The position numbers and the translations under genes were made by a program. Below, piece after piece: positions 1-64,000 of a stretch of DNA of 64,000 nt (the stretch's first letter is position 1; each line of letters opens with the position of its first letter). The stretch is from Pseudothermotoga hypogea DSM 11164 = NBRC 106472. Its GTDB lineage: Bacteria > Thermotogota > Thermotogae > Thermotogales > DSM-5069. The notes below the pieces were generated by a model. That model saw nothing but the letters and a program-made list of their open reading frames with translations. It was not told the DNA's origin and searched no databases. The DNA is taken from positions 1,364,001 through 1,428,000 of the forward strand of contig NZ_CP007141.1 of assembly GCF_000816145.1 (NCBI RefSeq), given 5' to 3'.

Positions 1-507
1 ATATGTCCGTTCCTCGGTGTATCAAAAAAGCTTGATACAGCAGTTGGGATGGGCTTTGCCGCCACGTTCGTTTTGGTGATGTCCTCGGTGATAACGTGGT
101 TTGTGAACAAGTTGTTGGTCGTCTCGGGCCTCGAGTTTTTGAGAACGGTTTCCTTCATTTTGGTCATAGCGACCTTCGTTCAGTTCGTCGAGTTCGTCAT
201 AAAGAAGAACAGCCCAGCGCTTTACGAGGCGCTCGGTATATACCTTCCTCTGATCACGACGAACTGCATCATATTGGGCGTTGCGATACTGAACGCTCAA
301 GCAAAGTACGGCTTGCTTGAAGCGATCTTTCATGCGCTTGGCGCGGGATTGGGATTTCTCCTCGCTCTGGTGATCTTCGCAGGCATCAGAGAAAGGTTGG
401 AACTCTATGAGTTGCCAAAGTCCTTCGAGGGTCTTCCGATCGCACTCATACTGGCATCCATCATTTCGATGGCTTTCATGGGCTTTCAAGGTCTCATAAA
501 ACTGTGA
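1..507 (+). CDS. rnfA: Rnf complex subunit RnfA (5' end outside window)
   Basis: Membrane subunit of the Rnf ferredoxin:NAD+ oxidoreductase, which couples electron transfer to Na+ or H+ export. The frame is open from base 1; the first visible residues ICPFLGVSKKLDTAVGMG match the region after the first transmembrane helix of RnfA, so roughly 30 codons lie upstream and the ATG at 49 is internal. The rest is strongly hydrophobic with about five membrane segments, and the CPFLGVSKK and TTNCIILGVA stretches, containing the membrane cysteines of the RnfA/RnfE family, are visible. It ends 11 bases before rnfB, so it is the tail of an rnf operon. RnfE is the only close alternative; the following rnfB supports RnfA. 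Confidence 0.93.
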   Translation: MCPFLGVSKKLDTAVGMGFAATFVLVMSSVITWFVNKLLVVSGLEFLRTVSFILVIATFVQFVEFVIKKNSPALYEALGIYLPLITTNCIILGVAILNAQAKYGLLEAIFHALGAGLGFLLALVIFAGIRERLELYELPKSFEGLPIALILASIISMAFMGFQGLIKL

Positions 508-518
508 GGTGGTCGACG

Positions 519-806
519 ATGGTCGTTGTCTATTCAACTTTGCTCATGGCGGTCCTTGGTTTGGCTTTCGGTACCTTCCTCGCGTATGCTGCGAAGAAAT
601 TCGAGGTCAAAGAAGATCCTCGTGTTGAGTTGGTGAAGCAAGCTTTACCCGGCGCAAATTGTGGAGCCTGTGGCTATGCCGGTTGCGAGGCCTTCGCGAA
701 AGCCGTCGTTGCAGGTAAGGTCACACCGGACATGTGCACTCCTGGCAGGGCAGCCGGTGTGGCGGAAAAGATAAAGGAGATCCTGAAACAGAATGCAGCC
801 AGTTGA
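519..806 (+). CDS. rnfB: Short RnfB-like subunit with one Fe-S domain
   Basis: Electron-carrying subunit of Rnf. About 95 residues: one N-terminal transmembrane helix (residues 1-22) and a cysteine motif ANCGACGYAGCEAFA followed about 20 residues later by the fourth Cys (DMCTPG), the single 4Fe-4S domain found at the N-terminus of RnfB. The two ferredoxin-type CxxCxxC repeats that normally follow in RnfB are missing; the frame ends and dprA starts 14 bases before its stop. I prefer the ATG at 519 over the GTG at 504 because GAGGTGG at 506-512 is a well-spaced ribosome site. Either this lineage has a minimal RnfB or the ferredoxin part is encoded elsewhere. Confidence 0.85.
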   Translation: MVVVYSTLLMAVLGLAFGTFLAYAAKKFEVKEDPRVELVKQALPGANCGACGYAGCEAFAKAVVAGKVTPDMCTPGRAAGVAEKIKEILKQNAAS

Positions 807-1812
807 GATCTTTGCACTGTGGAAGTTTGGAAGGTACGATCTTGAAACTTTGAAAAATCTCAACGAGGCTTTCGACAACTTGGAAGAAGCAAGGAAAGCC
901 AAAGCTTTCCAGCTGGAGCGGATCGATTTCGATGCCGTTCAAAAGTTTGCTGATCAACAACGTAAGTTCGCCGAAAGAGTCGGAGCGAAGATCATCAGCT
1001 TCTGGGATGAAGCTTACCCGCCACTCTTGAGAGAATCTTCTTCTCCACCCGTGGTGCTCTTCTGTCTTGGGGATGAGAAACTGTTGAAGAAAGAGTGTGT
1101 CTCGATCGTCGGCACACGCAAAATGACCAGTTACGGTAAGAAGGTCTCACACGAAGTGGCCTTGGCGGTGGCGCGGGCAGGTCTGGTCGTGGTGAGTGGG
1201 CTCGCGTTCGGCATAGACAGTTGCGCGCACAGTGCGGCTCTGGAAGCTTCTGGAAAAACGATCGCGGTGCTCGGAACGGGAGTTGATGTGCCGTATCCAG
1301 CTTCGAATAGGAAGTTGTACGAAAGAATCGTCCAGGAAGGTTGTGTTGTGAGTGAGTTTCCTTTACAAACCAGGGCGTCGAAACAGAACTTTCCGATGCG
1401 CAACAGAATCATAGCTGGTTTTAGCAGAGCCACTGTGGTCATCGAGGCTCCCAAGGATAGTGGCGCGCTCATAACGGCTCGTTTCGCTGCGGACATGGGT
1501 AGAGATGTTTTCGCAGTCCCTGCCGATATAGACAGAGCTTCGAGCGAGGGTTCCAATTGGTTGTTGAGAATGGGCGCTATTCCACTCACTCATCCTTCGG
1601 AGTTGTTGGAGTATTTCAGTTTGTCGGGTGAATCCAGCCAGGAGCAGGACGAGATTTTGAAACTCTTTTCCATCGGTCCGCTGATGTTCGATGAGATAGT
1701 GAGCGTGCTCAAGATGGATCCAGCAGACGTTCTGGTGAAACTCACCGAGTACGAACTGGCTGGAAAATTGGTCAAACTTGAAGACGGACGCTATCATATT
1801 TTGGGGAGGTAG
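793..1812 (+). CDS. dprA: DNA-processing protein DprA/Smf
   Basis: Single-stranded-DNA-binding protein that loads RecA on incoming DNA during natural transformation. The 339 residues hold a short N-terminal helical region, the DprA Rossmann core (about 80-285) with SIVGTRKMTSYG, VVSGLAFGIDSCAH and the FPMRNRIIAG motif, and a C-terminal winged-helix-like domain (about 285-335, LTEYELAGKLVKLEDGRY). Length and motif order are normal. The ATG at 793 overlaps the end of rnfB and a stop-to-start gap of 6 bases leads to ackA, so the three are probably co-transcribed. Confidence 0.96.
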   Translation: MQPVEIFALWKFGRYDLETLKNLNEAFDNLEEARKAKAFQLERIDFDAVQKFADQQRKFAERVGAKIISFWDEAYPPLLRESSSPPVVLFCLGDEKLLKKECVSIVGTRKMTSYGKKVSHEVALAVARAGLVVVSGLAFGIDSCAHSAALEASGKTIAVLGTGVDVPYPASNRKLYERIVQEGCVVSEFPLQTRASKQNFPMRNRIIAGFSRATVVIEAPKDSGALITARFAADMGRDVFAVPADIDRASSEGSNWLLRMGAIPLTHPSELLEYFSLSGESSQEQDEILKLFSIGPLMFDEIVSVLKMDPADVLVKLTEYELAGKLVKLEDGRYHILGR

Positions 1813-1818
1813 ATCGCG

Positions 1819-3039
1819 TTGAAGATACTGGTTGTGAACTGTGGTAGTTCCTCTGTAAAGTATCAGTTCATCGACATGAACGGAGAGAAGGTCCTGTGCA
1901 AAGGTTTAGCTGAGAGGATCGGAATAGAAGGTGGAAGGCTCGTGCACAGGGTAAACAACGACAAACACGTCATCGAAAGGAACATGAAGGATCACGAAGA
2001 GGCTCTCAAACTGGTCCTGGACGTCCTCGTCGATCCGGAGATCGGGGTCATCAAAGATCTGTCCGAGATCGATGCGGTTGGTCACAGGGTCGTCCACGGT
2101 GCGGAGAGGTTCGCAAGCTCAGTGTTGATCGACGAAGAGGTTATGAAGGCTTTGGAAGAGAACGTTCATCTTGCACCACTTCACAATCCACCGAACATAT
2201 TGGGAATAAAAGCGATTCAGAAATTGCTACCTAAGGTTCCGAACGTGGGCGTCTTCGACACGGCGTTCCACCAGTCCATGCCCAAGAAGGCTTATCTGTA
2301 CGCTTTGCCGTACGAACTGTACGAAAAATACAGGATCAGAAGGTACGGTTTTCACGGCACGAGCCACAGGTACGTTTCCAAGAGGGCGGCGGAGATACTC
2401 GGTAGAGATTATTACGACTTCAAGGTCATCACGTGCCACTTGGGCAACGGTGCTTCCATAGCGGCCGTGAGGCATGGAAAATCTATCGACACCTCCATGG
2501 GATTCACACCACTCGAAGGCCTGGTCATGGGCACCAGATGCGGTGATATCGATCCTGCGATCGTGATTTACTTGCAGCAGAACTTGGGCATGAGCGTCGA
2601 AAAGGTCTACGATCTGCTCAACAAGAAGAGTGGAATGCTGGGCCTAACGAACAATCTCAGTTCCGACATGAGAGACATAGAGGATGCGGCCCAATCAGGT
2701 AACGAAATCGCACAGCTCGCTCTGGACATCTACGTGTACAGGATCGCCAAGTACATAGGTGCTTACGCTGCTGCGATGAACGGCGTGGACGCGATCGTGT
2801 TCACCGCTGGTGTCGGTGAGAACTCGCCTTACGTCAGGGAGAAGGTGTGCGAATATCTCGGCTTTCTCGGAGTAAAGATCGACAAACAACTGAACGATGT
2901 GAAGGGTGTGGAAAGGATCATAAGCACGCCCGATTCCAAAGTCGCCGTTCTGATCGTTCCAACCAACGAAGAACTCGTGATCGCGCGGGATACGAAGTAC
3001 ATAGTTGAGAACAAGGTGAAGGAACTCAAACTCTTTTGA
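1819..3039 (+). CDS. ackA: Acetate kinase
   Basis: Converts acetyl phosphate and ADP to acetate and ATP, the energy-yielding end step of sugar fermentation to acetate. At 406 residues it is full length, with the N-terminal phosphate-binding stretch [12 protein letters not shown], the signature [12 protein letters not shown], the [11 protein letters not shown] and [10 protein letters not shown] motifs and the late [14 protein letters not shown] motif of the ASKHA fold. The start is a TTG, chosen because GGGGAGGT lies 8 bases upstream and no ATG fits the N-terminal alignment. Its 3' end overlaps the convergent methyltransferase gene by 14 bases, so no separate terminator is seen. Confidence 0.98.
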
Positions 3040-3712
3040 GCACGATCGGGGGTTCGAGCCTCAGGCCGATACCCCCGTTCTTGACGCCTTCAACGATCGT
3101 GAGCACGGCATGTCTTTTGGGGTCGCCGTAGACAGGTACGAGCCTTTTGGACTGCAGCTTTCGTTTGACGAACTCATTCAACCAGAACATGAGATAGTCG
3201 CAGGACAAAACGAAGATGAATTTGCCCCTGTTTTTCAAAAGATAAGCCGTGGCCTCGACGAAGGATGTAGCTTCATCGAAGCTTGCGGATCTGCCTTCAC
3301 TCCTCAACTTCGAAGGACTCGGAACGCCTGCAAGATGGTGGGGAGGATTGGATACCACGAGATCGAACTGCTCGGCGTCGAAGAGTTCTTTCACCCGTTG
3401 GCACGTTGCATTGTGGATGAACATTTTGTTTTCGAGAGAGTTCATCCTGACTGTCTCACGTGCCAACTCGGCCAAGAATTGATTCTTTTCAACGCAGTGA
3501 ACCAGAATATCGTGGTTCATGGCGAGAAACGCCGAGACGATGCCCGTACCACAGCCCAGCTCGATCACCAGATCGTTTTTCTTAGGTCTTGTGTACCATG
3601 CGAGCAGAGTGGATGCGTGTGTCGGTCTGTGATCTTTACTGACGTCTGGGATACGGACGTGCCTCAGCAGGTCCGGATCGAACTCATTTCTCGTTGACCT
3701 CGACGAGCCCAA
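3026..3712 (-). CDS. Class I SAM-dependent methyltransferase, TrmN6-like
   Basis: Probable N6-adenine methyltransferase of the YfiC/TrmN6 (tRNA1Val A37) type. Visible features are the SAM loop [16 protein letters not shown], an acidic residue at the end of the next strand (VHCVEKN) and the catalytic [10 protein letters not shown], an NPPY-class motif with His in place of the usual Tyr/Phe. About 228 residues from the TTG at 3712; the frame stays open to 3763, but that start would overlap the upstream gene by 80 bases and add a low-complexity Arg/Ser-rich tail, so the TTG, preceded by GGAG, is preferred. The true RNA target cannot be told from sequence. It is last in a minus-strand run starting at the MFS gene or before. 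Confidence 0.8.
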
Positions 3713-5261
3713 ACTTCTCCGTCCCCCCAAGGACCTGAGTCTTCGAGAATGTGAATTTGGCATCTCTTAACTGTAAGGCTTTTGTTCCGGCAAGAACAGA
3801 TGCGAAACTGTCTATCACGGAATAACCGCTCGCTACGACAGCGGTGTCTGCGTTGATCTGTGTGCTTCTCACACGAAGTTTGGAGAAGTTCTCCACATTC
3901 ACGCCGATCTTTCCACTGATCCAGCTGTCGATGGTTTCGAGTATCGAAAGGTCCGACACAGAAACTGCGGTCTTTGTTGAATAGATCGAGCAGGAATACA
4001 TCCTCACTCGACTGCCTCGAGAAACTTTCAGCTGAGACATCTTCGAGTTCATGATGATGGCATCGCCACAGTTGAGAAGCTCCAAGGTACCAAAGTTTGA
4101 CGAATCAATCCACAACTTTCTGACGTTGTCGATGATCATTTGGGAAGCCTTGACATTCTTCAGGGCAGTCAAGAAGGATCTGTTGATCTCGAGTTTCGCT
4201 TTCGAAAGATCCACATCTGAGAGCCACAACGTTGTTGCACCATCCACCGAAACGTTCGTTTCGATCGTCGCACCGGTTGCGATGAGTTTACCGGATTCCA
4301 CGACCAAAAGGTTTCCCGATCCCGTAACTTTCGCACCTCGCTCCAGAAGAAGTGTTCCACGCACTATGAGTTCACAGCCGCTGTTTATTCTCAGAGTGGA
4401 GCCTGCTTTCAAAATGACTGTCTGTTCTGGAGGCACGACGACCCTGCCGAAGACGGTGTGTTCTGAGGAGAGAGAACAACTGTCGTTGAGATTCATGAGA
4501 ATGGGATTCTGGTGCTGAAGAAATTCCATTTCTTTGTAGTACAGAACAGGAATACTCTCGTTCGAGGCTGCATCCAGATCGCACACGAACGCGAGCTGTT
4601 CTTCCAGGTTGCTGGATTTTGTCTCGTAGGTTTCGATCGATCCGTCTTGAACGATGTAAACTCTGTGAGTGCGGTCCGAAACGATCCTTCCCTGACTGAA
4701 CTGTGGTGGACGCGGTGGGGTCGGCACCACAAAGAACCTGTAGGTTTGATCGACGACGTTCGATCCGCTGTCTCTACAAACGATCCTCAACCTTCTCTCG
4801 CCCGAGTGCATGAAAAAGGTGTCGAGCAGCAGTTTTCCTCCTTTCGGAGGATCGATCCTGACACCATCAAGATAGACGTTGTAACGCAACGATTCTGGAT
4901 CATCCCAGTCGTCTTCCGCGAAGACTTCCAGCGTCAGTTTTCCAAGTGGTACGTAGTAACTTGGAACCTTCAGTCTCACCTTTGGTGCTCTGTCTTTGCT
5001 GGCATCTATGTACAAACGAACAGGCGAGGCCCTCACACCATTTTTGATGGGCGTGAGGACCAGCGTCGTGTTGTAGTTTTTCCTCCAAGGAATGTTCAGC
5101 TGAGAAACGGGCAAAATGACTTTCTTTCCATCGATCTCCAACTCGACCTCGTCGTAGGTTTCAAGGCCCACGATGAGCAACTGCGAATTCTTGAACTGAT
5201 AGCTCACCGCAGCGAGCACCAAACAGCTCGTGAAGAGCAAAAATAAGGTCAGGTTTCTCAT
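3684..5261 (-). CDS. Secreted right-handed beta-helix protein, function unknown
   Basis: 525 residues with a clear signal peptide (MRNLTLFLLFTSCLVLAAVS). The first half has two beta-sandwich-like segments; from about residue 275 there are short strand repeats rich in Val, Ile, Asn and Ser with LRINSGCELIVRG-type rungs, typical of a parallel beta-helix. I see no pectate-lyase or glycosidase catalytic motif, so a surface or outer-sheath (toga) role is as likely as an enzyme. It overlaps the start of the ABC exporter gene upstream by 4 bases and the methyltransferase downstream, so it sits inside an operon. No close family is recognised. Confidence 0.75.
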   Translation of the reverse strand: MRNLTLFLLFTSCLVLAAVSYQFKNSQLLIVGLETYDEVELEIDGKKVILPVSQLNIPWRKNYNTTLVLTPIKNGVRASPVRLYIDASKDRAPKVRLKVPSYYVPLGKLTLEVFAEDDWDDPESLRYNVYLDGVRIDPPKGGKLLLDTFFMHSGERRLRIVCRDSGSNVVDQTYRFFVVPTPPRPPQFSQGRIVSDRTHRVYIVQDGSIETYETKSSNLEEQLAFVCDLDAASNESIPVLYYKEMEFLQHQNPILMNLNDSCSLSSEHTVFGRVVVPPEQTVILKAGSTLRINSGCELIVRGTLLLERGAKVTGSGNLLVVESGKLIATGATIETNVSVDGATTLWLSDVDLSKAKLEINRSFLTALKNVKASQMIIDNVRKLWIDSSNFGTLELLNCGDAIIMNSKMSQLKVSRGSRVRMYSCSIYSTKTAVSVSDLSILETIDSWISGKIGVNVENFSKLRVRSTQINADTAVVASGYSVIDSFASVLAGTKALQLRDAKFTFSKTQVLGGTEKFGLVEVNEK

Positions 5262-6985
5262 GCTTCGAGCTCCTCTTCGATCATCTGGCGTTTGAACATG
5301 CGCGCGTACAAACCGTCCAGATTCATCAGTTCTTCGTGCGTGCCCTTCTCGACGATCACGCCGTTGTCGAGTACGATTATCAGATCGGCATCTCTGAGCA
5401 CCTTCAGTCTGTGCGTTATGATGATCATGGTCTTTTGCTTGAACTGGCTCCTCAGCGAGTCTATGATCTTTTCCTCCGTTTCGGGATCGACCGCAGAGAG
5501 ACAGTCGTCGAACACGAGCACGTCTTTGTTTTCGTACAGCGCACGGGCGATGGTGACTCTTTGTCTCTGTCCACCGGAGAGCGTGACTCCCCTCTCACCG
5601 ACCACGGTGTCGTAACCTTCTGGGAACTTCACTATCTCATCGTGAACGGCGGCAAGTTTCGCGCATTCGATGACTCTTTCCATATCGATATCTTCTTGAG
5701 CGAAAGCTATGTTCTTCTTTATCTGGTCCGAGAACAGGAAAGACTCCTGTGGGACGAAGGCTATCAGACTGCGTATGTTCTCGGAAGCGATATCGTTTAT
5801 GTCCACATCGTTGATGAAGATCTTGCCACGTTCCACCGGATAAAGCTTTGCCAGGAGTTTCACGATCGTAGACTTACCGCTACCCACCGTGCCAACGATC
5901 CCGACCATCTCACCTTTCTTTATCGAGAAACTTACGCACTTCAACACATCCCTCTGGCTCGAGGGGTATCTGTAGGTCAGATCAACAAAGCTTATCGTTT
6001 CGATGCGATCGATCTTCACAGGATTTTTCGGCTCTTCAACCTGGGGCATCTCTTTCATTACCTGCATGATTCTCTTGTAAGAAGCCCTGCCACTTTGAAT
6101 TACGTTGAGGACCCAACCCAGAGCCATCATGGGCCAGGTCAGCATGCCCAGATAGGAGTTGAAGGCGATGAACTCACCAAGGCTGACCTCGCTCCGCACC
6201 ACCATTGGACCACCGAAAAACAACGCAAAAGCGTGTGCCAGGGATGCCAGGAAAATCATCAGAGGGAAGAACACCGATGAGACCTTCGCCAAGGATATGC
6301 CCGCCCTGTAGTTGTTCCAGGATCTGTCTCTGAACATTTCCCAGAACTTTTCGTCCGCAGCGAAACTCTTGACGATCCTTATCCCGGAGATCGTCTCCTC
6401 GGTCAGCTCGCTCACTGCGGAGAACTGGTTCTGCACTTCCATGAATCTGTTGTGGATGATCCTACCGAAGAAGAGCGCAACCAGCGCGAGCGCTGGTAGC
6501 GGTATCGAAGCGAGCCAGGTGAGTTTCCAACTCACCGTGCGACCCATGAAGAGAACCGTCATGATCGCCATGAAAGTCGCATCCACCGTCATGACGACCC
6601 CTTGAGCGAGCGCCATTCGGACGGCTTGAAGATCGTTCGTGAACCTGGCCATCAGATCGCCACTTCTCGTTCTATCGAAGTAACCCGGAGAGAGCGAAAG
6701 CAGTTTGTCGAACAGGGTCTTTCTGGCAAGGTATTCGAATCGTCTCGCGTTACCTATGATGAAATACCTCCAAAAGAAACGCATGATGGCTATCGCCAGG
6801 GCGATGCCTACGATCCAGCTGACCATCACGGTGACGAAACCCATCGTGGGCTGTTCAGATCTGAGATGGTCCACAACCCGCCCTATGAACCTGGGGATGT
6901 ACAATTGCAGAAGATCAACAACGATCAGAGTTAAAATGCCTGTAAGGTATCTGTACCAGTATTTCTTTATGAAATCCAGAAGCAC
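5258..6985 (-). CDS. ABC exporter half-transporter with atypical Walker B
   Basis: Fused membrane and ATPase domains of a type IV (B-family) multidrug or lipid exporter. Residues 1-310 carry six membrane helices; the nucleotide-binding domain follows with Walker A GTVGSGKST, signature LSGGQRQRVTIARAL and the H-loop ITHRL. Walker B reads VLVFDDCLSAVDP, with Asp where the catalytic Glu normally sits, as in the degenerate half of heterodimeric exporters such as TM287 or MdlA. No partner half-transporter is nearby. The GTG at 6985, behind GGAAGGTGAT that overlaps the aminotransferase stop, is preferred over the TTG at 7000. Substrate unknown. Confidence 0.9.
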   Translation of the reverse strand: MLLDFIKKYWYRYLTGILTLIVVDLLQLYIPRFIGRVVDHLRSEQPTMGFVTVMVSWIVGIALAIAIMRFFWRYFIIGNARRFEYLARKTLFDKLLSLSPGYFDRTRSGDLMARFTNDLQAVRMALAQGVVMTVDATFMAIMTVLFMGRTVSWKLTWLASIPLPALALVALFFGRIIHNRFMEVQNQFSAVSELTEETISGIRIVKSFAADEKFWEMFRDRSWNNYRAGISLAKVSSVFFPLMIFLASLAHAFALFFGGPMVVRSEVSLGEFIAFNSYLGMLTWPMMALGWVLNVIQSGRASYKRIMQVMKEMPQVEEPKNPVKIDRIETISFVDLTYRYPSSQRDVLKCVSFSIKKGEMVGIVGTVGSGKSTIVKLLAKLYPVERGKIFINDVDINDIASENIRSLIAFVPQESFLFSDQIKKNIAFAQEDIDMERVIECAKLAAVHDEIVKFPEGYDTVVGERGVTLSGGQRQRVTIARALYENKDVLVFDDCLSAVDPETEEKIIDSLRSQFKQKTMIIITHRLKVLRDADLIIVLDNGVIVEKGTHEELMNLDGLYARMFKRQMIEEELEA

Positions 6986-6989
6986 GCGA

Positions 6990-8129
6990 TCACCTTCCAA
7001 CGAAATTCTTCATCCTCTTGACCCCTTCGATCAGGTTCTCCTCGCTCGTTGCGAAAGAAAGTCTTGCAAAACCGGGTGCGTTGAACGCAGAGCCCGGTAC
7101 CAGAGCGACATGGGCTTGCTGCAAAAGTTTGGTGCAGAAGCGCACATCATCCTCGTCGAACTCGCTCACGTTGACGAGCACGTAGAACGCTCCGCTGGGT
7201 CGAACGAAACTGAATCCAGCCTCTTTAAGTAGCTCGCACACCAGATCCCGTCGCTGTCTGAACCTTTCGAACATGTAACTCGTGTCCACGTCGAAGGCCC
7301 TCAACGCGGCGTACTGGGCAACGGTGTTTATGTTCGAAGTGGTGTGCGCCTGAACCTTTGCCGCCGCCTTCGCGATCTCGATCGGTGCCACAAGATACCC
7401 CACACGCCAGCCGGTCATGGAGTGAGATTTCGAAAAGGCGTTCACGAGCGCGACGTTGTTTCCTTGCGAAATGCTGTACATGGAGGCGTACTCTCCATCG
7501 TAAACCAGACAGTCGTACACTTCGTCCGAGATGATGAATATGCCTTTCTCGATCGAAAGCGCGTGTATCTGTCTCAGCAAATCGGCATCGTACACGACTC
7601 CCGTCGGGTTGTTTGGGCTGTTCAGCACGAGCACCTTCGTTCTGGGAGTGATCGCGCTCTCTATCTGTTCGATCGAGGGTTTGAAGTTGTTTTCAAAGCT
7701 CGTTTTCACGTGCACAGCTTTTCCTCCGAGAATGCGAACCATCGGTTCGTAACTGACCCAGGACGGGTCTATGATGATAACCTCGTCGTTTTCCTGTATT
7801 AGTGCCGCAAGGCAGTTGTAGATCGCCTGTTTTCCACCATTCGTCACGATCACCTGCTCCATGGTGCAAGGAACCTTGTGCCTTTCTGAAACGTGCTTAG
7901 CGATCCTTTCTCTCAGCTGTGGGATACCCGAAGAGTCCGTGTACTTGGTCAGACCAGCCTTCAGAGCTTCTATCGCCGCTTCCACTATGGGCTGTGGCGT
8001 TGGAAAGTCGGGTTCGCCCGCCGTGAGGTTAACCACGTCGATACCTTTTTGTTTCATCGACTGCGCCAGAGCATTGATCTCGAGCGTTTTTGAACCCGCA
8101 ATGTTCTTGATCCTTTCCGAAACGTTCAT
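6990..8129 (-). CDS. aspC: Aspartate/aromatic aminotransferase, class I
   Basis: PLP-dependent transaminase of fold type I, 379 residues. Seen are the N-terminal substrate clamp region (VNLTAGEPDFPTP), the LNSPNNPTG motif with its Asn, SDEVYDCLVYD carrying the Asp/Tyr that bind PLP, the PLP lysine in NAFSKSHSMTGWRVGY, and the carboxylate-binding Arg near the end (FARLSFA). This is the thermophilic aspartate aminotransferase subgroup (I-gamma type). It lies between the MFS gene and the ABC exporter, close-spaced but with no obvious functional link. Exact amino-acid preference is not decided by sequence. Confidence 0.93.
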   Translation of the reverse strand: MNVSERIKNIAGSKTLEINALAQSMKQKGIDVVNLTAGEPDFPTPQPIVEAAIEALKAGLTKYTDSSGIPQLRERIAKHVSERHKVPCTMEQVIVTNGGKQAIYNCLAALIQENDEVIIIDPSWVSYEPMVRILGGKAVHVKTSFENNFKPSIEQIESAITPRTKVLVLNSPNNPTGVVYDADLLRQIHALSIEKGIFIISDEVYDCLVYDGEYASMYSISQGNNVALVNAFSKSHSMTGWRVGYLVAPIEIAKAAAKVQAHTTSNINTVAQYAALRAFDVDTSYMFERFRQRRDLVCELLKEAGFSFVRPSGAFYVLVNVSEFDEDDVRFCTKLLQQAHVALVPGSAFNAPGFARLSFATSEENLIEGVKRMKNFVGR

Positions 8130-8142
8130 CCAATTCCTCCCT

Positions 8143-9399
8143 TCAGCTCTCGGCCCTTTCTCCCCTTCTCACAAAGCCCATCGTCACGTAAGAAGTCACC
8201 AGGAATACTATTGAAAACACGAAAAGCGAACCATAACCTGCCAGATCTATGAAAGCGCCCGCAAGGGGTGGTGCGACGATGTTGGCGGCCATCGAGAAGA
8301 AGTAGTACAGACCGGTGTAACCACCGACCTTCTCGGATCTGGTCATGTCGACCACCATGGGCAAAGAGTTCACGTTCACCAGCGCCCACCCAGCACCGCT
8401 GATCGCAAAGACGAGATAGAAGAGAAACAAAAGCGCAGAATCCCTCAACAGGCGCGAGAATACGACGGCGATGAGCAAACACACGACTATGATCGTGAGT
8501 CCAAGCCTTATGGTTTTCTTCCTGCCGAGTCTTGCTCCTATGAAGCCAGAGGGCAAAGCGAAGATCATGAAAGACAAGGAAAAAACTCCCAAGACGAGCG
8601 CTCCCGTGCTCTCACTTATGTTCATGTGAAACTTTGCATAGCTGGTGAAAAAGGTTTCGATCGCGTTGAATCCAACAAACCAGAGGAATATGGAGGCGAG
8701 CATCATCATCAAACTCTTTTCCTTCGAGGCGAACACGTCGCGTAGATTCTCTCTTAGTTCTTTCGAACCCCTTCTAAGCGTGTCTGAGACATTCAATTTT
8801 TCATTTTTGACTCTATACTGTGAAGGTTCATCAACAAAGAGTACGACCAGAAGGTTGGCCAGGAGCATCAGAGCGGCACCGGCAAGAAACGGATAAGCTT
8901 TGTTCGCATCGTAGAGAGGCTTGCCCGCGAAATAAGCCAAAAGCGCCCCAAAACCTCCCATGAAGTTGATGATCCCGTTAGCCTGACTGCGCTTCTCAGA
9001 CGGGGTTATGTCTGGCATGAAGGCGATCAGGGGAGATCTGAAGAGCGCCATCGAGAAGTTCATCAGGATGATGACGAACATCATGAGCGCGAGCGAACCA
9101 AGGTCCTTGCATAGAGGTATCAATGCGAAGAAGAGAGCTCCAAGTGGAGCACCAGCGAGTATGTAAGGCTTTCTCCGTCCAATTCTCGTCCTTGTCTGAT
9201 CGCTCAGTGTTCCTATGAACGGCAACATGAAGATGGCGAAGAAGTTATCGATCGTCATGATGAGACCTATGAGAAACGATGGCAGGGCGAAGTCTTTAAG
9301 AAAAATGGGCACATAAGCGTTGTACAGTGGCCACAGCACGCTTATTCCAAAAAACCCTAACCCCAGTAGATACACCTTCCAGTACTTGAAATCTTCCAC
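8143..9399 (-). CDS. MFS/GPH-type sugar or solute permease
   Basis: About 418 residues with 12 predicted membrane segments. SDQTRTRIGRRKPYIL between helices 2 and 3 is the GPH/sucrose-maltose permease form of the MFS A motif, so a disaccharide or glycoside:cation symporter is the best guess. The frame is open to an ATG at 9522, but that would overlap most of the end of the upstream gene; the GTG at 9399 follows GGGGGTGA, which also forms the stop region of the upstream gene, and gives a normal short cytoplasmic tail (EDFKYWKVYLLGLGFFG). Translationally coupled to the BtuF-like gene. Confidence 0.86.
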   Translation of the reverse strand: MEDFKYWKVYLLGLGFFGISVLWPLYNAYVPIFLKDFALPSFLIGLIMTIDNFFAIFMLPFIGTLSDQTRTRIGRRKPYILAGAPLGALFFALIPLCKDLGSLALMMFVIILMNFSMALFRSPLIAFMPDITPSEKRSQANGIINFMGGFGALLAYFAGKPLYDANKAYPFLAGAALMLLANLLVVLFVDEPSQYRVKNEKLNVSDTLRRGSKELRENLRDVFASKEKSLMMMLASIFLWFVGFNAIETFFTSYAKFHMNISESTGALVLGVFSLSFMIFALPSGFIGARLGRKKTIRLGLTIIVVCLLIAVVFSRLLRDSALLFLFYLVFAISGAGWALVNVNSLPMVVDMTRSEKVGGYTGLYYFFSMAANIVAPPLAGAFIDLAGYGSLFVFSIVFLVTSYVTMGFVRRGERAES

Positions 9400-9404
9400 G
9401 AGGT

Positions 9405-10205
9405 TCACCCCCAGATTTGTTCTCTGAGCCACTGGATCGTTCTCATCATGGAAGGACCATCGTGTATCAGGTTCTTTCCACATTCCACTGTGGATTCTAT
9501 CAATTTCGCTTTCCAATCCCAACCTCTCGACTCTATAATCCGATAAGGGTCTATGGGAAACTCTGGTTCGTAGAAAAAGATTATGAACTTCGGCCTTCGC
9601 CTGTGAACTTCTTTCAGTGGAGGTACGAAGAAGCTTTCATTGACATCACTGAAAATGTTCTTGACGCCTGCGTATTCTACAAGATCGTTCACGAAACTCA
9701 AACCGCCGACGGTTCTCATATGTTTTCCAAACCACAGCTCAACATACGCCGAAGGTCGCTCAGAGAGAGTTTCGCGACCATTAAAAAACACCTCTTGCCA
9801 CTTCAGCACCAGTTCTCGCGCACTTTTGACATCGTTCAACAGACCTCCAATCAACATCACGTTCTCCCACACGCCGTTGATGCTCCGAGGTAACGGTAAA
9901 ACACAGACCGGCAGGTTCTTGCGTAAAAGGTCCAGCGCGAGTTGCGTCTGAACACCTGTGGTCAAAAGCACAAGATCTGGTCTGAGCGATTTCAACTTCG
10001 AAAGATCCACCTTCAGATAATCTCCAACCACTTCGGCACTTGGATGGTTCACATAGCGCGAACAGTACTTCGATACACCGACGATTCTTTCACCGTGACC
10101 CATCTCGAAGATGGTCTCGGTGAAACCAGAGACGAGGCTGACGATTCTTTCAATTTTGTCGGGAAATTCAAGCTTTCTCATGAGAGATTCGCAGTAAATT
10201 TTCAA
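9405..10205 (-). CDS. BtuF/FepB-like ligand-binding protein lacking a signal peptide
   Basis: 266 residues of the class III periplasmic-binding fold (cobalamin, siderophore or haem binders): IERIVSLVSGFTETIFEMG at the N-terminus, VGDYLKVDLSKLKSLRPDLVLL, and a second lobe ending with a Trp-rich C-terminus. Proteins of this family are normally exported, but this one starts MKIYCESLMRKLEFP with no hydrophobic segment or lipobox, so it appears cytoplasmic. Related stand-alone cytosolic BtuF-like proteins exist in other bacteria without a known role. The start is a TTG with AGAGGTGTGA upstream; no ABC permease or ATPase accompanies it. Confidence 0.75.
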   Translation of the reverse strand: MKIYCESLMRKLEFPDKIERIVSLVSGFTETIFEMGHGERIVGVSKYCSRYVNHPSAEVVGDYLKVDLSKLKSLRPDLVLLTTGVQTQLALDLLRKNLPVCVLPLPRSINGVWENVMLIGGLLNDVKSARELVLKWQEVFFNGRETLSERPSAYVELWFGKHMRTVGGLSFVNDLVEYAGVKNIFSDVNESFFVPPLKEVHRRRPKFIIFFYEPEFPIDPYRIIESRGWDWKAKLIESTVECGKNLIHDGPSMMRTIQWLREQIWG

Positions 10206-10208
10206 AGC

Positions 10209-11051
10209 TCACACCTCTATGTTGAAGAATCTTCGCGCGACCATGCCGATGAAGAACGAAATGACAGCAACGCCCATGCTGATCGAAAGCATCTCGAGAA
10301 AGTTCTTTTTGAAATTCTCCTCCTTCACCACAGAGACAAAAAACGTGAAGATCAATATGACGAGAACGGCATTCGCGATCGTCCAGTACAGCGACACCAT
10401 GGGTCGATCCAGCACCATGTACGGAAAGACCAGAAACAGGACCGTGATCAGATAAGCAATTCCCGTGTACAGTGCGGATCTGAGAGGCTTTTTGTTTCCA
10501 CCCTCAGATTTGCGAGAGAGATAGTCCGAAGCTGACATCGAAAGGGCCGCAGCCAGACCCGTGATGATGCCAGAGAGTGCCACGATCTTGGAATTTCGGA
10601 TTGCGAGCGTCAACCCAGCGAGCGCACCCGTCAGCTCAACGAGCGCATCGTTCAGGCCCAGCACCATCGAACCTATGTACTCGATCCTTTCTTCGTCTAT
10701 GAGTTTTAACAACGCCTTCTCGTGTTCTTCCTCGTCACTCAGGATTTCTGTCTGCTCGAGCGCTTTATAACTCTTCTGCGCCTTTTCTTCGTTCTGTTCC
10801 ATCAACTTGAGCGCGAACGTTATACCCAGCAATTTAGCGAGAAAGAGATAGAAGATCACCCTCCACCAGCTCGGTGCAACATCGATTTGCGTGAGTATTT
10901 TCAACTTCTTGTAGTGGCTCAGCTCGTCTTTGGCGATCTTGGACAGAACTTCCGAGTTCTTCTTGTCCATTTTGGCGAGTTTCGTGTACACTATGTATTC
11001 GGTCATCTCTGCCTTTTGCATTTTGAGCAAGATGCGTTGATCTTTCTTCAA
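10209..11051 (-). CDS. Ferritin-like domain fused to VIT1/CCC1 iron transporter
   Basis: 280 residues. The first 130 form a rubrerythrin/ferritin-like helical bundle with carboxylate and His ligands (EMTEYIVYTKLA, AKDELSHYKKL, DEERIEY), and the remainder has five membrane helices of the VIT1/CCC1 family that moves Fe2+ or Mn2+ (LGLNDALVELTGALAGLT, ALSMSASDYLSRKSE). The layout is like MbfA-type exporters of other bacteria. It starts with TTG behind GGAGGGG and is divergent from the encapsulin operon, so the pair probably handles iron together: storage in a shell on one side, membrane transport on the other. Confidence 0.88.
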   Translation of the reverse strand: MKKDQRILLKMQKAEMTEYIVYTKLAKMDKKNSEVLSKIAKDELSHYKKLKILTQIDVAPSWWRVIFYLFLAKLLGITFALKLMEQNEEKAQKSYKALEQTEILSDEEEHEKALLKLIDEERIEYIGSMVLGLNDALVELTGALAGLTLAIRNSKIVALSGIITGLAAALSMSASDYLSRKSEGGNKKPLRSALYTGIAYLITVLFLVFPYMVLDRPMVSLYWTIANAVLVILIFTFFVSVVKEENFKKNFLEMLSISMGVAVISFFIGMVARRFFNIEV

Positions 11052-11071
11052 GCTCTTCCCCTCCGATTCAA

Positions 11072-11100
11072 ATTCTAATCCAAAACCTTGCTTCGCCCAA
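11072..11100 (-). promoter_or_regulatory. Probable promoter of the ferritin-VIT1 gene
   Basis: Reading the minus strand, TTGGGC and TAGAAT are separated by 17 bases, and the -10 is 21 bases upstream of the TTG start with GGAGGGG between. Placement and spacing fit sigma-70; no operator repeat is evident. Confidence 0.5.
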
Positions 11101-11171
11101 CGAACAAAAGATTCGTGGAGCCAAACATGAGCCTTTCCTCGAATATAACAAATGGTTTCGCTACATTTTTG

Positions 11172-11180
11172 TGCTAAAAT
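11172..11180 (+). promoter_or_regulatory. Extended -10 for the encapsulin operon
   Basis: TGCTAAAAT is an extended -10 element upstream of the EncFtn-like gene. Transcription would start near 11187, just before AGGGGTGATGAG, giving a leader of about ten bases. No good -35 is seen. Its position rules out the in-frame upstream TTG at 11171 as the start of translation. Confidence 0.45.
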
Positions 11181-11197
11181 CTAATAGGGGTGATGAG

Positions 11198-11539
11198 ATG
11201 CCAGAATTCGTTAATCCGTTCAGTGGAAAGGTTCCAGAAAGGAAACTCACGCTTTCTGAACTCATCCGTGCGATAAGACTGAGCGTTGCCGCTGAGCACG
11301 AAGCGGTGCATCAGTACATGGCGATTGCAGATGCGACGGATCATCCTCTGGCGAAGAAGGTGCTCATCGACATAGCGAACGAAGAGAGAGTCCACATCGG
11401 CGAGTTCACAAAACTTTTGGATATCCTCACCAAGGATGAATCCAAGTTCATGGAAGAAGGTTTCAAAGAAGTTGAAGAACTCATGTCCGAGGGTGACGAT
11501 GAAGAACCGACTATAGGTTCACTGAAAGAAGGTGACTGA
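11198..11539 (+). CDS. EncFtn-like encapsulated ferritin (encapsulin cargo)
   Basis: 113-residue, two-helix ferritin-like protein that would oxidise Fe2+ inside the encapsulin shell. It has the EncFtn arrangement: a Glu/His-rich first helix (SVAAEHEAVHQYMAIA) and an ExxH pair in the second (DIANEERVHIGEF), which in EncFtn build the ferroxidase site between two subunits. The C-terminus after an acidic linker is EPTIGSLKE, matching the I/VGSL core of encapsulin cargo-loading peptides. The shell gene starts one base after its stop, as expected for a cargo-shell pair. The ATG at 11198 follows AGGGGTGATGAG. Confidence 0.92.
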   Translation: MPEFVNPFSGKVPERKLTLSELIRAIRLSVAAEHEAVHQYMAIADATDHPLAKKVLIDIANEERVHIGEFTKLLDILTKDESKFMEEGFKEVEELMSEGDDEEPTIGSLKEGD

Positions 11540-11540
11540 C

Positions 11541-12329
11541 ATGGCGAACAGGTATCTGATGCAGGAAGATGCCCCGATAAGTGCAGAGCTTTGGAAACTG
11601 CTGAACGATGTGATGGTAGATCTGGCAAAGACGAACCTGACAGGCAGAAAACTCCTCAACATGATCGGTCCTCTCGGATTCGGAGTCAAGCAGGTTTCTC
11701 TTGGTGATGTGAAGATCGATGAGGGAGTCTTCGCTCCCAAGAGCTTGCCACTGTACTACGTTCACAGAACGTTCGAACTCTCCATGAGAGACATCGCCGC
11801 GTTCGAATCGGAAAAGGTCACGCTCGATCTGACCAGTTTCAGGAAAGCCGTGCTCGAATGTCTCGAATTCGAAGAGAAGCTGATCTTCCACGGTCTGGCA
11901 GATCAGAAAGGATTGTTGAACCTCGACGAGGCCGTTCAGCTGAACATGGGCGAGTGGAGCAAGATCGGTCAGGCTGCGGAAGATGTGATCGAAGCGATCA
12001 CGAAGCTCGACGAGTCAGGTTTTCACGGCCCATACTTACTCGCACTCTCGCCGGACAGATACAACAAGCTGATGAGAAGATACGAGAGCGGTAATCAGAC
12101 CGAACTGGAACACGTTTCCATGATGGTCAAAAAGATCTACAAGGCACCCGCGTTGAAGAATGCCGGGGTGTTGATCTGTGATTCACCTTTCTACGCTTCG
12201 CTGATAGTCGGTCAGGATCTGTCGATAGGTTTCATAGGTCCGAAAGACCACATGTTGGAGTTCTCCGTGTCTGAAAGCATCGCGTTGCTTGTCAGAGAGC
12301 CGAAATCCGTGTGCGTGCTGAGGGGCTGA
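11541..12329 (+). CDS. Encapsulin shell protein (family 1, linocin M18 fold)
   Basis: 262-residue HK97-fold shell subunit that self-assembles into a protein nanocompartment. The sequence follows the family 1 pattern: an N-terminal helix that usually docks the cargo peptide (ISAELWKLLNDVMVDLAKTNLTGRK begins here), GPLGFGVK, the E-loop region, FEEKLIFHGL, GPYLLALSPDRYNKL in the P-domain and LIVGQDLSIGFIG near the end. It is not fused to its cargo, unlike some Thermotoga encapsulins with an N-terminal ferritin-like domain. The ATG at 11541 is one base after the cargo stop; the in-frame GTG at 11532 is less likely. The stop codon lies within the following terminator palindrome. Confidence 0.96.
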   Translation: MANRYLMQEDAPISAELWKLLNDVMVDLAKTNLTGRKLLNMIGPLGFGVKQVSLGDVKIDEGVFAPKSLPLYYVHRTFELSMRDIAAFESEKVTLDLTSFRKAVLECLEFEEKLIFHGLADQKGLLNLDEAVQLNMGEWSKIGQAAEDVIEAITKLDESGFHGPYLLALSPDRYNKLMRRYESGNQTELEHVSMMVKKIYKAPALKNAGVLICDSPFYASLIVGQDLSIGFIGPKDHMLEFSVSESIALLVREPKSVCVLRG

Positions 12330-12347
12330 TCAGCCCCTCTTTCTCTT
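12320..12347. terminator. Bidirectional terminator holding both stop codons
   Basis: A perfect palindrome of two 10-base arms (12320-12339) followed on the plus strand by TTTCTCTTT. The stop codons of the encapsulin gene (12327-12329) and of the convergent csaB gene (12330-12332) lie back to back at its centre, so it can end both transcripts. Confidence 0.75.
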
Positions 12348-13328
12348 TGTGAGAGTCTTCAAGAGCGCGATCACGTCATCACGCATTTTCTTGAAATCTT
12401 CGATCATCCTGCCTGATTCGAGTCTGGAGTTACTCAATTTAGCGATTGCCAGAGCGATCTGCGTTGGGTCTTCTTTCGCGCAGAATCCTTCGTACTTTGG
12501 AAAGTAACGTTCGAAAAACCTTCTGCTCTTGGAACTGTTCAGGGAAACGAAGGGTGAACCTACAAGACAAGCCAGAAGACAACCGTGGAAGCGTTGGGAA
12601 ACAACAAGCGAAGAACGCAGAATTTCCTTCATTGATTCGTTCGAGATTGAAAGGCCGTATTTGCGAGCCATCTTTTCGCATGCTGGTCGATCCTGTGGAC
12701 TGAGAGGAACAAGGATGGTCTCAAAGCCGTACAATTTTGCCGTTTCGATGACGATATCGAGTTTCAGTTCGCTCTTCAAACAGAGACTTATCTTCTTTTG
12801 CTTCTCACAGTTCGGCAAGCGTTCGATCGCTCCGATCGCAAGGTCCGTTCCAAGCGATGCGTTCTTCGCTCCAACGATTCTGGCGTACCTGTAACTCACC
12901 TCGTCGCGAGCGATGAAGAAGACATTCTTTTTGCTGAGAAGAAACCTCACCACGCATTTGGAAAGCTTGTGCTTCAGAGGACCCAGACTGTTCGCTAAGA
13001 GCAGCACAGGTTTTCGAAACATCAGGCTGGTCAGAACGATGGAAGCGTAATAGAGCAAGCTCTTCACGCTCGTTTGATCTTGTAGGATGCCACCACCGCC
13101 GCACACGATCACATCGCTTTTGGCGATCGCCATCAGGATCTTGAAAGGATTGAACCTGTCGATGGGGACAATTTGTGGTTGAGAAAAATCCCTCACTTTG
13201 TCCCTTTTCAGCAAGAGGTAGATCCTGTCGAAACGAGCTTCTTTGAGTAACCTGATGCTCTCTTCGCAGAGCAGTTCATCGCCAAGGTTGTCGTAACCGT
13301 AATAACCGAACAGCATCGCTCTCTTCAA
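12330..13328 (-). CDS. csaB: Polysaccharide pyruvyl transferase, CsaB type
   Basis: 332 residues of the polysaccharide pyruvyl transferase family; CsaB transfers pyruvate from PEP to a secondary cell-wall polymer, making the ketal recognised by SLH domains that anchor S-layer or outer-sheath proteins. Visible are the N-terminal GYYGYDNLGDELL motif, VIVCGGGGILQD, LLLANSLGPLK and VVSQRFHGCLLACLVGSPFVS. In Thermotogae it would help attach the toga or cell-envelope proteins. Convergent with the encapsulin gene; the upstream region is shared with the divergent MBL-fold gene. Confidence 0.9.
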   Translation of the reverse strand: MKRAMLFGYYGYDNLGDELLCEESIRLLKEARFDRIYLLLKRDKVRDFSQPQIVPIDRFNPFKILMAIAKSDVIVCGGGGILQDQTSVKSLLYYASIVLTSLMFRKPVLLLANSLGPLKHKLSKCVVRFLLSKKNVFFIARDEVSYRYARIVGAKNASLGTDLAIGAIERLPNCEKQKKISLCLKSELKLDIVIETAKLYGFETILVPLSPQDRPACEKMARKYGLSISNESMKEILRSSLVVSQRFHGCLLACLVGSPFVSLNSSKSRRFFERYFPKYEGFCAKEDPTQIALAIAKLSNSRLESGRMIEDFKKMRDDVIALLKTLTKRKRG

Positions 13329-13385
13329 GGAAAAACATCTCCTCAGCGAGAAGTATCAATTGGATTATACCGGAGGTGTTCACGT

Positions 13386-14132
13386 TTGATAAAGGTCCTG
13401 AACGATCGTGTGGTGGTCATCGGAGCGGAGGGTTCTTCGAACATCACAGGTGTGCTTGTGAAAAACAGCGTCATCGTTGTTGACACGTCGCTGTTCGCTG
13501 AGAAAGCACGTAAGGTGAAAGAACTGTTGGACGACTTCTTCAAAAAACCCATAGAGATGGTCGTGAACACACACTATCACCCGGACCATACCTTTGGAAA
13601 CGTTGCATTCGAAGGAACGAAGATACTCGCGAGCGAGCTCACCAAGTCGTTCATGGAGGTTTTTGACGAGCGCTATCTATCAAAATTACCACCGATTGAA
13701 AAGATCGTCACGCCGAACTTCACCTTCGACGAAGAATACGAGGACAAGAATCTGTTCATCAAACGTCTTGGTGGACACACTCTCGATTCGTCCATCGTGT
13801 TCTTCAAACAGGAAAAACTTCTGGTCGCCGGTGATTTGATCTTCAACGGTTTTCACGCAGAGATCGTTGCGGACAGCGATTTGGACGAATGGCTCTCTGC
13901 TCTGAAGTTCATCGAAGACATGAGACCTGCCTGGATCGTACCTGGACACGGTGAAGTCGCAACCTTAGAGTGTCTCAAAGCGATGCAACGCTATTTGGTG
14001 AAAATGAAGAGACTACTCGATGGCGCTTTGAACCTTCACGACGCGATGTCGGACGAGAACTTTTCGAAGAGGAAGTTTCCGGAACTGTTCAGCTGGAGTT
14101 TGGAAAACCTTCTTCATCAGCGACGCAGCTGA
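13386..14132 (+). CDS. MBL-fold metal-dependent hydrolase
   Basis: 248-residue metallo-beta-lactamase-fold enzyme. The metal-binding signature NTHYHPDHTFGN, the Asp/His region GGHTLDSSIVFF with VAGDLIFNG, and PGHGEVATLE give the full set of zinc or iron ligands. The TTG start at 13386 follows GGAGGTGTTCACG. Its specific substrate (glyoxalase II-like, lactonase or other) cannot be determined; no flavodoxin or RNA-binding domain is attached. It overlaps the convergent LolA-like gene by 16 bases. Confidence 0.88.
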   Translation: MIKVLNDRVVVIGAEGSSNITGVLVKNSVIVVDTSLFAEKARKVKELLDDFFKKPIEMVVNTHYHPDHTFGNVAFEGTKILASELTKSFMEVFDERYLSKLPPIEKIVTPNFTFDEEYEDKNLFIKRLGGHTLDSSIVFFKQEKLLVAGDLIFNGFHAEIVADSDLDEWLSALKFIEDMRPAWIVPGHGEVATLECLKAMQRYLVKMKRLLDGALNLHDAMSDENFSKRKFPELFSWSLENLLHQRRS

Positions 14133-14713
14133 AAGTATTCGTCAGTTTTCGCGTTGAGAATCAGGTTGTTGATCTTCAGGATTATTTTCTCTTCTTCCGA
14201 GGGACTAAGTATCTCGATCGATCTGAGTTGTGCGTCTTTCATCTCGAGCCTCACCTTTATGGGTTCCTGCAACTGCTGGGCCACGAACCTCGAGAACGTC
14301 AGAATAGCGTAATCACCTTCCGATCTCACGCTCACCAACGGTGTCTGCAACATCCTGAGGGCTGATTGGATCGCCTGCACGATGGAAGATATCGGAATCT
14401 CTAAGTTCTCAAAATCCTGAAAGCTTTCCGCACCAAAAACGAGTCGCTTGATTCGTGAAAAGTAAGCAAAAGATAGATTCGAAACGAAATCAGGTTTCTT
14501 CACAAGAAAATAAAAGTCCTCCAAGTTTCTCACCACGAGCAGGCCCGACATACGGAAAGGCTTGACACCGTCCAGTTTTATTTCCGCTGCGAGATCGAAA
14601 TCCACTATGAAGTCTCTGACTCCGGCGAACTGCTCGACGAGTTCGAAGAGCAAACTCGTCGCAAAAGACAGTACGGTAAAGAGGATGAAGAACACGAAGA
14701 AAAATTTTCTCAT
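14117..14713 (-). CDS. LolA-like exported protein at the end of the flagellar operon
   Basis: 198 residues with a signal peptide (MRKFFFVFFILFTVLSFATS) followed by a beta-rich domain of the LolA/LppX type (DFIVDFDLAAEIKLDG, FRMSGLLVVRNLEDFYFLVKKPD, AILTFSRFV, IKVRLEMKDAQLRSIEI). LolA-like proteins carry lipoproteins or lipids between membranes; the Thermotogae outer sheath makes that plausible but unproven. Its ATG overlaps the fliY stop, so it is translated with the motor genes. Assignment rests on fold pattern only. Confidence 0.65.
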   Translation of the reverse strand: MRKFFFVFFILFTVLSFATSLLFELVEQFAGVRDFIVDFDLAAEIKLDGVKPFRMSGLLVVRNLEDFYFLVKKPDFVSNLSFAYFSRIKRLVFGAESFQDFENLEIPISSIVQAIQSALRMLQTPLVSVRSEGDYAILTFSRFVAQQLQEPIKVRLEMKDAQLRSIEILSPSEEEKIILKINNLILNAKTDEYFQLRR

Positions 14714-15717
14714 ATGCCGTTCGTTTCTCTTATCGAGTAGAGTCTCTGCCTCGGACTGACGATTTCCGTGATCCTCACACCGAAGTTCTCGTCTATGACG
14801 ACCACTTCTCCGCGGGCGATCAGTTTGCCGTTGACCAGCACGTCGACAGGTTCACCAGTGAGCTTGTCCAGTTCTATGAGTGAACCTATGGTTAGGTCCA
14901 TAACCTGTTTGAGCGTCATGCGTGCCCTGCCGAGCTCGACCACTACTTTCAAAGGCACATCGAAGAGCAATTCGAGCTTCTGCTGGATCTCAGACGGTTG
15001 TGGCGGAATCTGGGTCTCAGCGGGGCTGAATTCTTCGAACTTCGCTGGCTGAACCTTGACCTTTTCCTCTTCCTTTTCTTTCTTCGACGGAAAGAGTTTC
15101 TCATGAACATCTTTGATCGCCGTAAGCTGTGTGAGCAACCAGAGGCTTGAAGAAGAACTGTTCTCCATCTCCAGCTGGCACTCGACGCACACAAGAAGTT
15201 CTGTCGGATTGAAAATGGTACTGATGCTCTCGACATCGTCCACGAGCTTCACTTCGAGCTTTCCCAGAGAAACCTTTCCTTTCGCTTTCTCGGCGAGCAG
15301 GGTGATGCTCGCCCCCAGCATCTGGTTCAACGCTTCTGTCAGAGCACTGAGCTTTATCTCGTCCACGTTCTGATCGGTAACTTCACCCGATCCACCCATC
15401 ATGAGATCGGCTATTTTCAACACCAAAGATGCCGGCATCGCGATGGACAAGTTCAGTTGCAAAGCATCGCTCAGTTTGACATCCGCAAGCACGATCTTCT
15501 CCTTGGACTTGGTAATGAAGTCCTTCAAAGACGTCTGTGTTATCTGAGCGGGTTTTATTCGAGTTTCTCTACCGACGATCATACCGAGCGCAGAAGAAGC
15601 CGGATCTAAAATGAGTGTGGCGATGGCCTCTATCATTTTCTTATCTTCTTCGGGCAAAGATTCTGAAAAGCTTTTCAACAACGCGTCGAGTTCATCCTGA
15701 GAGAGGAAGTCGCTCAT
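14710..15717 (-). CDS. fliY: Flagellar C-ring phosphatase FliY/FliN
   Basis: 335 residues. N-terminal LSQDELDALL is the CheY-P-binding peptide shared with FliM; a CheC/FliY-like middle domain (about 90-190) is followed by a charged linker (KKEKEEEKVKVQP) and a C-terminal FliN/SpoA domain (about 245-330, LLFDVPLKVVVELGRARMT and GEVVVIDENFGVRITEI). It forms the lower C-ring and, in Gram-positive and Thermotogae lineages, dephosphorylates CheY. The start overlaps the fliM stop by 4 bases (ATGA), indicating coupling. Confidence 0.93.
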   Translation of the reverse strand: MSDFLSQDELDALLKSFSESLPEEDKKMIEAIATLILDPASSALGMIVGRETRIKPAQITQTSLKDFITKSKEKIVLADVKLSDALQLNLSIAMPASLVLKIADLMMGGSGEVTDQNVDEIKLSALTEALNQMLGASITLLAEKAKGKVSLGKLEVKLVDDVESISTIFNPTELLVCVECQLEMENSSSSSLWLLTQLTAIKDVHEKLFPSKKEKEEEKVKVQPAKFEEFSPAETQIPPQPSEIQQKLELLFDVPLKVVVELGRARMTLKQVMDLTIGSLIELDKLTGEPVDVLVNGKLIARGEVVVIDENFGVRITEIVSPRQRLYSIRETNGI

Positions 15718-16697
15718 TCTTTCACCTCCGGTTCAACGATCTTGGTGATCTTCACAGCCCTGTAGCCTTTGTAGGTCCCAGGTCTTGCCAAAAACTTAGC
15801 CTTGCCTTGAACGTGTACGGCGATGTCTTCATCTTTGTGGGACTTCAACCTGATCACGTCCCCCACTTCCAGTTCCAAGATCTCCCTCACCGTCAAGACA
15901 GCTTCACCGAGCACCGCATTCAGAACGACCTTCATCTGGCTCAGGTTTGCCGTCAGATCCTGCTGGATTTTCTCAGAAACCTGTTCCTTCTTTACCACCT
16001 TGAACCAGTTCCGGGAACTCAATCGGTCCATAAACGGTTCCATCAGAGACGAAGGCCAACATATGTTCATGAACCCTTCCGTCTTACCAACCGTGAGGAA
16101 GAGCGAAACAAGCAGTACCATCTCACTCGGTGGTGCTATCTGAACGAACTGCGGATTGTTCTCGACGCTCTCTATCGTCGGTGAGAAACCGAACACGTCG
16201 CTCCAAGCTTGTGCCAAATTCGCGAGAATGTTCATCAGCTCTTTTCTCATGATACTTATCTCTATCTCCGACGGTGGCCTCTTTATGTTTGGCATACCTG
16301 GTCCACCGAGTATCAGATCCAAGATCGTGTAGAACAGCTCGAGGTTCATTTCCAAAATGGCGTTTCCAACGAACTCAGGAGCTGAGAAAACAACTATGAA
16401 CGCCGGTGCAGGGAGAGACCTTATGAACTCTTCGTAAGTGATCTGGTCTATGCTCGCCAAGTTTATGCTCACAAAACTTCTCACTCTACCGGAGAGGTAC
16501 GTGGAGACGGACCGAGCGAAGTTTTCATGTATCATGTCGAACACGCGCACGTGTTCTTTCGAGAACTTGCTCGGCCTCTTGAAATCGTACAGCTTTACCT
16601 TTTTCTCTTCTCGCTTGATCTCTTCAGCCGAAAGCTCACCGGATTTCAGCGCCTGCAACAACCTGTCTATTTCGTCTTGACTGAGCACATCGGACAA
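15714..16697 (-). CDS. fliM: Flagellar motor switch protein FliM
   Basis: 327 residues, normal length. The N-terminal LSQDEIDRLLQAL is the phospho-CheY docking peptide; the middle domain (about 45-230) has the conserved GGPG stretch (ILGGPGMPN) and the C-terminal SpoA domain includes LTVREILELEVGDVIRLK. It links CheY signalling to rotor direction in the C-ring. Between fliL and fliY with no gaps, as in many flagellar operons. Confidence 0.96.
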   Translation of the reverse strand: MSDVLSQDEIDRLLQALKSGELSAEEIKREEKKVKLYDFKRPSKFSKEHVRVFDMIHENFARSVSTYLSGRVRSFVSINLASIDQITYEEFIRSLPAPAFIVVFSAPEFVGNAILEMNLELFYTILDLILGGPGMPNIKRPPSEIEISIMRKELMNILANLAQAWSDVFGFSPTIESVENNPQFVQIAPPSEMVLLVSLFLTVGKTEGFMNICWPSSLMEPFMDRLSSRNWFKVVKKEQVSEKIQQDLTANLSQMKVVLNAVLGEAVLTVREILELEVGDVIRLKSHKDEDIAVHVQGKAKFLARPGTYKGYRAVKITKIVEPEVKE

Positions 16698-16710
16698 GCT
16701 CCATCACCCC

Positions 16711-17217
16711 TCATTCGACGGAGCTGATAGCCTTTATGTACAGATACACCCCTATGACCCCGAGCCTTTCCCTTTCACCGGTGAATCCTGTCACTTCGTT
16801 CACCATGGCGCGTATTTGCTTTTTGAGCAGTTCTATGCCCGCGGCCGTGTTCAGTTCAGATCTTTCTTTGCTCAAGAAAATGAGCATGAGCCCGTCCATG
16901 ATCATGTCCCTTCGTTCGCCGATCGCCGCACGACACGCATCACTCGCCACCGTGAGCGTCAAAGATTCTATGACGGCAACTTCTTTTCCACCCTTCAGCA
17001 TGAAGGTGGTGTAGGTACCCGATTGGATGACCACCGCCTTGATCTCAGTGGGTGCAGGTTGGGTTGCTGTCTGCTGTTTCGGTTGTGTCAGATTCGAACC
17101 CAGCAACATGATCGTGGCGATGGTTGCTCCCACCGCGACGATCGCCGGCACGATTATCGACATCAGCAAACCGCCGATTCCCTTCTTTTTGGCTTCCTTA
17201 ACCTCTTCATCCGCCAT
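16711..17217 (-). CDS. fliL: Flagellar basal body-associated protein FliL
   Basis: 168 residues: a Lys/Glu-rich cytoplasmic start (EEVKEAKKKGIGG), one transmembrane helix (about 15-40), a short Gln/Pro linker and a periplasmic domain ending KKQIRAMVNEVTGF. FliL surrounds the MotAB stator and supports torque. Its place between motB and fliM is typical; spacing to fliM is 13 bases. Confidence 0.93.
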   Translation of the reverse strand: MADEEVKEAKKKGIGGLLMSIIVPAIVAVGATIATIMLLGSNLTQPKQQTATQPAPTEIKAVVIQSGTYTTFMLKGGKEVAVIESLTLTVASDACRAAIGERRDMIMDGLMLIFLSKERSELNTAAGIELLKKQIRAMVNEVTGFTGERERLGVIGVYLYIKAISSVE

Positions 17218-17227
17218 CTTGGATCAC

Positions 17228-18097
17228 CTACTTCGCTCGTTCTCTCTTTATGAGTATATCTATCCTGCGGTAGACGTTTCTCAACTGGTTCAATCGGGCC
17301 TCGTAGCGTCTTTCGAGCTCGTTCAGCGAAGCTGTGTATTGCGAAGCCGATATCTCCCCAGCCTTGAAGCGTTCCAAGACCAAATTTCTCTCGATCTCGA
17401 TCTCCTTTTGGAGTGCTTCTATCTCTTTTCTTATCGGCCAATCTCCCATACCTATAGGATAAAAACGCTGAGGATCGTAAAAATAATCTGGATCGAACCT
17501 TCCAGCCCTGACGTCGGCGAGCCTCTCGATGGATCTACGACGCTTCAACTCGTCCGTAAAGAATTGTATAACACTCGCAGCCCTCGCGCTACTCAGATGC
17601 CAGTTCGAAACGTAGATGGAATCCGCCGGAACAGGTCGATCGTCCGCATAACCGTAGACGTTGATCACGTTCATCGTGTGCTCGATCACTATGGCGCCTA
17701 TCCTTCCGAGCAACTCCTTCGCTTCGACCGTGAGTTTCGCGCTCGCCGGTTCGAAGAACGCCATGTCCTGCATTATTATGACTGTTCCTTCGTCCTTTTC
17801 CTGTACGGTGATCTTGCCTTTGTATTCTTCGGCGATCCTCATGAGTTCTTCGTAGACACCGCGTTTCGACGTGATCAACGGTTCTTCGGCCAAGCTCTTG
17901 CCACCAGTCAGAACGCTCGGTGGTAAACCTGTGAGTGGTGATCTCAAACCCACAACGATCTGTTGGAACTTTCCAGGGCTTATCGTGGACATTGAGAACA
18001 AAAGCACGAAAAAAGTGAGCAGCAGGGTCACCATGTCACCGTAGGTGGTGAGCCAGCTGGCCTTCGGTGCCTCGTAACTTTTTTTCTTGCGAGGCAT
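17228..18097 (-). CDS. motB: Flagellar stator protein MotB
   Basis: 289 residues. Basic N-terminus, one transmembrane helix containing the ion-binding Asp in WLTTYGDMVTLLLTFF, plug region, and an OmpA-like peptidoglycan-binding domain (about 135-215) with VINVYGYADDRPVP. The C-terminal 70 residues are an extra charged helical extension (EALQKEIEIERN, ELERRYEARLNQL) beyond the usual OmpA domain. The ATG directly overlaps the motA stop region. The coupling ion cannot be assigned with certainty. Confidence 0.95.
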   Translation of the reverse strand: MPRKKKSYEAPKASWLTTYGDMVTLLLTFFVLLFSMSTISPGKFQQIVVGLRSPLTGLPPSVLTGGKSLAEEPLITSKRGVYEELMRIAEEYKGKITVQEKDEGTVIIMQDMAFFEPASAKLTVEAKELLGRIGAIVIEHTMNVINVYGYADDRPVPADSIYVSNWHLSSARAASVIQFFTDELKRRRSIERLADVRAGRFDPDYFYDPQRFYPIGMGDWPIRKEIEALQKEIEIERNLVLERFKAGEISASQYTASLNELERRYEARLNQLRNVYRRIDILIKRERAK

Positions 18098-18885
18098 CAG
18101 GCAGCCTCCCTACCGAGGGATGCTTCGTACGCAGCCTTTTCCTCGTTGGTGAGGAACGATTTCAATTTTTCTTCCAAGACCCTCGGGTTTTCTCCAGCTT
18201 GAATAGAAAGCACTCCCTCGAGGATCATCTGTTTCTGCCTCAGGATCTTTATGGCCCTCCTTCCGAGTTTCTCACCCATGGGAAGAAAGACAGCGTTCGA
18301 AAGGATCGAGCCATAGAAGGTTGTGACCAAAGCCACCGACATGTTCGGACCTATGGTCTCGGGGTTGTTCAACGTTCTCAACATGCCTATGAGACCGATC
18401 AGTGTTCCAATCATTCCGTAGGCTGGCGCGAAAGCACCTGCCGAGTCCATCATCGCTTTGTTCGCCATGAGGTCTTCCTCGATTAAGTCCATCTCGGCCT
18501 CCATCATGCTCTTCAAAAGTTCTGGGTCTGTTCCATCGATAACCAACTGCAACGCCTTCTTCATGAACGGATCTTCGATCTCGTTCAGGTTCTCTTCCAG
18601 AGAAAGCAAACCTTCCCTCCTGGCCTTCTCCGAAAAAGACACGAGCGTTCTCACCAGTCCGATGTTGTCGATCTTGGGCTCTTTGAAAGTGGACATGATG
18701 ACGCCCAAGATACGAAAACTCCTTTCTTTGGGATGAGAGGCGATCGTGGAGGCGAACGCGCCACCGATGGTTATGAAAACAGACGGTAGATCCAAAAACG
18801 CGCTCGGTGCAGATTTACCGATGAATATTCCAAAGAATATCATGCCGAAGGCCATCAGCACGCCGAGAATTGTCGATATGTCCAC
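18097..18885 (-). CDS. motA: Flagellar stator protein MotA
   Basis: 262 residues with four membrane segments: two near the N-terminus (ILGVLMAFGMIFFGIFIG, FITIGGAFASTIASHP) and two after the cytoplasmic loop (GMIGTLIGLIGMLR, VALVTTFYGSILSNAVFLP). The loop carries the charged residues that contact FliG. Pairs with the adjacent motB; the two open frames abut at 18097. Confidence 0.96.
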   Translation of the reverse strand: MDISTILGVLMAFGMIFFGIFIGKSAPSAFLDLPSVFITIGGAFASTIASHPKERSFRILGVIMSTFKEPKIDNIGLVRTLVSFSEKARREGLLSLEENLNEIEDPFMKKALQLVIDGTDPELLKSMMEAEMDLIEEDLMANKAMMDSAGAFAPAYGMIGTLIGLIGMLRTLNNPETIGPNMSVALVTTFYGSILSNAVFLPMGEKLGRRAIKILRQKQMILEGVLSIQAGENPRVLEEKLKSFLTNEEKAAYEASLGREAA

Positions 18886-18888
18886 GCA

Positions 18889-19113
18889 TCACCCCTCCCC
18901 TTCACGAGGGATGTATTTGATTAGATCGAGCACCGGGTAAGCCTGTCTCTTGTATTCTATCACCCGGCGAATGACTTCCTCGACGCTCTCCTGAACGATG
19001 TACTTCTTACCGTTGAACAGGGTTATGGTCGTGTCCGGTAAAGCTTCGACGGTCTCTATCATCTCAGCGTTGAGCACGAATCTTTGACCTTTAAGGCGCG
19101 TCAGCCAGATCAT
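18889..19113 (-). CDS. flbD: Flagellar protein FlbD
   Basis: 74 residues starting MIWLTRLKGQRFVLNAEMIE, the typical FlbD pattern (ILTRLNGxxFxLN), followed by an amphipathic helix with EEVIRRVIEYKR. FlbD is a small protein of unknown mechanism encoded between the hook and stator genes in many Gram-positive, spirochaete and Thermotogae flagellar operons, which is the position here. Confidence 0.9.
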   Translation of the reverse strand: MIWLTRLKGQRFVLNAEMIETVEALPDTTITLFNGKKYIVQESVEEVIRRVIEYKRQAYPVLDLIKYIPREGEG

Positions 19114-19124
19114 TCACCATCACC

Positions 19125-21275
19125 TTATCTTCTCAGCGCCACGAGTTCTCCAAGGATCGTATCGGCGGTCGTTATCACCCTCGCGTTCGCTTGGAAACCC
19201 CTCTGGGCGATGATCATCTTCGTGAACTCCTCTGCCAGATCGACGTTCGACATCTCTAACGCACCGGGAATGAGCGTGCCTCTTCCACCCGTTCCGGCGG
19301 CACCTATCTGCGCAAGACCGCTGTTCGCAGATGGCACATAGAGAGAATTACCGACTTCCGTCAAACCTGCGGGGTTGTTGAATATGGCGAGCGCCACTTG
19401 CCCAAGCAGGTCCGTCAAACCGTTACTGAAGGTCCCTATGATCTGTCCTGCTTCGTTGACCGCGAAAGACTGAAGCGTTCCAAGTGCGTTTCCATTCTGG
19501 TAGGTGAACGTGGCGCTGTTGGCACCGGCGAACTGCGTGAGCGCGGTCAAGTCCAAATCGATCGTCACCGTGCCATCACCCATGTGCGAAGCGTCGAACT
19601 GTATCGTGCGAAGTTCCGAATCGCTCACCTGGAAAGTTTGATTATTTTCGTCCCAGGTGATACCGTACAGGGTGCTCAGACGGCCGGATTCGTTGAAGTC
19701 AACCACACCACCAATGTAAGGTGTGTTGTTGTAGCTCGTTTGACCGTTCGCATCTATGTAAGTGATCGGTTCACCGCTCGCCGTGTAGACCCTCCAGATC
19801 CAAGCGTTTTTCATGTCATCGTACTGTCCGAGCCTGATGAACTCGATGTACAGTGAGTATGGATTTCCGAGCGTGTCGTAAACTTCGACGGCGGTGACGT
19901 AGCGTGGACTTTCGAAGCTCGCCGTGACGAAGTTGGAAGGACTGTCGGATTCGTAGAACCTCAGCTCACCGGAGGACGGGATGGAGATGGACGCACCGGG
20001 GGCAACAACGACTTCGTTCAATGGCAAAGACACGGTCGAGACGAACTCGACTGTGTAATTTTGACCGCTTGATATACCATCATCACTGATGGTGAATTGC
20101 CCATTGCTGACGTCCACGGGTCCTTCGAAGATGACTTGATCGTTGCTCTCATCTATCACCCTCACCCTGTAGGTTCCGTCTGGTGGGATGTCCAATGAGT
20201 TTGTTATGTCCGTATGTGTGATTTGATCATCGCTTGCAGGAGTGACGCCTGAGACTGTGTTTCGCCTGAAGTAGAGATAGACGTTGTAACTTCTTCCACT
20301 CACTATATCCGTATCGTTTATCGTCATCGTTCCACCGGTGGAAGTATTCTCTCCTTGGTAGATTATCCTACCGTTGCTGTCCGTCACCATGACGTAGTAC
20401 GTACCGTTCGGCCGAGTAGCATCGTTTACACTTAAAGTCCCATTCACCGTTGCGTTGATTGTGTAAGAGGAGGTAGGATTAAGGGTGGAAAACAGATAAT
20501 TTCCAGACTCCACCACCCTGCCGAACTGGTTCACGACGACGTAGCCTTCTCCTATCAAGGTGTTGCTCTCATCGTAGGCTCTCCAGGTGTAGCTCTGATT
20601 CTCCGTGAACGGACCGTTTTGCCTTGCAATATCTGCCTCAGTTCTTGAAAACACGAACCTCACGGTGTGTTGTTGACCGTTATCGTCCGTAACAGTCATT
20701 GCGAAAGGAAGTATGCCCGAAGTGGAGTTCAAATTACCCTCCATCCTCGCCAAGCTCGTCGCGTTCGCCGGCATCGTCATTCCCGCACTTATGACTATGT
20801 CCCCTATGGGTTGGTTCGTGTCTATGTAGCGCTGACCCGTGGTTGGATCTTGAACAGCTGTCCAACCTTGCACCTTCATACCCGTGGAAGAATGGATGAG
20901 CGTTCCGTTCATGTCCACATCGAGCGCACCTGCGCGCGTGTAGTAGTAACCTTGACCGTCGCTCAGTACAAAGAAACCATCTCCTTGGATCGCCAGATCG
21001 AGTTTTCTACCAGTGTTCTGGAAAGAACCTTGAGTCATGATCTTGTCCACCGTGGCGAGCTGTGAACCAAGGCCTATCTGTATTGGGTTCGTACCTCCGA
21101 CGTTGTTCTGCGGAGCACGCGCGGCTTTGAGAGTCTGGAGCAGAGCGGTTTGAAAGGTGACGCGTGAACCTTTGAAACCCACAGTGTTGACGTTGGAGAT
21201 GTTGTTACCTATCACGTCGAGCTCGTACTGGAAGTTCCTCATTCCAGAAACGCCACTGAACATTGAGCGCATCAT
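19125..21275 (-). CDS. flgE: Flagellar hook protein FlgE, long form with inserted repeats
   Basis: 716 residues, against about 400 in E. coli. The N-terminal rod/hook motif (SGMRNFQYELDVIGNNISNVNT begins at residue 10) and the C-terminal helix (VDLAEEFTKMIIAQRGFQANAR) are standard and form the D0/D1 core. The extra length is in the surface-exposed middle: residues 288-336 and 364-412 are related beta-rich units (NGTYYVMVTDSNG, DGTYRVRVIDESND) probably forming an extra domain on the outer hook. The ATG at 21275 follows AGGAGGTGTGAACTGCC. Located between flgD and flbD. Confidence 0.95.
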   Translation of the reverse strand: MMRSMFSGVSGMRNFQYELDVIGNNISNVNTVGFKGSRVTFQTALLQTLKAARAPQNNVGGTNPIQIGLGSQLATVDKIMTQGSFQNTGRKLDLAIQGDGFFVLSDGQGYYYTRAGALDVDMNGTLIHSSTGMKVQGWTAVQDPTTGQRYIDTNQPIGDIVISAGMTMPANATSLARMEGNLNSTSGILPFAMTVTDDNGQQHTVRFVFSRTEADIARQNGPFTENQSYTWRAYDESNTLIGEGYVVVNQFGRVVESGNYLFSTLNPTSSYTINATVNGTLSVNDATRPNGTYYVMVTDSNGRIIYQGENTSTGGTMTINDTDIVSGRSYNVYLYFRRNTVSGVTPASDDQITHTDITNSLDIPPDGTYRVRVIDESNDQVIFEGPVDVSNGQFTISDDGISSGQNYTVEFVSTVSLPLNEVVVAPGASISIPSSGELRFYESDSPSNFVTASFESPRYVTAVEVYDTLGNPYSLYIEFIRLGQYDDMKNAWIWRVYTASGEPITYIDANGQTSYNNTPYIGGVVDFNESGRLSTLYGITWDENNQTFQVSDSELRTIQFDASHMGDGTVTIDLDLTALTQFAGANSATFTYQNGNALGTLQSFAVNEAGQIIGTFSNGLTDLLGQVALAIFNNPAGLTEVGNSLYVPSANSGLAQIGAAGTGGRGTLIPGALEMSNVDLAEEFTKMIIAQRGFQANARVITTADTILGELVALRR
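20040..20414 (-). repeat. Two divergent domain repeats inside flgE
   Basis: Two copies of a roughly 49-residue beta-rich unit, 76 residues apart, in the variable region of FlgE. Each runs from PxGTYxVxVxD through a short loop to SGxxYxVxxxF. The repeat is seen at the protein level; the DNA copies have diverged. Confidence 0.6.
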
Positions 21276-21281
21276 GGCAGT

Positions 21282-21938
21282 TCACACCTCCTGTGAGATC
21301 TCGATGACGGAAGCCAAAGGATACTCTTTACCATTGACGTAGACGTAGATCTGGTTGTTTTTGAACTTCACAGATTCCACCACTCCAGCCTGAACACCTC
21401 CGATCAACACTTCACCGCTTTCAGTGATCTTGCTGACGGTATAGGTGTAGGTGCCGTCGGCTACGGGAAGCCCCGCATCGTTCCTCGCGTCCCACACGTA
21501 GGCGTGAGTTCCAGCGTCGAGAACACCACTCGTTGCCTGTTTGACCAGATTGCCGTTCGAATCGTAGATTCTCACCACAACTGGAGCTCTCTCATCGAGA
21601 TCGAACACAATGCTCTCTGCACGCTGGTTGGCAACAGTGATCTGGTTCGACTGAACCACGACGTGTTTTCCTATCAACGAAGCGGCTTGGGCTTGTAAAG
21701 ATCCCTGCTGGAGCTTCAGGAAATCTTGGATGGACTTGGTCATGTTGGTGATCTGTTCGAGCGTTGAAAACTGCGTGAGTTGGGCTATGAACTCTCTGTT
21801 CTCCATGGGTTCGAGAGGATTTTGGTTCTTCAGCTGTGTCACGAGCAAAAGCAGGAAAGCGTTCTTGTCGAGCTCTTTGCTCGCGGTTCTCTGGGAGGGA
21901 ACATAAAGGCTCGAATAAGGATCAATCGCGTTGATCAT
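21282..21938 (-). CDS. flgD: Flagellar hook-capping protein FlgD
   Basis: About 218 residues. The N-terminal KNAFLLLLVTQLKNQNPLEP is the FlgD signature; a middle beta domain with FDLDERAPVVVRIYDSNG and THAYVWDARNDAGLPVADG is the FlgD Ig-like region. FlgD caps the growing hook and is later replaced. The ATG at 21938 is preferred because GGAGG lies 9 bases upstream; the frame is open to 21980 but that part overlaps fliK. It precedes flgE directly. Confidence 0.93.
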   Translation of the reverse strand: MINAIDPYSSLYVPSQRTASKELDKNAFLLLLVTQLKNQNPLEPMENREFIAQLTQFSTLEQITNMTKSIQDFLKLQQGSLQAQAASLIGKHVVVQSNQITVANQRAESIVFDLDERAPVVVRIYDSNGNLVKQATSGVLDAGTHAYVWDARNDAGLPVADGTYTYTVSKITESGEVLIGGVQAGVVESVKFKNNQIYVYVNGKEYPLASVIEISQEV

Positions 21939-23976
21939 CTTCATCACCCTCCTGTTCTTTTCTTCGGTGCTGCTGTTCATGCTGTGTGAATTGCTGGTTG
22001 TTTTCTCTTTCTTCGTTCGTCTGTTCCTGCTCGAACTTCGGGTTCATCCTCACTTCGATCTGTTCGACTTTGAAACCCAAACTCGAGAGTCTCGAGGCCA
22101 ATTCCTTGGAGCTGTTCTCTATCATCTGTTTGGCTTCTTGCGTTGAAACTCTCATGAGGATCGTCAGTCTGTCCTGTTGTTTGACCAGTTCTATTTCGAG
22201 TTTTCCAAGTGAAGGTGGTGAGAGTTGAAGCTCTGCTCTCTCACTGAAGGTTTCTCTCATCTGTTTGATGGTCTCGACGATCGTTTGTAGATTCTGAGAC
22301 CTCTGCTCTTGCTCCACCCTCACAACGATCTGATCGACGCTCTTGTGTTCGACTCTGACATGCTGGATCGATGGTTGTTCCTGCTCGTAAGCTCTCTTGG
22401 CGAGTTTGTTGTTCATGGTTTCTTTGAGTTGCTCAGTGCTTTGGAGTTTCTCGGTTCTTTGCTGAAGTGGTTCTTGTTCAACCTGCTTGACCTCTTTCGC
22501 GACCGTGAGTTTGAAGGTTTCTATCTTTATGGGCTCTCTCACCTTGATCGTTTCTGGCATTTCTCTCTTCAGATGTTTGAACTGCGTCGCTTCACTGCTG
22601 ACCTCTTTGACGTAGCGAGAAAGGTTGTCCACGATCAATCTCACTTGTGCGGCGCTGAGAACGATCGCGGGTCCTGGCTGAGACATCGAAACGTTCTTGC
22701 TCGTCACATCAGCTTCGTTGTTCTTCACATCTTTGGTCTTGATCTCTATTTGCTGTGCAACCAACGCGATCTTCTGGCGGGATGGCGAGACCAGTTCTGG
22801 CTCGGTGGCGTCAGCCTCGAGGTTTTGAACCTTTGAAAGGATCGGTTTCAATTCCTCGTGTGTGGTTTCCTTCTTCAAAAATTGGAGTTGTTTTGACTCG
22901 AACCTTTGCTGAGTTTCGACGCTGTTCTTCAGCGGACTTCTGTTGAACTGAACCTGTATGGCTGAGCTCACGTTCGAAAGATTTTCCTGTGAGAACGTCA
23001 CTTGCGCAGCTTGTGAAATCTGAGCGCCTTGAGATTGGGTGAGATTTTCGGACCTCGCGACGTTCTGGCTTTCTTGACTTTGAAGTCTGAAATTCGACGC
23101 ACCATGCGAAGGTTTCACGTTGATGTTCGTCAGGTTTTTCTGCGCGGTTTCAACGACGGTTTCTCGTCTGTTTTGCTCTTCGCTCTTTGAAGCTGCTTGT
23201 TCGTTTTTCTGCGTTTGTATCAACAACGCGTCGTTCAAAACATTTTGGTTCTGTCCAGCTCGTTGCGTTGTTTGGTGAACGTCTTGAGCGCGTGAAAATT
23301 CACTGATCTGTGTGATTTGCTCACCTTGGTTCGTTTGCTTCACTGACGTAACGTTCGACACGTTCTGACTCTGCACAGATCGTTGTACTTGTCCTCTCTG
23401 ATCGGTGCTTTGAGTGCGTGTGGATTCGTTGCCGTTCTGGACCAGTTGGTTCTGCTTCGAGACCGTGGCGTTCAAAATGTCTGGATTCGATACGAAATGT
23501 TGTGCCTTGGGGTGAACTTTTTGAACGTTCGCCGTGATGTCCTGTTCTGATTCGTTCTCACGTTTCTCAAAAGTTTTCGTTTCGATCGAGCTTGACTGAC
23601 CTGTGGGGAGGTCCTTCTTGATCTGTGGTTCAGATTGGTTAGATTCTTCCTCGGGACCTTGGCTCGTGGGGAGGTCTTTCACAGGTACTTTCAAAGAGTG
23701 ATCAACATCGTTCTGCATTTTTCCTTCGGCGGATTCGTCATTGGCTTTCTTTTCGATGGTGAGCGGGTTGAAGCCTTCGAGTGAAACTTTATTGATGTTC
23801 TGTGCGAGCTGGACGATACTTTGAGTCGAACTGGGAGCTTTCTGCAACGTGACGAAGCCTTCGGCTTGTTGGTTGAGTATTTTTTGTTGTACCATTTTCA
23901 AAACGTCTGCGAACGAGATGGATCCTTTCTTGACGAAGTTGTGTGTTTCGACGATCACTTGACCTTGTTCGTTCAC
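21922..23976 (-). CDS. fliK: Flagellar hook-length control protein FliK
   Basis: 684 residues, a secreted molecular ruler. Residues 60-550 are a long Gln/Asn/Ser/Lys-rich low-complexity stretch likely to be extended, and the C-terminal domain (about 580-660) has the conserved LQLSPPSLGKLEIELVKQ and the helix KELASRLSSLGFKVEQIEV that talks to FlhB. The tail is rich in Gln, Glu and His. The start is a GTG with no strong ribosome site, so the N-terminus is uncertain by a few residues. Ruler length fits the enlarged FlgE. Confidence 0.9.
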   Translation of the reverse strand: MNEQGQVIVETHNFVKKGSISFADVLKMVQQKILNQQAEGFVTLQKAPSSTQSIVQLAQNINKVSLEGFNPLTIEKKANDESAEGKMQNDVDHSLKVPVKDLPTSQGPEEESNQSEPQIKKDLPTGQSSSIETKTFEKRENESEQDITANVQKVHPKAQHFVSNPDILNATVSKQNQLVQNGNESTRTQSTDQRGQVQRSVQSQNVSNVTSVKQTNQGEQITQISEFSRAQDVHQTTQRAGQNQNVLNDALLIQTQKNEQAASKSEEQNRRETVVETAQKNLTNINVKPSHGASNFRLQSQESQNVARSENLTQSQGAQISQAAQVTFSQENLSNVSSAIQVQFNRSPLKNSVETQQRFESKQLQFLKKETTHEELKPILSKVQNLEADATEPELVSPSRQKIALVAQQIEIKTKDVKNNEADVTSKNVSMSQPGPAIVLSAAQVRLIVDNLSRYVKEVSSEATQFKHLKREMPETIKVREPIKIETFKLTVAKEVKQVEQEPLQQRTEKLQSTEQLKETMNNKLAKRAYEQEQPSIQHVRVEHKSVDQIVVRVEQEQRSQNLQTIVETIKQMRETFSERAELQLSPPSLGKLEIELVKQQDRLTILMRVSTQEAKQMIENSSKELASRLSSLGFKVEQIEVRMNPKFEQEQTNEERENNQQFTQHEQQHRRKEQEGDEDDQRD

Positions 23977-23987
23977 TGGTTGAGGTT

Positions 23988-24956
23988 TTATAGACTCACC
24001 CCCCTGAGAACGAGTTTCTGAAAGAGTCGCTCGTTTTGGTCTTTGAGTTTTTTCATGATCTCTCTGGTTCGTTCAGGCTCAAGTTTGGAAAAGAGAACCA
24101 GCACGGCGTTTTCATCCAGAGACAGTGAATCGATCATGTTCAGGATTTCCTCGTCGCTCATCTGTCTCAAAAATTCGATGGAAAGTGTTTGAACCACGCT
24201 CGCTTCGATGAGTGAAGAGAGCTGTGCGTTGATGTACCGCTGTCTCTCCTCGAGCTCTTTGTTCAGTTCAGACAGATTCTTGCTCACCAACTCGAAGCTC
24301 GCAATGTTGTTCATAACCTCGGCAGCTTTGTTTGGGTTCAGTTTCCCGAGTTCTGAAATCACATCTGCGCGTGTGGTTGCATCCAACTTCGAAAGCGCCA
24401 TGGCGATGGATTCCACTGAGTACTTCTCGCTCGCGAGCACCGACGCTATGGCCGCTGGATCGGCGCTCGCGATGGTTTGAGAGACCTTCTCGACGTCTTC
24501 TGGAACTTGAATTTTCTTCAACACCGCTTCGAGTTGCAGGTTCTTTTCTTCCCACGTCTTTTTCATCTCGAGGACGAGCTTTCTCTGTGCCTCGAGTTGC
24601 TGTCTTTCTCTATCGAGTTGTTCTCTCTCCTGGTTCAGCTGTTGCAGCAGCTGCTGTACTCTCTCCGTTGTGGCGCTCGCCATTCTTTCGAAATACTGAG
24701 AAGGAAAAAGCATCTGCAGAGGCTCGTACTTTATGTATCTGTTCACATAAGGTATCTTCGAGAGCAAGAACGAAATGTAGCTTCTCCAGTCTTCGATCGG
24801 TCTCACACCAAGACCCTGAAGCCTCTGAAACTCGAAGGCAAAATAACCGTACACCAAGACGGTGAAACCCAGGAAAAGAATTATTGCGAACGCTTTCAGG
24901 AACGCCGCAAATTTTTTCTTTTTCTTCTGCGCTTCTGCCAGAATAGATCCTCCCAA
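23988..24956 (-). CDS. flbB: FlbB/MotE-like flagellar membrane protein
   Basis: 322 residues: basic N-terminus, one transmembrane helix (about 20-42), a long coiled coil (about 90-155, QQLLQQLNQEREQLDRERQQ begins it), and two MgtE-N-like helical repeats (about 160-225 and 265-318, LSKLDATTRADVISELGKLNP and LFSKLEPERTREIMKKL). This is the FlbB/MotE family, periplasmic collar or MotB chaperone in other bacteria. First gene of the flagellar run; the annotated start is a TTG, and GGAGG just after it leaves the true start ambiguous. Confidence 0.82.
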   Translation of the reverse strand: MGGSILAEAQKKKKKFAAFLKAFAIILFLGFTVLVYGYFAFEFQRLQGLGVRPIEDWRSYISFLLSKIPYVNRYIKYEPLQMLFPSQYFERMASATTERVQQLLQQLNQEREQLDRERQQLEAQRKLVLEMKKTWEEKNLQLEAVLKKIQVPEDVEKVSQTIASADPAAIASVLASEKYSVESIAMALSKLDATTRADVISELGKLNPNKAAEVMNNIASFELVSKNLSELNKELEERQRYINAQLSSLIEASVVQTLSIEFLRQMSDEEILNMIDSLSLDENAVLVLFSKLEPERTREIMKKLKDQNERLFQKLVLRGVSL

Positions 24957-24991
24957 CAGATTTTTCTTTGGAGGGATGGAGAACTCCTAAT

Positions 24992-25012
24992 AAAAAAGGG
25001 CCGTACGGCCCC
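24992..25012 (-). terminator. Rho-independent terminator after the GRAM-like gene
   Basis: On the minus strand a 7-base-arm GC palindrome (GGGCCGTACGGCCC) is followed by TTTTTT. It lies between the end of the small minus-strand gene at 25091 and the first flagellar gene, separating the two units. Confidence 0.75.
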
Positions 25013-25090
25013 GAAGTGGCGTTCAGAAGATTCTACAGATACGACCCCGCGCCCCTTGGAAAGCTCAGCAGATACCACCCGAACTTCATT

Positions 25091-25402
25091 TCATACTTCG
25101 ATGCACGATACCCTTTCTTTCAAGAGCGATTCAAGGAGTCTGAAGGCTCGATCCACAGACTTGTTGGACTTGAAGTTTCCGAAGATGACTTCTTCGATCG
25201 TGTCTATCTCTATCTCACGGTTGGAAGTTTTGCAGATCAAAACGCGGGTTATCGCCTTGAAAGGCACACTGAAACTGTGGCGTTTGTCTTCAACACATCG
25301 AAAGTCGATCCGATCGTGCAAGATAGACATCTTGAAGAGCTCGTTTTTGAAGAAACTCTTCCTCAAAATCACGTTGAACGAAGCCAGCGTTCTTTGTATC
25401 AC
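25091..25402 (-). CDS. Small GRAM/PH-like domain protein
   Basis: 103 residues from a GTG. The pattern of alternating strands (DRIDFRCVED, SFSVPFKAITRVLIC, REIEIDTIEEVIFGNF) and a final amphipathic helix (VDRAFRLLESLLKER) resembles a bacterial GRAM or PH-like domain, which usually acts as a small membrane- or protein-binding module. A terminator about 80 bases downstream on the same strand supports it as a real gene; overlapping plus-strand frames are rich in His/Arg and look like shadows. The start could instead be the ATG at 25330. No function is claimed. Confidence 0.55.
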   Translation of the reverse strand: MIQRTLASFNVILRKSFFKNELFKMSILHDRIDFRCVEDKRHSFSVPFKAITRVLICKTSNREIEIDTIEEVIFGNFKSNKSVDRAFRLLESLLKERVSCIEV

Positions 25403-25477
25403 ACTTCCGCCCCGATGTTACTTTAGCTCGCCAGTCATCTTTGAAGGCTCTGCCCTGGCGTTTGTCATTGACAATTT

Positions 25478-25497
25478 TTGTCACGAGGTCGTGACAA
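25478..25497. promoter_or_regulatory. Perfect operator-like palindrome between divergent genes
   Basis: TTGTCACGA and its exact reverse complement TCGTGACAA flank a GG centre: 9-base arms between the GRAM-like gene (minus) and the Ppx/GppA-like gene (plus). It overlaps a TTGACA at 25468-25473 that could be a -35 for the plus gene, so a dimeric repressor site is likely. No regulator is encoded beside it. Confidence 0.55.
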
Positions 25498-25572
25498 GAC
25501 ACAATGAGAGAAACGCTCCGTGGCAGACAGGTGGTATGGTATCTGTTGTCGAAGCTTTGCGAGGTGATCGGT

Positions 25573-26403
25573 GTGGTGGCGGTGGTCGATCTGGGTTCGA
25601 ACTCGTTCATACTCTTGGTTCAGCACGAAGGTGAAACGCTACTGGAGGAAGTGTACGAAGTTGGGTTGAAGTCTATCGGAGACGAAGACGAAGCATTCGA
25701 ATCAGCGAGTCGAGTGGTGTCTCAGATCAAAGCCAAAGTTTCGGATGTACCCATTCACGTCTTCGGCACGGCTATCTTTCGGGAAAAGCCACATCTGTTC
25801 GAGAGGATCGTTCGGAAGTTTGGCTTGAAAGGAGAAATACTCTCTGAGGAAGACGAAGCTTATTTCACCTACATGAGCGTGGATCCAAGCTTCGAGAAAG
25901 ACATCACCGTGTTCGATCTGGGTGGTGGAAGTTTGGAAGTGGTGAGAAAAGATTGGTTCATGAGTCTTCCACTCGGGACGCACGTTCTGAACAATCTCTT
26001 CGATCTGTCACTTCCATCGATCCAGCAGTTCGAAGATGCCCTGAGACACGTTGAAGAAATGCTTCCTTCTTTTACGAATCCTGTCGGTATTGGGGGATCC
26101 TTCGTCGCGATCGCCTCGATGAGGATAGGAAAGTGGGATTTGAAAGCGGTCGAAGGTCTCATTCTGACTCACCACGATGTGGAAGCGGTGATCCAACAGC
26201 TAAGGGGAAACACCTTCGAGCAGGTACGTGGCTGGAACATCATACCAGCTGGAAGAGAGAAAACCATCGTTGCAGGCTGCGCCGTTGCGCTCGCGATAGC
26301 GAAACGTGGATCAATAAAGGTTTCAACGAAGGGTTTCAGACACACCCTCGCGAGAATGTTGGAAGAAGGAGGAATACAAAGACCTTGGGTCAGGGGTCGC
26401 TGA
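25573..26403 (+). CDS. Ppx/GppA phosphatase-family protein
   Basis: About 276 residues of the actin-like ASKHA fold: VVAVVDLGSNSFILLVQ (phosphate 1), an EEDEAYFTYM segment, FDLGGGSLEVV (phosphate 2) and VGIGGSFVAIASM. This is the exopolyphosphatase/pppGpp phosphatase domain without the C-terminal HD-like extension of E. coli Ppx. It would hydrolyse polyphosphate or pppGpp. The frame is open to an ATG at 25504, but GAGGTGAT ahead of the GTG at 25573 and the family N-terminus favour the shorter start. Confidence 0.85.
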   Translation: MVAVVDLGSNSFILLVQHEGETLLEEVYEVGLKSIGDEDEAFESASRVVSQIKAKVSDVPIHVFGTAIFREKPHLFERIVRKFGLKGEILSEEDEAYFTYMSVDPSFEKDITVFDLGGGSLEVVRKDWFMSLPLGTHVLNNLFDLSLPSIQQFEDALRHVEEMLPSFTNPVGIGGSFVAIASMRIGKWDLKAVEGLILTHHDVEAVIQQLRGNTFEQVRGWNIIPAGREKTIVAGCAVALAIAKRGSIKVSTKGFRHTLARMLEEGGIQRPWVRGR

Positions 26404-26478
26404 AATTTGTGCCGTGGTTCTCGTGTGATCTATTAGGACCGACGGCAGGAAAAATTCTTTGAGGTGATTTTTCGAGAC

Positions 26479-26555
26479 TGGCGTGCCCGGGGAGATTTGA
26501 ACTCCCGGCCTCCAGATCCGCAGTCTGGCGCTCTATCCAGCTGAGCTACGGGCAC
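26479..26555 (-). tRNA. tRNA-Arg (anticodon GCG)
   Basis: Minus-strand cloverleaf of 77 bases: acceptor GTGCCCG/CGGGCAC, D arm GCTC-GAGC, anticodon stem CCAGA/TCTGG with loop CTGCGGA, T arm GGGAG-TTCAAAT-CTCCC, discriminator G and encoded CCA. The anticodon is GCG, reading CGC and CGU; most bacteria use ACG edited to ICG for this box. Four bases downstream of tRNA-Ser. Confidence 0.95.
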
Positions 26556-26559
26556 GCAC

Positions 26560-26651
<92 letters not shown>

Positions 26652-26989
26652 GAACCGCTCCCGTCGAGAGGCTAAAAGCCCCTGTGCTGGTATCTATTCT
26701 AACACAACCAGACAGAGCCTTAAACCTGAAGACGCCGATCTTGCGATTTGGCTGGCTTATGCCAGGATGTCTTTATTAAGACCACACAGCATTTCCACGT
26801 ATTACATTATACTCCGCTCCGGAGAAAGATCAAGATCTCCGCAGAACCGAGCCGGAAAGTTCATCCATATTTGGATTCTCGTTGAACGGCCGTGTGCGGT
26901 GGTAAATGAAACAGATGTGTATCTTTTCCCTTTAAAAGTTGTGCTTCATGTATAATAAAAGAAATTAACAACGGATGGTGAGTATTCGA
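26652..26989. other. Intergenic region, AT-rich at its right end
   Basis: No convincing gene. It must hold the promoter of the tRNA pair (TAGAAT on the minus strand near 26700) and of the S41 peptidase gene (TATAAT at 26951-26956). The base composition turns AT-rich from about 26,930 onward, continuing into the peptidase gene. Confidence 0.5.
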
Positions 26990-28381
26990 ATGAGATCTGT
27001 GGTGTTTTTGTTTTTCTTAATTGGTAGTTGTGCGATCGCTCAAATGTTTTCTGCCGCTGAGGTCTTACAAGATGCCGAGTTTGTCTATCAGAAGTTGAAA
27101 GATGTGCACGTCAACATATTTCATACGTTTTCTGAAATCGAGGCAGAGGAAGAGTTTTCCAAACTGAAATCGCGTCTCAGTGCTCAACAGTACTTGGGAC
27201 TCCGCGAGGCCTTCAAATTGCTCTCTGAGTTTGTTGCTCTATTTAAGGACGGGCACACATATTTATCTATCACCGATCAATTTTACGAGTATCTCGATGC
27301 GGATGGCAAAATTGTGCCCATCTTAGTTTCCTTCACCGATGAAGGAATAATCATTTTAGCAGACGTCGAAGGAAAGATAAATGAACCGTGTCTTCTGATG
27401 TCTTTGAACGGAATCCCCGCAGAGGAGTTGAAGGACGAAATTCTCAGGATGATCAGTTATGAAAAAGTCTCCTTTGCCTATGTTAAGGCCTCAAAGTTGT
27501 TTCATCAATATTGCTGGGTGATCTTCAAAGAACCAGAAAGCTTTGGAGTCGAATATTCGACAAAACAGGGTGTACAACACAAAATAGAGCTTGCCCCGGT
27601 GAGCTTTGAAGAATACAAAAGCCGCAGAGATCAACTGAATCTCTCGAACGAAAAGTTGTGGGATTTTTCAACAGCTGGGAAGAACACGGCAATCTTGAGA
27701 ATCGATACCTTTGGCTCGTATTACGAGAAAGATCTTAAACAGTTCATAAAGGAAGCTTTCGAGCGAGTGAAGAGAGAAGGCATCCAGAACTTAATAATAG
27801 ATCTCAGGGAAAACGGCGGTGGGGACTCAAGAATTGCGGAATATCTTTATTCCTTTATAAGTGACAAGCCATACAGAATTTATGCTGAAGTACACGTGAA
27901 ATATTCGGATGATGCGATCAGAAAATTGAAGATCTTCGATCCGTTGTTGCTTTTTAGAATCAAGGTGCTGAAGCAAGAAACGATTGTTTACAGAAACAGT
28001 CTAAAGAAACCGAAAAAGAATGATCTGTTGTTCAACGGAAACATCTTTGTGCTGACTGGATCACAGACTTTTTCAGCCGCTACCGACTTTGCCGCCATGA
28101 CGAAGGACTTAATGATCGCCACGATAGTTGGCGAAGAAACAGGAGGGCTCGCATCAAGTTATGGGGACGTTTTGCCTCTCACCCTACCAAACACGGGACT
28201 TCGGCTCGGCGTATCCTTCAAATACTTCGTTCGCTGTGGGGGGTTTGACGACAAAAGAGGCGTGATACCAGATGTAGTCATTCGAGCAGATCCCCATTCT
28301 GTTTTACAAGGAGTCGATCAGGCGGTCCAAACTGTGCTCGAGATAGTGAGAAGTGATGATAGAGCGAAAGAAAGACGGTAA
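26990..28381 (+). CDS. Secreted S41-family peptidase
   Basis: 463 residues with a signal peptide (MRSVVFLFFLIGSCAIAQ). A helical N-terminal domain containing KDVHVNIFHTF and DGHTYLSI is followed by the S41 core: NLIIDLRENGGGDSRIAEYL and GSQTFSAATDFAAM, the latter holding the nucleophilic Ser, then GEETGGLASSYGD. It belongs with tail-specific or tricorn-like processing peptidases and acts outside the cytoplasm. The ATG at 26990 follows GGTGAG with 7-base spacing. The gene is visibly more AT-rich than its neighbours, suggesting recent acquisition. Monocistronic. Confidence 0.88.
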   Translation: MRSVVFLFFLIGSCAIAQMFSAAEVLQDAEFVYQKLKDVHVNIFHTFSEIEAEEEFSKLKSRLSAQQYLGLREAFKLLSEFVALFKDGHTYLSITDQFYEYLDADGKIVPILVSFTDEGIIILADVEGKINEPCLLMSLNGIPAEELKDEILRMISYEKVSFAYVKASKLFHQYCWVIFKEPESFGVEYSTKQGVQHKIELAPVSFEEYKSRRDQLNLSNEKLWDFSTAGKNTAILRIDTFGSYYEKDLKQFIKEAFERVKREGIQNLIIDLRENGGGDSRIAEYLYSFISDKPYRIYAEVHVKYSDDAIRKLKIFDPLLLFRIKVLKQETIVYRNSLKKPKKNDLLFNGNIFVLTGSQTFSAATDFAAMTKDLMIATIVGEETGGLASSYGDVLPLTLPNTGLRLGVSFKYFVRCGGFDDKRGVIPDVVIRADPHSVLQGVDQAVQTVLEIVRSDDRAKERR

Positions 28382-28446
28382 GATTGGTACACTCCCAATC
28401 TCTTGAAGAGGTAACGCTGTAAAAGGAAAATGGGAAAGGATTTATT

Positions 28447-29295
28447 TCATTTGGCAAGCTTTAGCAAAAGTTTCACGATAGGATTGAACAGTTTTGGTGG
28501 CCGGTAGGTTCCTCTTTTTGCCTCTTCGAACAATTCCACAGATTTTTTCACATGATATTCGATCATCTTTTTTCCCCTTCCTGGATCGGCCAGCGAGGGA
28601 TCTCCGAGATAGTAAGGATTTTGTTGGTCACTGATCCAGTCGACCGTAACCGCCAAACTCTCGGCTTTGAGAAATCTCAAGAGTTTGCCGAGGAAGGTTT
28701 CTCTACTTGGAAAGTATCGTGGAAGATCTTTCGTTCTCACCATGCTTGAATCCACATGGAGCATCAGTGAAGTTTCGTTCGTGCCGGCGTGAAGATCTTT
28801 CGCATCGCCGTTCATACCTGCGGGAATCTTGATCTCTTCTAAATCGTTCAGCATGTCTTGGAAGATGTGAAGGAACGGTACGACCAAGTTGAAACCGTAC
28901 TTCTCTTTCAACTTCTTCGAAGCTTCAGCGAGTGCGAGCTGGTGTCTTGGACCACCATGGTTGTCGAAAATGATCCAGTGTTTGAAGTTCATCTTGGCAA
29001 GGTGAGAGCCTATTTCGAAGATGAGTCTTTTGAACGTTCCATAACTCAACCAGATCGAGCCGAAGACGGGTTGTGCGTCGCTGCCGAGAGGAATCTCAAA
29101 CAGTTTCACAACCTCGTGATCCTTTTTTAGAATCTGGCAGGTCTCTTCCATCACTCTTCGCGCTATGAAAACGTCGGTTCCTAAAGGAAGATGTCTTCCG
29201 TGCGTCTCGGTGGGAGAAACGACCGAAACGAAGACGGTCTTTTCTCTGTCGAGCTTCGAGACTTCCTCACACGTGAGCGAGAGATAGTCTTTCAC
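28447..29295 (-). CDS. Creatininase-family amidohydrolase
   Basis: 282 residues of the creatininase/ArfB/MftE-type metalloenzyme family. Metal-binding motifs are all present: PTETHGRHLPLGTDVF (form of EQHGPHLPLGTD), IFDNHGGPRHQLALAE and DLHAGTNETSLMLHVD. Members hydrolyse creatinine, formamidopyrimidines or trim peptides; which applies here is unknown. It sits 14 bases downstream of the subtilisin-like protease gene on the same strand, so the two may be co-expressed. Confidence 0.9.
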   Translation of the reverse strand: MKDYLSLTCEEVSKLDREKTVFVSVVSPTETHGRHLPLGTDVFIARRVMEETCQILKKDHEVVKLFEIPLGSDAQPVFGSIWLSYGTFKRLIFEIGSHLAKMNFKHWIIFDNHGGPRHQLALAEASKKLKEKYGFNLVVPFLHIFQDMLNDLEEIKIPAGMNGDAKDLHAGTNETSLMLHVDSSMVRTKDLPRYFPSRETFLGKLLRFLKAESLAVTVDWISDQQNPYYLGDPSLADPGRGKKMIEYHVKKSVELFEEAKRGTYRPPKLFNPIVKLLLKLAK

Positions 29296-29309
29296 GTTAT
29301 CACCCCGCT

Positions 29310-30872
29310 TCAGCGATTCTTCAACTTCAGATAGTGTTTCTCAACGATCGATCTTTTGTAATTCGTGAGAATTTGCATATCCTGAGCCTGCAGGTTCGGT
29401 CTGTTGGAAGTATCGACGATCGGAGCGATGTTGAAGTTGATCTCACGATTTTCGAACATGTCGAGTGTCAAGACGATGGCTGAACCTGTTGAAGGGTTTC
29501 CACCCACATAGCCATAGTAACCGTAAAGATCACCATAGCTCAACTGTCCGTCACCATCGAAGTCAAGCCAAGCGTAGATCTTCACCCTCGGTTTTTTGAC
29601 TTCGAGAACGAACTGACCCAAACCGTTCGCTACAGTCATGTTGTCTAACTTGCCATTCTCATCCACGCTGAAGACGATCAACGGCTTCCAGCCATCTTCA
29701 AAAGTCACCGCCGCGTAGGCATCTACCAAGCCTGCGCCGTAATAGATATCGTGTCCCGAAGGGCCAAGGTCGATCGCCGTTGCCCTCAAAACGTTTCTTA
29801 TGTTCTCGATACCCACGATGCCTTGAGAGATCATGAGAGCGACGATGCCGGTCACGTGCGGTGCTGCCATGGAAGTTCCTAAGCTATAAACGTACGCTCC
29901 ACCTCTGTAAGTACTCAAGATCGCCTGATTTTCATCCCCACCCGGTGCCACGACGTCGAGTTCTGGTCCGTAGTCTGAATAGCTGGCTCTTCTGGCATCT
30001 ATCGTGACGGCGCCAACGGCGATGGTTTCTGGATAGGCGGCAGGATAGTCGATACCAGAACTTCCATCGTTTCCAGCGGCGCAGACCATGACGACATCGT
30101 TTTGATAAGCGTACCTGACGGCAGCTTCTACCTCAGGAGATGGATCTCGAGAACCCAGTGAGGCGTTTATGACCTTCGCGCCGTGATCGACGGCATAGAC
30201 GACGGCTTTGGCAAAGTAAAATACATCGCCAGTCCCATCGCCGCGGAGGACTTTCAACGGCATTATCTTTACCCTCTGACCCCACGTCACACCCGCCACA
30301 CCTTTGTTGTTGTTCGTCAAAGCTGCGATGATTCCAGTCACGTGTGTTCCATGACCATTGTCGTCCTGTGGATAGGCGTCGTTCTCGACAAAGTCATAAC
30401 CTGGCACGAAGATGCCTTGAAGATCTTCGTGTGAAAAGTCCACACCCGAGTCGATGACGGCGATCGTTACGATGTCGCTACCTTTTGTCACAGACCAAGC
30501 TTCTGGAACTCTGATGAGTCCAAGGTTCCATTGAAGAGGAAAGTGAGTGTCGTTCGGTGTGATGCTCGAAAGGGTCATTAGACGGTGGGGTTCGATGCCA
30601 AGGAAACCTGGAATTTTGGAAAGTTCCTCACGCAACGAGGAAATTTCGGTGGAGGTTTCCAAAAGATAATAGATCTCATCTTGCACGCGAAGTTGATCCA
30701 GAACCTTACCCAGCAACGAAAGCTTTTGTTTCACACTCGATCTTGCATCGAATCGAACCACGTACTGATTGTCGATGATGTCCGACTCAACTTTTTTGCT
30801 CAACGATGAAACAGTCGGAAAGCTCATCGATTTCGTCACATCCCCAACGTACGCAGAGACCTTCCCATACAC
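29310..30872 (-). CDS. Subtilisin-like serine protease (S8), signal peptide in another frame
   Basis: 520 residues from a GTG: an I9-like propeptide region (about 30-105), the S8 catalytic domain with Asp in VIDSGVDFSHED (141), His in DNGHGTHVTG (174), the oxyanion Asn region AAGNDGSSG and Ser in GTSMAAPHVTG, then a C-terminal beta domain with a possible Ca-binding DFDGDGQLSYGD. This frame has no export signal and no ribosome site. A lipoprotein signal peptide is encoded just upstream in the 0 frame and would join this frame by a -1 shift at AAATTTT (30881-30887). So it is a frameshifted gene, a sequencing error, or a recoded one. Confidence 0.88.
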   Translation of the reverse strand: MYGKVSAYVGDVTKSMSFPTVSSLSKKVESDIIDNQYVVRFDARSSVKQKLSLLGKVLDQLRVQDEIYYLLETSTEISSLREELSKIPGFLGIEPHRLMTLSSITPNDTHFPLQWNLGLIRVPEAWSVTKGSDIVTIAVIDSGVDFSHEDLQGIFVPGYDFVENDAYPQDDNGHGTHVTGIIAALTNNNKGVAGVTWGQRVKIMPLKVLRGDGTGDVFYFAKAVVYAVDHGAKVINASLGSRDPSPEVEAAVRYAYQNDVVMVCAAGNDGSSGIDYPAAYPETIAVGAVTIDARRASYSDYGPELDVVAPGGDENQAILSTYRGGAYVYSLGTSMAAPHVTGIVALMISQGIVGIENIRNVLRATAIDLGPSGHDIYYGAGLVDAYAAVTFEDGWKPLIVFSVDENGKLDNMTVANGLGQFVLEVKKPRVKIYAWLDFDGDGQLSYGDLYGYYGYVGGNPSTGSAIVLTLDMFENREINFNIAPIVDTSNRPNLQAQDMQILTNYKRSIVEKHYLKLKNR

Positions 30873-30979
30873 AGTTGCAGAAAATTTAGGTTGCGTGCTG
30901 AACAGTTTGTCAAAAGCAACGCTGAAAGCGCCATGAACAAGACGAAAATGATACTTCGAAACTTTCCTCTAAGTGTCAT
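30836..30979 (-). other. Lipoprotein signal-peptide frame with slippery heptamer
   Basis: An ATG at 30979 opens a 47-codon frame whose start (MTLRGKFRSIIFVLFMALSA, then LLLTNCS) is a clear lipoprotein signal with a C in lipobox context; it ends at TGA 30836-30838. Codons 31-33 are CTA AAT TTT, i.e. a canonical X_XXY_YYZ site A_AAT_TTT at 30887-30881. A -1 slip there continues directly into the protease frame (TCT GCA ACT GTG TAT). It is listed separately because whether the shift happens is unknown. Confidence 0.6.
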
Positions 30980-31064
30980 TCGAATCACCAAGAACATCAT
31001 AACACGATCGATCTTCAGGTTCGCAGAGAACTCTTTGGACCACCTTACGCCCTATAATGAAGCG

Positions 31065-31098
31065 AAAAAATTCCCAGCACAGTGGCTGGGAATTTTTA
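31065..31098. terminator. Bidirectional terminator between katG and the protease gene
   Basis: AAAAAATTCCCAGC, a short loop and GCTGGGAATTTTT form a stem flanked by A- and T-tracts on either strand. It lies 14 bases after the katG stop and separates katG from the protease transcript. Confidence 0.8.
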
Positions 31099-31111
31099 AA
31101 AACTGAAAAGA

Positions 31112-33289
31112 TCATCTTCTGAGATCGAATCTGTCAAGATTCATGACCTTGTCCCACGCTTTTATGAAATCCTGGACAAACTTTTCTTTCGCATCGTCAC
31201 AAGCGTAAACCTCTGCGACTGCGCGGAGTTCATCGTGGTGTCCAAAGATGAGGTCCACTCGCGTTGCTCTGAATTTGAGAGAACCATCCTTTCTGTTGTA
31301 CCCCTCGAAGATGTAGCGATGTTCATCCGCTGACTTCCACGCGATTGACATGTCGAGCAGGTTCACAAAGAAGTGGTTCGTTAGAACACCAGGAGTTTGT
31401 GTCAGAACACCAAGACTATTGTATTTGTAGACCGCTCCTAATACTCTCAGACCACCAACGAGCACGACGAGCTCCGGCACATTGAGCTTCAAAAGCTCGG
31501 CTTTGTCAACAAGATGGTACTCTGGCGTGGTGTACACATCTTTCTCATCTATCTTGCTCGGATCTTTGAAGTAGTTTCTGAAGCCATCCGCGAAAGGTTC
31601 TATCTCCTTGTAGAATTCCACCTCCACTTGCTCTTGCGAAGCGTCCACCCTACCCGGAATGAACGGAACTTTCACATCAAACCCCGCTTTTCTCGCAGCT
31701 TCTTCGATGGCTGCACATCCTCCAAGGACTATCAGATCGGCAATGGAAACTCTCTTTTTACTACTTTTTTCCTCTTGTTCTTGGTTGAACTGTTGTTGTA
31801 TCGCTTCGTAAACAGCCATAACTCTCTTCAGATCATCTGGATGGTTGACTTCCCATTGGTTCAATGGATACAACCTTATTCTCGCTCCATTTGCCCCGCC
31901 CCTTCTGTCTGAATCTCTGTAAGTGGAAGCTGAAGACCATGCGGTGTAGACCAACTGTTGGATGCTCAGACCAGATCCGAGAATCTTATCTTTCAACTGT
32001 TTAATATCTTCCTCGTCTATCAGCTCGTAGTCCCTCGTTGGCAACGGATCTTGCCAGATGAATTCTTCTTTTGGAACGTAAGGTCCGACGTAACATGACT
32101 TGGGTCCCATGTCTCGGTGGGTGAGTTTGAACCAAGCGACAGCGAAGGCTCTTTCAAATTCTTTCGGGTTTTCGAGGAATCTTCTCGCGATCTTCGAATA
32201 GACAGGATCGAACTTGAGGGCAAGATCAGCGGTGAGCATCCTCGGTTTATGCTTCTTGTTGGGATCGAATGGATCTGGAACTATCTCTGGGGCGTTCTTC
32301 GCCACCCATTGGTGTTTTCCATCTGGGCTCTTTTCGAGTTCCCATTCGAATTCCAAGAGGAACTTCAGATACTGAATTCCAAAGCGTGTGGGCTTCGAGG
32401 ACCATATGACTTCGAAGCCAGATGTATAGGTGTGAGGTCCTTTACCGGTCTCGTAACCGTACTTCCACCCCAAGCCCATGTCTTCCAAAGGTGAGGAGCT
32501 GGGATCTGGACCGAGTTCTTTGCTCGATCCAGCGCCGTGTGTCTTACCGAAAGAGTGACCACCGGCAATCAAAGCTACCGTTTCTTCGTCATTCATACCC
32601 ATCCTTGAGAAGGCGAGCCTTATCTCCTCAGCAGATCCTAAGGGATCTGGCTTTCCCCCTGGACCCTCTGGATTGACGTAGATCAAGCCCATCTCAGTTG
32701 CCGCGAACGGCTTTTCGAGCTCACCTTCTTTGAACCGCTCTTTCCCCGTGAGCATTTCTTCTTCGGCTCCCCAATCTGGGCTTTCATCTGCTTCGAAGAT
32801 GTCTTCCCTTCCCAGTGAAAATCCAAATATCTTCACACCCATGTCTTCCAGAGCAACTGTCCCGGCGAGGATTATCAAATCTGCCCACGAGAGCTTCTTA
32901 CCGTACTTTTTCTTGATTGGCCAAAGGAGTCTGATGGCTTTGTCGAGGTTTATGTTGTCCGGCCAGTTTATTCTGGGTGGGAATCGAATACTTCCGTTTC
33001 TTGCCCCACCCCTACCGTCGTGGATCCTGTAGCTTCCGGCACTGTGCCATGCAAGACGGATGAACAGAGGACCGTAATGACCAAAGTCCGCGGGCCATCA
33101 GTCTTGAGAAGTCTTCATGAGTTCCTTCAAGTCCTTGATCACCGCATCGACATCGAGAGCCTCAACTTCTTTGACGTAATCGTGGTTGGTTCCATAAGGA
33201 TTCGAGTTTGGACAGTTCTGCCTGAGAATTTTCAGATTCAGCCTGTTTGGCCACCAATCCGTGAGCCATCTCTTTCTCCTCTTTTCCAT
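31112..33289 (-). pseudogene. katG: Catalase-peroxidase KatG interrupted by one in-frame TGA
   Basis: A 725-codon haem catalase-peroxidase frame that is intact except for a single stop at 33098-33100. The N-terminal 63 codons (RWLTDWWPNRLNLKIL) end at [16 protein letters not shown], where the family has [14 protein letters not shown], so TGA replaces a Trp TGG. Everything after stays in frame: distal [11 protein letters not shown], the crosslinking Tyr region [11 protein letters not shown], Met region FSRMGM, proximal [13 protein letters not shown] and the C-terminal half. The stop precedes the active site. ATG at 33289 follows GGAGGGG. TGA ends many neighbours, so it is not a sense codon here; low Trp read-through remains possible. 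Confidence 0.9.
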
Positions 33290-33336
33290 GGTGCCCCTCC
33301 TAACTTCTTTACTCACAGTTTACTCTACTGATTTGA

Positions 33337-33365
33337 ATTATAGCATATCTATTTTGAAAATCCAA
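33337..33365 (-). promoter_or_regulatory. Promoter of katG
   Basis: On the minus strand TTGGAT and TATAAT are 17 bases apart, 48 bases before the ATG. The surrounding sequence is AT-rich; I do not see a clear PerR box, though one would be expected for katG. Confidence 0.6.
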
Positions 33366-33494
33366 CTTAATAAGTGGTCCTCACAACCGAGCTACAGTGG
33401 AGGATACCGTTGGAAACTTTAAGCAATTGTATAATCTCAAGTGTCAGCTCATCACAACTTTGGTTTTGGAGAATGATATCAGAGAGGTGAGACT

Positions 33495-35309
33495 GTGATA
33501 CCAACCGCGAAGAGGATCACCAAGCTTCAAGGAGTTTTCCATCTGCCCGAATCTGGGAAGATCTTTTCGAGGATTGAATCTTTCAAGATCGCGAAGATGC
33601 TCAAGCGAGAGTTAGCTTCCTGGGGGAAAGATTTTTCCATCGTCTCACATTCCAGTAACGGTTCAACCTTCGAGCTTTTGCTCGACGAGAACTTGGTGAA
33701 CCATCCACAAGGTAACAGGATCGTCGTTCAAGGATCGAAAGTCAGTTTCGTTGCCGCAACGAACCAAGGTTTGTTCTACGCGGTTCAGACTTTCAAGCAA
33801 CTCTTGAGAGAGCGGAACGGTTCACTCGAACCCGTTCTGATCGAGGACGAACCAGACTTCGAGAACAGAGCCTTCATGCTCGACATAAGCAGAGATAGAG
33901 TGCCCAAGATGGAGACGCTGAAGAGACTCGTTGATCTTCTATCTGAACTCAAATACAATCAACTTCAGCTCTACATGGAACACACGTTTGCCTACGAAAA
34001 GCACGAGAAGGTCTGGAAAGATTATTCTCCTCTGACGCACGAAGAAATCTTGGAGCTCGACGAATACTGTCGTGAACGTTTCATAGAGCTGGTACCGAAC
34101 CAGAATTGTTTTGGCCATTTAGAAAAATGGCTCATGCACGATGAGTACAAACATCTGGCAGAGTGTCCCGACGGTTTCGTCTTCCCCTGGGGCGTTCCAT
34201 CCGGTCCATTTTCGCTTTCGCCCACAGTGGAGGAATCTTTGAAGTTCGTAGGATCATTGCTGGAAGAGCTTCTGCCACATTTTTCCAGCACGAAGGTCAA
34301 CGTCGGTGCCGATGAAACCTTCGATCTGGGGCTGGGTAGATCGAAAGAACTCTGCGAGAGGTTGGGGAAGGGCAGGGTCTATCTGAACTTTCTGCTCGAT
34401 CTCTACAGAATCGTCAAAAGACACGGCAAGACCATGATGTTCTGGGGAGATATCATAAAGAACTATCCAGAGTTGGTGGGTGAACTTCCAAAAGACGTCA
34501 TTGCTTTGCTGTGGGGTTATGAAGAAGATCATCCTTACGAGAGTGAGTGTGAACTGTTCGCGAGCAAAGGCGTTAGTTTTTACGTCTGCCCAGGCACTTC
34601 CAGCTGGAACTCCTTCGTGGGTAGGCTCGACAACGCATTGGGAAACGTAAGAAATGCCGTTAAGAATGGAAAAAAGTTTGGTGCTTTGGGATTTCTTCTC
34701 ACCGACTGGGGTGACAACGGCCATCCACAGCATCTTGCGGTTTCGATACTTCCGATCGTCTACGCGGCCACATTGGGCTGGAACTCGTCGGTGGACCTTC
34801 CGACGAGTGAACTTTCGAAGGAAACAGACCTTCACATCTTTAAGATTGAGTCTTTTTCTGAAAAACTTTGCGTCCTCGGGAACATGTACAAAAAATTGAG
34901 CGTTCAGTTGCCGAACGCGAGTGCCTATTTCATGGCTTTGATGTTTCCTGAAAGATTTCTCGAAAACTTGGACGCCCTGAACGAGAAGGACGTCGAAACG
35001 ATCAGAGAGAGTCTCGAGCAGATAGAGAGTGTATGTCGTGAGCTTTTCAAACTTCGAAACGAGTCCAACAGGATCTTCGTGGATGGGATCGTCAACAACG
35101 CAGAAATGCTCAAACTCGCGATGGAATGGATCTTGATGGCGAAAAGGTTTGGACGGATCGATCGGATCGACGAAGTGATCTGGAAAGATTTCACGACCAG
35201 ATTCAGTAGGATCGTCGAGGAATACAAAAACCTGTGGCTCGAATCGAACAGACCGGGCGGACTGAGTCAGAGCGTCGATAAACTGACGAGGTTGTTGAAG
35301 TTGAGATAG
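33495..35309 (+). CDS. Glycoside hydrolase family 20 beta-N-acetylhexosaminidase
   Basis: 604 residues, no signal peptide, so probably cytoplasmic. An N-terminal GH20b-like domain (about 5-120) precedes the GH20 barrel with AFMLDISRDRVPKMETLKR, and the catalytic Asp-Glu pair in KVNVGADETFDLGLG; substrate-assisted catalysis on N-acetylglucosamine or galactosamine ends is implied. Further barrel motifs are MMFWGDIIKN and a Trp-rich FLLTDWGDNGHPQ. The C-terminal 150 residues are helical. Starts with GTG behind GAGAGGTGAGACT. No chitin or hexosamine transport genes adjoin it. Confidence 0.87.
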   Translation: MIPTAKRITKLQGVFHLPESGKIFSRIESFKIAKMLKRELASWGKDFSIVSHSSNGSTFELLLDENLVNHPQGNRIVVQGSKVSFVAATNQGLFYAVQTFKQLLRERNGSLEPVLIEDEPDFENRAFMLDISRDRVPKMETLKRLVDLLSELKYNQLQLYMEHTFAYEKHEKVWKDYSPLTHEEILELDEYCRERFIELVPNQNCFGHLEKWLMHDEYKHLAECPDGFVFPWGVPSGPFSLSPTVEESLKFVGSLLEELLPHFSSTKVNVGADETFDLGLGRSKELCERLGKGRVYLNFLLDLYRIVKRHGKTMMFWGDIIKNYPELVGELPKDVIALLWGYEEDHPYESECELFASKGVSFYVCPGTSSWNSFVGRLDNALGNVRNAVKNGKKFGALGFLLTDWGDNGHPQHLAVSILPIVYAATLGWNSSVDLPTSELSKETDLHIFKIESFSEKLCVLGNMYKKLSVQLPNASAYFMALMFPERFLENLDALNEKDVETIRESLEQIESVCRELFKLRNESNRIFVDGIVNNAEMLKLAMEWILMAKRFGRIDRIDEVIWKDFTTRFSRIVEEYKNLWLESNRPGGLSQSVDKLTRLLKLR

Positions 35310-35334
35310 CGGGCTCGATCAACTCAGTAAACGG

Positions 35335-35529
35335 TCACTTTGCGCTTTGTTTTGCCTTGCGCCAGTAGAGAATACCCACCGGAATCCAACACATGATCGT
35401 GCTGATGGGTGTGAAACTGCAGTGTGCGTAGTAACCCAGAAGGCAAGGTTTGCTCGCTCCAGGTATGGGCAACAGCGTCCAGATACCGAGACCTATCAAT
35501 ACGATGATGATCCAGCCATGGCGCTTCAT
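35335..35529 (-). CDS. Small membrane protein, two hydrophobic segments
   Basis: 64 residues: MKRHGWIIIVLIGLGIWTLL and a second hydrophobic stretch (FTPISTIMCWIPVGILYW) separated by a loop with two Cys (KPCLLGYYAHC), then a basic tail. Composition and topology look like a real protein and the gene sits 42 bases downstream of msrBA on the same strand. I do not recognise the family; a DUF2892-like or electron-transfer accessory role is guesswork. Confidence 0.6.
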   Translation of the reverse strand: MKRHGWIIIVLIGLGIWTLLPIPGASKPCLLGYYAHCSFTPISTIMCWIPVGILYWRKAKQSAK

Positions 35530-35571
35530 TCTCTTATCCCCTTTCCCCGTGAAAGCATGAACGATGGCGAA

Positions 35572-36429
35572 TCAGAAGATCTTTCTCCTGTAGTGACAGT
35601 AGGGCTTTTTCCCCGTTTTCGCGTAGTAATCTTGATGATAATCTTCAGCGAGCCAGAAGTCGCTCGCTTTTCTTATTTGAGTTGCGACTCTGTACTTTTG
35701 TGAGAGTTGATCCTTTATCCTCTCGGCCACCTCGCGTTGTCTTTCGTTCGTGTAGAAGATCACACTCTTGTACTGCTCGCCGATGTCTGGCCCTTGACCG
35801 TCTTCCTGTGTGAAGTCGTGGATCTCAAAGAAATATTTGACGAGCGATTCTTCGTCGATCTTCCCGGGGTCGAAGATGACCTCAACGGTCTCGTAATGCC
35901 CCGTCAATCCGGTGCACACTTGCTCGTAGGTTGGATTCTTCCTTTTGCCACCCATGTATCCGACCCGAGTGTCGAAGACACCTTCCAGTTGTTTGAAAAG
36001 GTGTTCAACTCCCCAGAAACAGCCACCCGCGAAGAACATCCTATCTATGGGTGGTTTCTGGCCTTCTGGGACGAAGACGAGAGAGACTGAGTTGACGCAG
36101 TGACGAACGTTCTTCTGGGTGAATCCTTCGCCGTGGAAGACGTGGCCCAAGTGTGCCCCACAGTAGGAGCAAAGGATCTCGATCCTGACACCGTCTCGGT
36201 CGAGTTGCTTCTTGATCGCACCCGGTATCTCGTCGTCGAAGGCGGGCCAGCCACAACCAGAATGGAACTTGTCTGAGGAGTTGTACAACGGTATTCCACA
36301 ATTTTTGCACACATAGATGCCCTTTTCGAAATGATCGGTGTACTCACCAGAGAAAGGTGGTTCTGTTCGCTTTTCGAACAGGACGAACCTCTCAAAGTCG
36401 TTCAGGCTGGGATTGATGATTCTTCTCAT
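35572..36429 (-). CDS. msrBA: Methionine sulfoxide reductase, MsrB-MsrA fusion
   Basis: 285 residues repairing both R- and S-methionine sulfoxide. The MsrB domain comes first (about 1-130): zinc CxxC pairs YVCKNCG and LCSYCGAHLGHVF, and the catalytic Cys in VRHCVNSVSL. The MsrA domain follows (about 133-285) with the nucleophile in RMFFAGGCFWGVEHLF and GYMGGKRKNPTYEQV. The B-then-A order is the reverse of the more common MsrA-MsrB (PilB-type) fusion. No signal peptide, so cytoplasmic. Near katG, suggesting an oxidative-stress neighbourhood. Confidence 0.96.
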   Translation of the reverse strand: MRRIINPSLNDFERFVLFEKRTEPPFSGEYTDHFEKGIYVCKNCGIPLYNSSDKFHSGCGWPAFDDEIPGAIKKQLDRDGVRIEILCSYCGAHLGHVFHGEGFTQKNVRHCVNSVSLVFVPEGQKPPIDRMFFAGGCFWGVEHLFKQLEGVFDTRVGYMGGKRKNPTYEQVCTGLTGHYETVEVIFDPGKIDEESLVKYFFEIHDFTQEDGQGPDIGEQYKSVIFYTNERQREVAERIKDQLSQKYRVATQIRKASDFWLAEDYHQDYYAKTGKKPYCHYRRKIF

Positions 36430-36549
36430 TACATCACACCTCGTTGTTCATTGTACCATAGACCGAGATCTTCACTGGTCGAATGGAAATGAGAGATTCA
36501 CTTCAGAGAAATCTCGATCCATCATAATCGCACCAAGGGGGTGTTCGAT

Positions 36550-37281
36550 TTGGTCGTCGTGATTGAAAGGCTCAAAAAAAGGTTCGGCCCCATAGAGGCA
36601 GTCAAGGGCATAAGTTTTGAGATCGAACGTGGGGAGATATTCGGACTCATTGGACCCAATGGCGCCGGAAAGACCACCACGCTCAGGATCATCTCGACTC
36701 TGTTGAAACCAGACGAAGGAAAAGTTTTGGTCTTCGGCCACGACGTGCAGAAGGAACCTCACGAGGTTCGAAAGCTGATAAGTTATCTTCCCGAGGACGC
36801 GGGGGCTTACAAGGAACTGACGGGGCTTGAATATTTGAAGTTCGTAGCTCGTTTTTTTGCAAGAGAAGAAAAGGAATTCCAAGCGATGTTGGAACGAGGT
36901 GTTCAGATCGCGAACCTCAACGAGAGGTTGAAATCGAAGGTGTCCACGTACAGTAAGGGAATGACCAGAAGACTCCTCATCGCCAGGGCACTCATGGTGA
37001 ATCCAAAACTTGCCATACTCGATGAACCCACATCTGGCCTCGATGTGCTGAACGCACGAGAGATGAGGAACATCATAAAGAACTTCGCGGGCGATGGAGG
37101 AACGGTCCTTCTGTCCTCGCACAACATGCTCGAGGTGGAGTTCCTCTGTGATAGGATCGCGTTGATCAACAGCGGGCAGATCGTCGAAATCGGAAAGCCA
37201 GAAGAACTGAAGCGCAAATACTCAGCTTCCAACATCGAAGAAGTATTTGCGGAGGTGGTTCGATGTTCTGGAACCTGCTGA
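36550..37281 (+). CDS. ABC transporter ATP-binding protein, NatA/CcmA type
   Basis: About 243 residues. Walker A LIGPNGAGKTTTLR, Q-loop before AYKELTGLEYL, signature YSKGMTRRLLIARAL (a common variant of LSGGQ in this subfamily), Walker B KLAILDEPTSGLD and the H-loop LLSSHNM. It energises the ABC-2 permease that follows and overlaps by 19 bases; the pair resembles the NatAB Na+ or drug exporters. I choose TTG at 36550 because AAGGGGGTG sits 5 bases upstream; an in-frame GTG at 36541 lies inside that ribosome site. Confidence 0.92.
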   Translation: MVVVIERLKKRFGPIEAVKGISFEIERGEIFGLIGPNGAGKTTTLRIISTLLKPDEGKVLVFGHDVQKEPHEVRKLISYLPEDAGAYKELTGLEYLKFVARFFAREEKEFQAMLERGVQIANLNERLKSKVSTYSKGMTRRLLIARALMVNPKLAILDEPTSGLDVLNAREMRNIIKNFAGDGGTVLLSSHNMLEVEFLCDRIALINSGQIVEIGKPEELKRKYSASNIEEVFAEVVRCSGTC

Positions 37282-38519
37282 AAAAAGAGTTGAGAGAGGT
37301 GCTAACCGTTTCGAGCGTGATTTCTATCGTTGCGATGGCCCTCATATACGCGATGATAGGAAAAAGCGTTGGTAGCATAACGGAAGAAGTTTCGAAGAAA
37401 CTGACCGTTGCGGTTGTGAATTTGGACAAGGGGGAATTTTCAAAAGCGATCGAGGATGCCGTTGAGTCGTACGCAACTGTGATCTACAAAGGTGACAATG
37501 TCGATGAAGCGATGGAAAAACTGAAGAAAAACAACGGTTCTGCTCTGCTCATCGTGCAGGAAGATTTCACCGAGAAGCTGACTTCCAACCAGCAGGCGAA
37601 GGTCAAGGTAGTCTCGATCCTGAAAGGTCTGGGCATCATGGATACCGTGCAGTCCGAGGTCTTCAAGGAGTTTCTGGGAGCTTTGGAACACCAGATGGTT
37701 CTCACCTTGCTGACGAAGTACGGCGTGGAGAATCCGAACTTCGTGCTCGATCCCATCGACAGAGAGGAGGCGACGGTGTACTTGAGTAAGGTTCTGGAAG
37801 GGATGTCCCCGTCACAACTGTTGAATTACCTCTCCAACAGGTGGCTCATCGTTTCCATCGTCGTCATGATGCTGATCATCATGTCTGGAAGCACCGTAAT
37901 CTCTTCTTTGGGACTCGAGAAGGAGAACAAAACGCTCGAAACGCTTTTGACGATGCCCGTGGCGAGAAGTCACATAATATTGGCGAAGATCTTGGCTGCC
38001 ACGATCGCAGGCCTCGTCATGGCTGGCATATACATGGTCGGTTTCAGTCTATACATGAGATCTTTCGAAATTCCGGCGTCGGCGGGGATAGATCTCGGCA
38101 CAAGCGTCGTCGATTATATGTTCGTTGCGTTGTCCATGTTCTCAACGTTGTTGTGTGGTATAAGCCTCGCCATGTTGTTGGGACTGATTTCGAAAGACTT
38201 CAAGAGCGCGCAGACGTTGACCTTTCCACTCGTCGCACTGGCCGTCTTCAGCATGCTCTTGACCATGTTCAAAGACCTTTCAACGATGCCCACTGCCCTG
38301 AAGATCGTCGTCTTCGCGATTCCTTTCACCCATGCGATGACTTCGGTGAGGAACGTTCTTTTCGACAACTATTCATTGTTGATCTACGGCAGTCTTTACA
38401 ACTTCGCCCTCGCCGCCGTTCTGTTGACCATCAACGTGAAGATCTTCAACAGCGACAGTCTTATCACCGGGGTGAAATTCGTCAGGAGGGGTTTGATCCG
38501 CAGGTTCACTTCACCCTGA
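37263..38519 (+). CDS. ABC-2 type permease, NatB-like
   Basis: 418 residues with one N-terminal membrane helix (about 18-38), an extracytoplasmic domain of about 150 residues (VAVVNLDKGEFSKAIEDAV opens it) and five helices in the C-terminal half, including SIVVMMLIIMSGSTVISSLG and the conserved ENKTLETLLTMPV. It is the membrane partner of the preceding ATPase. Exported substrate unknown. Its 3' end overlaps the convergent GH53 gene by 14 bases. Confidence 0.9.
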   Translation: MFWNLLKKELREVLTVSSVISIVAMALIYAMIGKSVGSITEEVSKKLTVAVVNLDKGEFSKAIEDAVESYATVIYKGDNVDEAMEKLKKNNGSALLIVQEDFTEKLTSNQQAKVKVVSILKGLGIMDTVQSEVFKEFLGALEHQMVLTLLTKYGVENPNFVLDPIDREEATVYLSKVLEGMSPSQLLNYLSNRWLIVSIVVMMLIIMSGSTVISSLGLEKENKTLETLLTMPVARSHIILAKILAATIAGLVMAGIYMVGFSLYMRSFEIPASAGIDLGTSVVDYMFVALSMFSTLLCGISLAMLLGLISKDFKSAQTLTFPLVALAVFSMLLTMFKDLSTMPTALKIVVFAIPFTHAMTSVRNVLFDNYSLLIYGSLYNFALAAVLLTINVKIFNSDSLITGVKFVRRGLIRRFTSP

Positions 38520-40299
38520 TCAGCTGAAATTCGTCGACCCAGCCCCAGTTTCCAGCTTTGCCTTTCACACGAAGGCTGATTTTGACAACTCTGCTCGTGA
38601 TCCTTACCTCTAAGACAGGATGGTTCCACTGGAGCCATCCTCTGTTTTCTATTCTCACAGACGCTCTTTCACCACCATGCTCGCTGATCGATAGTTCAAC
38701 CTCATCTCCACCACTGCCCTGGATCCACATCGAGAGTTTGTATGTTCCTTCGGGAAGATCCCGTACGATCTGGTACATTTCGAATTCGAAGGGCTTGTCG
38801 AGCCAATAGTTCACGGCATACACACCGTGGTGCGCATTCTGTGGAGGATTCGCACGCACAACTTTGACCGACTGCTTGTTGCCTTCGACGATCCATGGTT
38901 CGAAGTTGCCCGTCTCGAAGCTCCAGTTAGAAAGATAGTTCGTCGGCTCCTTGATCAACAGTTTGGCTTCAACGGTGGAGTCGTAATCAAGAATCTTTCC
39001 CACTATTCGATGTTCCCCCACTTGCTTCAGTTCCTCTTCTTCTACTTGCCAAACCACACGAACGGACCTCAAAGAATCGTCCGAAAAGAGTGCTTGAACT
39101 TTCTGGGGAAGTTCCATCCTCTCGCCCACGATCGATTCCAAACTCACAGGGAACACTCGAACGAGCTCAGCCTTCTCTTCGAGCAATTCTTCGTAGTTGC
39201 GGAAGATCTTCAAAGTCTCAAGCGCGTTACCCTGAAAATCGAAAAGCGTCTGGTTCTCCCAAGGGTTTCCTTCACCAGTTTTCCAACCGGCCCCTTTCAC
39301 TGGGATCCACGCACCCTCCCAGTAGAAAAGACCCAATCCTCTAGCTTCGGGTACTTGTTTCAAAACTCTGATCAGGTCTCTGAGAAAACTCATCTGTCCT
39401 CGAACGGTCGCCAAATAACCTGCCGTCCATTGGAGACTTTCGTCACCGAAGATGTTCGCATGACCATCTGCATCCTGCAACGTCCATGGGTACGCCGTCT
39501 CGACGACGAGCACATCTTTTCTGTAACGTTGTGAGACATCGTTCAGATTGAAGCTCAACTCTTCCAACGTACCGTGCCAGTAAGGATAGTAGGAAACTCC
39601 GATGATGTCGAAGTCAACGTCTCTTTTGACAAGTTCGTCGAAGAACCATCTGAACAGTGAGTTGTTTCCACCCTCGGCCAGGTGAACCACGATGGGAACG
39701 TTTGGATCGAAATCTCGTACCGCCTTCACCGCAGCTTTGAGCAGTGCTGTGAAACCGTCGAAACCACCCGCGTTGGGACCAGATATCTGACCGTCGGGCC
39801 AGAGAAAGCCGTTGTTCAGTTCGTTACCCACCTGCACCATGTCCACATGAACGTCTCGCTCTTTCATGTACTCGAGCACGAACTTCGTGTAGTCGTACAG
39901 CGCCTTCTGTAGATCTTCACCGTGAAGATCGTTCCACGCCTTCGGCTTGTTCTGCTTGCCAGGGTCTGCCCACCAATCACTGTAATGAAAATCTACCAAG
40001 ACCTTCAAACCATACTTCTTTGCCTTGGCAGCCAAGTCGGTCATGTTCTCGTGGTTGCAGTTCCCACCGCCCAAGTTCGTTGGATCGTTCCAAATTCGGA
40101 GTCTGACCCAGTTCACGCCGTAACCTTTCAGGATCTGAAGACAGTCTATCTCTACTCCGGCGTCGTAGAATCGCCCACCGAGCCTTTCGATTTCGTACAG
40201 CATCGAAACATCGACACCAAAGATGAAAGGTTTTTCAGAAGCGAAGACCAGGCTTGAGAGCATCAAGACTATCACACCCACCTTCCATAGACCCTTCAT
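38506..40299 (-). CDS. Endo-beta-1,4-galactanase GH53 with CBM61
   Basis: 597 residues, secreted (MKGLWKVGVIVLMLSSLVFA signal). The GH53 barrel (about 25-375) carries VNWVRLRIWNDP, LVDFHYSDWWADPGKQ, the acid/base Glu in DMVQVGNELNNGFLWP and the nucleophile Glu in VLVVETAYPW. After a linker with a bacterial Ig-like stretch, the last 145 residues (SNWSFETGNFEPWIVEG to GWVDEFQLI) fit CBM61, a galactan-binding module first described in Thermotoga. It cuts beta-1,4-galactan or arabinogalactan type I outside the cell. ATG overlaps the upstream permease stop (ATGA), so it belongs to the transporter operon. Confidence 0.94.
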   Translation of the reverse strand: MKGLWKVGVIVLMLSSLVFASEKPFIFGVDVSMLYEIERLGGRFYDAGVEIDCLQILKGYGVNWVRLRIWNDPTNLGGGNCNHENMTDLAAKAKKYGLKVLVDFHYSDWWADPGKQNKPKAWNDLHGEDLQKALYDYTKFVLEYMKERDVHVDMVQVGNELNNGFLWPDGQISGPNAGGFDGFTALLKAAVKAVRDFDPNVPIVVHLAEGGNNSLFRWFFDELVKRDVDFDIIGVSYYPYWHGTLEELSFNLNDVSQRYRKDVLVVETAYPWTLQDADGHANIFGDESLQWTAGYLATVRGQMSFLRDLIRVLKQVPEARGLGLFYWEGAWIPVKGAGWKTGEGNPWENQTLFDFQGNALETLKIFRNYEELLEEKAELVRVFPVSLESIVGERMELPQKVQALFSDDSLRSVRVVWQVEEEELKQVGEHRIVGKILDYDSTVEAKLLIKEPTNYLSNWSFETGNFEPWIVEGNKQSVKVVRANPPQNAHHGVYAVNYWLDKPFEFEMYQIVRDLPEGTYKLSMWIQGSGGDEVELSISEHGGERASVRIENRGWLQWNHPVLEVRITSRVVKISLRVKGKAGNWGWVDEFQLIRVK

Positions 40300-42761
40300 T
40301 CCTTCACCGCCCCTCTCGTCAGTCCGCTCACGAGGTATCGTTGCATTGCCAAGAACAGTATCACCATGGGTAACATGCCGAGCAACGCGGCAGCAGTGAA
40401 CAAACCCCATTCCGTTTCGTACGGTCCCACGGCGAAGGATTGTAGACCGAGTGCGTAGGTGTAGTTTCGAACGTTCTGAAGCACGATCCTTGCAACCACG
40501 TACTCGTTGAAAGTACCTATGAAGGTCAGAAGGAAGACCACGACGAGTATGGGTCTTGCAAGTGGAAGAACGATCATGTAGAAACTCTGGAACTTGGTGG
40601 CGCCGTCGACTATCGCAGCCTCTTCGAGCGAGGCAGGTATCAGGTCGTAGAAGCCTTTGATCAAATAAACGTTGTAAGCGATGTTCGTCAGATAGGCCAA
40701 TGCGAGACCACCTATGGTGTCTATGCCGAGGAAGGGTACGAACTTTCCAAGGAAGTTGAGCAGGTTGTAGATCGCGATCATGAATATCACGCCGGGGAAC
40801 ATCTGGATCAAAAGAAAGCTCAGTATACCATACCTCCTGCCGACGAAACGCATCCTGCTGAACGGATACGCGGCCGTGGCGCAAACGAAGGTCGTGATGA
40901 GTGCGACGATCGTGGAAACGACTATCGAGTTGAGCACCCACCAGCCAAAATAGTGCTTCATCTTCTCCTTCCAGATCTGATCTATCCTGAAGAGCTGTTT
41001 GTCCACGTTGCGGAACAACTTCTGTGCTTCGGGAAAGAGGGAGAGTTTCATCAGAGTACCTGCTCGGCGCGAAACCACCGCGAGGTCCGCACGAACCTTG
41101 TTCACGAAGTCGAGCTTCACCAAATCGAGCAACCTTGTCAGATGCTCCGAGGTCACGAAGGTTCCACTGTGAGAGAGCGCTAACAGATCGTTGCAGATCT
41201 TTTCGAAGTCGACCATCACCTGCTCGAATTCCTTGACGGTCTGCTCGTAATTCTTCGCGTAGTTCTCGAAACGCGACGTGAAAGTCCTGTAATCCTCGAT
41301 CCATCTCAGGTTGTTGATGGCCTTTTGCACGCTCTCTTTCGTTCTGTCGTTTCGCTCGTAGGAATTCGCGAAGTTCCTCAGCCACGTGAGAAGAGCAGAG
41401 TAGCGTGTAAGATCCGTCCTGGACAAAGATTTGATAGCTTCAACGGTGGAAAGTCTGACTTTCAAATCGTTTTCGAAGAGGATGAGCTGCAGCCATGCCC
41501 TTTCCTCTGTGAGGCTGACCTCGAGCGATTCTTTCGTTCTCTGGAGTTTCACCGTTCTCTGCTTGATTTGCTGAAGATCAGATTCTTTCATCAAAATAGA
41601 GTTGTTGAGCTCTCGAAGTTTTGAAACTTCGTAGCTGTATCGTTCCAATAGCCTCCCCAGATCGTCGCATATCCTCTCGAGCCTCGGTCTGATCTCTTCG
41701 TAGGTCTTCACCATGTCGGCGTAAACTTTCAAGTTCTTTCGTTGCTGATCCACGTAAGTGAGCTCGAGGAGTTTTTCAGAAAGCGATTCTGTGGTCTTTC
41801 GAACTTCCAATAAGTCTTCGAAACCTTGTAGAGAGTTCGAAGCGTTTCTCAGTTGAGCAGCGACGCTTTGAAGACTCTGCAAGAACGCCGTATCGTCGAT
41901 GGGAAAGATGCTCTTGGCAGTCGTGCGTGCGAGCGAATCCTTCATTCTATTGAGCGCTTCGATGGCACCGATCAAGGAACGAAGCTCGGACAACAGATCA
42001 CCCTTCAGTAAAAGCTGCGCCTCCAAGATGGATCGTTCCAAAGGTTGCAGAGCTTTTCTCAGCGCTTCTATTTCTGAGCTGATCGAAGAAAGTTGAGTCG
42101 ATAGTGCTTCGAGATCCTTCAAAGACATTCCACCGAGCTCTTCGTACACGCCTCTCAAACGATCCAAGGCGAGCGTGTAAGACTGTTCGTCTTCGATTTT
42201 GAAGCCAACGATAGTCTCAACGTTGGATCTCAAAATCTTTTCCAGCTGGGAGTTGAATTTCTCTTTGCTCAACACTTCGTAAAGGATGAAAGTCAGCTCT
42301 TCTTCGTTGATCTTCAACTCGTTCAAAGTTTCGAACACACTCTTTTCGATTTGCTTCAGATCGTTCAAGGTCGACTGCTTCGCACGATCGGCGTTCGCCT
42401 CGAAGATCTTCACCAAAGCTTCGTAAGATTTCTTGGCAGCATCATTCCTGCTGTTGGATTCATTGAGATAGTTTCTCAACTTCTTGAGAAGTTCCGAGGC
42501 TTTCTCCTGGGCTCGTGACAAGGTGAGTTTATCGTAAGGGCTCACACGCGATATCAGCTTTTGAAGTTCTTTGACGAGCACCGGCACATTCTGTTCCTGA
42601 ACGATCAAATCTACATAGTTTTGAAGCGTGAGCCTGCTCGAAAACAGATCGGTCGAGAAGGCTGCCTCGTCCCTTCTCAGAGAGGTCGTCACCACCCAAA
42701 CGGTCGGAAAGAGAATGACGATGATCAGAAATATCAAGATCGCGTGCACGTGCAGTTTCAT
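40296..42761 (-). CDS. MalG-type sugar permease with giant coiled-coil insertion
   Basis: 821 residues; ordinary MalG is about 280. Transmembrane helix 1 (residues 6-27) is followed by about 560 residues of charged, Leu-rich coiled coil (for example LSRAQEKASELLKKLRNYL) facing outside, then the normal permease core with five helices and the EAA loop in PASLEEAAIVDGATKFQSF. It imports oligosaccharides, here most likely galacto-oligosaccharides released by the adjacent GH53 enzyme. Its start overlaps malF by 4 bases. I recall unusually long MalG proteins in Thermotoga maritima, but the role of the extension is unexplained. Confidence 0.92.
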   Translation of the reverse strand: MKLHVHAILIFLIIVILFPTVWVVTTSLRRDEAAFSTDLFSSRLTLQNYVDLIVQEQNVPVLVKELQKLISRVSPYDKLTLSRAQEKASELLKKLRNYLNESNSRNDAAKKSYEALVKIFEANADRAKQSTLNDLKQIEKSVFETLNELKINEEELTFILYEVLSKEKFNSQLEKILRSNVETIVGFKIEDEQSYTLALDRLRGVYEELGGMSLKDLEALSTQLSSISSEIEALRKALQPLERSILEAQLLLKGDLLSELRSLIGAIEALNRMKDSLARTTAKSIFPIDDTAFLQSLQSVAAQLRNASNSLQGFEDLLEVRKTTESLSEKLLELTYVDQQRKNLKVYADMVKTYEEIRPRLERICDDLGRLLERYSYEVSKLRELNNSILMKESDLQQIKQRTVKLQRTKESLEVSLTEERAWLQLILFENDLKVRLSTVEAIKSLSRTDLTRYSALLTWLRNFANSYERNDRTKESVQKAINNLRWIEDYRTFTSRFENYAKNYEQTVKEFEQVMVDFEKICNDLLALSHSGTFVTSEHLTRLLDLVKLDFVNKVRADLAVVSRRAGTLMKLSLFPEAQKLFRNVDKQLFRIDQIWKEKMKHYFGWWVLNSIVVSTIVALITTFVCATAAYPFSRMRFVGRRYGILSFLLIQMFPGVIFMIAIYNLLNFLGKFVPFLGIDTIGGLALAYLTNIAYNVYLIKGFYDLIPASLEEAAIVDGATKFQSFYMIVLPLARPILVVVFLLTFIGTFNEYVVARIVLQNVRNYTYALGLQSFAVGPYETEWGLFTAAALLGMLPMVILFLAMQRYLVSGLTRGAVKE

Positions 42762-44467
42762 CTTCCCACCTCTTCGAAGACGCCGGAGAATCTGAAATTG
42801 ATGTAACTGATTCCACCGACAAGGAAGAAGATGAGGATCGATATGGCCGCCGCCAGGCCGAAGTCTTGACCCGTTCCAGCCTGGAACGCGAGCTTGTAGA
42901 CGTAGGATATGAGAATGTCCGTGTAACCCGTGGGTGTGGTCGAACCTGGTATGGGTGGACCTCCAGCCGTGATGAGATAGATGATCGTGAAGTTGTTGAA
43001 GCTGAACGCGAAACTACTCACGAGAAGCGGTGCGATCACGGTCATGAGCAGCGGAAAGGTTATGCCCGTGAACCGTCTGAACTTTCCAGCCCCATCGATC
43101 ATGGCTGCCTCGTAGAGTTCGTAAGGTATACCCTGAAGCGCCCCGAGCGAGATGGTCATCATGTACGGATAGGTGAGCCAAACGTTGACGAGCAGAACAC
43201 CAACCCTCGCCCAGAAAGGATCGTTCATCCATCTGATCGCGGGGAGTTTGAGTGCAGGCAGCAGGAACTTGTTGATCACTCCGTAGCTCTCGTTGAGGAG
43301 TCCGTTCCTCCAAACCAGCGCCGAGATGAACACGGGGATCGCCCAAGGTATGATGAGCAAGGTTCTGTAGATGTTTCTTCCTTTGAGCTTTGGATCGTTC
43401 AAAACCAAAGCGAAGGGCAGACCCACAGCCAAAGAAAACACCACACTGAACAACGCCCAGAAGAAGGTCCAAGCGAAGATCTTGAAGAACGGTCCTGAGA
43501 TTCTCGGATCTCTCAAGATTCTGAGAAAGTTCTTCCAACCGACGAAGTCTATGTAGCCTATCAGGTAGACCTCTTCGTTCTTCTCGTTCACGTCGTAGAA
43601 AGAACCTTCCCTCTCGATCAAAGGTTTGTTCGTTCTGTTGTTCACAACGACCAATTTCGTTCTGGGCTTATCGTTCTCCAACGTCTGAACCAGATCGAGC
43701 CTGTACAACCTCTCTATCCTGAGGAAGTTCCATTCACCTGTTCGATCTATTCTCAACGCGTATTTGTTTCCGCTGGGGTGGACGAAATCCGACCTCTGAA
43801 GGTAGAACTGTGCGATTCGGCTCTTGAACAAAGGTGCGTTCAGTTTGAGAAATTCCTCCCGTGGTGAGTAGAAAGCCCTGTAGGTTTTTTCTCCCGAAGT
43901 GATCATTCTGATCTCTGTGAGCTCCTCAGACCACGGCACGAGCTGATAGGATGAACTTTCAATCGGTACCAGCTGAGCTTCACTCAGAAGCACGTCTTTT
44001 CCTTTCTTTTTGACGGGGATCGGTTTTTCAGCTATGAACAGAGTTCCTTCTATTTTGAACAAAATCAAAAAGTCGTCGTGGATCGGCGTCAGACCGTCGT
44101 AAGCGACAAAGACTTTGTATTGAACAGTTTTGTCCTCGATCGTGTACGTGTAGACTGGATCATAAAGAAGTCTTTCGATGGCCTCTTCTTTCGACATGTA
44201 ATGTCCTGTGCCGTAGTTGGTGAAGGCGGTTTTCACGGTGAAGTAGATCGGATAGATCACGAACACGGTCAGCAGGACCAACGCGGGGGCAACGTACCTG
44301 TATGGGTATCCCTTGGGATTGAAAATGAAAAAATCGATCAAAAACACGAGAACCAGAAACAGCGCACCCAAAACGTGGTAGGCATTGTTGAACAGAAAGA
44401 AGGCTATCCAGAAGAAAAAAACGTTCAGAAGGCCGACAAAGAAAAAGCTCAAAAGCTTTTTGATCAC
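42758..44467 (-). CDS. MalF-type sugar permease
   Basis: About 569 residues: three N-terminal helices, a periplasmic insertion of about 230 residues between helices 3 and 4 (from VKTAFTNYGTGHY to EEVYLIGYIDF), and a C-terminal core with the EAA loop GIPYELYEAAMIDGAGKFRRF. It pairs with the MalG-type protein downstream. The GTG at 44467 is preferred over the TTG at 44482 because GGAGGGA is well spaced before it and the longer start would run into the preceding hairpin. Confidence 0.93.
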   Translation of the reverse strand: MIKKLLSFFFVGLLNVFFFWIAFFLFNNAYHVLGALFLVLVFLIDFFIFNPKGYPYRYVAPALVLLTVFVIYPIYFTVKTAFTNYGTGHYMSKEEAIERLLYDPVYTYTIEDKTVQYKVFVAYDGLTPIHDDFLILFKIEGTLFIAEKPIPVKKKGKDVLLSEAQLVPIESSSYQLVPWSEELTEIRMITSGEKTYRAFYSPREEFLKLNAPLFKSRIAQFYLQRSDFVHPSGNKYALRIDRTGEWNFLRIERLYRLDLVQTLENDKPRTKLVVVNNRTNKPLIEREGSFYDVNEKNEEVYLIGYIDFVGWKNFLRILRDPRISGPFFKIFAWTFFWALFSVVFSLAVGLPFALVLNDPKLKGRNIYRTLLIIPWAIPVFISALVWRNGLLNESYGVINKFLLPALKLPAIRWMNDPFWARVGVLLVNVWLTYPYMMTISLGALQGIPYELYEAAMIDGAGKFRRFTGITFPLLMTVIAPLLVSSFAFSFNNFTIIYLITAGGPPIPGSTTPTGYTDILISYVYKLAFQAGTGQDFGLAAAISILIFFLVGGISYINFRFSGVFEEVGR

Positions 44468-44483
44468 GTACTCTCCCTCCAAA

Positions 44484-44506
44484 ACCCGGGGCGGACAGCC
44501 CCGGGT
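44484..44506 (-). terminator. Hairpin between binding-protein and permease genes
   Basis: CCCGGGGC and GCCCCGGG form a strong stem; on the minus strand it is followed by only four T. Such intercistronic hairpins often lower expression of permeases relative to the binding protein by partial termination or 3'-end protection. Confidence 0.6.
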
Positions 44507-44512
44507 GAGGAT

Positions 44513-45688
44513 TCATTGAATTTGAGCCTTGATCCTTTCGACCGCGTTCTTAAGGGCTTCTTCTGGTGTGGCTTTACCGTTGACGATGAGGTTCAGCGCA
44601 TCGTCCATCGCGCCCCAGACGAATCCCATCTGCGGTACGTTCGGCATGGGTATACCGTTACCTGCGCTCAGTGTGAAGGCAACGACGTCTGGATTGTCCT
44701 TGACCAGTTCGAGAACGTCTTTCCTTGCAGGCAGCCTTGGATCTGCGAGGTAGAGCCTGTACATCGTGTCTCTCTTGGCGATGAAGTTGGTCAAAAACTC
44801 GATCGCCAGAAGTTTGTTCGTGGACTTGGCGTTCACCATGAAGCCCTGTACGCCCACGAAAGGTCTTGCAACCAAACCGGGCTCAAGTTCCGGTATCAGC
44901 GCCACGCCATAGTCGATGCCTGCGTCTTTGTAGTCTTTGATCGCCCAAGGTCCGTTGATTATCATCGCGGCCTTGCCCTCTTTGAACATCGAGTCCATGA
45001 TCTGGTAGTTGTCGGCTGGATCCACCACTTTCTCGTCCACCAGGCGCTTGAGAAGCTTGGCTCCCTTTATTGCTCCTTCGTTCGCCAGACCTATGTCCCT
45101 GACATCGAGTCCGGCTGGAGTGTCTTTGAAGACGTAACCACCGTGTCCGAAGATGAAAGGTACCACGAAGTAGAAAGTAGTGACTGGGAAGATGAGCCCT
45201 CTGACCTCTCCTGCGAATTCTGCATCGATTTCTTTCGCGATCTTGATCATGTCCTCCACCGTCTTCGGAGGCTCGGGCACGTAGTCTTTGTTGTAGATCA
45301 AGGCGATCGCTTCAAGTGCGTAGGGCAGGCCGTAGAGTCTACCACCGTACGAGAAGGCGTTCAAACCACTCGAGAAGAACTGCGTCAGCTCTGCGAAGTT
45401 CGGTATGGGTTCGAGCAAGCCGTTCGCCACCAGTTCTCCTACCCAGTCGTGCGCACCCACGATGATGTCTGCTCCCTGACCCTCCGGTGCCGCCGTCAAG
45501 AACTTCGGCTTGATGTCCGAAAAGTTCACGTACTGGACTTCGACAGTCACGCCGTATTTGGCCTTGAACTCTTCCGCGAGCCTCTGCAAGATGTCGACCT
45601 GCTTCTCGGAGCACCAGATGGTGAGCTTCGTCTGCGCAAAGATCAGCAGTGTCGTAAGCACCATCACCACGATGAGCAACTTCCTCAT
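44513..45688 (-). CDS. Sugar ABC transporter substrate-binding protein, MalE-like
   Basis: 391 residues with a signal peptide (MRKLLIVVMVLTTLLIFAQT). Family 1 solute-binding fold: TIWCSEKQVDILQRLAEEFK, GADIIVGAHDWVGELV, the MalE-like YGLPYALEAIALIYNKD and MFKEGKAAMIINGPW. Its linkage to GH53 and two MalFG-type permeases makes beta-galacto-oligosaccharides the likely ligand. No lipobox is seen, as usual for Thermotogae binding proteins. First gene of the operon behind a good promoter; the ATPase subunit is not here and is presumably a shared MsmX-type protein. Confidence 0.94.
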   Translation of the reverse strand: MRKLLIVVMVLTTLLIFAQTKLTIWCSEKQVDILQRLAEEFKAKYGVTVEVQYVNFSDIKPKFLTAAPEGQGADIIVGAHDWVGELVANGLLEPIPNFAELTQFFSSGLNAFSYGGRLYGLPYALEAIALIYNKDYVPEPPKTVEDMIKIAKEIDAEFAGEVRGLIFPVTTFYFVVPFIFGHGGYVFKDTPAGLDVRDIGLANEGAIKGAKLLKRLVDEKVVDPADNYQIMDSMFKEGKAAMIINGPWAIKDYKDAGIDYGVALIPELEPGLVARPFVGVQGFMVNAKSTNKLLAIEFLTNFIAKRDTMYRLYLADPRLPARKDVLELVKDNPDVVAFTLSAGNGIPMPNVPQMGFVWGAMDDALNLIVNGKATPEEALKNAVERIKAQIQ

Positions 45689-45710
45689 GAAACCACCTCC
45701 GCAACATTAG

Positions 45711-45738
45711 ATTATCACGTTCGAAGCAGCAGCGTCAA
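45711..45738 (-). promoter_or_regulatory. Promoter of the galactan-transport operon
   Basis: On the minus strand TTGACG and GATAAT are separated by 16 bases, 23 bases before the ATG with GGAGGTGG in between. Confidence 0.6.
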
Positions 45739-45902
45739 GAAGAGCAAGTTATGTTAACACACGGAGCATACCCGTGCATACTCGAGATTTGAAGAGATTA
45801 GAGACAGAAGGTGCAAATTTTTCAAGCACGATGGTCAAAAAAAGGCCAAAGTTCTGTTTTGCGATGCTTTCGTTTCGGACAGGTTGGTGGTAGAATTCAA
45901 TT

Positions 45903-45916
45903 GTGAACTAATTCAC
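45903..45916. promoter_or_regulatory. Small palindrome upstream of gdhA
   Basis: GTGAA-CTAA-TTCAC lies 7 bases after a possible -10 (TAGAAT, 45891-45896), i.e. at the likely transcription start of gdhA. It could be an operator; arms are only 5 bases, so chance is not excluded. Confidence 0.35.
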
Positions 45917-45964
45917 GAATGACTCGAGACAAGCTATTCACCCTACGTGAAAGGAGGTTCTTCA

Positions 45965-47215
45965 ATGGAAAAGTCACTGTATGAACAGGCGCTCGAGGTC
46001 TTCAGACAAGCAGCTAAAGTCATGCAGCTGGATCCCAACATTCAGAAGTTCCTCGAAAGGCCTCAGCGCACCATAATCGTGGAGTTCCCGGTTTTAATGG
46101 ACGACGGCAGGGTCGAAATGTTCGTTGGTTACAGGTGTCAGCACAGCACGGCACTCGGTCCTGCAAAGGGAGGCATAAGGTACCATCCAAACGTCACGCT
46201 CGACGAAGTCCAGACCCTCGCGTTCTGGATGACATGGAAATGTTCGTTGCTCAACCTGCCTTACGGCGGCGGTAAAGGTGGCGTCAAAGTCGATCCGAGC
46301 AAACTGAGCAAGGGTGAACTTGAAAGGCTTTCGAGACGGTTCTTCTTCGAGATATCGCAGTTCGTTGGTCCACACAAGGACATTCCAGCTCCTGACGTGA
46401 ACACGAACCCGCAGGTCATGGCGTGGTATCTGGACACCTACAGCATGCACGTTGGTTACACCGCGCTCGGAGTCGTGACGGGAAAGCCTGTGGAACTCGG
46501 AGGTTCGGTCGGCAGAAACGAAGCCACAGGTAGAGGCGTTGCCGTGGTGGCAGCTGAGGCATGCAAGTTTTTGGGCAAGGACGTCTCTAAAGCCAAGGTC
46601 GCCGTTCAGGGCTTTGGTAACGTTGGTTCCTTCTCTGCAAAGATACTTCAGGAAGAGTTCGGAGCGAAGATTGTTGCCGTGAGCGACGTTTCAGCGGCTT
46701 ACTACGATCCGAACGGGATCGACATCAGCGATCTCATGGCTTACAGGGACAGCAACAAGGGACTCATCGACGGTTATCCGAAGGCTCAGAAGATCAAGCA
46801 TGAGGAGCTGTTCGAACTCGACGTGGACATACTCGTTCCAGCCGCTCTTGAGAACGCCATCACGGAGGAGAACGCAGACAAGATCAAGGCGAAACTCATC
46901 GTGGAAGGCGCAAACGGACCTGTAACACCCGAGGCTGACAAGATCCTGTACTCAAAGGGTGTGACGATCATACCGGACATCCTCGCAAACGCTGGTGGCG
47001 TGACGGTCTCCTATTTCGAGTGGGTACAGGATCTGCAGTCGTTCTTCTGGGACCTGGACGACGTGAGGAACAAGCTCGCCAAGATGATGAAAGCTGCTTT
47101 CGCAGAAGTGGCGAAGACGAAGGAGAAGTACAACACAGACTTCAGAACCGCAGCGTACATCGTGGCGATCGAACGAGTGGCAAAGGCGGTCAAACTGAGG
47201 GGCATATATCCATAA
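45965..47215 (+). CDS. gdhA: Glutamate dehydrogenase
   Basis: 416 residues of the hexameric GDH-50 family: reversible oxidative deamination of glutamate to 2-oxoglutarate and ammonia. Visible are the substrate-binding Lys region GPAKGGIRYHP, the active-site Lys in LPYGGGKGGVKVDP, DIPAPDVNTNPQVMAWYLD and the Rossmann motif VAVQGFGNVGSFSAKIL. Coenzyme preference is not certain. The ATG at 45965 follows AAGGAGG with 7-base spacing; the in-frame ATG at 45947 precedes that site. Ends in a strong terminator, so monocistronic. Confidence 0.97.
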   Translation: MEKSLYEQALEVFRQAAKVMQLDPNIQKFLERPQRTIIVEFPVLMDDGRVEMFVGYRCQHSTALGPAKGGIRYHPNVTLDEVQTLAFWMTWKCSLLNLPYGGGKGGVKVDPSKLSKGELERLSRRFFFEISQFVGPHKDIPAPDVNTNPQVMAWYLDTYSMHVGYTALGVVTGKPVELGGSVGRNEATGRGVAVVAAEACKFLGKDVSKAKVAVQGFGNVGSFSAKILQEEFGAKIVAVSDVSAAYYDPNGIDISDLMAYRDSNKGLIDGYPKAQKIKHEELFELDVDILVPAALENAITEENADKIKAKLIVEGANGPVTPEADKILYSKGVTIIPDILANAGGVTVSYFEWVQDLQSFFWDLDDVRNKLAKMMKAAFAEVAKTKEKYNTDFRTAAYIVAIERVAKAVKLRGIYP

Positions 47216-47217
47216 AA

Positions 47218-47252
47218 GAAAGCGGGGCGCAGACCCCGCTTTCATTTTCTTT
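47218..47252. terminator. Terminator after gdhA
   Basis: GAAAGCGGGG, a six-base loop and CCCCGCTTTC are followed by ATTTTCTTTC. It also overlaps the stop of the convergent FliT-like gene and can serve both strands. Confidence 0.85.
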
Positions 47253-47556
47253 CGTCCAGTTTTGTTCCTTCTTGTAGGTTCGAATAACTTTTCAAAGCAG
47301 CCTGTGAGGTTCGAGTCTGAAGCGCCTGATTCTTGATGTTCTCCATGAAGTTCTTCATCTTTTCCAGCCTCACCCTGTCGGCTTCAATTATGTTGTTGGC
47401 GAGTTCTTCAGGGATCTTGGAAAGCGTCTTGAGCAACAACTCGCGTTGTTCCAACAACATGTTCATGCGCTCGAAATCCTCACGCTCCAGCGCCCTGTCG
47501 AGTTCACTTTCGATTTGTATCAGTTGCTGTACCAGTTCTTCGTCATCAGTAGGCAT
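47242..47556 (-). CDS. FliT-like helical protein
   Basis: 104 residues, all helical: EELVQQLIQIESELDRALER, LLEQRELLLKTL, then a long helix with EADRVRLEKMKNFM and a C-terminal AALKSYSNL. The heptad pattern, the LLExRxxLL segment and the AxKxY ending resemble FliT/FlgN-type flagellar export chaperones. The genome does have flagella, but this gene is outside the flagellar operon and its start overlaps the end of the AcpS-FolK gene by 37 bases. Assignment is by pattern only; it could be any small coiled-coil protein. Confidence 0.5.
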   Translation of the reverse strand: MPTDDEELVQQLIQIESELDRALEREDFERMNMLLEQRELLLKTLSKIPEELANNIIEADRVRLEKMKNFMENIKNQALQTRTSQAALKSYSNLQEGTKLDERK

Positions 47557-48335
47557 TCTCCACCTTCTTTCAGGAAGTTTCTGAGTTTGCCCTTCAAAGG
47601 GTGTTCGACGTCAGCAATGTCGAGAAGAGGTCTGAGCACGAACTGTCTGTTCGTCAGGTCGTAGTGAGGTATCGTCAGATTCTCAGTCTCGAGGACAACG
47701 TTGCCGTACAGGACGATGTCCAAATCTATCGTTCTCGGTCCCCATTTCCTGTCACGAACTCTTCCCAGAAACTTTTCTATGTTCAGAAGATCTTCAAGAA
47801 GCTGAAAGGGCGTCAATTCTGTTTCGATCTCGACGACACAGTTGAGAAAATCGGGTTGATCCGCAAATCCGTAGGGTTTCGTCACATACACCGGAGAAGT
47901 TCTGAGCAATCTCATGCCAGAGCTTTCCATCAAGCGACACGCCCGCTGTATGTTCTTCAGCCTCTCACCCATGTTCGAGCCCAGCGCAACGTAAATGCCA
48001 CCTTCTCGTTTCTCGAGTAAGACCATCGCCATCGCGACTCTGTCGTGCGACACACTCACGTGGGCGAAGTTGAAACCTACGTCCCTGTGAAAGACGAGCA
48101 CAGGTTTTCCCAGTTCATTGTGCGTCAGTTCGACATCCTTGAAAGAAAAATCTCTCAAGCCTGTTCCCAGCGCCTTGAAGAACGCTTCTTTCACAGCAAA
48201 GCGCGATGCGAGAAACTGCTTTTTGTTGTGAATTCGTTGAAATTCTTGTAGCTCACGATCCGTCAAGATCCTCTTGGCGAGTCTTTCATCGACTCTTTCG
48301 ATGTCGACCACATCGACGCCGACTCCGATGATCAT
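47520..48335 (-). CDS. Fused holo-ACP synthase (AcpS) and HPPK (FolK)
   Basis: One uninterrupted 271-residue frame with two unrelated enzymes. Residues 1-110: AcpS, which moves phosphopantetheine from CoA to acyl carrier protein, with IIGVGVDVVDIERV, FLASRFAVKEAFFKALGTG and the FAHVSVSHDRVAMA ending. Residues 112-265: FolK, pyrophosphokinase of the folate pathway, with GIYVALGSNMGERLKNIQ, TSPVYVTKPYG, FLNCVVEIETEL and the signature RKWGPRTIDLDIVLYG. Both sets of catalytic motifs look complete. The ATG overlaps the stop of the OadA-type gene by 4 bases. Confidence 0.95.
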   Translation of the reverse strand: MIIGVGVDVVDIERVDERLAKRILTDRELQEFQRIHNKKQFLASRFAVKEAFFKALGTGLRDFSFKDVELTHNELGKPVLVFHRDVGFNFAHVSVSHDRVAMAMVLLEKREGGIYVALGSNMGERLKNIQRACRLMESSGMRLLRTSPVYVTKPYGFADQPDFLNCVVEIETELTPFQLLEDLLNIEKFLGRVRDRKWGPRTIDLDIVLYGNVVLETENLTIPHYDLTNRQFVLRPLLDIADVEHPLKGKLRNFLKEGGECLLMTKNWYSN

Positions 48336-49714
48336 ACGGGGTGCACGGGAGCTTCGAACTCCTTGACCAGCTCGAGATCTATCTTCAATTGATCGTAATA
48401 ACGCTTCTGCAAGAACTTCTTGCCGACTTCGCCCAAGATGATGTAGATCAAAAGTTCTTCGTCGTTTTTCGCCAGCAGGCCTATCTGCTTTCTTGCATTT
48501 TCGATTTCAGGTTCTATCAACTCACCTGGCCTCACGTCTATAGGTTTCTCATTTCCCAGGATCTTCTTCACCAACTCTGGATCGATCGGTGCGGGAGGCC
48601 TTCCGTACAGACCTTTCACGTAATCTCTCACCTCGCGCGTGACCCTCGCGTAGCGCTCACCGCTCATGACGTTGAGTACAGCTTGAACGCCCACGATCTG
48701 ACTGGTTGGGGTGACCAAAGGAGGATAACCCAAATCCTTCTGGACCTTTGGTATCTCCTGGAGCACTTCGTGGAGTTTGTGTAGCATCTTCTGTTCCTGC
48801 AACTGTTTTATCATGTTGGAATACATTCCTCCAGGTACCTGAGCGTACAGCACACGAAAATCTATGCTCGTCATGTTCACATCGTACTGCGCATATTTCT
48901 GCCTCACCTTCGTGAAGTGTTCGTTCAAATAAGATAGCGAGTCCCAATTAGGCGGTGGGAGCAAGCCTTCTTTACTGAGCGAGTAATAGATCGGTTCGAA
49001 CGGAGGTTGCGAAGTGCCAAGTGCGAAGGGAGAGAGGGCCGTATCGATGATGTCTGCACCCGCATCGATGGCCGCTTGATATGCGAGTGGTCCAAGGCCA
49101 CACGTACAGTGCGTATGAACGTCTACAGGAAGCGCAAACCTTTCCTTGAGAGCCTTCACCAGCTTGTACGCATCCTGGGGTGTGAGTAGACCGGCCATGT
49201 CCTTTATGCAGATCGAGTCTACCCCAAGTTCCACGAGCTTTTCGGCGTAGCTCAGATAGTACTCGAGCGTGTGCACGGGACTCACGGTGTAAGAGATCGC
49301 ACCTTGAACGTGCAATCCACACTTCTTGGCTTCGTCGATGGCTACGATCAGATTGCGCTCGTCGTTCAACGCATCGAAGATCCTCACGATGTCTATCCCG
49401 TTCTCCGCCATCTTTCTGACGAAGAGCCTTACTGTGTCATCTGCATAATGCCTGTAACCCACCAGGTTTTGACCCCTAAGAAGCATCTGAAGCTTGGCGT
49501 TCTTGACCTTCTCTCTGATCTTTCTGATCCTTTCCCATGGATCTTCGTTGAGAAACCTCACTGCGACGTCGAAGGTCGCCCCGCCCCACATCTCGAGTGC
49601 ATAGAATCCCACTTGGTCCATCGCCTCGAGTGCGGGAAGCATATCGTTAATAGACATGCGAGTGGCGATGAGCGACTGATGGCCATCTCTGAGCGTTGTG
49701 TCAACGAACTTCAT
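48332..49714 (-). CDS. Carboxyltransferase subunit (OadA/PycB type) without biotin domain
   Basis: 460 residues. The TIM-barrel carboxyltransferase domain begins MKFVDTTLRDGHQSL and has the metal site and catalytic Lys (SICIKDMAGLLTPQDAYKL, DVHTHCTCGLGPLAYQAAID); a PYC/OADA conserved domain follows (about 300-450, GGMYSNMIKQLQEQKML). The C-terminal biotinyl domain with its MKM motif is absent, so a separate biotin carrier is needed. It could be the oxaloacetate or methylmalonyl-CoA decarboxylase alpha subunit or PycB; no beta, gamma, BCCP or biotin carboxylase gene is present in the window. Confidence 0.88.
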   Translation of the reverse strand: MKFVDTTLRDGHQSLIATRMSINDMLPALEAMDQVGFYALEMWGGATFDVAVRFLNEDPWERIRKIREKVKNAKLQMLLRGQNLVGYRHYADDTVRLFVRKMAENGIDIVRIFDALNDERNLIVAIDEAKKCGLHVQGAISYTVSPVHTLEYYLSYAEKLVELGVDSICIKDMAGLLTPQDAYKLVKALKERFALPVDVHTHCTCGLGPLAYQAAIDAGADIIDTALSPFALGTSQPPFEPIYYSLSKEGLLPPPNWDSLSYLNEHFTKVRQKYAQYDVNMTSIDFRVLYAQVPGGMYSNMIKQLQEQKMLHKLHEVLQEIPKVQKDLGYPPLVTPTSQIVGVQAVLNVMSGERYARVTREVRDYVKGLYGRPPAPIDPELVKKILGNEKPIDVRPGELIEPEIENARKQIGLLAKNDEELLIYIILGEVGKKFLQKRYYDQLKIDLELVKEFEAPVHPV

Positions 49715-49718
49715 GTTA

Positions 49719-50801
49719 TCACCTTCTCTTCTTGTCGAAGTGATCCAGCAGTTCTGACGATAATCTCACGCGCTCTTCGAAGCTATCGATGAGTGCAAAT
49801 TCTTCTTCCGAATGAAACCTTCCACCGCACAGTCCAAGCCCGTCCAACGTGGGTACACCGAGTGCTGTGAAGAAAGCACCATCAGCACCTCCACTGGAAT
49901 GTTCAAGCTCAAAACGTTTTCCTAATTTTTGGAATGCTTCTTCGAGCGCTTGCTTCATCTCTTCCATAAGAACCATCGCTGGTCTTCTCTCATTGAGACT
50001 GTAGTCGCAAGAGGTGCGTTCTATATGGTTGGTACGGGCTATCTCAGAGAGCTTTCGTTTGAATTCTTCCAGTTCCTCTGTGTTCGAAAACCTCACATCA
50101 CAGTAGATTCTGCAAAGATCGGGTGTTATGTTCGATTTCTCTCCACCGTTGATGATGGTTGGATTCACACTCAAACTTCCTATCTGGCCGTTGAGTGCGT
50201 ATATCTGACAAACCTTGTGTGATGCTTCGACGACGGCGTTGGCTCCCTCTTGAAGTCTCGACGCGTGTCCTTTTATACCTCTCACCTGAATGTCGAGCGA
50301 TGCGATACCTTTCCTCGAAGCAACTATCTCACCGTGAACTCCTCCTGGCTCAAAAGAGAGACAACATGAACTTTGTCTCGCGTACTTTTCGAAGGTCTCT
50401 CTACTCTCTTTTGAACCCAGTTCTTCATCGACGTTGAGGATCACGCACAGACCGTCCAAACCTTTTTTGATTGCTTCCTCGACCACGGCGAGAAGCACCA
50501 CTACTCCGCCCTTCATGTCGGCAACGCCTGGGCCTCTCGCAACGTTGTCTTCCAACTTGAACGGTCTTCGAACCGCTTCGCCTTCCTTGAACACCGTATC
50601 GAGATGTCCTATGAGCGTCAGATACGGTGCTTCACCCTTCAAAGCCACGTGTGCGGCTCTTTCTCTGTGGAGCTCAAAGCCGAGGTTTTCAAGAAAATCC
50701 GCTACAAATTGAGTCCTTTCGAGTTTCGTTGAACTGTCCAGATCGAAGCCCGTGTCTGTGTTGACGAGTGCTTCGAAAATTTCAAGCCATTTCTTATGCA
50801 T
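49719..50801 (-). CDS. M20-family metallopeptidase
   Basis: 360 residues of the ArgE/DapE/glutamate carboxypeptidase family. Metal ligands are in LTLIGHLDTVF, GPGVADMKGGVVVL and VILNVDEELGSKES; the dimerisation domain (about 170-285) interrupts the catalytic domain; the C-terminal ligand region is GLGLCGGRFHSEEEFA. It closely follows the carboxypeptidase G2-like branch that removes C-terminal glutamate, but substrate is uncertain. Between the LUD gene and the OadA-type gene on one strand. Confidence 0.9.
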   Translation of the reverse strand: MHKKWLEIFEALVNTDTGFDLDSSTKLERTQFVADFLENLGFELHRERAAHVALKGEAPYLTLIGHLDTVFKEGEAVRRPFKLEDNVARGPGVADMKGGVVVLLAVVEEAIKKGLDGLCVILNVDEELGSKESRETFEKYARQSSCCLSFEPGGVHGEIVASRKGIASLDIQVRGIKGHASRLQEGANAVVEASHKVCQIYALNGQIGSLSVNPTIINGGEKSNITPDLCRIYCDVRFSNTEELEEFKRKLSEIARTNHIERTSCDYSLNERRPAMVLMEEMKQALEEAFQKLGKRFELEHSSGGADGAFFTALGVPTLDGLGLCGGRFHSEEEFALIDSFEERVRLSSELLDHFDKKRR

Positions 50802-50810
50802 TTTGATCCC

Positions 50811-51443
50811 TCACAGCCCAAATTCCTTGATCGTTAAAATGATCTTTATCCTGCCTGGCTGGTTTCTCGAATCGTTGATGACGTGATAGTGCCTGCAAAT
50901 CCTCTGGGGTGAGTCACAATCCTGGCACATGCCAGTCACCGCACACGGTGTTGACAGAGATAATCTCTTCGCGTTCATGGGCGCAATGTATCTGATCCTT
51001 TCTCTTGCAGCATCCAAATCCTCAACGATTTTGTTCGCACTAACGATCAGTATCACGTTCTTCGGACCGTAGGTTACCGCCGCAACCCTGTTACCCCAAC
51101 CGTCCATGAACACCAGTTCTCCATCCATCGTGATAGCGTTGGCACTGCACAGATAGAAATCTGCTTTGAAGGCTTCAAGCTCAACGGCCCTCCTGTCAGA
51201 TGCTTTGTACCTGTCCAGAAAGACGTACTTGCCGGACCTGAGAAGATCCAAAACACCCGTTTCTGAAAGTGTTAAAGAACCTCCCGAACTCACGACCGAG
51301 TTGGCTGGTATGAGTTTCTCCACCAACTCGAGTACTTGTTTTTCGTCCTCGGCGATGTACACTTCAAAGCCCTTTCTCTCAAGTATAGGCTTGACGGCTT
51401 TGCAGAGAGATTCGTACTTGAACCTGTAGAGTTCAGCTCGCAC
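50811..51443 (-). CDS. LUD-domain protein (LutC/DUF162 family)
   Basis: About 210 residues with the LUD core: EVYIAEDEKQVLELVEKLIP, the conserved NSVVSSGGSLTLSETGVL, YLCSANAITMDGELVFMDG and GPKNVILIVSANKIV, and a Cys-rich tail (GMCQDCDSPQRICRH) as in stand-alone LUD proteins of anaerobes. Some relatives take part in lactate oxidation; the role of this subgroup is unknown. The GTG at 51443 follows GGGAGGTGCTGA and a -10 TATAAT (51463-51468, minus strand) lies just before it, which excludes the upstream ATG at 51491. Divergent from the catabolic cluster, so possibly co-regulated. Confidence 0.85.
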   Translation of the reverse strand: MRAELYRFKYESLCKAVKPILERKGFEVYIAEDEKQVLELVEKLIPANSVVSSGGSLTLSETGVLDLLRSGKYVFLDRYKASDRRAVELEAFKADFYLCSANAITMDGELVFMDGWGNRVAAVTYGPKNVILIVSANKIVEDLDAARERIRYIAPMNAKRLSLSTPCAVTGMCQDCDSPQRICRHYHVINDSRNQPGRIKIILTIKEFGL

Positions 51444-51715
51444 CTCAGCACCTCCCAGAAGAATTATAGATTCTGTCAGTCCAAAACGCATGCGAACGTA
51501 CAGACCGATCGAAAAAATTGTGAATCATTTAACACGAACGAGATTTTGCCTAACTCGGACGAACAAAGCCATTTGACAAGTCTTGCAGGAAGAATCACCT
51601 CGTTCGGCGCCGACAAATGATTGCAATACTTTCTGGTGGTTTCGGGTTGTTTTTCGTAGAATCCGGTTGAATATGCTTAAATATCATAAAAGATCTCGTG
51701 GGCGCTTCAAATAAT

Positions 51716-51769
51716 TTGTTGTATCTCGTACAACAAAAATTTGTATGCCATATCAACGGGTTGTATAAT
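51716..51769 (+). promoter_or_regulatory. Operator palindrome and promoter of the catabolic cluster
   Basis: TTGTTGTA and TACAACAA (51716-51736) are perfect 8-base inverted arms around TCTCG. Five bases downstream is a near-consensus sigma-70 promoter: TTGTAT (51741-51746), 17 bases, TATAAT (51764-51769). The start of transcription would fall at the ribosome site AGGAGGGG, so the leader is only about ten bases. The palindrome is the natural binding site for the YheO-like regulator encoded next; the divergent LUD gene shares the region. Confidence 0.65.
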
Positions 51770-51784
51770 AAGGAGGGGCGTAGG

Positions 51785-52456
51785 ATGAAGAGATTGCATC
51801 CGATTCTCAAGGCCTTCGTTCCGATGGTCAAGGCGCTCGCTGAAACTTTAGGGCCAGACTGTGAAGTGGTCCTGCACGATGTTTCCGATCCGGAGCGTTC
51901 TGTTGTTGCCATAGAGAATGGCCACGTGACCGGCAGAACCGTCGGCTCTCCACTCACGGACTTTGGCCTCTATTTGCTGAGATCGCCCAGGTTCAAGAAC
52001 GTCGACTACGTTGCGAACTACATGACGAGGACCAACGATGGAAGAAAACTTCGATCCACCACGGTGTTCATACGGAACGAAGCTGGTGAGGTTATAGGTT
52101 TTCTCTGTATCAACTACGATACGACCAAAGCGTTCGCGGTGAAAGAGTTCGTCGAACAGTATCTGAAGTTCCAAAACCTCGAGGAGATCGCTGGTACCAA
52201 AGAAGAGAGGTTCGTGAGCAAGGTTGAGGAACTGCTCCTCGAAGCGATGCAGGAGATCAAGAGTCTGACGGGAAAACCACTCAGATTCGCCAGCAAGGAA
52301 GAGAAGCTGGCGGTCATCAAGAAGCTCGACGAGAAAGGTTTCTTCTTGTTGAAGGGTGCCGTGGAAATGCTTGCGAAGGAGCTTGGAAATTCGAAGTTCA
52401 CAGTTTACGCTTATCTGAGAGAAGCGAGGAAGAAGGGCGACTCAATAATGATTTGA
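51785..52456 (+). CDS. YheO-like PAS/HTH transcriptional regulator
   Basis: 223 residues. The N-terminal YheO-like PAS domain (about 5-120) has LGPDCEVVLHDVSDPERSVV, GRTVGSPLTDFGL and STTVFIRNEAGEVIGFLCIN; the C-terminal DauR/YheO helix-turn-helix (about 170-223) ends FLLKGAVEMLAKELGNSKFTVYAYLREAR in pattern. Characterised relatives such as DauR respond to D-amino-acid catabolism, fitting a cluster with an epimerase. First gene of the cluster, directly behind a palindrome, so probably autoregulated. ATG at 51785 follows AGGAGGGG. Confidence 0.88.
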   Translation: MKRLHPILKAFVPMVKALAETLGPDCEVVLHDVSDPERSVVAIENGHVTGRTVGSPLTDFGLYLLRSPRFKNVDYVANYMTRTNDGRKLRSTTVFIRNEAGEVIGFLCINYDTTKAFAVKEFVEQYLKFQNLEEIAGTKEERFVSKVEELLLEAMQEIKSLTGKPLRFASKEEKLAVIKKLDEKGFFLLKGAVEMLAKELGNSKFTVYAYLREARKKGDSIMI

Positions 52457-52469
52457 GGAGGTGTTTGCG

Positions 52470-52856
52470 GTGAAAATCGTTCAAACCGATGGAGCGCCCA
52501 AGGCCATAGGGCCTTATTCTCAAGCTGTGGAAGCGAACGGTTTCGTGTTCGTGTCCGGTCAGATACCGCTCGATCCTCAGACGGGTCAGCTCGTCGATGG
52601 AGACATCAAGAAACAAACCAAGAGGGTGTTCGAGAACATCAAAGCGATCTTGGCTGCTGCAGGGTGTGATCTGAGCAACGTTGTCAAGGTCACAGTCTTC
52701 ACGAACGATATTTCCAACTTCACCTCGATCAACGAGGTCTACTCTGAGTACTTCAACGCTCACAAACCCGCCAGATCTTTCGTGGAAGTTTCGGCGTTGC
52801 CGAGGAACGCACAGGTGGAGATCGAGGTCATCGCAGTCAAGGAGGCAAAATCATGA
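52470..52856 (+). CDS. ridA: RidA-family enamine/imine deaminase
   Basis: 128 residues of the YjgF/YER057c/UK114 family: GAPKAIGPYSQAVEANGF, FVSGQIPLDPQTGQLV and the conserved Arg in KPARSFVEVSALPRNAQVEIE. RidA hydrolyses reactive enamines/imines released by PLP enzymes, which agrees with the PLP enzyme two genes downstream. GTG at 52470 is preferred over GTG at 52461 because of GGAGG spacing. Overlaps the next gene by ATGA. Confidence 0.95.
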   Translation: MKIVQTDGAPKAIGPYSQAVEANGFVFVSGQIPLDPQTGQLVDGDIKKQTKRVFENIKAILAAAGCDLSNVVKVTVFTNDISNFTSINEVYSEYFNAHKPARSFVEVSALPRNAQVEIEVIAVKEAKS

Positions 52857-53290
52857 AAGAACCGTACTCCACCGGTATGCTGAAGTTTGATCCCTATGCG
52901 AAGAAACAACCTGTGATCGGCAGGGTGGTGGTGGTTCTTAGGGGCAGATTGGACAACAGGAGCCTCAGTTTGATAGAACCTCATTCGAGGGCTCTGAGAA
53001 TCGGAGAGATCCACGAAATTTTAATGACCGACGAGAAAGAAGCGATCCCGGGAAAAACGGTGAACCGTGTGGCATACATCGCGTTCGTGGAGATCGTTCA
53101 GGCTGGCGTCATCGTCTCGAACGACATCGTCAGACTGGGCGATGGCAGACAGATCGGAAGGCTGGTCGGTTTCGATGAGACTCACATGCCGAACCACCAG
53201 AACATCGTGATTTACTCCGACCAGTTGATCAGCGGTGAAGAACTCGGCTTGGAAATTGGCGAGATGATCGTTTTTGAAAAGGAGGGATGA
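52853..53290 (+). CDS. Conserved protein of unknown function in the aminomutase cluster
   Basis: 145 residues, no Cys, no membrane segment, mostly beta: PVIGRVVVVLRGRLDN, LMTDEKEAIPGKTVNRVAYIA, a Gly-rich turn VRLGDGRQIGRLVGF, and a His pair in DETHMPNHQNIVIY. The fold is not recognised; it may be a DUF6917-type protein, which I cannot check. The ATG overlaps the ridA stop and the PLP-enzyme gene starts 3 bases after its own, so translation is tightly coupled and it probably acts on or with the PLP enzyme. Confidence 0.8.
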   Translation: MKEPYSTGMLKFDPYAKKQPVIGRVVVVLRGRLDNRSLSLIEPHSRALRIGEIHEILMTDEKEAIPGKTVNRVAYIAFVEIVQAGVIVSNDIVRLGDGRQIGRLVGFDETHMPNHQNIVIYSDQLISGEELGLEIGEMIVFEKEG

Positions 53291-53292
53291 GC

Positions 53293-54747
53293 ATGTTCAA
53301 GTACAGATACCATCTGTACAGGCATCTGAAACAGTCTTTGCCGAAGATTCTGGAAGAAGCGAGGAAAGCCGCAGATGAGATCGGTATCCCCAAGGAATGG
53401 AGAGGTAAGTTCGGCCTCACCGGTGCGATATCGGGTTGTCACGGACTCATCAGTAAAGAAGTGGACGAAGCGATCAGTGCGGTTGCACGCGAGGTCATTC
53501 CCAACAGGGTCTTCGCGGACGAGATCAGGGACATAGTGAAGGATCACTACGGTGACGAGTACGATGCTTTGCTCGTGAGCACGTGTGAGGCGGCTCTCTG
53601 GCTGAGCTTCGACGTGTTGGTCTCACCACCGTTCACTGGCAGGGGTGACAAGTACAGAACCAGATACATCGTGCCTTATGAGAGACATTTGCACCATCAC
53701 GGTGGTTACGGTAGACCCTTCCCACCTCAGTACAAGGACATCTTCGCAGATAGAGGTTGCACCGCAGGGGAGCTGGGATTCTATGGCAAGAGACTTGAAA
53801 ATGTTGATGTCGTCATCGTTCCCATGGTTGGGGCGCGCTACACGGTGCACGGAATAAAGTACCATCCGACGATCCTCTTGAGCGGTGTGAAAGCTGAGGA
53901 GACGGCGAAACGAATAAGACAGGTGGCGGAACAGAACATCGAGATGCTTGCAGGTTTCTCTTCTCTCGGATACGACACGTTTGGCTATGGCTACGGTGAG
54001 AAAGATAAAGACGGTGCGCCGATACTGCAGAAGAGGCTCGGTGAACTCGCAGAAGAGTTCAACGTACCGTACATCGTCGACAACGCGTGGGGTGTTCCGT
54101 TCATTGGGACGGATCCGAGGAAGATTGGTGCGTGGGTCATGACCTACAGCATGGACAAGGCCGCGGGCGCACCAACCTGTGGATTGATCATCGGAAGAGA
54201 AGACATCATGGTCCCCATAAGGAGAGCAATGGGCACGCACGGTGACAGGTACGGAACTTGGTCGAGCTACGGCAAGGCGGCCTACGTGACCTTCGATCCA
54301 GGAAAAGAGGCGCTCGCCGGCGCGATCGCCGCTTTGAAAGCTCTGAAAGAGAAAGCAGACAAGTTCAAGAGGAACGTCGATAGGCTTTACGAGATCACCG
54401 TCGAGGAGTTCTCCAATCTTGATTCACGCATCAGACATATCTTCAGGATCTCCAAGAGCTACAACTCGGGCGCCGTCGAGGTCAACTACGACGATTGCTG
54501 GGAAAAAGGTGTGCCCTTCCCGATCTTTCCAATTGAGGACATGTACGCGGGTACAAACATACTCCAGATCGGTACCGATGCGATGGGTATCATCCAGACG
54601 ATCGCGTACGATGGAAACATATTCATCTCGCTCGGTCTTGGTACGACAGACGAAAACGGTGACATCATCGAAGACAAAGCAAGACTGGCTATCAGAGGTC
54701 TTGTGAAGTTGATCGAGATCGTTGCCAAGTATTCGAACGTTCTGTGA
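53293..54747 (+). CDS. SelA-like fold type I PLP enzyme, reaction unknown
   Basis: 484 residues, related to selenocysteine synthase and D-glucosaminate-6-phosphate ammonia-lyase. Seen are a cofactor-phosphate loop (STCEAALWLSF, about 96-106), a PLP-ring Asp in VPYIVDNAWGVPF (263), and the Schiff-base Lys in TYSMDKAAGAPTCGLIIG (289). It differs from SelA by a His-rich insertion (YERHLHHHGGYGRPFPPQY) and lacks tRNA-binding features, so a small-molecule lyase, aminotransferase or thiolysis-like role is more likely. ATG at 53293 lies 7 bases after GGAGG; the ATG at 53287 is too close. Core enzyme of the cluster. Confidence 0.82.
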   Translation: MFKYRYHLYRHLKQSLPKILEEARKAADEIGIPKEWRGKFGLTGAISGCHGLISKEVDEAISAVAREVIPNRVFADEIRDIVKDHYGDEYDALLVSTCEAALWLSFDVLVSPPFTGRGDKYRTRYIVPYERHLHHHGGYGRPFPPQYKDIFADRGCTAGELGFYGKRLENVDVVIVPMVGARYTVHGIKYHPTILLSGVKAEETAKRIRQVAEQNIEMLAGFSSLGYDTFGYGYGEKDKDGAPILQKRLGELAEEFNVPYIVDNAWGVPFIGTDPRKIGAWVMTYSMDKAAGAPTCGLIIGREDIMVPIRRAMGTHGDRYGTWSSYGKAAYVTFDPGKEALAGAIAALKALKEKADKFKRNVDRLYEITVEEFSNLDSRIRHIFRISKSYNSGAVEVNYDDCWEKGVPFPIFPIEDMYAGTNILQIGTDAMGIIQTIAYDGNIFISLGLGTTDENGDIIEDKARLAIRGLVKLIEIVAKYSNVL

Positions 54748-54759
54748 TGGGGTGGTGGT

Positions 54760-56052
54760 ATGGCGAAGGTGCCAAGGGTGGTTGTCGTTGGAGGAGGTTG
54801 GGGTGGTTGTGCGGCCGCCGCGGCCGCACGTAAAGCTGGAGCCGAGGTCGTTTTGATAGAGAGAGCGGACATGCTGCTCGGAACCGGCCTCGTCGGTGGC
54901 ATATTCAGAAACAACGGTCGGTTCACGGCGGCAGAAGAAATGTTGGAGATGGGTGCGGACATATTCGCCGTGATGGACAGATGCGCCATCCACACGAACG
55001 TGGAGTTTCCCGGACACAAGCACGCAAGCTTGTACAGCGTTTACAAGATCGAACCCGCCGTTCGAGAATACCTCACGGGTCTCGGCGTTCAGATTATGAC
55101 CAACGCGCGTGTTATAGACGTCGCCAAGGAGAAAGACAAGATCGTGTGTGTCGTTGTTGAGAAGCATGAACCCGTGCGTGGGGACGTGTTCGTCGACGCG
55201 ACCGGTACATCGGCCGTGCCGGCGAACTGCACGAAGTACGGCAACGGTTGTGCGATGTGCATCTTGAGGTGCCACAGTTTCGGCCCCAGGGTGAGCCTTA
55301 CGACGAGGGTCGGCGTTGAAGAGTGGATCGGAAAGAAGCCGGATGGTAGCCTGGGTGCCATGAGTGGTTCTTGCAAACTCTGCAAAGACTCGATCGATCC
55401 GAGTATAGTGAGAGAACTCGAGGAGAAAGGTTGTGCACTCGTTCCTGTGCCCGAACATGTAAGAGAAGAAGAGAAGTTGTTAAGCATGAAGGCGTGTCAG
55501 CAGTACGCACTACCGGAATTCATCGAAAATTTGGTTCTGCTCGACACGGGCCCGGTGAAGCTGATGACCCCGTTCTTCCCACTCGAGCAACTCAGAAAGA
55601 TTCCGGGTATGGAGAGGGCTCGTTATGAAGATCCCATCGCCGGTGGCAAGGGCAACTCGATGAGATACTTCGGCTTCGCAAATTGCACGCCCGAGCTTCA
55701 AGCGATCGGACCGGTGGACAACCTCTTCTGTGCGGGTGAGAAGGCAGGAGCCATGGTGGGACACACCGAAGCGATCGTCACGGGTAGTTTGGCTGGACAC
55801 AACGCAGTGAGAAAGGCGATCGGTGAGAAGCTGCTCAGATATCCAGATGAACTCGCCGTGGGAGACTTTGTGAACCACGTTATCGAAGAAATGAAGAAAG
55901 AGGAAGGCCGTCAGTACAAGTACACATTCTCAGGCTCGATCTATTTCAAGCGGATGGTCCAGAAGAATCTGTACACCACGAACGTTGAAGAGATCAAGAA
56001 GAGGGTACACAATGCCAATTTGAAGGACATCTTTAACACCAAACTGGTGTGA
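54760..56052 (+). CDS. FAD-dependent oxidoreductase with cysteine motifs
   Basis: 430 residues. N-terminal dinucleotide fold VVVGGGWGGCAAAAAARKAG and VLIERADMLLGTGLVGG, FVDATGTSAVPA mid-way and a C-terminal FAD motif (NLFCAGEKAGAMVGHTEA). It belongs to the broad GidA/TrmFO/fumarate-reductase-like group often labelled FAD-dependent oxidoreductase. Two Cys clusters, NGCAMCILRCHSFGP and GSCKLCKDS, are unusual and might hold a metal or Fe-S site. Within the pathway it could oxidise the amino or alcohol carbon of the rearranged product. Twelve bases after the PLP-enzyme gene. Confidence 0.85.
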   Translation: MAKVPRVVVVGGGWGGCAAAAAARKAGAEVVLIERADMLLGTGLVGGIFRNNGRFTAAEEMLEMGADIFAVMDRCAIHTNVEFPGHKHASLYSVYKIEPAVREYLTGLGVQIMTNARVIDVAKEKDKIVCVVVEKHEPVRGDVFVDATGTSAVPANCTKYGNGCAMCILRCHSFGPRVSLTTRVGVEEWIGKKPDGSLGAMSGSCKLCKDSIDPSIVRELEEKGCALVPVPEHVREEEKLLSMKACQQYALPEFIENLVLLDTGPVKLMTPFFPLEQLRKIPGMERARYEDPIAGGKGNSMRYFGFANCTPELQAIGPVDNLFCAGEKAGAMVGHTEAIVTGSLAGHNAVRKAIGEKLLRYPDELAVGDFVNHVIEEMKKEEGRQYKYTFSGSIYFKRMVQKNLYTTNVEEIKKRVHNANLKDIFNTKLV

Positions 56053-56067
56053 GGGGGTGTTTCGGTC

Positions 56068-57441
56068 GTGGTGGAGTTGACGTTGGCCCACTGGTTGTAT
56101 CTGGCTTTCATGATCGCAGTCATCGTGGCAATGTTTCTGCGAAAGGACACACCACTCATCTGTTTGCTTGGTTCATTGCTCATCGGTTGGGCGGTGACCA
56201 AATCGTTCATTGGGGCCCTTCAGTCCGTATTCAACGCCATCGTCGTCGCTGGCATCGAATTGTTCGGCATCGTGGTCGTCATCTCATTGATGGTGGCTCT
56301 CTCGAAACAGATGGAGAAGAGTGGGGCTGCCGCCGTGCTGATAAGGACTCTGGGTAAACCCATCAAGGGTCCCAGGTCTGCGTTCTGGTTCGTCGGCATC
56401 ATCACGGCGATACTCGCACTGTTCATTTGGCCCACGCCCTCTGTTGCGTTGATTGGTAGCTTGTTGGTTCTTGTGGCTGTCAGCGCGGGTCTTTCACCGG
56501 TGGGTGCAGGTGTCGCGATCGCCATGTTCGCCTACGGTGTGTCTCTCACGACGGATTTCGTCATTCAGGGTGCGCCCACGCTCACAGCGAAGGCCGCGGG
56601 GATAAGTGTGGGAGAAGTCATGAGCGCAATGGTGCCACTCATCATCGCCTACGCCGTTGTGACGATACCGCTCGCTTACTTTTGGACGATGAAGGCGAAC
56701 AAGAACTACGATCCTCGCAAGGACGTTGAACTGTTCGGTGAGAGCGTCATGAAGGCCAAGAGCGAAGAGTTCAGCACCTTCGCCAAAGCGGAAGCCGCAA
56801 TAGTCAGTCTCGCCTTCCTGATCAACATAGTTCTGATGCTCGCGCTGAAGTTGCGCGGCGGCGATGCTACGGCGTTGCTCGGTGGAACGGCTGCTGTGCT
56901 CTTGTTCGTGTTTACGCTACTGCAGTACAAAACCGAAGGCTTGGAAACCGGCGTCGGCTTTCTCAGAGATGGTTTCATGTTCGGTGTCAAGATCTTCGCA
57001 CCAGTCTTCATCATCGCGGCAATGTTCTACATGGGTAGCGGTGCGGCGAAACAGATCTTTGGTGACGCTGGAAGGCCCTTGCTCTTCGATCTGGCGAACG
57101 CCCTCGCTGACAGAGTGCCTCTGAACAAGTTCGCAGTCGCACCCATGCAGGCCGTCGTAGGAGCAATAACAGGCTTGGACGGTTCTGGTTTCTCTGGCCT
57201 TCCGCTGATGGGTACACTCGCAGGTGGTCTGGCGCCCATCGCCAATGTGAAGACACCGTTCTTGGCGGCTCTCGGTCAGCTCACCGCGGTGAACTGCGGT
57301 GGTGGAACGATCGTTCCTTGGGCACTCATAGCCGTCGCAGCCGTTTGTAAGACGAAGCCCGAAGAGATCGCGAGGAGGAACTTCTTGCCCGTCATTCTGG
57401 GCTACGTTGCTGCAACGATAGTCGCGATGTTCCTCATGTGA
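56068..57441 (+). CDS. Permease of the ion-transporter (GntP/CitMHS-like) type
   Basis: 457 residues with about 11-12 membrane helices, two-half architecture, and re-entrant-type segments (WPTPSVALIGSLLVLVAVSA, TGLDGSGFSGLPLMGTL, NCGGGTIVPWALIAVAAVC). It most resembles Na+- or H+-coupled carboxylate or amino-acid permeases of the IT superfamily; no exact family is claimed. As part of the cluster it probably imports the substrate. Start is GTG at 56068 after GAGGGGGTG. Followed by a terminator, so the genes downstream may form a second transcript or depend on read-through. Confidence 0.85.
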   Translation: MVELTLAHWLYLAFMIAVIVAMFLRKDTPLICLLGSLLIGWAVTKSFIGALQSVFNAIVVAGIELFGIVVVISLMVALSKQMEKSGAAAVLIRTLGKPIKGPRSAFWFVGIITAILALFIWPTPSVALIGSLLVLVAVSAGLSPVGAGVAIAMFAYGVSLTTDFVIQGAPTLTAKAAGISVGEVMSAMVPLIIAYAVVTIPLAYFWTMKANKNYDPRKDVELFGESVMKAKSEEFSTFAKAEAAIVSLAFLINIVLMLALKLRGGDATALLGGTAAVLLFVFTLLQYKTEGLETGVGFLRDGFMFGVKIFAPVFIIAAMFYMGSGAAKQIFGDAGRPLLFDLANALADRVPLNKFAVAPMQAVVGAITGLDGSGFSGLPLMGTLAGGLAPIANVKTPFLAALGQLTAVNCGGGTIVPWALIAVAAVCKTKPEEIARRNFLPVILGYVAATIVAMFLM

Positions 57442-57446
57442 AGAAG

Positions 57447-57473
57447 GGGGCGCCTCGAGCGCCCCTTTTCTTT
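57447..57473 (+). terminator. Terminator inside the catabolic cluster
   Basis: GGGGCGC, loop CTCGA, GCGCCCC, then TTTTCTTT. It lies between the permease and the DapF-like gene, whose ribosome site begins just after it, so the cluster may be split into upper and lower parts with different expression. Confidence 0.8.
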
Positions 57474-57489
57474 GGGAGGTTTTTTAACT

Positions 57490-58326
57490 GTGAAGATCAA
57501 ATTTTTCAAAATGAACGGAGCGGGAAACGATTTCATCGTGATCGACAACAGAGAGAACGCGCTCAAAGATTTCGACATAAGCCACTTCGTCAGGATGGTC
57601 TGTCGACGTGGCAAATCGATAGGTGCCGATGGACTCATGTTGCTCGAGCGTTCAGATTCCGCTGATTTCAAAATGAGATACTTCAACAGCGATGGTTCAG
57701 AAGGTGAAATGTGCGGTAATGGAGCACGGTGCATCGCGAGGTTCGCAAATTTGATGAATGTTGCGAAAGAGCACATGAGATTCGAAACGATCGCTGGTAT
57801 CCACGAAGCCGTGATCGTGGGCGAAGAGGTCCAGATAATGTTTCCAGATCTCAAGGTGAACGACTTCAAACTCTTGCAGAGACACGATTTTGGCTTTGGG
57901 CCTATCGAGTACCACTTCGGCACAGTTGGGGTACCACACGTCGTTATCTTCAGAGGAGACGTCGAGTCGATGGAAGATGAGCTTTTGCTGAACTGGGGAA
58001 GGAAGATCAGGTACGCTTTGGATGTTTTTCCAAGAGGAACGAATGTGAACTTCGTCAAAGTTGTGGGTCCGTCTCACATAATTGTCAGAACTTACGAACG
58101 GGGTGTGGAGAACGAGACGCTCGCCTGTGGGACTGGCTCGATCGCCTCGAGCATCGTTTCGTTCCTGATCCATGCTGTGGAACCACCAGTGACTGTGAAG
58201 GTGAGAGGTGGAGAGTTGAAGGTCGGGTTTGAGAGATGCGCCGATGAGTTCAAGAACGTCTATCTCCAAGGCGATGCGCGCGTTGTTGCTGAAGGTTACA
58301 TCCTACCCGATGCGTGGAAAGAATGA
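57490..58326 (+). CDS. DapF-like cofactor-independent amino-acid epimerase
   Basis: 278 residues with the two symmetrical DapF halves. Catalytic cysteines are Cys75 in GSEGEMCGNGARC and Cys213 in NETLACGTGS; MNGAGNDFIVID and ERGVENET are also standard. The usual GNPH motif reads GVPHVVIF here, a change also met in some true DapF proteins, so it is not decisive. It may be the housekeeping diaminopimelate epimerase, but its place directly before the aminomutase genes suggests a racemase supplying the D-isomer, as Orr does for D-ornithine aminomutase. GTG at 57490 follows GGGAGGT. Confidence 0.88.
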   Translation: MKIKFFKMNGAGNDFIVIDNRENALKDFDISHFVRMVCRRGKSIGADGLMLLERSDSADFKMRYFNSDGSEGEMCGNGARCIARFANLMNVAKEHMRFETIAGIHEAVIVGEEVQIMFPDLKVNDFKLLQRHDFGFGPIEYHFGTVGVPHVVIFRGDVESMEDELLLNWGRKIRYALDVFPRGTNVNFVKVVGPSHIIVRTYERGVENETLACGTGSIASSIVSFLIHAVEPPVTVKVRGGELKVGFERCADEFKNVYLQGDARVVAEGYILPDAWKE

Positions 58327-58347
58327 CCCAAAAGCGAGGTGGGTTTG

Positions 58348-58572
58348 ATGATAGAAAGAATTGTGGACGCCATAGATATCGAAACGACTTTGCTCTCTAA
58401 GGACGAGGAAGACGCGAAGAACACGGCCATTCAGTATTTGAGGTCTCTCGGTTTCAAAGATGTCGACGTCGTGTTCGTCGAGCACACCGGTTTCGCCTCT
58501 CGGATTCGTCTGCGTGCCTACGTGTTCAGGCCCGGTGACAAGTACGCCTGGATCTTTGGAGGCGATGCATGA
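58348..58572 (+). CDS. Stand-alone aminomutase dimerisation-domain protein
   Basis: 74 residues. DEEDAKNTAIQYLRSLGFKD, VDVVFVEHTG and IRLRAYVFRPG follow, strand for strand, the small domain that precedes the B12 domain in KamE (beta subunit of lysine 5,6-aminomutase) and in the middle of OraE. There it sets up the dimer and positions the B12 domain. Here it ends in a stop that overlaps the start of the next gene (ATGATGA), so the domain has been split off. ATG at 58348 follows GCGAGGTG; a GTG at 58339 is too close. Identified by recalled family sequence, not by search. Confidence 0.75.
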   Translation: MIERIVDAIDIETTLLSKDEEDAKNTAIQYLRSLGFKDVDVVFVEHTGFASRIRLRAYVFRPGDKYAWIFGGDA

Positions 58573-60350
58573 TGAAGTTCGTACTGTTTCCACTCGATCC
58601 TGTTCACGACGTTGCACTCAAGATGTTGAACAGAGAACTGTTGAAGAGAGGGCATCAGACCGTACTTTTGCCACCGGACACCAAGATGGAAGAGGTCGTC
58701 GAGATTTGTCAGAGAGAGATACCCGACTTCATCATGGTGAGCAGGACCGTGGGTTATGGTGCTGCAGAATTGCTCGCCAGGTTCATAGACGTGCTGGACG
58801 CCGCAGGGCTCAGAAAGAAATGCAAGGTGGTGGTAGGTGGCAAGGCGATCACGAAGAAACTTGCTGCGGAATTGGGTTACGATGCGGGATTCGGTGAGAG
58901 AACGAGCTGGGAAGAAGTGATCGCATACGTCGAAGGAGGAAAGTTCGAGGGAGAGAAGGTCACAATCAGGAAGACCAAGCGCGACATAACCTGTGGTTAC
59001 ACCTACGAAGTTCGCGATGGAACTTTCAAAGAACTGCTCGATAAGATAACGGATCAAATACTCGATTGGGCGAAGGACAGAACGAGTCCTGGGATCGAGA
59101 GAGCGAAGATCAAGGAAAAAATGCTCGAAGGTGAACACTTGCTTGAGGAATATTTGAGGTTGTGCGACGAAGTCGTAGTTTCATACTTCAGAAAGAACGT
59201 TCTTCCAAAAAAGGTGAGACTCATAACCGAAGAAGAAAGAAAGAAGTTCGAACGGCTCGTACGTGAGATCAACTTCGACGGTAAGATCCTTCGTCACGGT
59301 CTCGATAAACCTCTCGTCTTCGTTCAATACGGAACGGGTTGTCCCTTCATGGACGCGATGCACATAAAGGTGAGCGAGGCGTGGGGTGCGGACGGGGTGT
59401 TACACTTCGATCCATCTTGGGGTGCGAGGTGCGAAGGACTGCTGGAAGGTTCCTTAGCACACGAAGAGGATGGATCGATAATAACGCTCGAAAACCTCAA
59501 GTTGATCAAATCTGCACTCAGCGATTCAACGCTCTGGTGTGTCAGAGCTCACAGAGGCTTGAACACACCTGAGATTGTCTTGCTGGCTGCACATGCCGGT
59601 GCAGACTTGACGAAGATAAACATGGTCTACGGTTCACTGAACGGTGGTACAGATCCAGAAAGACTCACCGTGGACGGTGTGTACGCGTTACAGCTCTCGG
59701 CCAAGTACAAACTTCCCTACGATATACCCACGAACGAGGAACTCGGTGGGGTGCCTGCACACAAAGCGTTCGCGGGCATGCTCGTCGTGGCGCACCTTGG
59801 TGTGAAGCTCGGTGCGAGGCCCATTCTGAAACCTTTGTTCTGCTACTCACCAGACGTGATGATCAACGACTACATGAAAGACAACTACGTCGACTACAAC
59901 GTTGCGAAGATCTTGGCACTCAGGCGCATCATGGACGCCCCAATCTGGCCCGGTGAACCCATCGGTTTCATGACCCACACGGAAGACAGGGTTCAATCCG
60001 CCATGACGACGGCGCTGCACGCCGCACTCGCGAGCTCACTGGGGCTGGATGCGATAACGATCGCTTCGACCGACGAAGCCTACGCACGTGGTGCGATCAG
60101 TGTGACTGCACGCATCGACACACTGAGGGCGATCGCTGAGGCGTTCAGATTCTTCGGTCACGCGAAGATAGAACCAACGAAGAAGGCAGAGGAGTATGCG
60201 GACAAGATCTTGAACGGTATCTACGAGACTCTCAAGAAAGTGGCGGAAAGGCAAGATTTCGTAGCCGCGCTGTACGAAGGTTTGTTCGGAACACGTGAAG
60301 AGGGTGCGAATCCTGGCAGGGCTGGGAGAGGTACGGTGAGAAAGTGCTGA
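58569..60350 (+). CDS. Permuted B12/PLP aminomutase of the KamDE/OraSE family
   Basis: 593 residues. 1-125: B12-binding domain ending VVVGGKAITKKL then LGYDAGFG, very close to KamE (GGPRINNEI, LGYDAGFG). 155-240: helical segment with DRTSPGIERAKI, like OraS. 248-555: TIM barrel with MHIKVSEAWGADGVL and GLLEGSL, like KamD/OraE. In known enzymes the barrel comes first and the B12 domain last. The B12 motif DxHxxG reads DPVHDVA here, with His13 the possible cobalt ligand, and the PLP lysine of KamE/OraE (11 residues after the His) is Leu24; Lys18 or Lys26 are candidates. Substrate unknown. ATG follows GGAGG at 58557. Confidence 0.85.
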   Translation: MMKFVLFPLDPVHDVALKMLNRELLKRGHQTVLLPPDTKMEEVVEICQREIPDFIMVSRTVGYGAAELLARFIDVLDAAGLRKKCKVVVGGKAITKKLAAELGYDAGFGERTSWEEVIAYVEGGKFEGEKVTIRKTKRDITCGYTYEVRDGTFKELLDKITDQILDWAKDRTSPGIERAKIKEKMLEGEHLLEEYLRLCDEVVVSYFRKNVLPKKVRLITEEERKKFERLVREINFDGKILRHGLDKPLVFVQYGTGCPFMDAMHIKVSEAWGADGVLHFDPSWGARCEGLLEGSLAHEEDGSIITLENLKLIKSALSDSTLWCVRAHRGLNTPEIVLLAAHAGADLTKINMVYGSLNGGTDPERLTVDGVYALQLSAKYKLPYDIPTNEELGGVPAHKAFAGMLVVAHLGVKLGARPILKPLFCYSPDVMINDYMKDNYVDYNVAKILALRRIMDAPIWPGEPIGFMTHTEDRVQSAMTTALHAALASSLGLDAITIASTDEAYARGAISVTARIDTLRAIAEAFRFFGHAKIEPTKKAEEYADKILNGIYETLKKVAERQDFVAALYEGLFGTREEGANPGRAGRGTVRKC

Positions 60351-61234
60351 GCCTTGGTGTCTTGGGAACGGCGAAGAACACAGGTAAGACGACCACGCTC
60401 AACGCATTGCTGAAATGTTTGAGTGAAAAATCGATAGCCATCACAAGCATAGGCTTCGATGGAGAGGACCTCGACCACATCACGGGCCTTCCGAAGCCCA
60501 AGGTCTTGGTAGAGGAAGGAAACTTCGTTGTGACGAGCGAGGAGGCCGCAAAACACTCGACCGCAAGGTTGCATCTGCTCAGAAGATTCGACATCAAAAC
60601 GGCTTTGGGATCGATCTGTCTGTATAGAGTCAGAGGATCCGGCACGGTGGTTTTGGTTGGTCCGCACAGCAGCGAAGATCTGCTCGCGATCAAAGAAGTT
60701 CTGGAAAAAGACATGGTCGAAGTTTTCCTGATCGATGGTGCGATAAACAGGATCGTTCCGTTCCAACACTCAGACTTCGTGATACTCGCCGTTGGAGCTT
60801 CGAGGTCCACGAACCTCGACTTTCTGCTCTCAGAAACGAGAGTCATCGTGAAGACGTTGAGACTACCGATTGACAAACAAGGTCGAAAGATCGTCGAGGG
60901 ATTGGTCAGCCTCGAAAAGCTTTCTTCCTTACGCGGTGAGCATGTCTTGGTGGAATCCCCCATGCACCTTCTTCTCACCGATGACCTCACCAAACTCGAA
61001 CAACTCTTGAACGAGACGAACGTCGCGGTGATGAGAAAACCGGAGCTCCTCTGTGTCACGGTGAATCCATGTTACCCGGAAAGAAGGATGGAAGGTTACA
61101 CATTGGCACGGATCGATCTGAGTGAGCTCTCGAAGGCCATAGAGCGAGAACTCGATGTTCCTTGTTTGAACGTCACAGAGGAAGAAGAAAGGCTGTGTAA
61201 AATCGTTGAGGAGAAGATCGACAAACGGAGTTGA
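60344..61234 (+). CDS. P-loop NTPase, possible aminomutase reactivase
   Basis: 296 residues. Walker A is LGTAKNTGKTTTLNAL near the N-terminus; SIGFDGEDLDHITGL resembles a switch region, and VFLIDGAINRI a Walker B. The fold is of the SIMIBI type (dethiobiotin synthetase or MeaB-like). B12 enzymes commonly have an adjacent P-loop or ASKHA reactivase (MeaB, KamB/KamC, GlmL), and this gene overlaps the aminomutase stop, so I infer such a role. A GTG at 60344 preceded by GAGAGG is the start. The family itself is not one I can name. Confidence 0.7.
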   Translation: MLSLGVLGTAKNTGKTTTLNALLKCLSEKSIAITSIGFDGEDLDHITGLPKPKVLVEEGNFVVTSEEAAKHSTARLHLLRRFDIKTALGSICLYRVRGSGTVVLVGPHSSEDLLAIKEVLEKDMVEVFLIDGAINRIVPFQHSDFVILAVGASRSTNLDFLLSETRVIVKTLRLPIDKQGRKIVEGLVSLEKLSSLRGEHVLVESPMHLLLTDDLTKLEQLLNETNVAVMRKPELLCVTVNPCYPERRMEGYTLARIDLSELSKAIERELDVPCLNVTEEEERLCKIVEEKIDKRS

Positions 61235-61240
61235 TCTCTT

Positions 61241-62461
61241 TTGAGGAGCCTGGGATTGAGCATTATAGTTGGCCTGATCGCCTCGTTCATTGGTTGTTCG
61301 TACAAATTCGTCACAAGCAAAATGGAAGAGCTTTTGTTCTTCATGTCTTGCGGCAAATTGCTGTTATGTTGGTTCACTTTGATCCTCTTCGCAACGTTCT
61401 TGATCATCAAAATGTTGAAGAAACAACCCTGCGCGAGCGGAAGTGGTATTCCACAGGTGAGAAAGGTTCTCTCGGGACAACTGGATTACGATCCGCTGAA
61501 AGTGTTTCTGACCAAGTTTTCCGCCGGAGTTCTGTCCATGTTCTGTGGTTACTCCTTGGGCACGGAAGGTCCAACCGTTCAACTCGGCTCGACGGTGGGG
61601 CATTTTGTTGCAAAAAGGTCCCGACAGGGGCGCGAGAGGCGAAAGTTCTTCATCTCTCTTGGCGCTTGTTCGGCAATGGCTTCGGCTTTCGATGCGCCTC
61701 TGGCCAGCGTTGCTTTCTTGGTGGAAGGCTTACGTTACAGACCAAGGTTGAAGCAAACAGTTTTCTTGTTGTTTTTCACTTTGGTTTTGTCTGACCTGAC
61801 CGGGTTGATCTTCAAAGGAGAAACACATCATCCTTTGGCTTCCGTGGTGATCCCTTCCAACGTGAAGGTCGTTTTCATCTTAGCCGCTCTTTCAGCCATG
61901 CTGGGAGCTCTTCTGACTTCAATCTGTGTTGGCCTGACCCGTTGGAAAAGCTCGAAAGCCAAGATTTCCTTGCCGATCTCTTGTACACTGCTGCTCGCAA
62001 TTCTTTCTCCAAAGGTACTTGGTAGTGGTACGTTGCTGATCAAAACCAGTTTGTCGAGCACGCTTCCTCAAACCAAAACGATTTCGCTCTTGCTCATCAA
62101 AACGCTTTTCACTGCGGTTTGCTTCGCTGCGAAACTTCCTGGCGGCTTGTTTGTTCCCTCACTCGCTATTGGATCGATGCTTGGGATGTTCACAAGTTCG
62201 TTCTTCGACGCTGGTCAAGACCTACCAGTTCTCGTCGCCTGTAGCATGGGTTGTACACTCACGGCTGTGTTGAGGATACCAATCTCGAGTGCGCTCTTGG
62301 TTTGTGAAATGTCGAATCAATTCAATCTCTTGATCGTAATGTTGCCAGCTTGCCTTTTGGTGGAGGCGATAATGAGACTGTTGAAATTCAAACCTTTGTA
62401 CGATGCTCTGGAGTTGTCCAGATCCGTCTTTGAACCGGTGGCTCAAACTGAAAAGACATAG
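61241..62461 (+). CDS. ClC-family chloride channel/antiporter
   Basis: 406 residues, about 10-12 membrane segments. Selectivity motifs are GSGIPQVRKVLSG, GTEGPTVQLGSTVG (with the gating Glu) and GGLFVPSLAIGSMLG, plus a Tyr-containing late helix region. No CBS domains. It probably exchanges Cl- for H+. The TTG at 61241 starts 6 bases after the P-loop gene, so it may be read through from the catabolic cluster, but functional linkage is not obvious. Confidence 0.93.
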   Translation: MRSLGLSIIVGLIASFIGCSYKFVTSKMEELLFFMSCGKLLLCWFTLILFATFLIIKMLKKQPCASGSGIPQVRKVLSGQLDYDPLKVFLTKFSAGVLSMFCGYSLGTEGPTVQLGSTVGHFVAKRSRQGRERRKFFISLGACSAMASAFDAPLASVAFLVEGLRYRPRLKQTVFLLFFTLVLSDLTGLIFKGETHHPLASVVIPSNVKVVFILAALSAMLGALLTSICVGLTRWKSSKAKISLPISCTLLLAILSPKVLGSGTLLIKTSLSSTLPQTKTISLLLIKTLFTAVCFAAKLPGGLFVPSLAIGSMLGMFTSSFFDAGQDLPVLVACSMGCTLTAVLRIPISSALLVCEMSNQFNLLIVMLPACLLVEAIMRLLKFKPLYDALELSRSVFEPVAQTEKT

Positions 62462-62467
62462 AAAATG

Positions 62468-62495
62468 AAACCGGCGCGTACGCGCCGGCTTTTCA
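62468..62495. terminator. Bidirectional terminator after the ClC gene
   Basis: CCGGCGCG-TA-CGCGCCGG followed by CTTTTC on the plus strand; T-rich also on the minus strand. It closes the ClC transcript and the convergent hydrolase gene. Confidence 0.8.
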
Positions 62496-62501
62496 AACTC
62501 T

Positions 62502-64000
62502 CTATCCTGCGAACTGTATGGCTTGACCCGCCACGATGTACCAGGTCACGAACAGAGCGTTCACGAACGCACCAACGTAGATGTTTCCAGTCCTTCTGTA
62601 GAAGAACGATGATATCGCTCCAACAACGGCGGTCAAGAAGACGAACTGGTACGCGACGATTCCAAGCAAAGGTTGCGTTGGGAAGTACAAAGTCTGTGTG
62701 GCGAAAAGCTTGCCCACCTGGAGCAACACGAGGATGAGTATCCCAAGACAGTTAGCAAGTGCGGATGAAACCATCCACACAGCTGTGGAAGTTACTTCGC
62801 TCTTGGATTCTTTCGCTTTCAGTTGACCGTTCAGAACCAGTGCGTTCACGAAGGCGAACAGTGCGAACGGTGGCAGGAATTTGATGAATATCCAAAATCT
62901 CGCGAAGTCCATCGGTTTGAGAGCTATAACCCACCAGCGGAAGTCCACCTTGAACGCCCAATAGACAATTGACAAAACTATGTGCGTCGCGAACACCGTA
63001 CAAACGCTCAACGCGAATGCCTTCCAAAGTTGTCCAAGGTGGAACTTGGGTTTCTCAAGATTCGTGGCCAAACCGTAACTGACCAAGTTCCCACCGATCC
63101 TGCGATGGTACACGAAGTGCCAGACGATGAACAAACCGATCGCGATCAAGGCGTTGAACGTCGCCCATCGTGCGAAACCGATCGTGAGGCTCTGCGGCCA
63201 GAATGCATTTGGTGTTGGAGTCCTCCCACCCGGTTGCTGGAATCTGAAGAACGTGAACGCTGGGATCGCGGTCACGAGGAAGAAACCTACAAGCCACGTG
63301 ATGATGCTCAAGGCTTTGTTGTTCACTTGGAAACCGATCGGTCTGCTTCTCAAAGACGAGAAGTACGCCGTTTGGAGCAGACAGTAACCGTAGCTCAGCA
63401 GGAACATGATACCTCCTATCAAACCGAGCAGAGTTCCAAACTCCTTCCATGGCCAGATCTGGTTCTTTGGGTCTATGTACTTCGGTGGCTTGATGGAGTC
63501 CTGCAAGAACTCGATGGCGTTGCCGATCGCTTCGGTCGACAAGTGGTCCCCGGGATGAGTGCAGTTGGGAATGTAGAGTTTTCTTGCAGACTTGTTTTCA
63601 AAGGAACCATAAAGCTTGTTGGGAACGACGTCTTCGGTTGTTCCAAAAGCGATTTTCAATTTCTGTGTCTTGACGATGTCCGAAGCTTTTTCAACGCCCC
63701 ACATCAACCGACTGAACTCGTCGTATTTACTGAATATGACGGCGAAGTTGAACGGTGTTTCGGCTGTCACCTTCGGTGCTCCGTACGTTTCCGAAGAAGA
63801 GCCAACGAGTATGACTGTTCGAACCAGGTGCGGGTATCTTCCGGCCGCACTCAGCGTGGACCAACCACCCATCGAGTGTCCCTCAACGGCGATGTTGTCT
63901 TTGTCGACGAATGGCAGGCTGGCCAGATACAGCAGTCCATCGGCCGCACCGCGCGCAGGGTTGGCGAGTCCGCCCTTGATCTGCTCAGAATAACCATGCC
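62502..64000 (-). CDS. Alpha/beta hydrolase with C-terminal membrane domain (partial)
   Basis: The frame is open to the window end at 64000, so the N-terminus is missing. The visible start HGYSEQIKGGLANPARGAADG leads to VEGHSMGGWSTLSAAG, the nucleophile elbow (GxSxG) of an alpha/beta hydrolase; a catalytic Asp region (IAFGTTEDVVPNKLYG) and a His (PNCTHPGDHLS) follow. After about residue 180 come eight or more membrane helices of unknown type. Such a hydrolase with a long membrane tail would act at the outer face of the membrane; substrate unknown. The internal ATG at 63872 is inside the elbow and not the start. Confidence 0.85.
   Translation of the reverse strand, partial: HGYSEQIKGGLANPARGAADGLLYLASLPFVDKDNIAVEGHSMGGWSTLSAAGRYPHLVRTVILVGSSSETYGAPKVTAETPFNFAVIFSKYDEFSRLMWGVEKASDIVKTQKLKIAFGTTEDVVPNKLYGSFENKSARKLYIPNCTHPGDHLSTEAIGNAIEFLQDSIKPPKYIDPKNQIWPWKEFGTLLGLIGGIMFLLSYGYCLLQTAYFSSLRSRPIGFQVNNKALSIITWLVGFFLVTAIPAFTFFRFQQPGGRTPTPNAFWPQSLTIGFARWATFNALIAIGLFIVWHFVYHRRIGGNLVSYGLATNLEKPKFHLGQLWKAFALSVCTVFATHIVLSIVYWAFKVDFRWWVIALKPMDFARFWIFIKFLPPFALFAFVNALVLNGQLKAKESKSEVTSTAVWMVSSALANCLGILILVLLQVGKLFATQTLYFPTQPLLGIVAYQFVFLTAVVGAISSFFYRRTGNIYVGAFVNALFVTWYIVAGQAIQFAG

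Follow-up and report, generated by a model that had tools for sequence, protein, structure and literature searches.

The 64,000-nucleotide stretch of DNA analysed here (the window) carries two overlapping genes that encode the modules of the lysine 5,6- and ornithine 4,5-aminomutases (LAM/OAM) in a rotated and recut order. The common succession of S helices, barrel, dimerisation domain and B12 domain gives way to a stand-alone dimerisation domain in the first gene, followed by B12 domain, S helices and TIM barrel in the second. The architecture is real and apparently undescribed in the open-access literature: the initial sequence-only reading knew of no described member of this form, and a search of the open-access part of PMC found no published description of such a rotated and recut pair. 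On balance we favour the view that the pair forms a third lineage of the LAM/OAM superfamily, far diverged from the other two, and acts as an AdoCbl-dependent radical isomerase or lyase, probably without PLP and on a substrate of the amino-acid type. The more specific picture has about an even chance of being correct, namely an AdoCbl radical enzyme that is built on a LAM/OAM scaffold but does without PLP, catalyses a reaction new to the superfamily with its rotated and recut modules, and serves a catabolic operon for D-amino acids or a diaminopimelate-like compound.

In the LAM/OAM enzymes, attachment of PLP to a B12-domain lysine is believed to keep the enzyme in a safe, open state until the substrate arrives. 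A natural relative that lacks the PLP lysine and carries its B12 domain at the opposite side of the fold would make this locking model directly testable. The pair could also connect aminomutases that depend on PLP with B12 mutases that do not, for instance glutamate mutase. It further marks a conserved thermotogotal pathway, so far undescribed and probably one of amino-acid catabolism.

Architecture of the gene pair

The first gene (58348..58572, + strand) encodes a protein of 74 amino acids and is coupled by an ATGA stop/start overlap to the second (58572..60350, +), which encodes a large subunit of 592 amino acids, or of 593 if an alternative ATG at 58569 is used. The overlap of a 74-residue gene with a larger one, noticed from the letters alone, is thus present as described. 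The stop of the large-subunit gene (60350) is overlapped in turn by the gene of a KamB-type reactivase starting at 60344. The host, a heat-loving bacterium, has a complete thermotogotal genome of 2.17 Mb that also encodes an ordinary KamD/KamE. Nine of the 103 Thermotogota genomes contain the pair, all from one family and three genera, and the named close relatives are Pseudothermotoga. Split and module order are identical in the nine genomes, and 4-bp overlaps occur in most of the extended neighbourhoods. Eight full-length orthologs of the large protein share 76-93% identity with that of the window, and the small proteins of the relatives 63-96%. Purifying selection is indicated by dN/dS values of 0.04-0.07 in the large gene, taken from comparisons with unsaturated synonymous sites, and of 0.11-0.18 in the small one. 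An assembly or frame error was rejected given this selection and the same architecture in nine genomes. A scan of genome contigs, seeded with just two short conserved peptides and so expected to miss distant relatives, gave matches only in Pseudothermotoga and one Thermotogota MAG; viral contigs gave none, and plasmids only a canonical KamE-like fragment and sub-significant barrel matches.

Each of the four modules is homologous to its LAM/OAM counterpart. The 74-residue protein, with a beta-alpha-beta-beta fold, had been likened to the OAM dimerisation domain only, which profile, hhalign and fold comparisons bear out. Pfam OAM_dimer matches the window protein with E=0.003 and all nine orthologs (9/9), weakly and below cut-off, and hhalign of the small family against the N-terminal dimer domain of KamE gives E=1.8e-6. 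A fold search was needed because phmmer and hmmsearch of the small protein against the PDB returned no relevant match. With its model (pLDDT 79.5), the six best PDB matches in Foldseek are dimer domains of KamE and OraE (probability 1.00, TM about 0.63), at E-values of just 0.02-0.06.

The large subunit begins with a B12-binding Rossmann domain (residues 1-122; 58572..58937, +) that matches PF02310 (1.5e-9), the KamE profile NF052385 (1.2e-13) and, by hhalign, KamE (E=1.7e-16), and contains at residues 101-108 the LGYDAGFG motif that had been regarded as diagnostic. The following helices (residues 147-208; 59010..59195, +), with a TSPGIER motif, resemble OraS and the N-terminus of KamD: OAM_alpha matches all nine orthologs below cut-off (E=0.005 at residues 149-178 of the window protein) and hhalign aligns them with OraS at E=1.6e-5, in line with the earlier comparison of DRTSPGIERAKI (residues 169-180) with the NTTPSIER region of OraS. 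The KamD-like TIM barrel (residues 240-530; 59289..60161, +) was recognised by protein search (residues 196-591 against the KamD of a single relative's genome, E=4.9e-9), by hhalign against KamD (E=9.6e-7) and by Foldseek, in which the top three matches of the large protein are KamD chains (7e-8 to 3e-7, best 6.9e-8). Pfam Lys-AminoMut_A matches the window protein, alone among the orthologs, with E=0.015 (14 bits versus a cut-off of 25). The superposition on the KamD chains is poor because the barrel model is weak; the AlphaFold model of the large protein has a mean pLDDT of 60, often below 50 in the barrel, which is too weak for pocket analysis.

Domain orders were compared on 20 canonical loci from the same phylum. 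In these, KamD consists of S-like helices and barrel and KamE of dimer and B12 domains, while OraS is separate and OraE reads barrel-dimer-B12. The orders initially given for OraSE and KamDE are right on these loci, with the addition that KamD starts with S-like helices. The pair departs from the common order S-barrel-dimer-B12 by a cyclic rotation to dimer | B12-S-barrel, and its gene boundary falls between dimer and B12 domain, not between barrel and dimer. A fission plus a permutation, as had been proposed, is supported by the profile matches, by the structure search and by the orthologous loci in nine genomes.

Relation to known B12 enzymes

In a barrel tree, KamD, OraE and the family of the pair form three separate clades, with the last on its own long branch. 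Barrels of KamD and OraE share 26% identity and align by hhalign at 2e-25, whereas the pair's family is 19-21% identical to either and aligns with KamD at 9e-7. We therefore regard it as a third branch that lies further out; as the tree has no root, PLP may have been lost here or gained by the others.

The best match in sequence and fold for both barrel and B12 domain is KamDE (PDB 1XRS, 8T0V, 9Q1A), which shares with the pair the same four modules, a KamB reactivase, the adenosyl-ribose glutamate and the stacking tyrosine. It differs in its gene division (S-barrel in KamD, dimer-B12 in KamE), in a barrel only about 21% identical, in having the PLP-Lys144 loop, which the pair lacks, and in PLP contacts of which most are missing from the pair. 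OraSE (PDB 3KOW) has the nearest counterpart, in OraS, of the S-helix motif TSPxIER and a dimer domain matching in fold, but its order is S | barrel-dimer-B12, its PLP-Lys629 is absent from the pair, and the barrels are about 19% identical. Glutamate mutase GlmES (PDB 1I9C, 6H9E), which uses AdoCbl without PLP and combines a B12 with a barrel module, resembles the pair in the Glu330 region and an RH..TP motif; it has, however, no significant whole-barrel match to the pair, no dimer or S module, and GlmL rather than KamB as reactivase. Glutamate mutase as the parent family was rejected, the match to eight GlmE sequences being weak and local; the Met_asp_mut_E barrel profile hits one ortholog with E=0.026-0.06 (12-13.5 bits versus a cut-off of 26.6). 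The fused isobutyryl-CoA mutase IcmF also carries its B12 domain ahead of the barrel in a single chain, with a P-loop GTPase fused between the two and a barrel for CoA substrates, and appears in the Foldseek search of the large protein with low-quality matches only. Assignment to another B12 family would have spoken against the original placement, and none fits better than LAM/OAM.

Cofactor sites and proposed chemistry

The residues that contact PLP in LAM and OAM have been listed, among them Arg184, Ser189 and Arg268 as phosphate binders (PMC3958899). In KamE and OraE the PLP lysine (K144beta/K629) lies at His+11 in 20/20 sequences and is followed by a conserved loop; the B12 domain of the pair has Leu/Phe at this position, and in the alignment the loop of approximately 12 residues is missing. 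Where 20/20 KamD and OraE sequences have the R, Q and S of the phosphate-binding motif R-[ST]-x-[AG]-Q-S, the pair has DPSWGA (Asp280-Ala285; 59409..59426, +), a replacement invariant in 9/9 orthologs. Arg184, Ser189 and Arg268 correspond to Asp280, Ala285 and Gly358, each likewise invariant (9/9), and Asn299 to Glu389, at a contact where the alignment shows no Asn for OraE either. The assignments of Tyr236 to Ala326 and Ser238 to Arg328 follow an ungapped hand reading anchored on G-L-x-x-P-E, where MAFFT opens a gap. The sole named barrel contact of PLP that is kept is the stacking tyrosine (Y353; 9/9).

These losses were judged on sequence alignment at about 20% identity, since the low-confidence barrel model offers no pocket to inspect. 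The substitutes are invariant, and the PLP site therefore looks rebuilt rather than decaying. As the tether and pocket that hold PLP in known members appear to be gone, the enzyme is probably PLP-independent.

The residues expected for AdoCbl chemistry are retained. Glu502 (60075..60077, +) is the counterpart of OAM Glu338, which contacts the adenosyl ribose (PMC4413051); this position is Glu in 29/29 sequences of KamD, OraE and the pair's family and aligns with the Glu330 region of glutamate mutase. The predicted axial ligand of cobalt, His12 of H-D-V-A (58605..58607, +), is invariant in the nine orthologs; phmmer matches it to the HD in 1y80, a corrinoid protein, while the MAFFT alignment of B12 domains places the axial histidine three columns off. 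The initial label of a B12/PLP aminomutase is thus supported in its B12 half, with axial histidine, adenosyl-ribose glutamate and a KamB-type reactivase, but not in its PLP half, where the lysine, its loop and most contacts are missing: the pair belongs to the PLP-dependent aminomutases by descent but not by their defining cofactor site.

There is a fair probability that the pair works like an AdoCbl radical mutase. AdoCbl would be bound base-off/His-on via His12, and the B12 domain, hinged to the S helices by a linker of roughly 25 residues (low model confidence at residues 127-137), would close over the barrel. Glu502 may assist Co-C homolysis, and the resulting 5'-deoxyadenosyl radical would start the isomerisation or elimination of an amino-acid-type substrate, with the KamB-like ATPase restoring inactivated enzyme.

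Could the pair still be a PLP- and AdoCbl-dependent aminomutase, with PLP in the same barrel, stacked on Tyr353, and anchored to another lysine (such as Lys348 or Lys420 in the barrel, or Lys17 in the B12 domain) and to a new set of arginines (Arg286, Arg325, Arg328)? The nearest relatives are all PLP enzymes, the stacking tyrosine is kept throughout (9/9) and several lysines and arginines are invariant. We nevertheless consider this unlikely, since Lys144/629 and the loop are absent, the positions of Arg184, Ser189, Arg268 and Asn299 are Asp, Ala, Gly and Glu, that of Ser238 is probably Arg, and the known contacts to the phosphate and the pyridine nitrogen are gone.

A specific form of the favoured PLP-free enzyme is a carbon-skeleton mutase similar to glutamate mutase, in which arginines would hold a carboxylate substrate. 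The segment VRAHRGLNTPE, which replaces QVNYASGLCMPE of KamD, recalls the IRHGTPD of glutamate mutase, and there is a weak local match around Glu330 (E=0.003-0.06). Given that this match is weak and local, that the arginines correspond at the motif level only, and that the whole-barrel alignment prefers KamD (9e-7 versus 0.003), so close a likeness seems rather improbable.

Loss of the PLP site and the canonical KamDE in the same genome would also suit a non-catalytic pseudo-enzyme that regulates or escorts KamDE, but this is very improbable for a protein whose replaced residues are invariant rather than drifting, which keeps the adenosyl-ribose glutamate and axial histidine, and whose gene is coupled to a reactivase gene in a catabolic-looking operon with a transporter and enzymes. 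Least plausible of all is a barrel partner of the corrinoid methyltransferase type with methylcobalamin instead of AdoCbl on the B12 domain: the first half of that domain, which has HDxA and lacks an insert, also resembles corrinoid proteins of the MtgC/MtbC type, but its second half and the barrel match KamE/KamD best, a KamB reactivase adjoins, and neither a methyltransferase barrel nor a corrinoid-reducing activase was found by Pfam/NCBIfam in the barrel or among the neighbouring operon genes.

The surrounding operon

The pair lies in a ten-gene neighbourhood on the + strand that is kept in the relatives whose whole stretch was read and that probably serves amino-acid catabolism. In a related group of genomes (g4) there is extra sequence between the DapF and transporter genes, and in another genome (G006) DapF lies elsewhere in the operon. 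At the head stands a YheO-like PAS/HTH regulator (51698..52456; PF08348 3.1e-45, PF13309 5.5e-20), followed by a RidA family enamine/imine hydrolase (52461..52856; TIGR00004 1.9e-56), whose presence points to the formation of an enamine or imine along the pathway, and a DUF6917 protein (52853..53290; PF21891 3.6e-47). Within Thermotogota, DUF6917 is confined to the genomes with the gene pair and one 71%-complete genome. Elsewhere, it is found in Thermomicrobium, where a TPP-enzyme gene adjoins it and one for proline racemase lies close by, and fused to a DXS-like transketolase on a Streptomyces plasmid (L072:9989-10456; L073:7926-10253), hinting that DUF6917 partners TPP/PLP enzymes.

The fourth gene encodes a 486-aa PLP enzyme of fold-type-I-like character (53287..54747; weakly SelA/DgaE-like, selA_rel E=2.9e-5). 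A full-length homolog with 44% identity is encoded on a Variovorax plasmid (L071:10004-11893), where it neighbours RidA and an ABC transporter of the sulfonate type, and the pairing of this enzyme with RidA therefore recurs far beyond Thermotogota. An FAD-dependent oxidoreductase (GidA/TrmFO-like, 54760..56052; GIDA 1.6e-31) and a membrane transporter (56068..57441; weakly CitMHS-like and kept in the operon) precede the DapF epimerase (57472..58326; TIGR00652, 238 bits). None of the nine pair-bearing genomes, including that of the window, has a second DapF, and this one may also contribute to lysine biosynthesis; a genome without the operon (G009) has a different, shorter DapF elsewhere. The window's genome additionally retains lysA and dapB of the DAP pathway. 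As a lead only, the substrate may resemble diaminopimelate or be another D/L-amino acid.

Downstream of the pair, the KamB-type P-loop reactivase (60344..61234; NF052386 E=2.8e-56, slightly short of the curated cut-off) adjoins it in the seven extended neighbourhoods. The window's genome contains a second KamB-like gene (G000:C1:64116-64766), which probably serves the canonical KamDE at about 1313.4-1315.7 kb, alongside which there is no KamB. No B12 riboswitch was detected upstream at Rfam gathering thresholds.

Genes for an M20 peptidase and a LUD-domain protein (49719-51491, - strand) diverge from the operon, and the LUD gene is kept beside it in the relatives whose stretch was read. Two further proteins of the window were noted. 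One open reading frame (47520-48335, -) fuses a holo-ACP synthase domain (AcpS) to HPPK (FolK) (Pfam ACPS 1.3e-19, HPPK 2.9e-41), and a sugar-type ABC permease of 821 aa (40296-42761, -), with BPD_transp_1 matching only at residues 643-813, has a large, probably coiled-coil insertion ahead of its transport domain.
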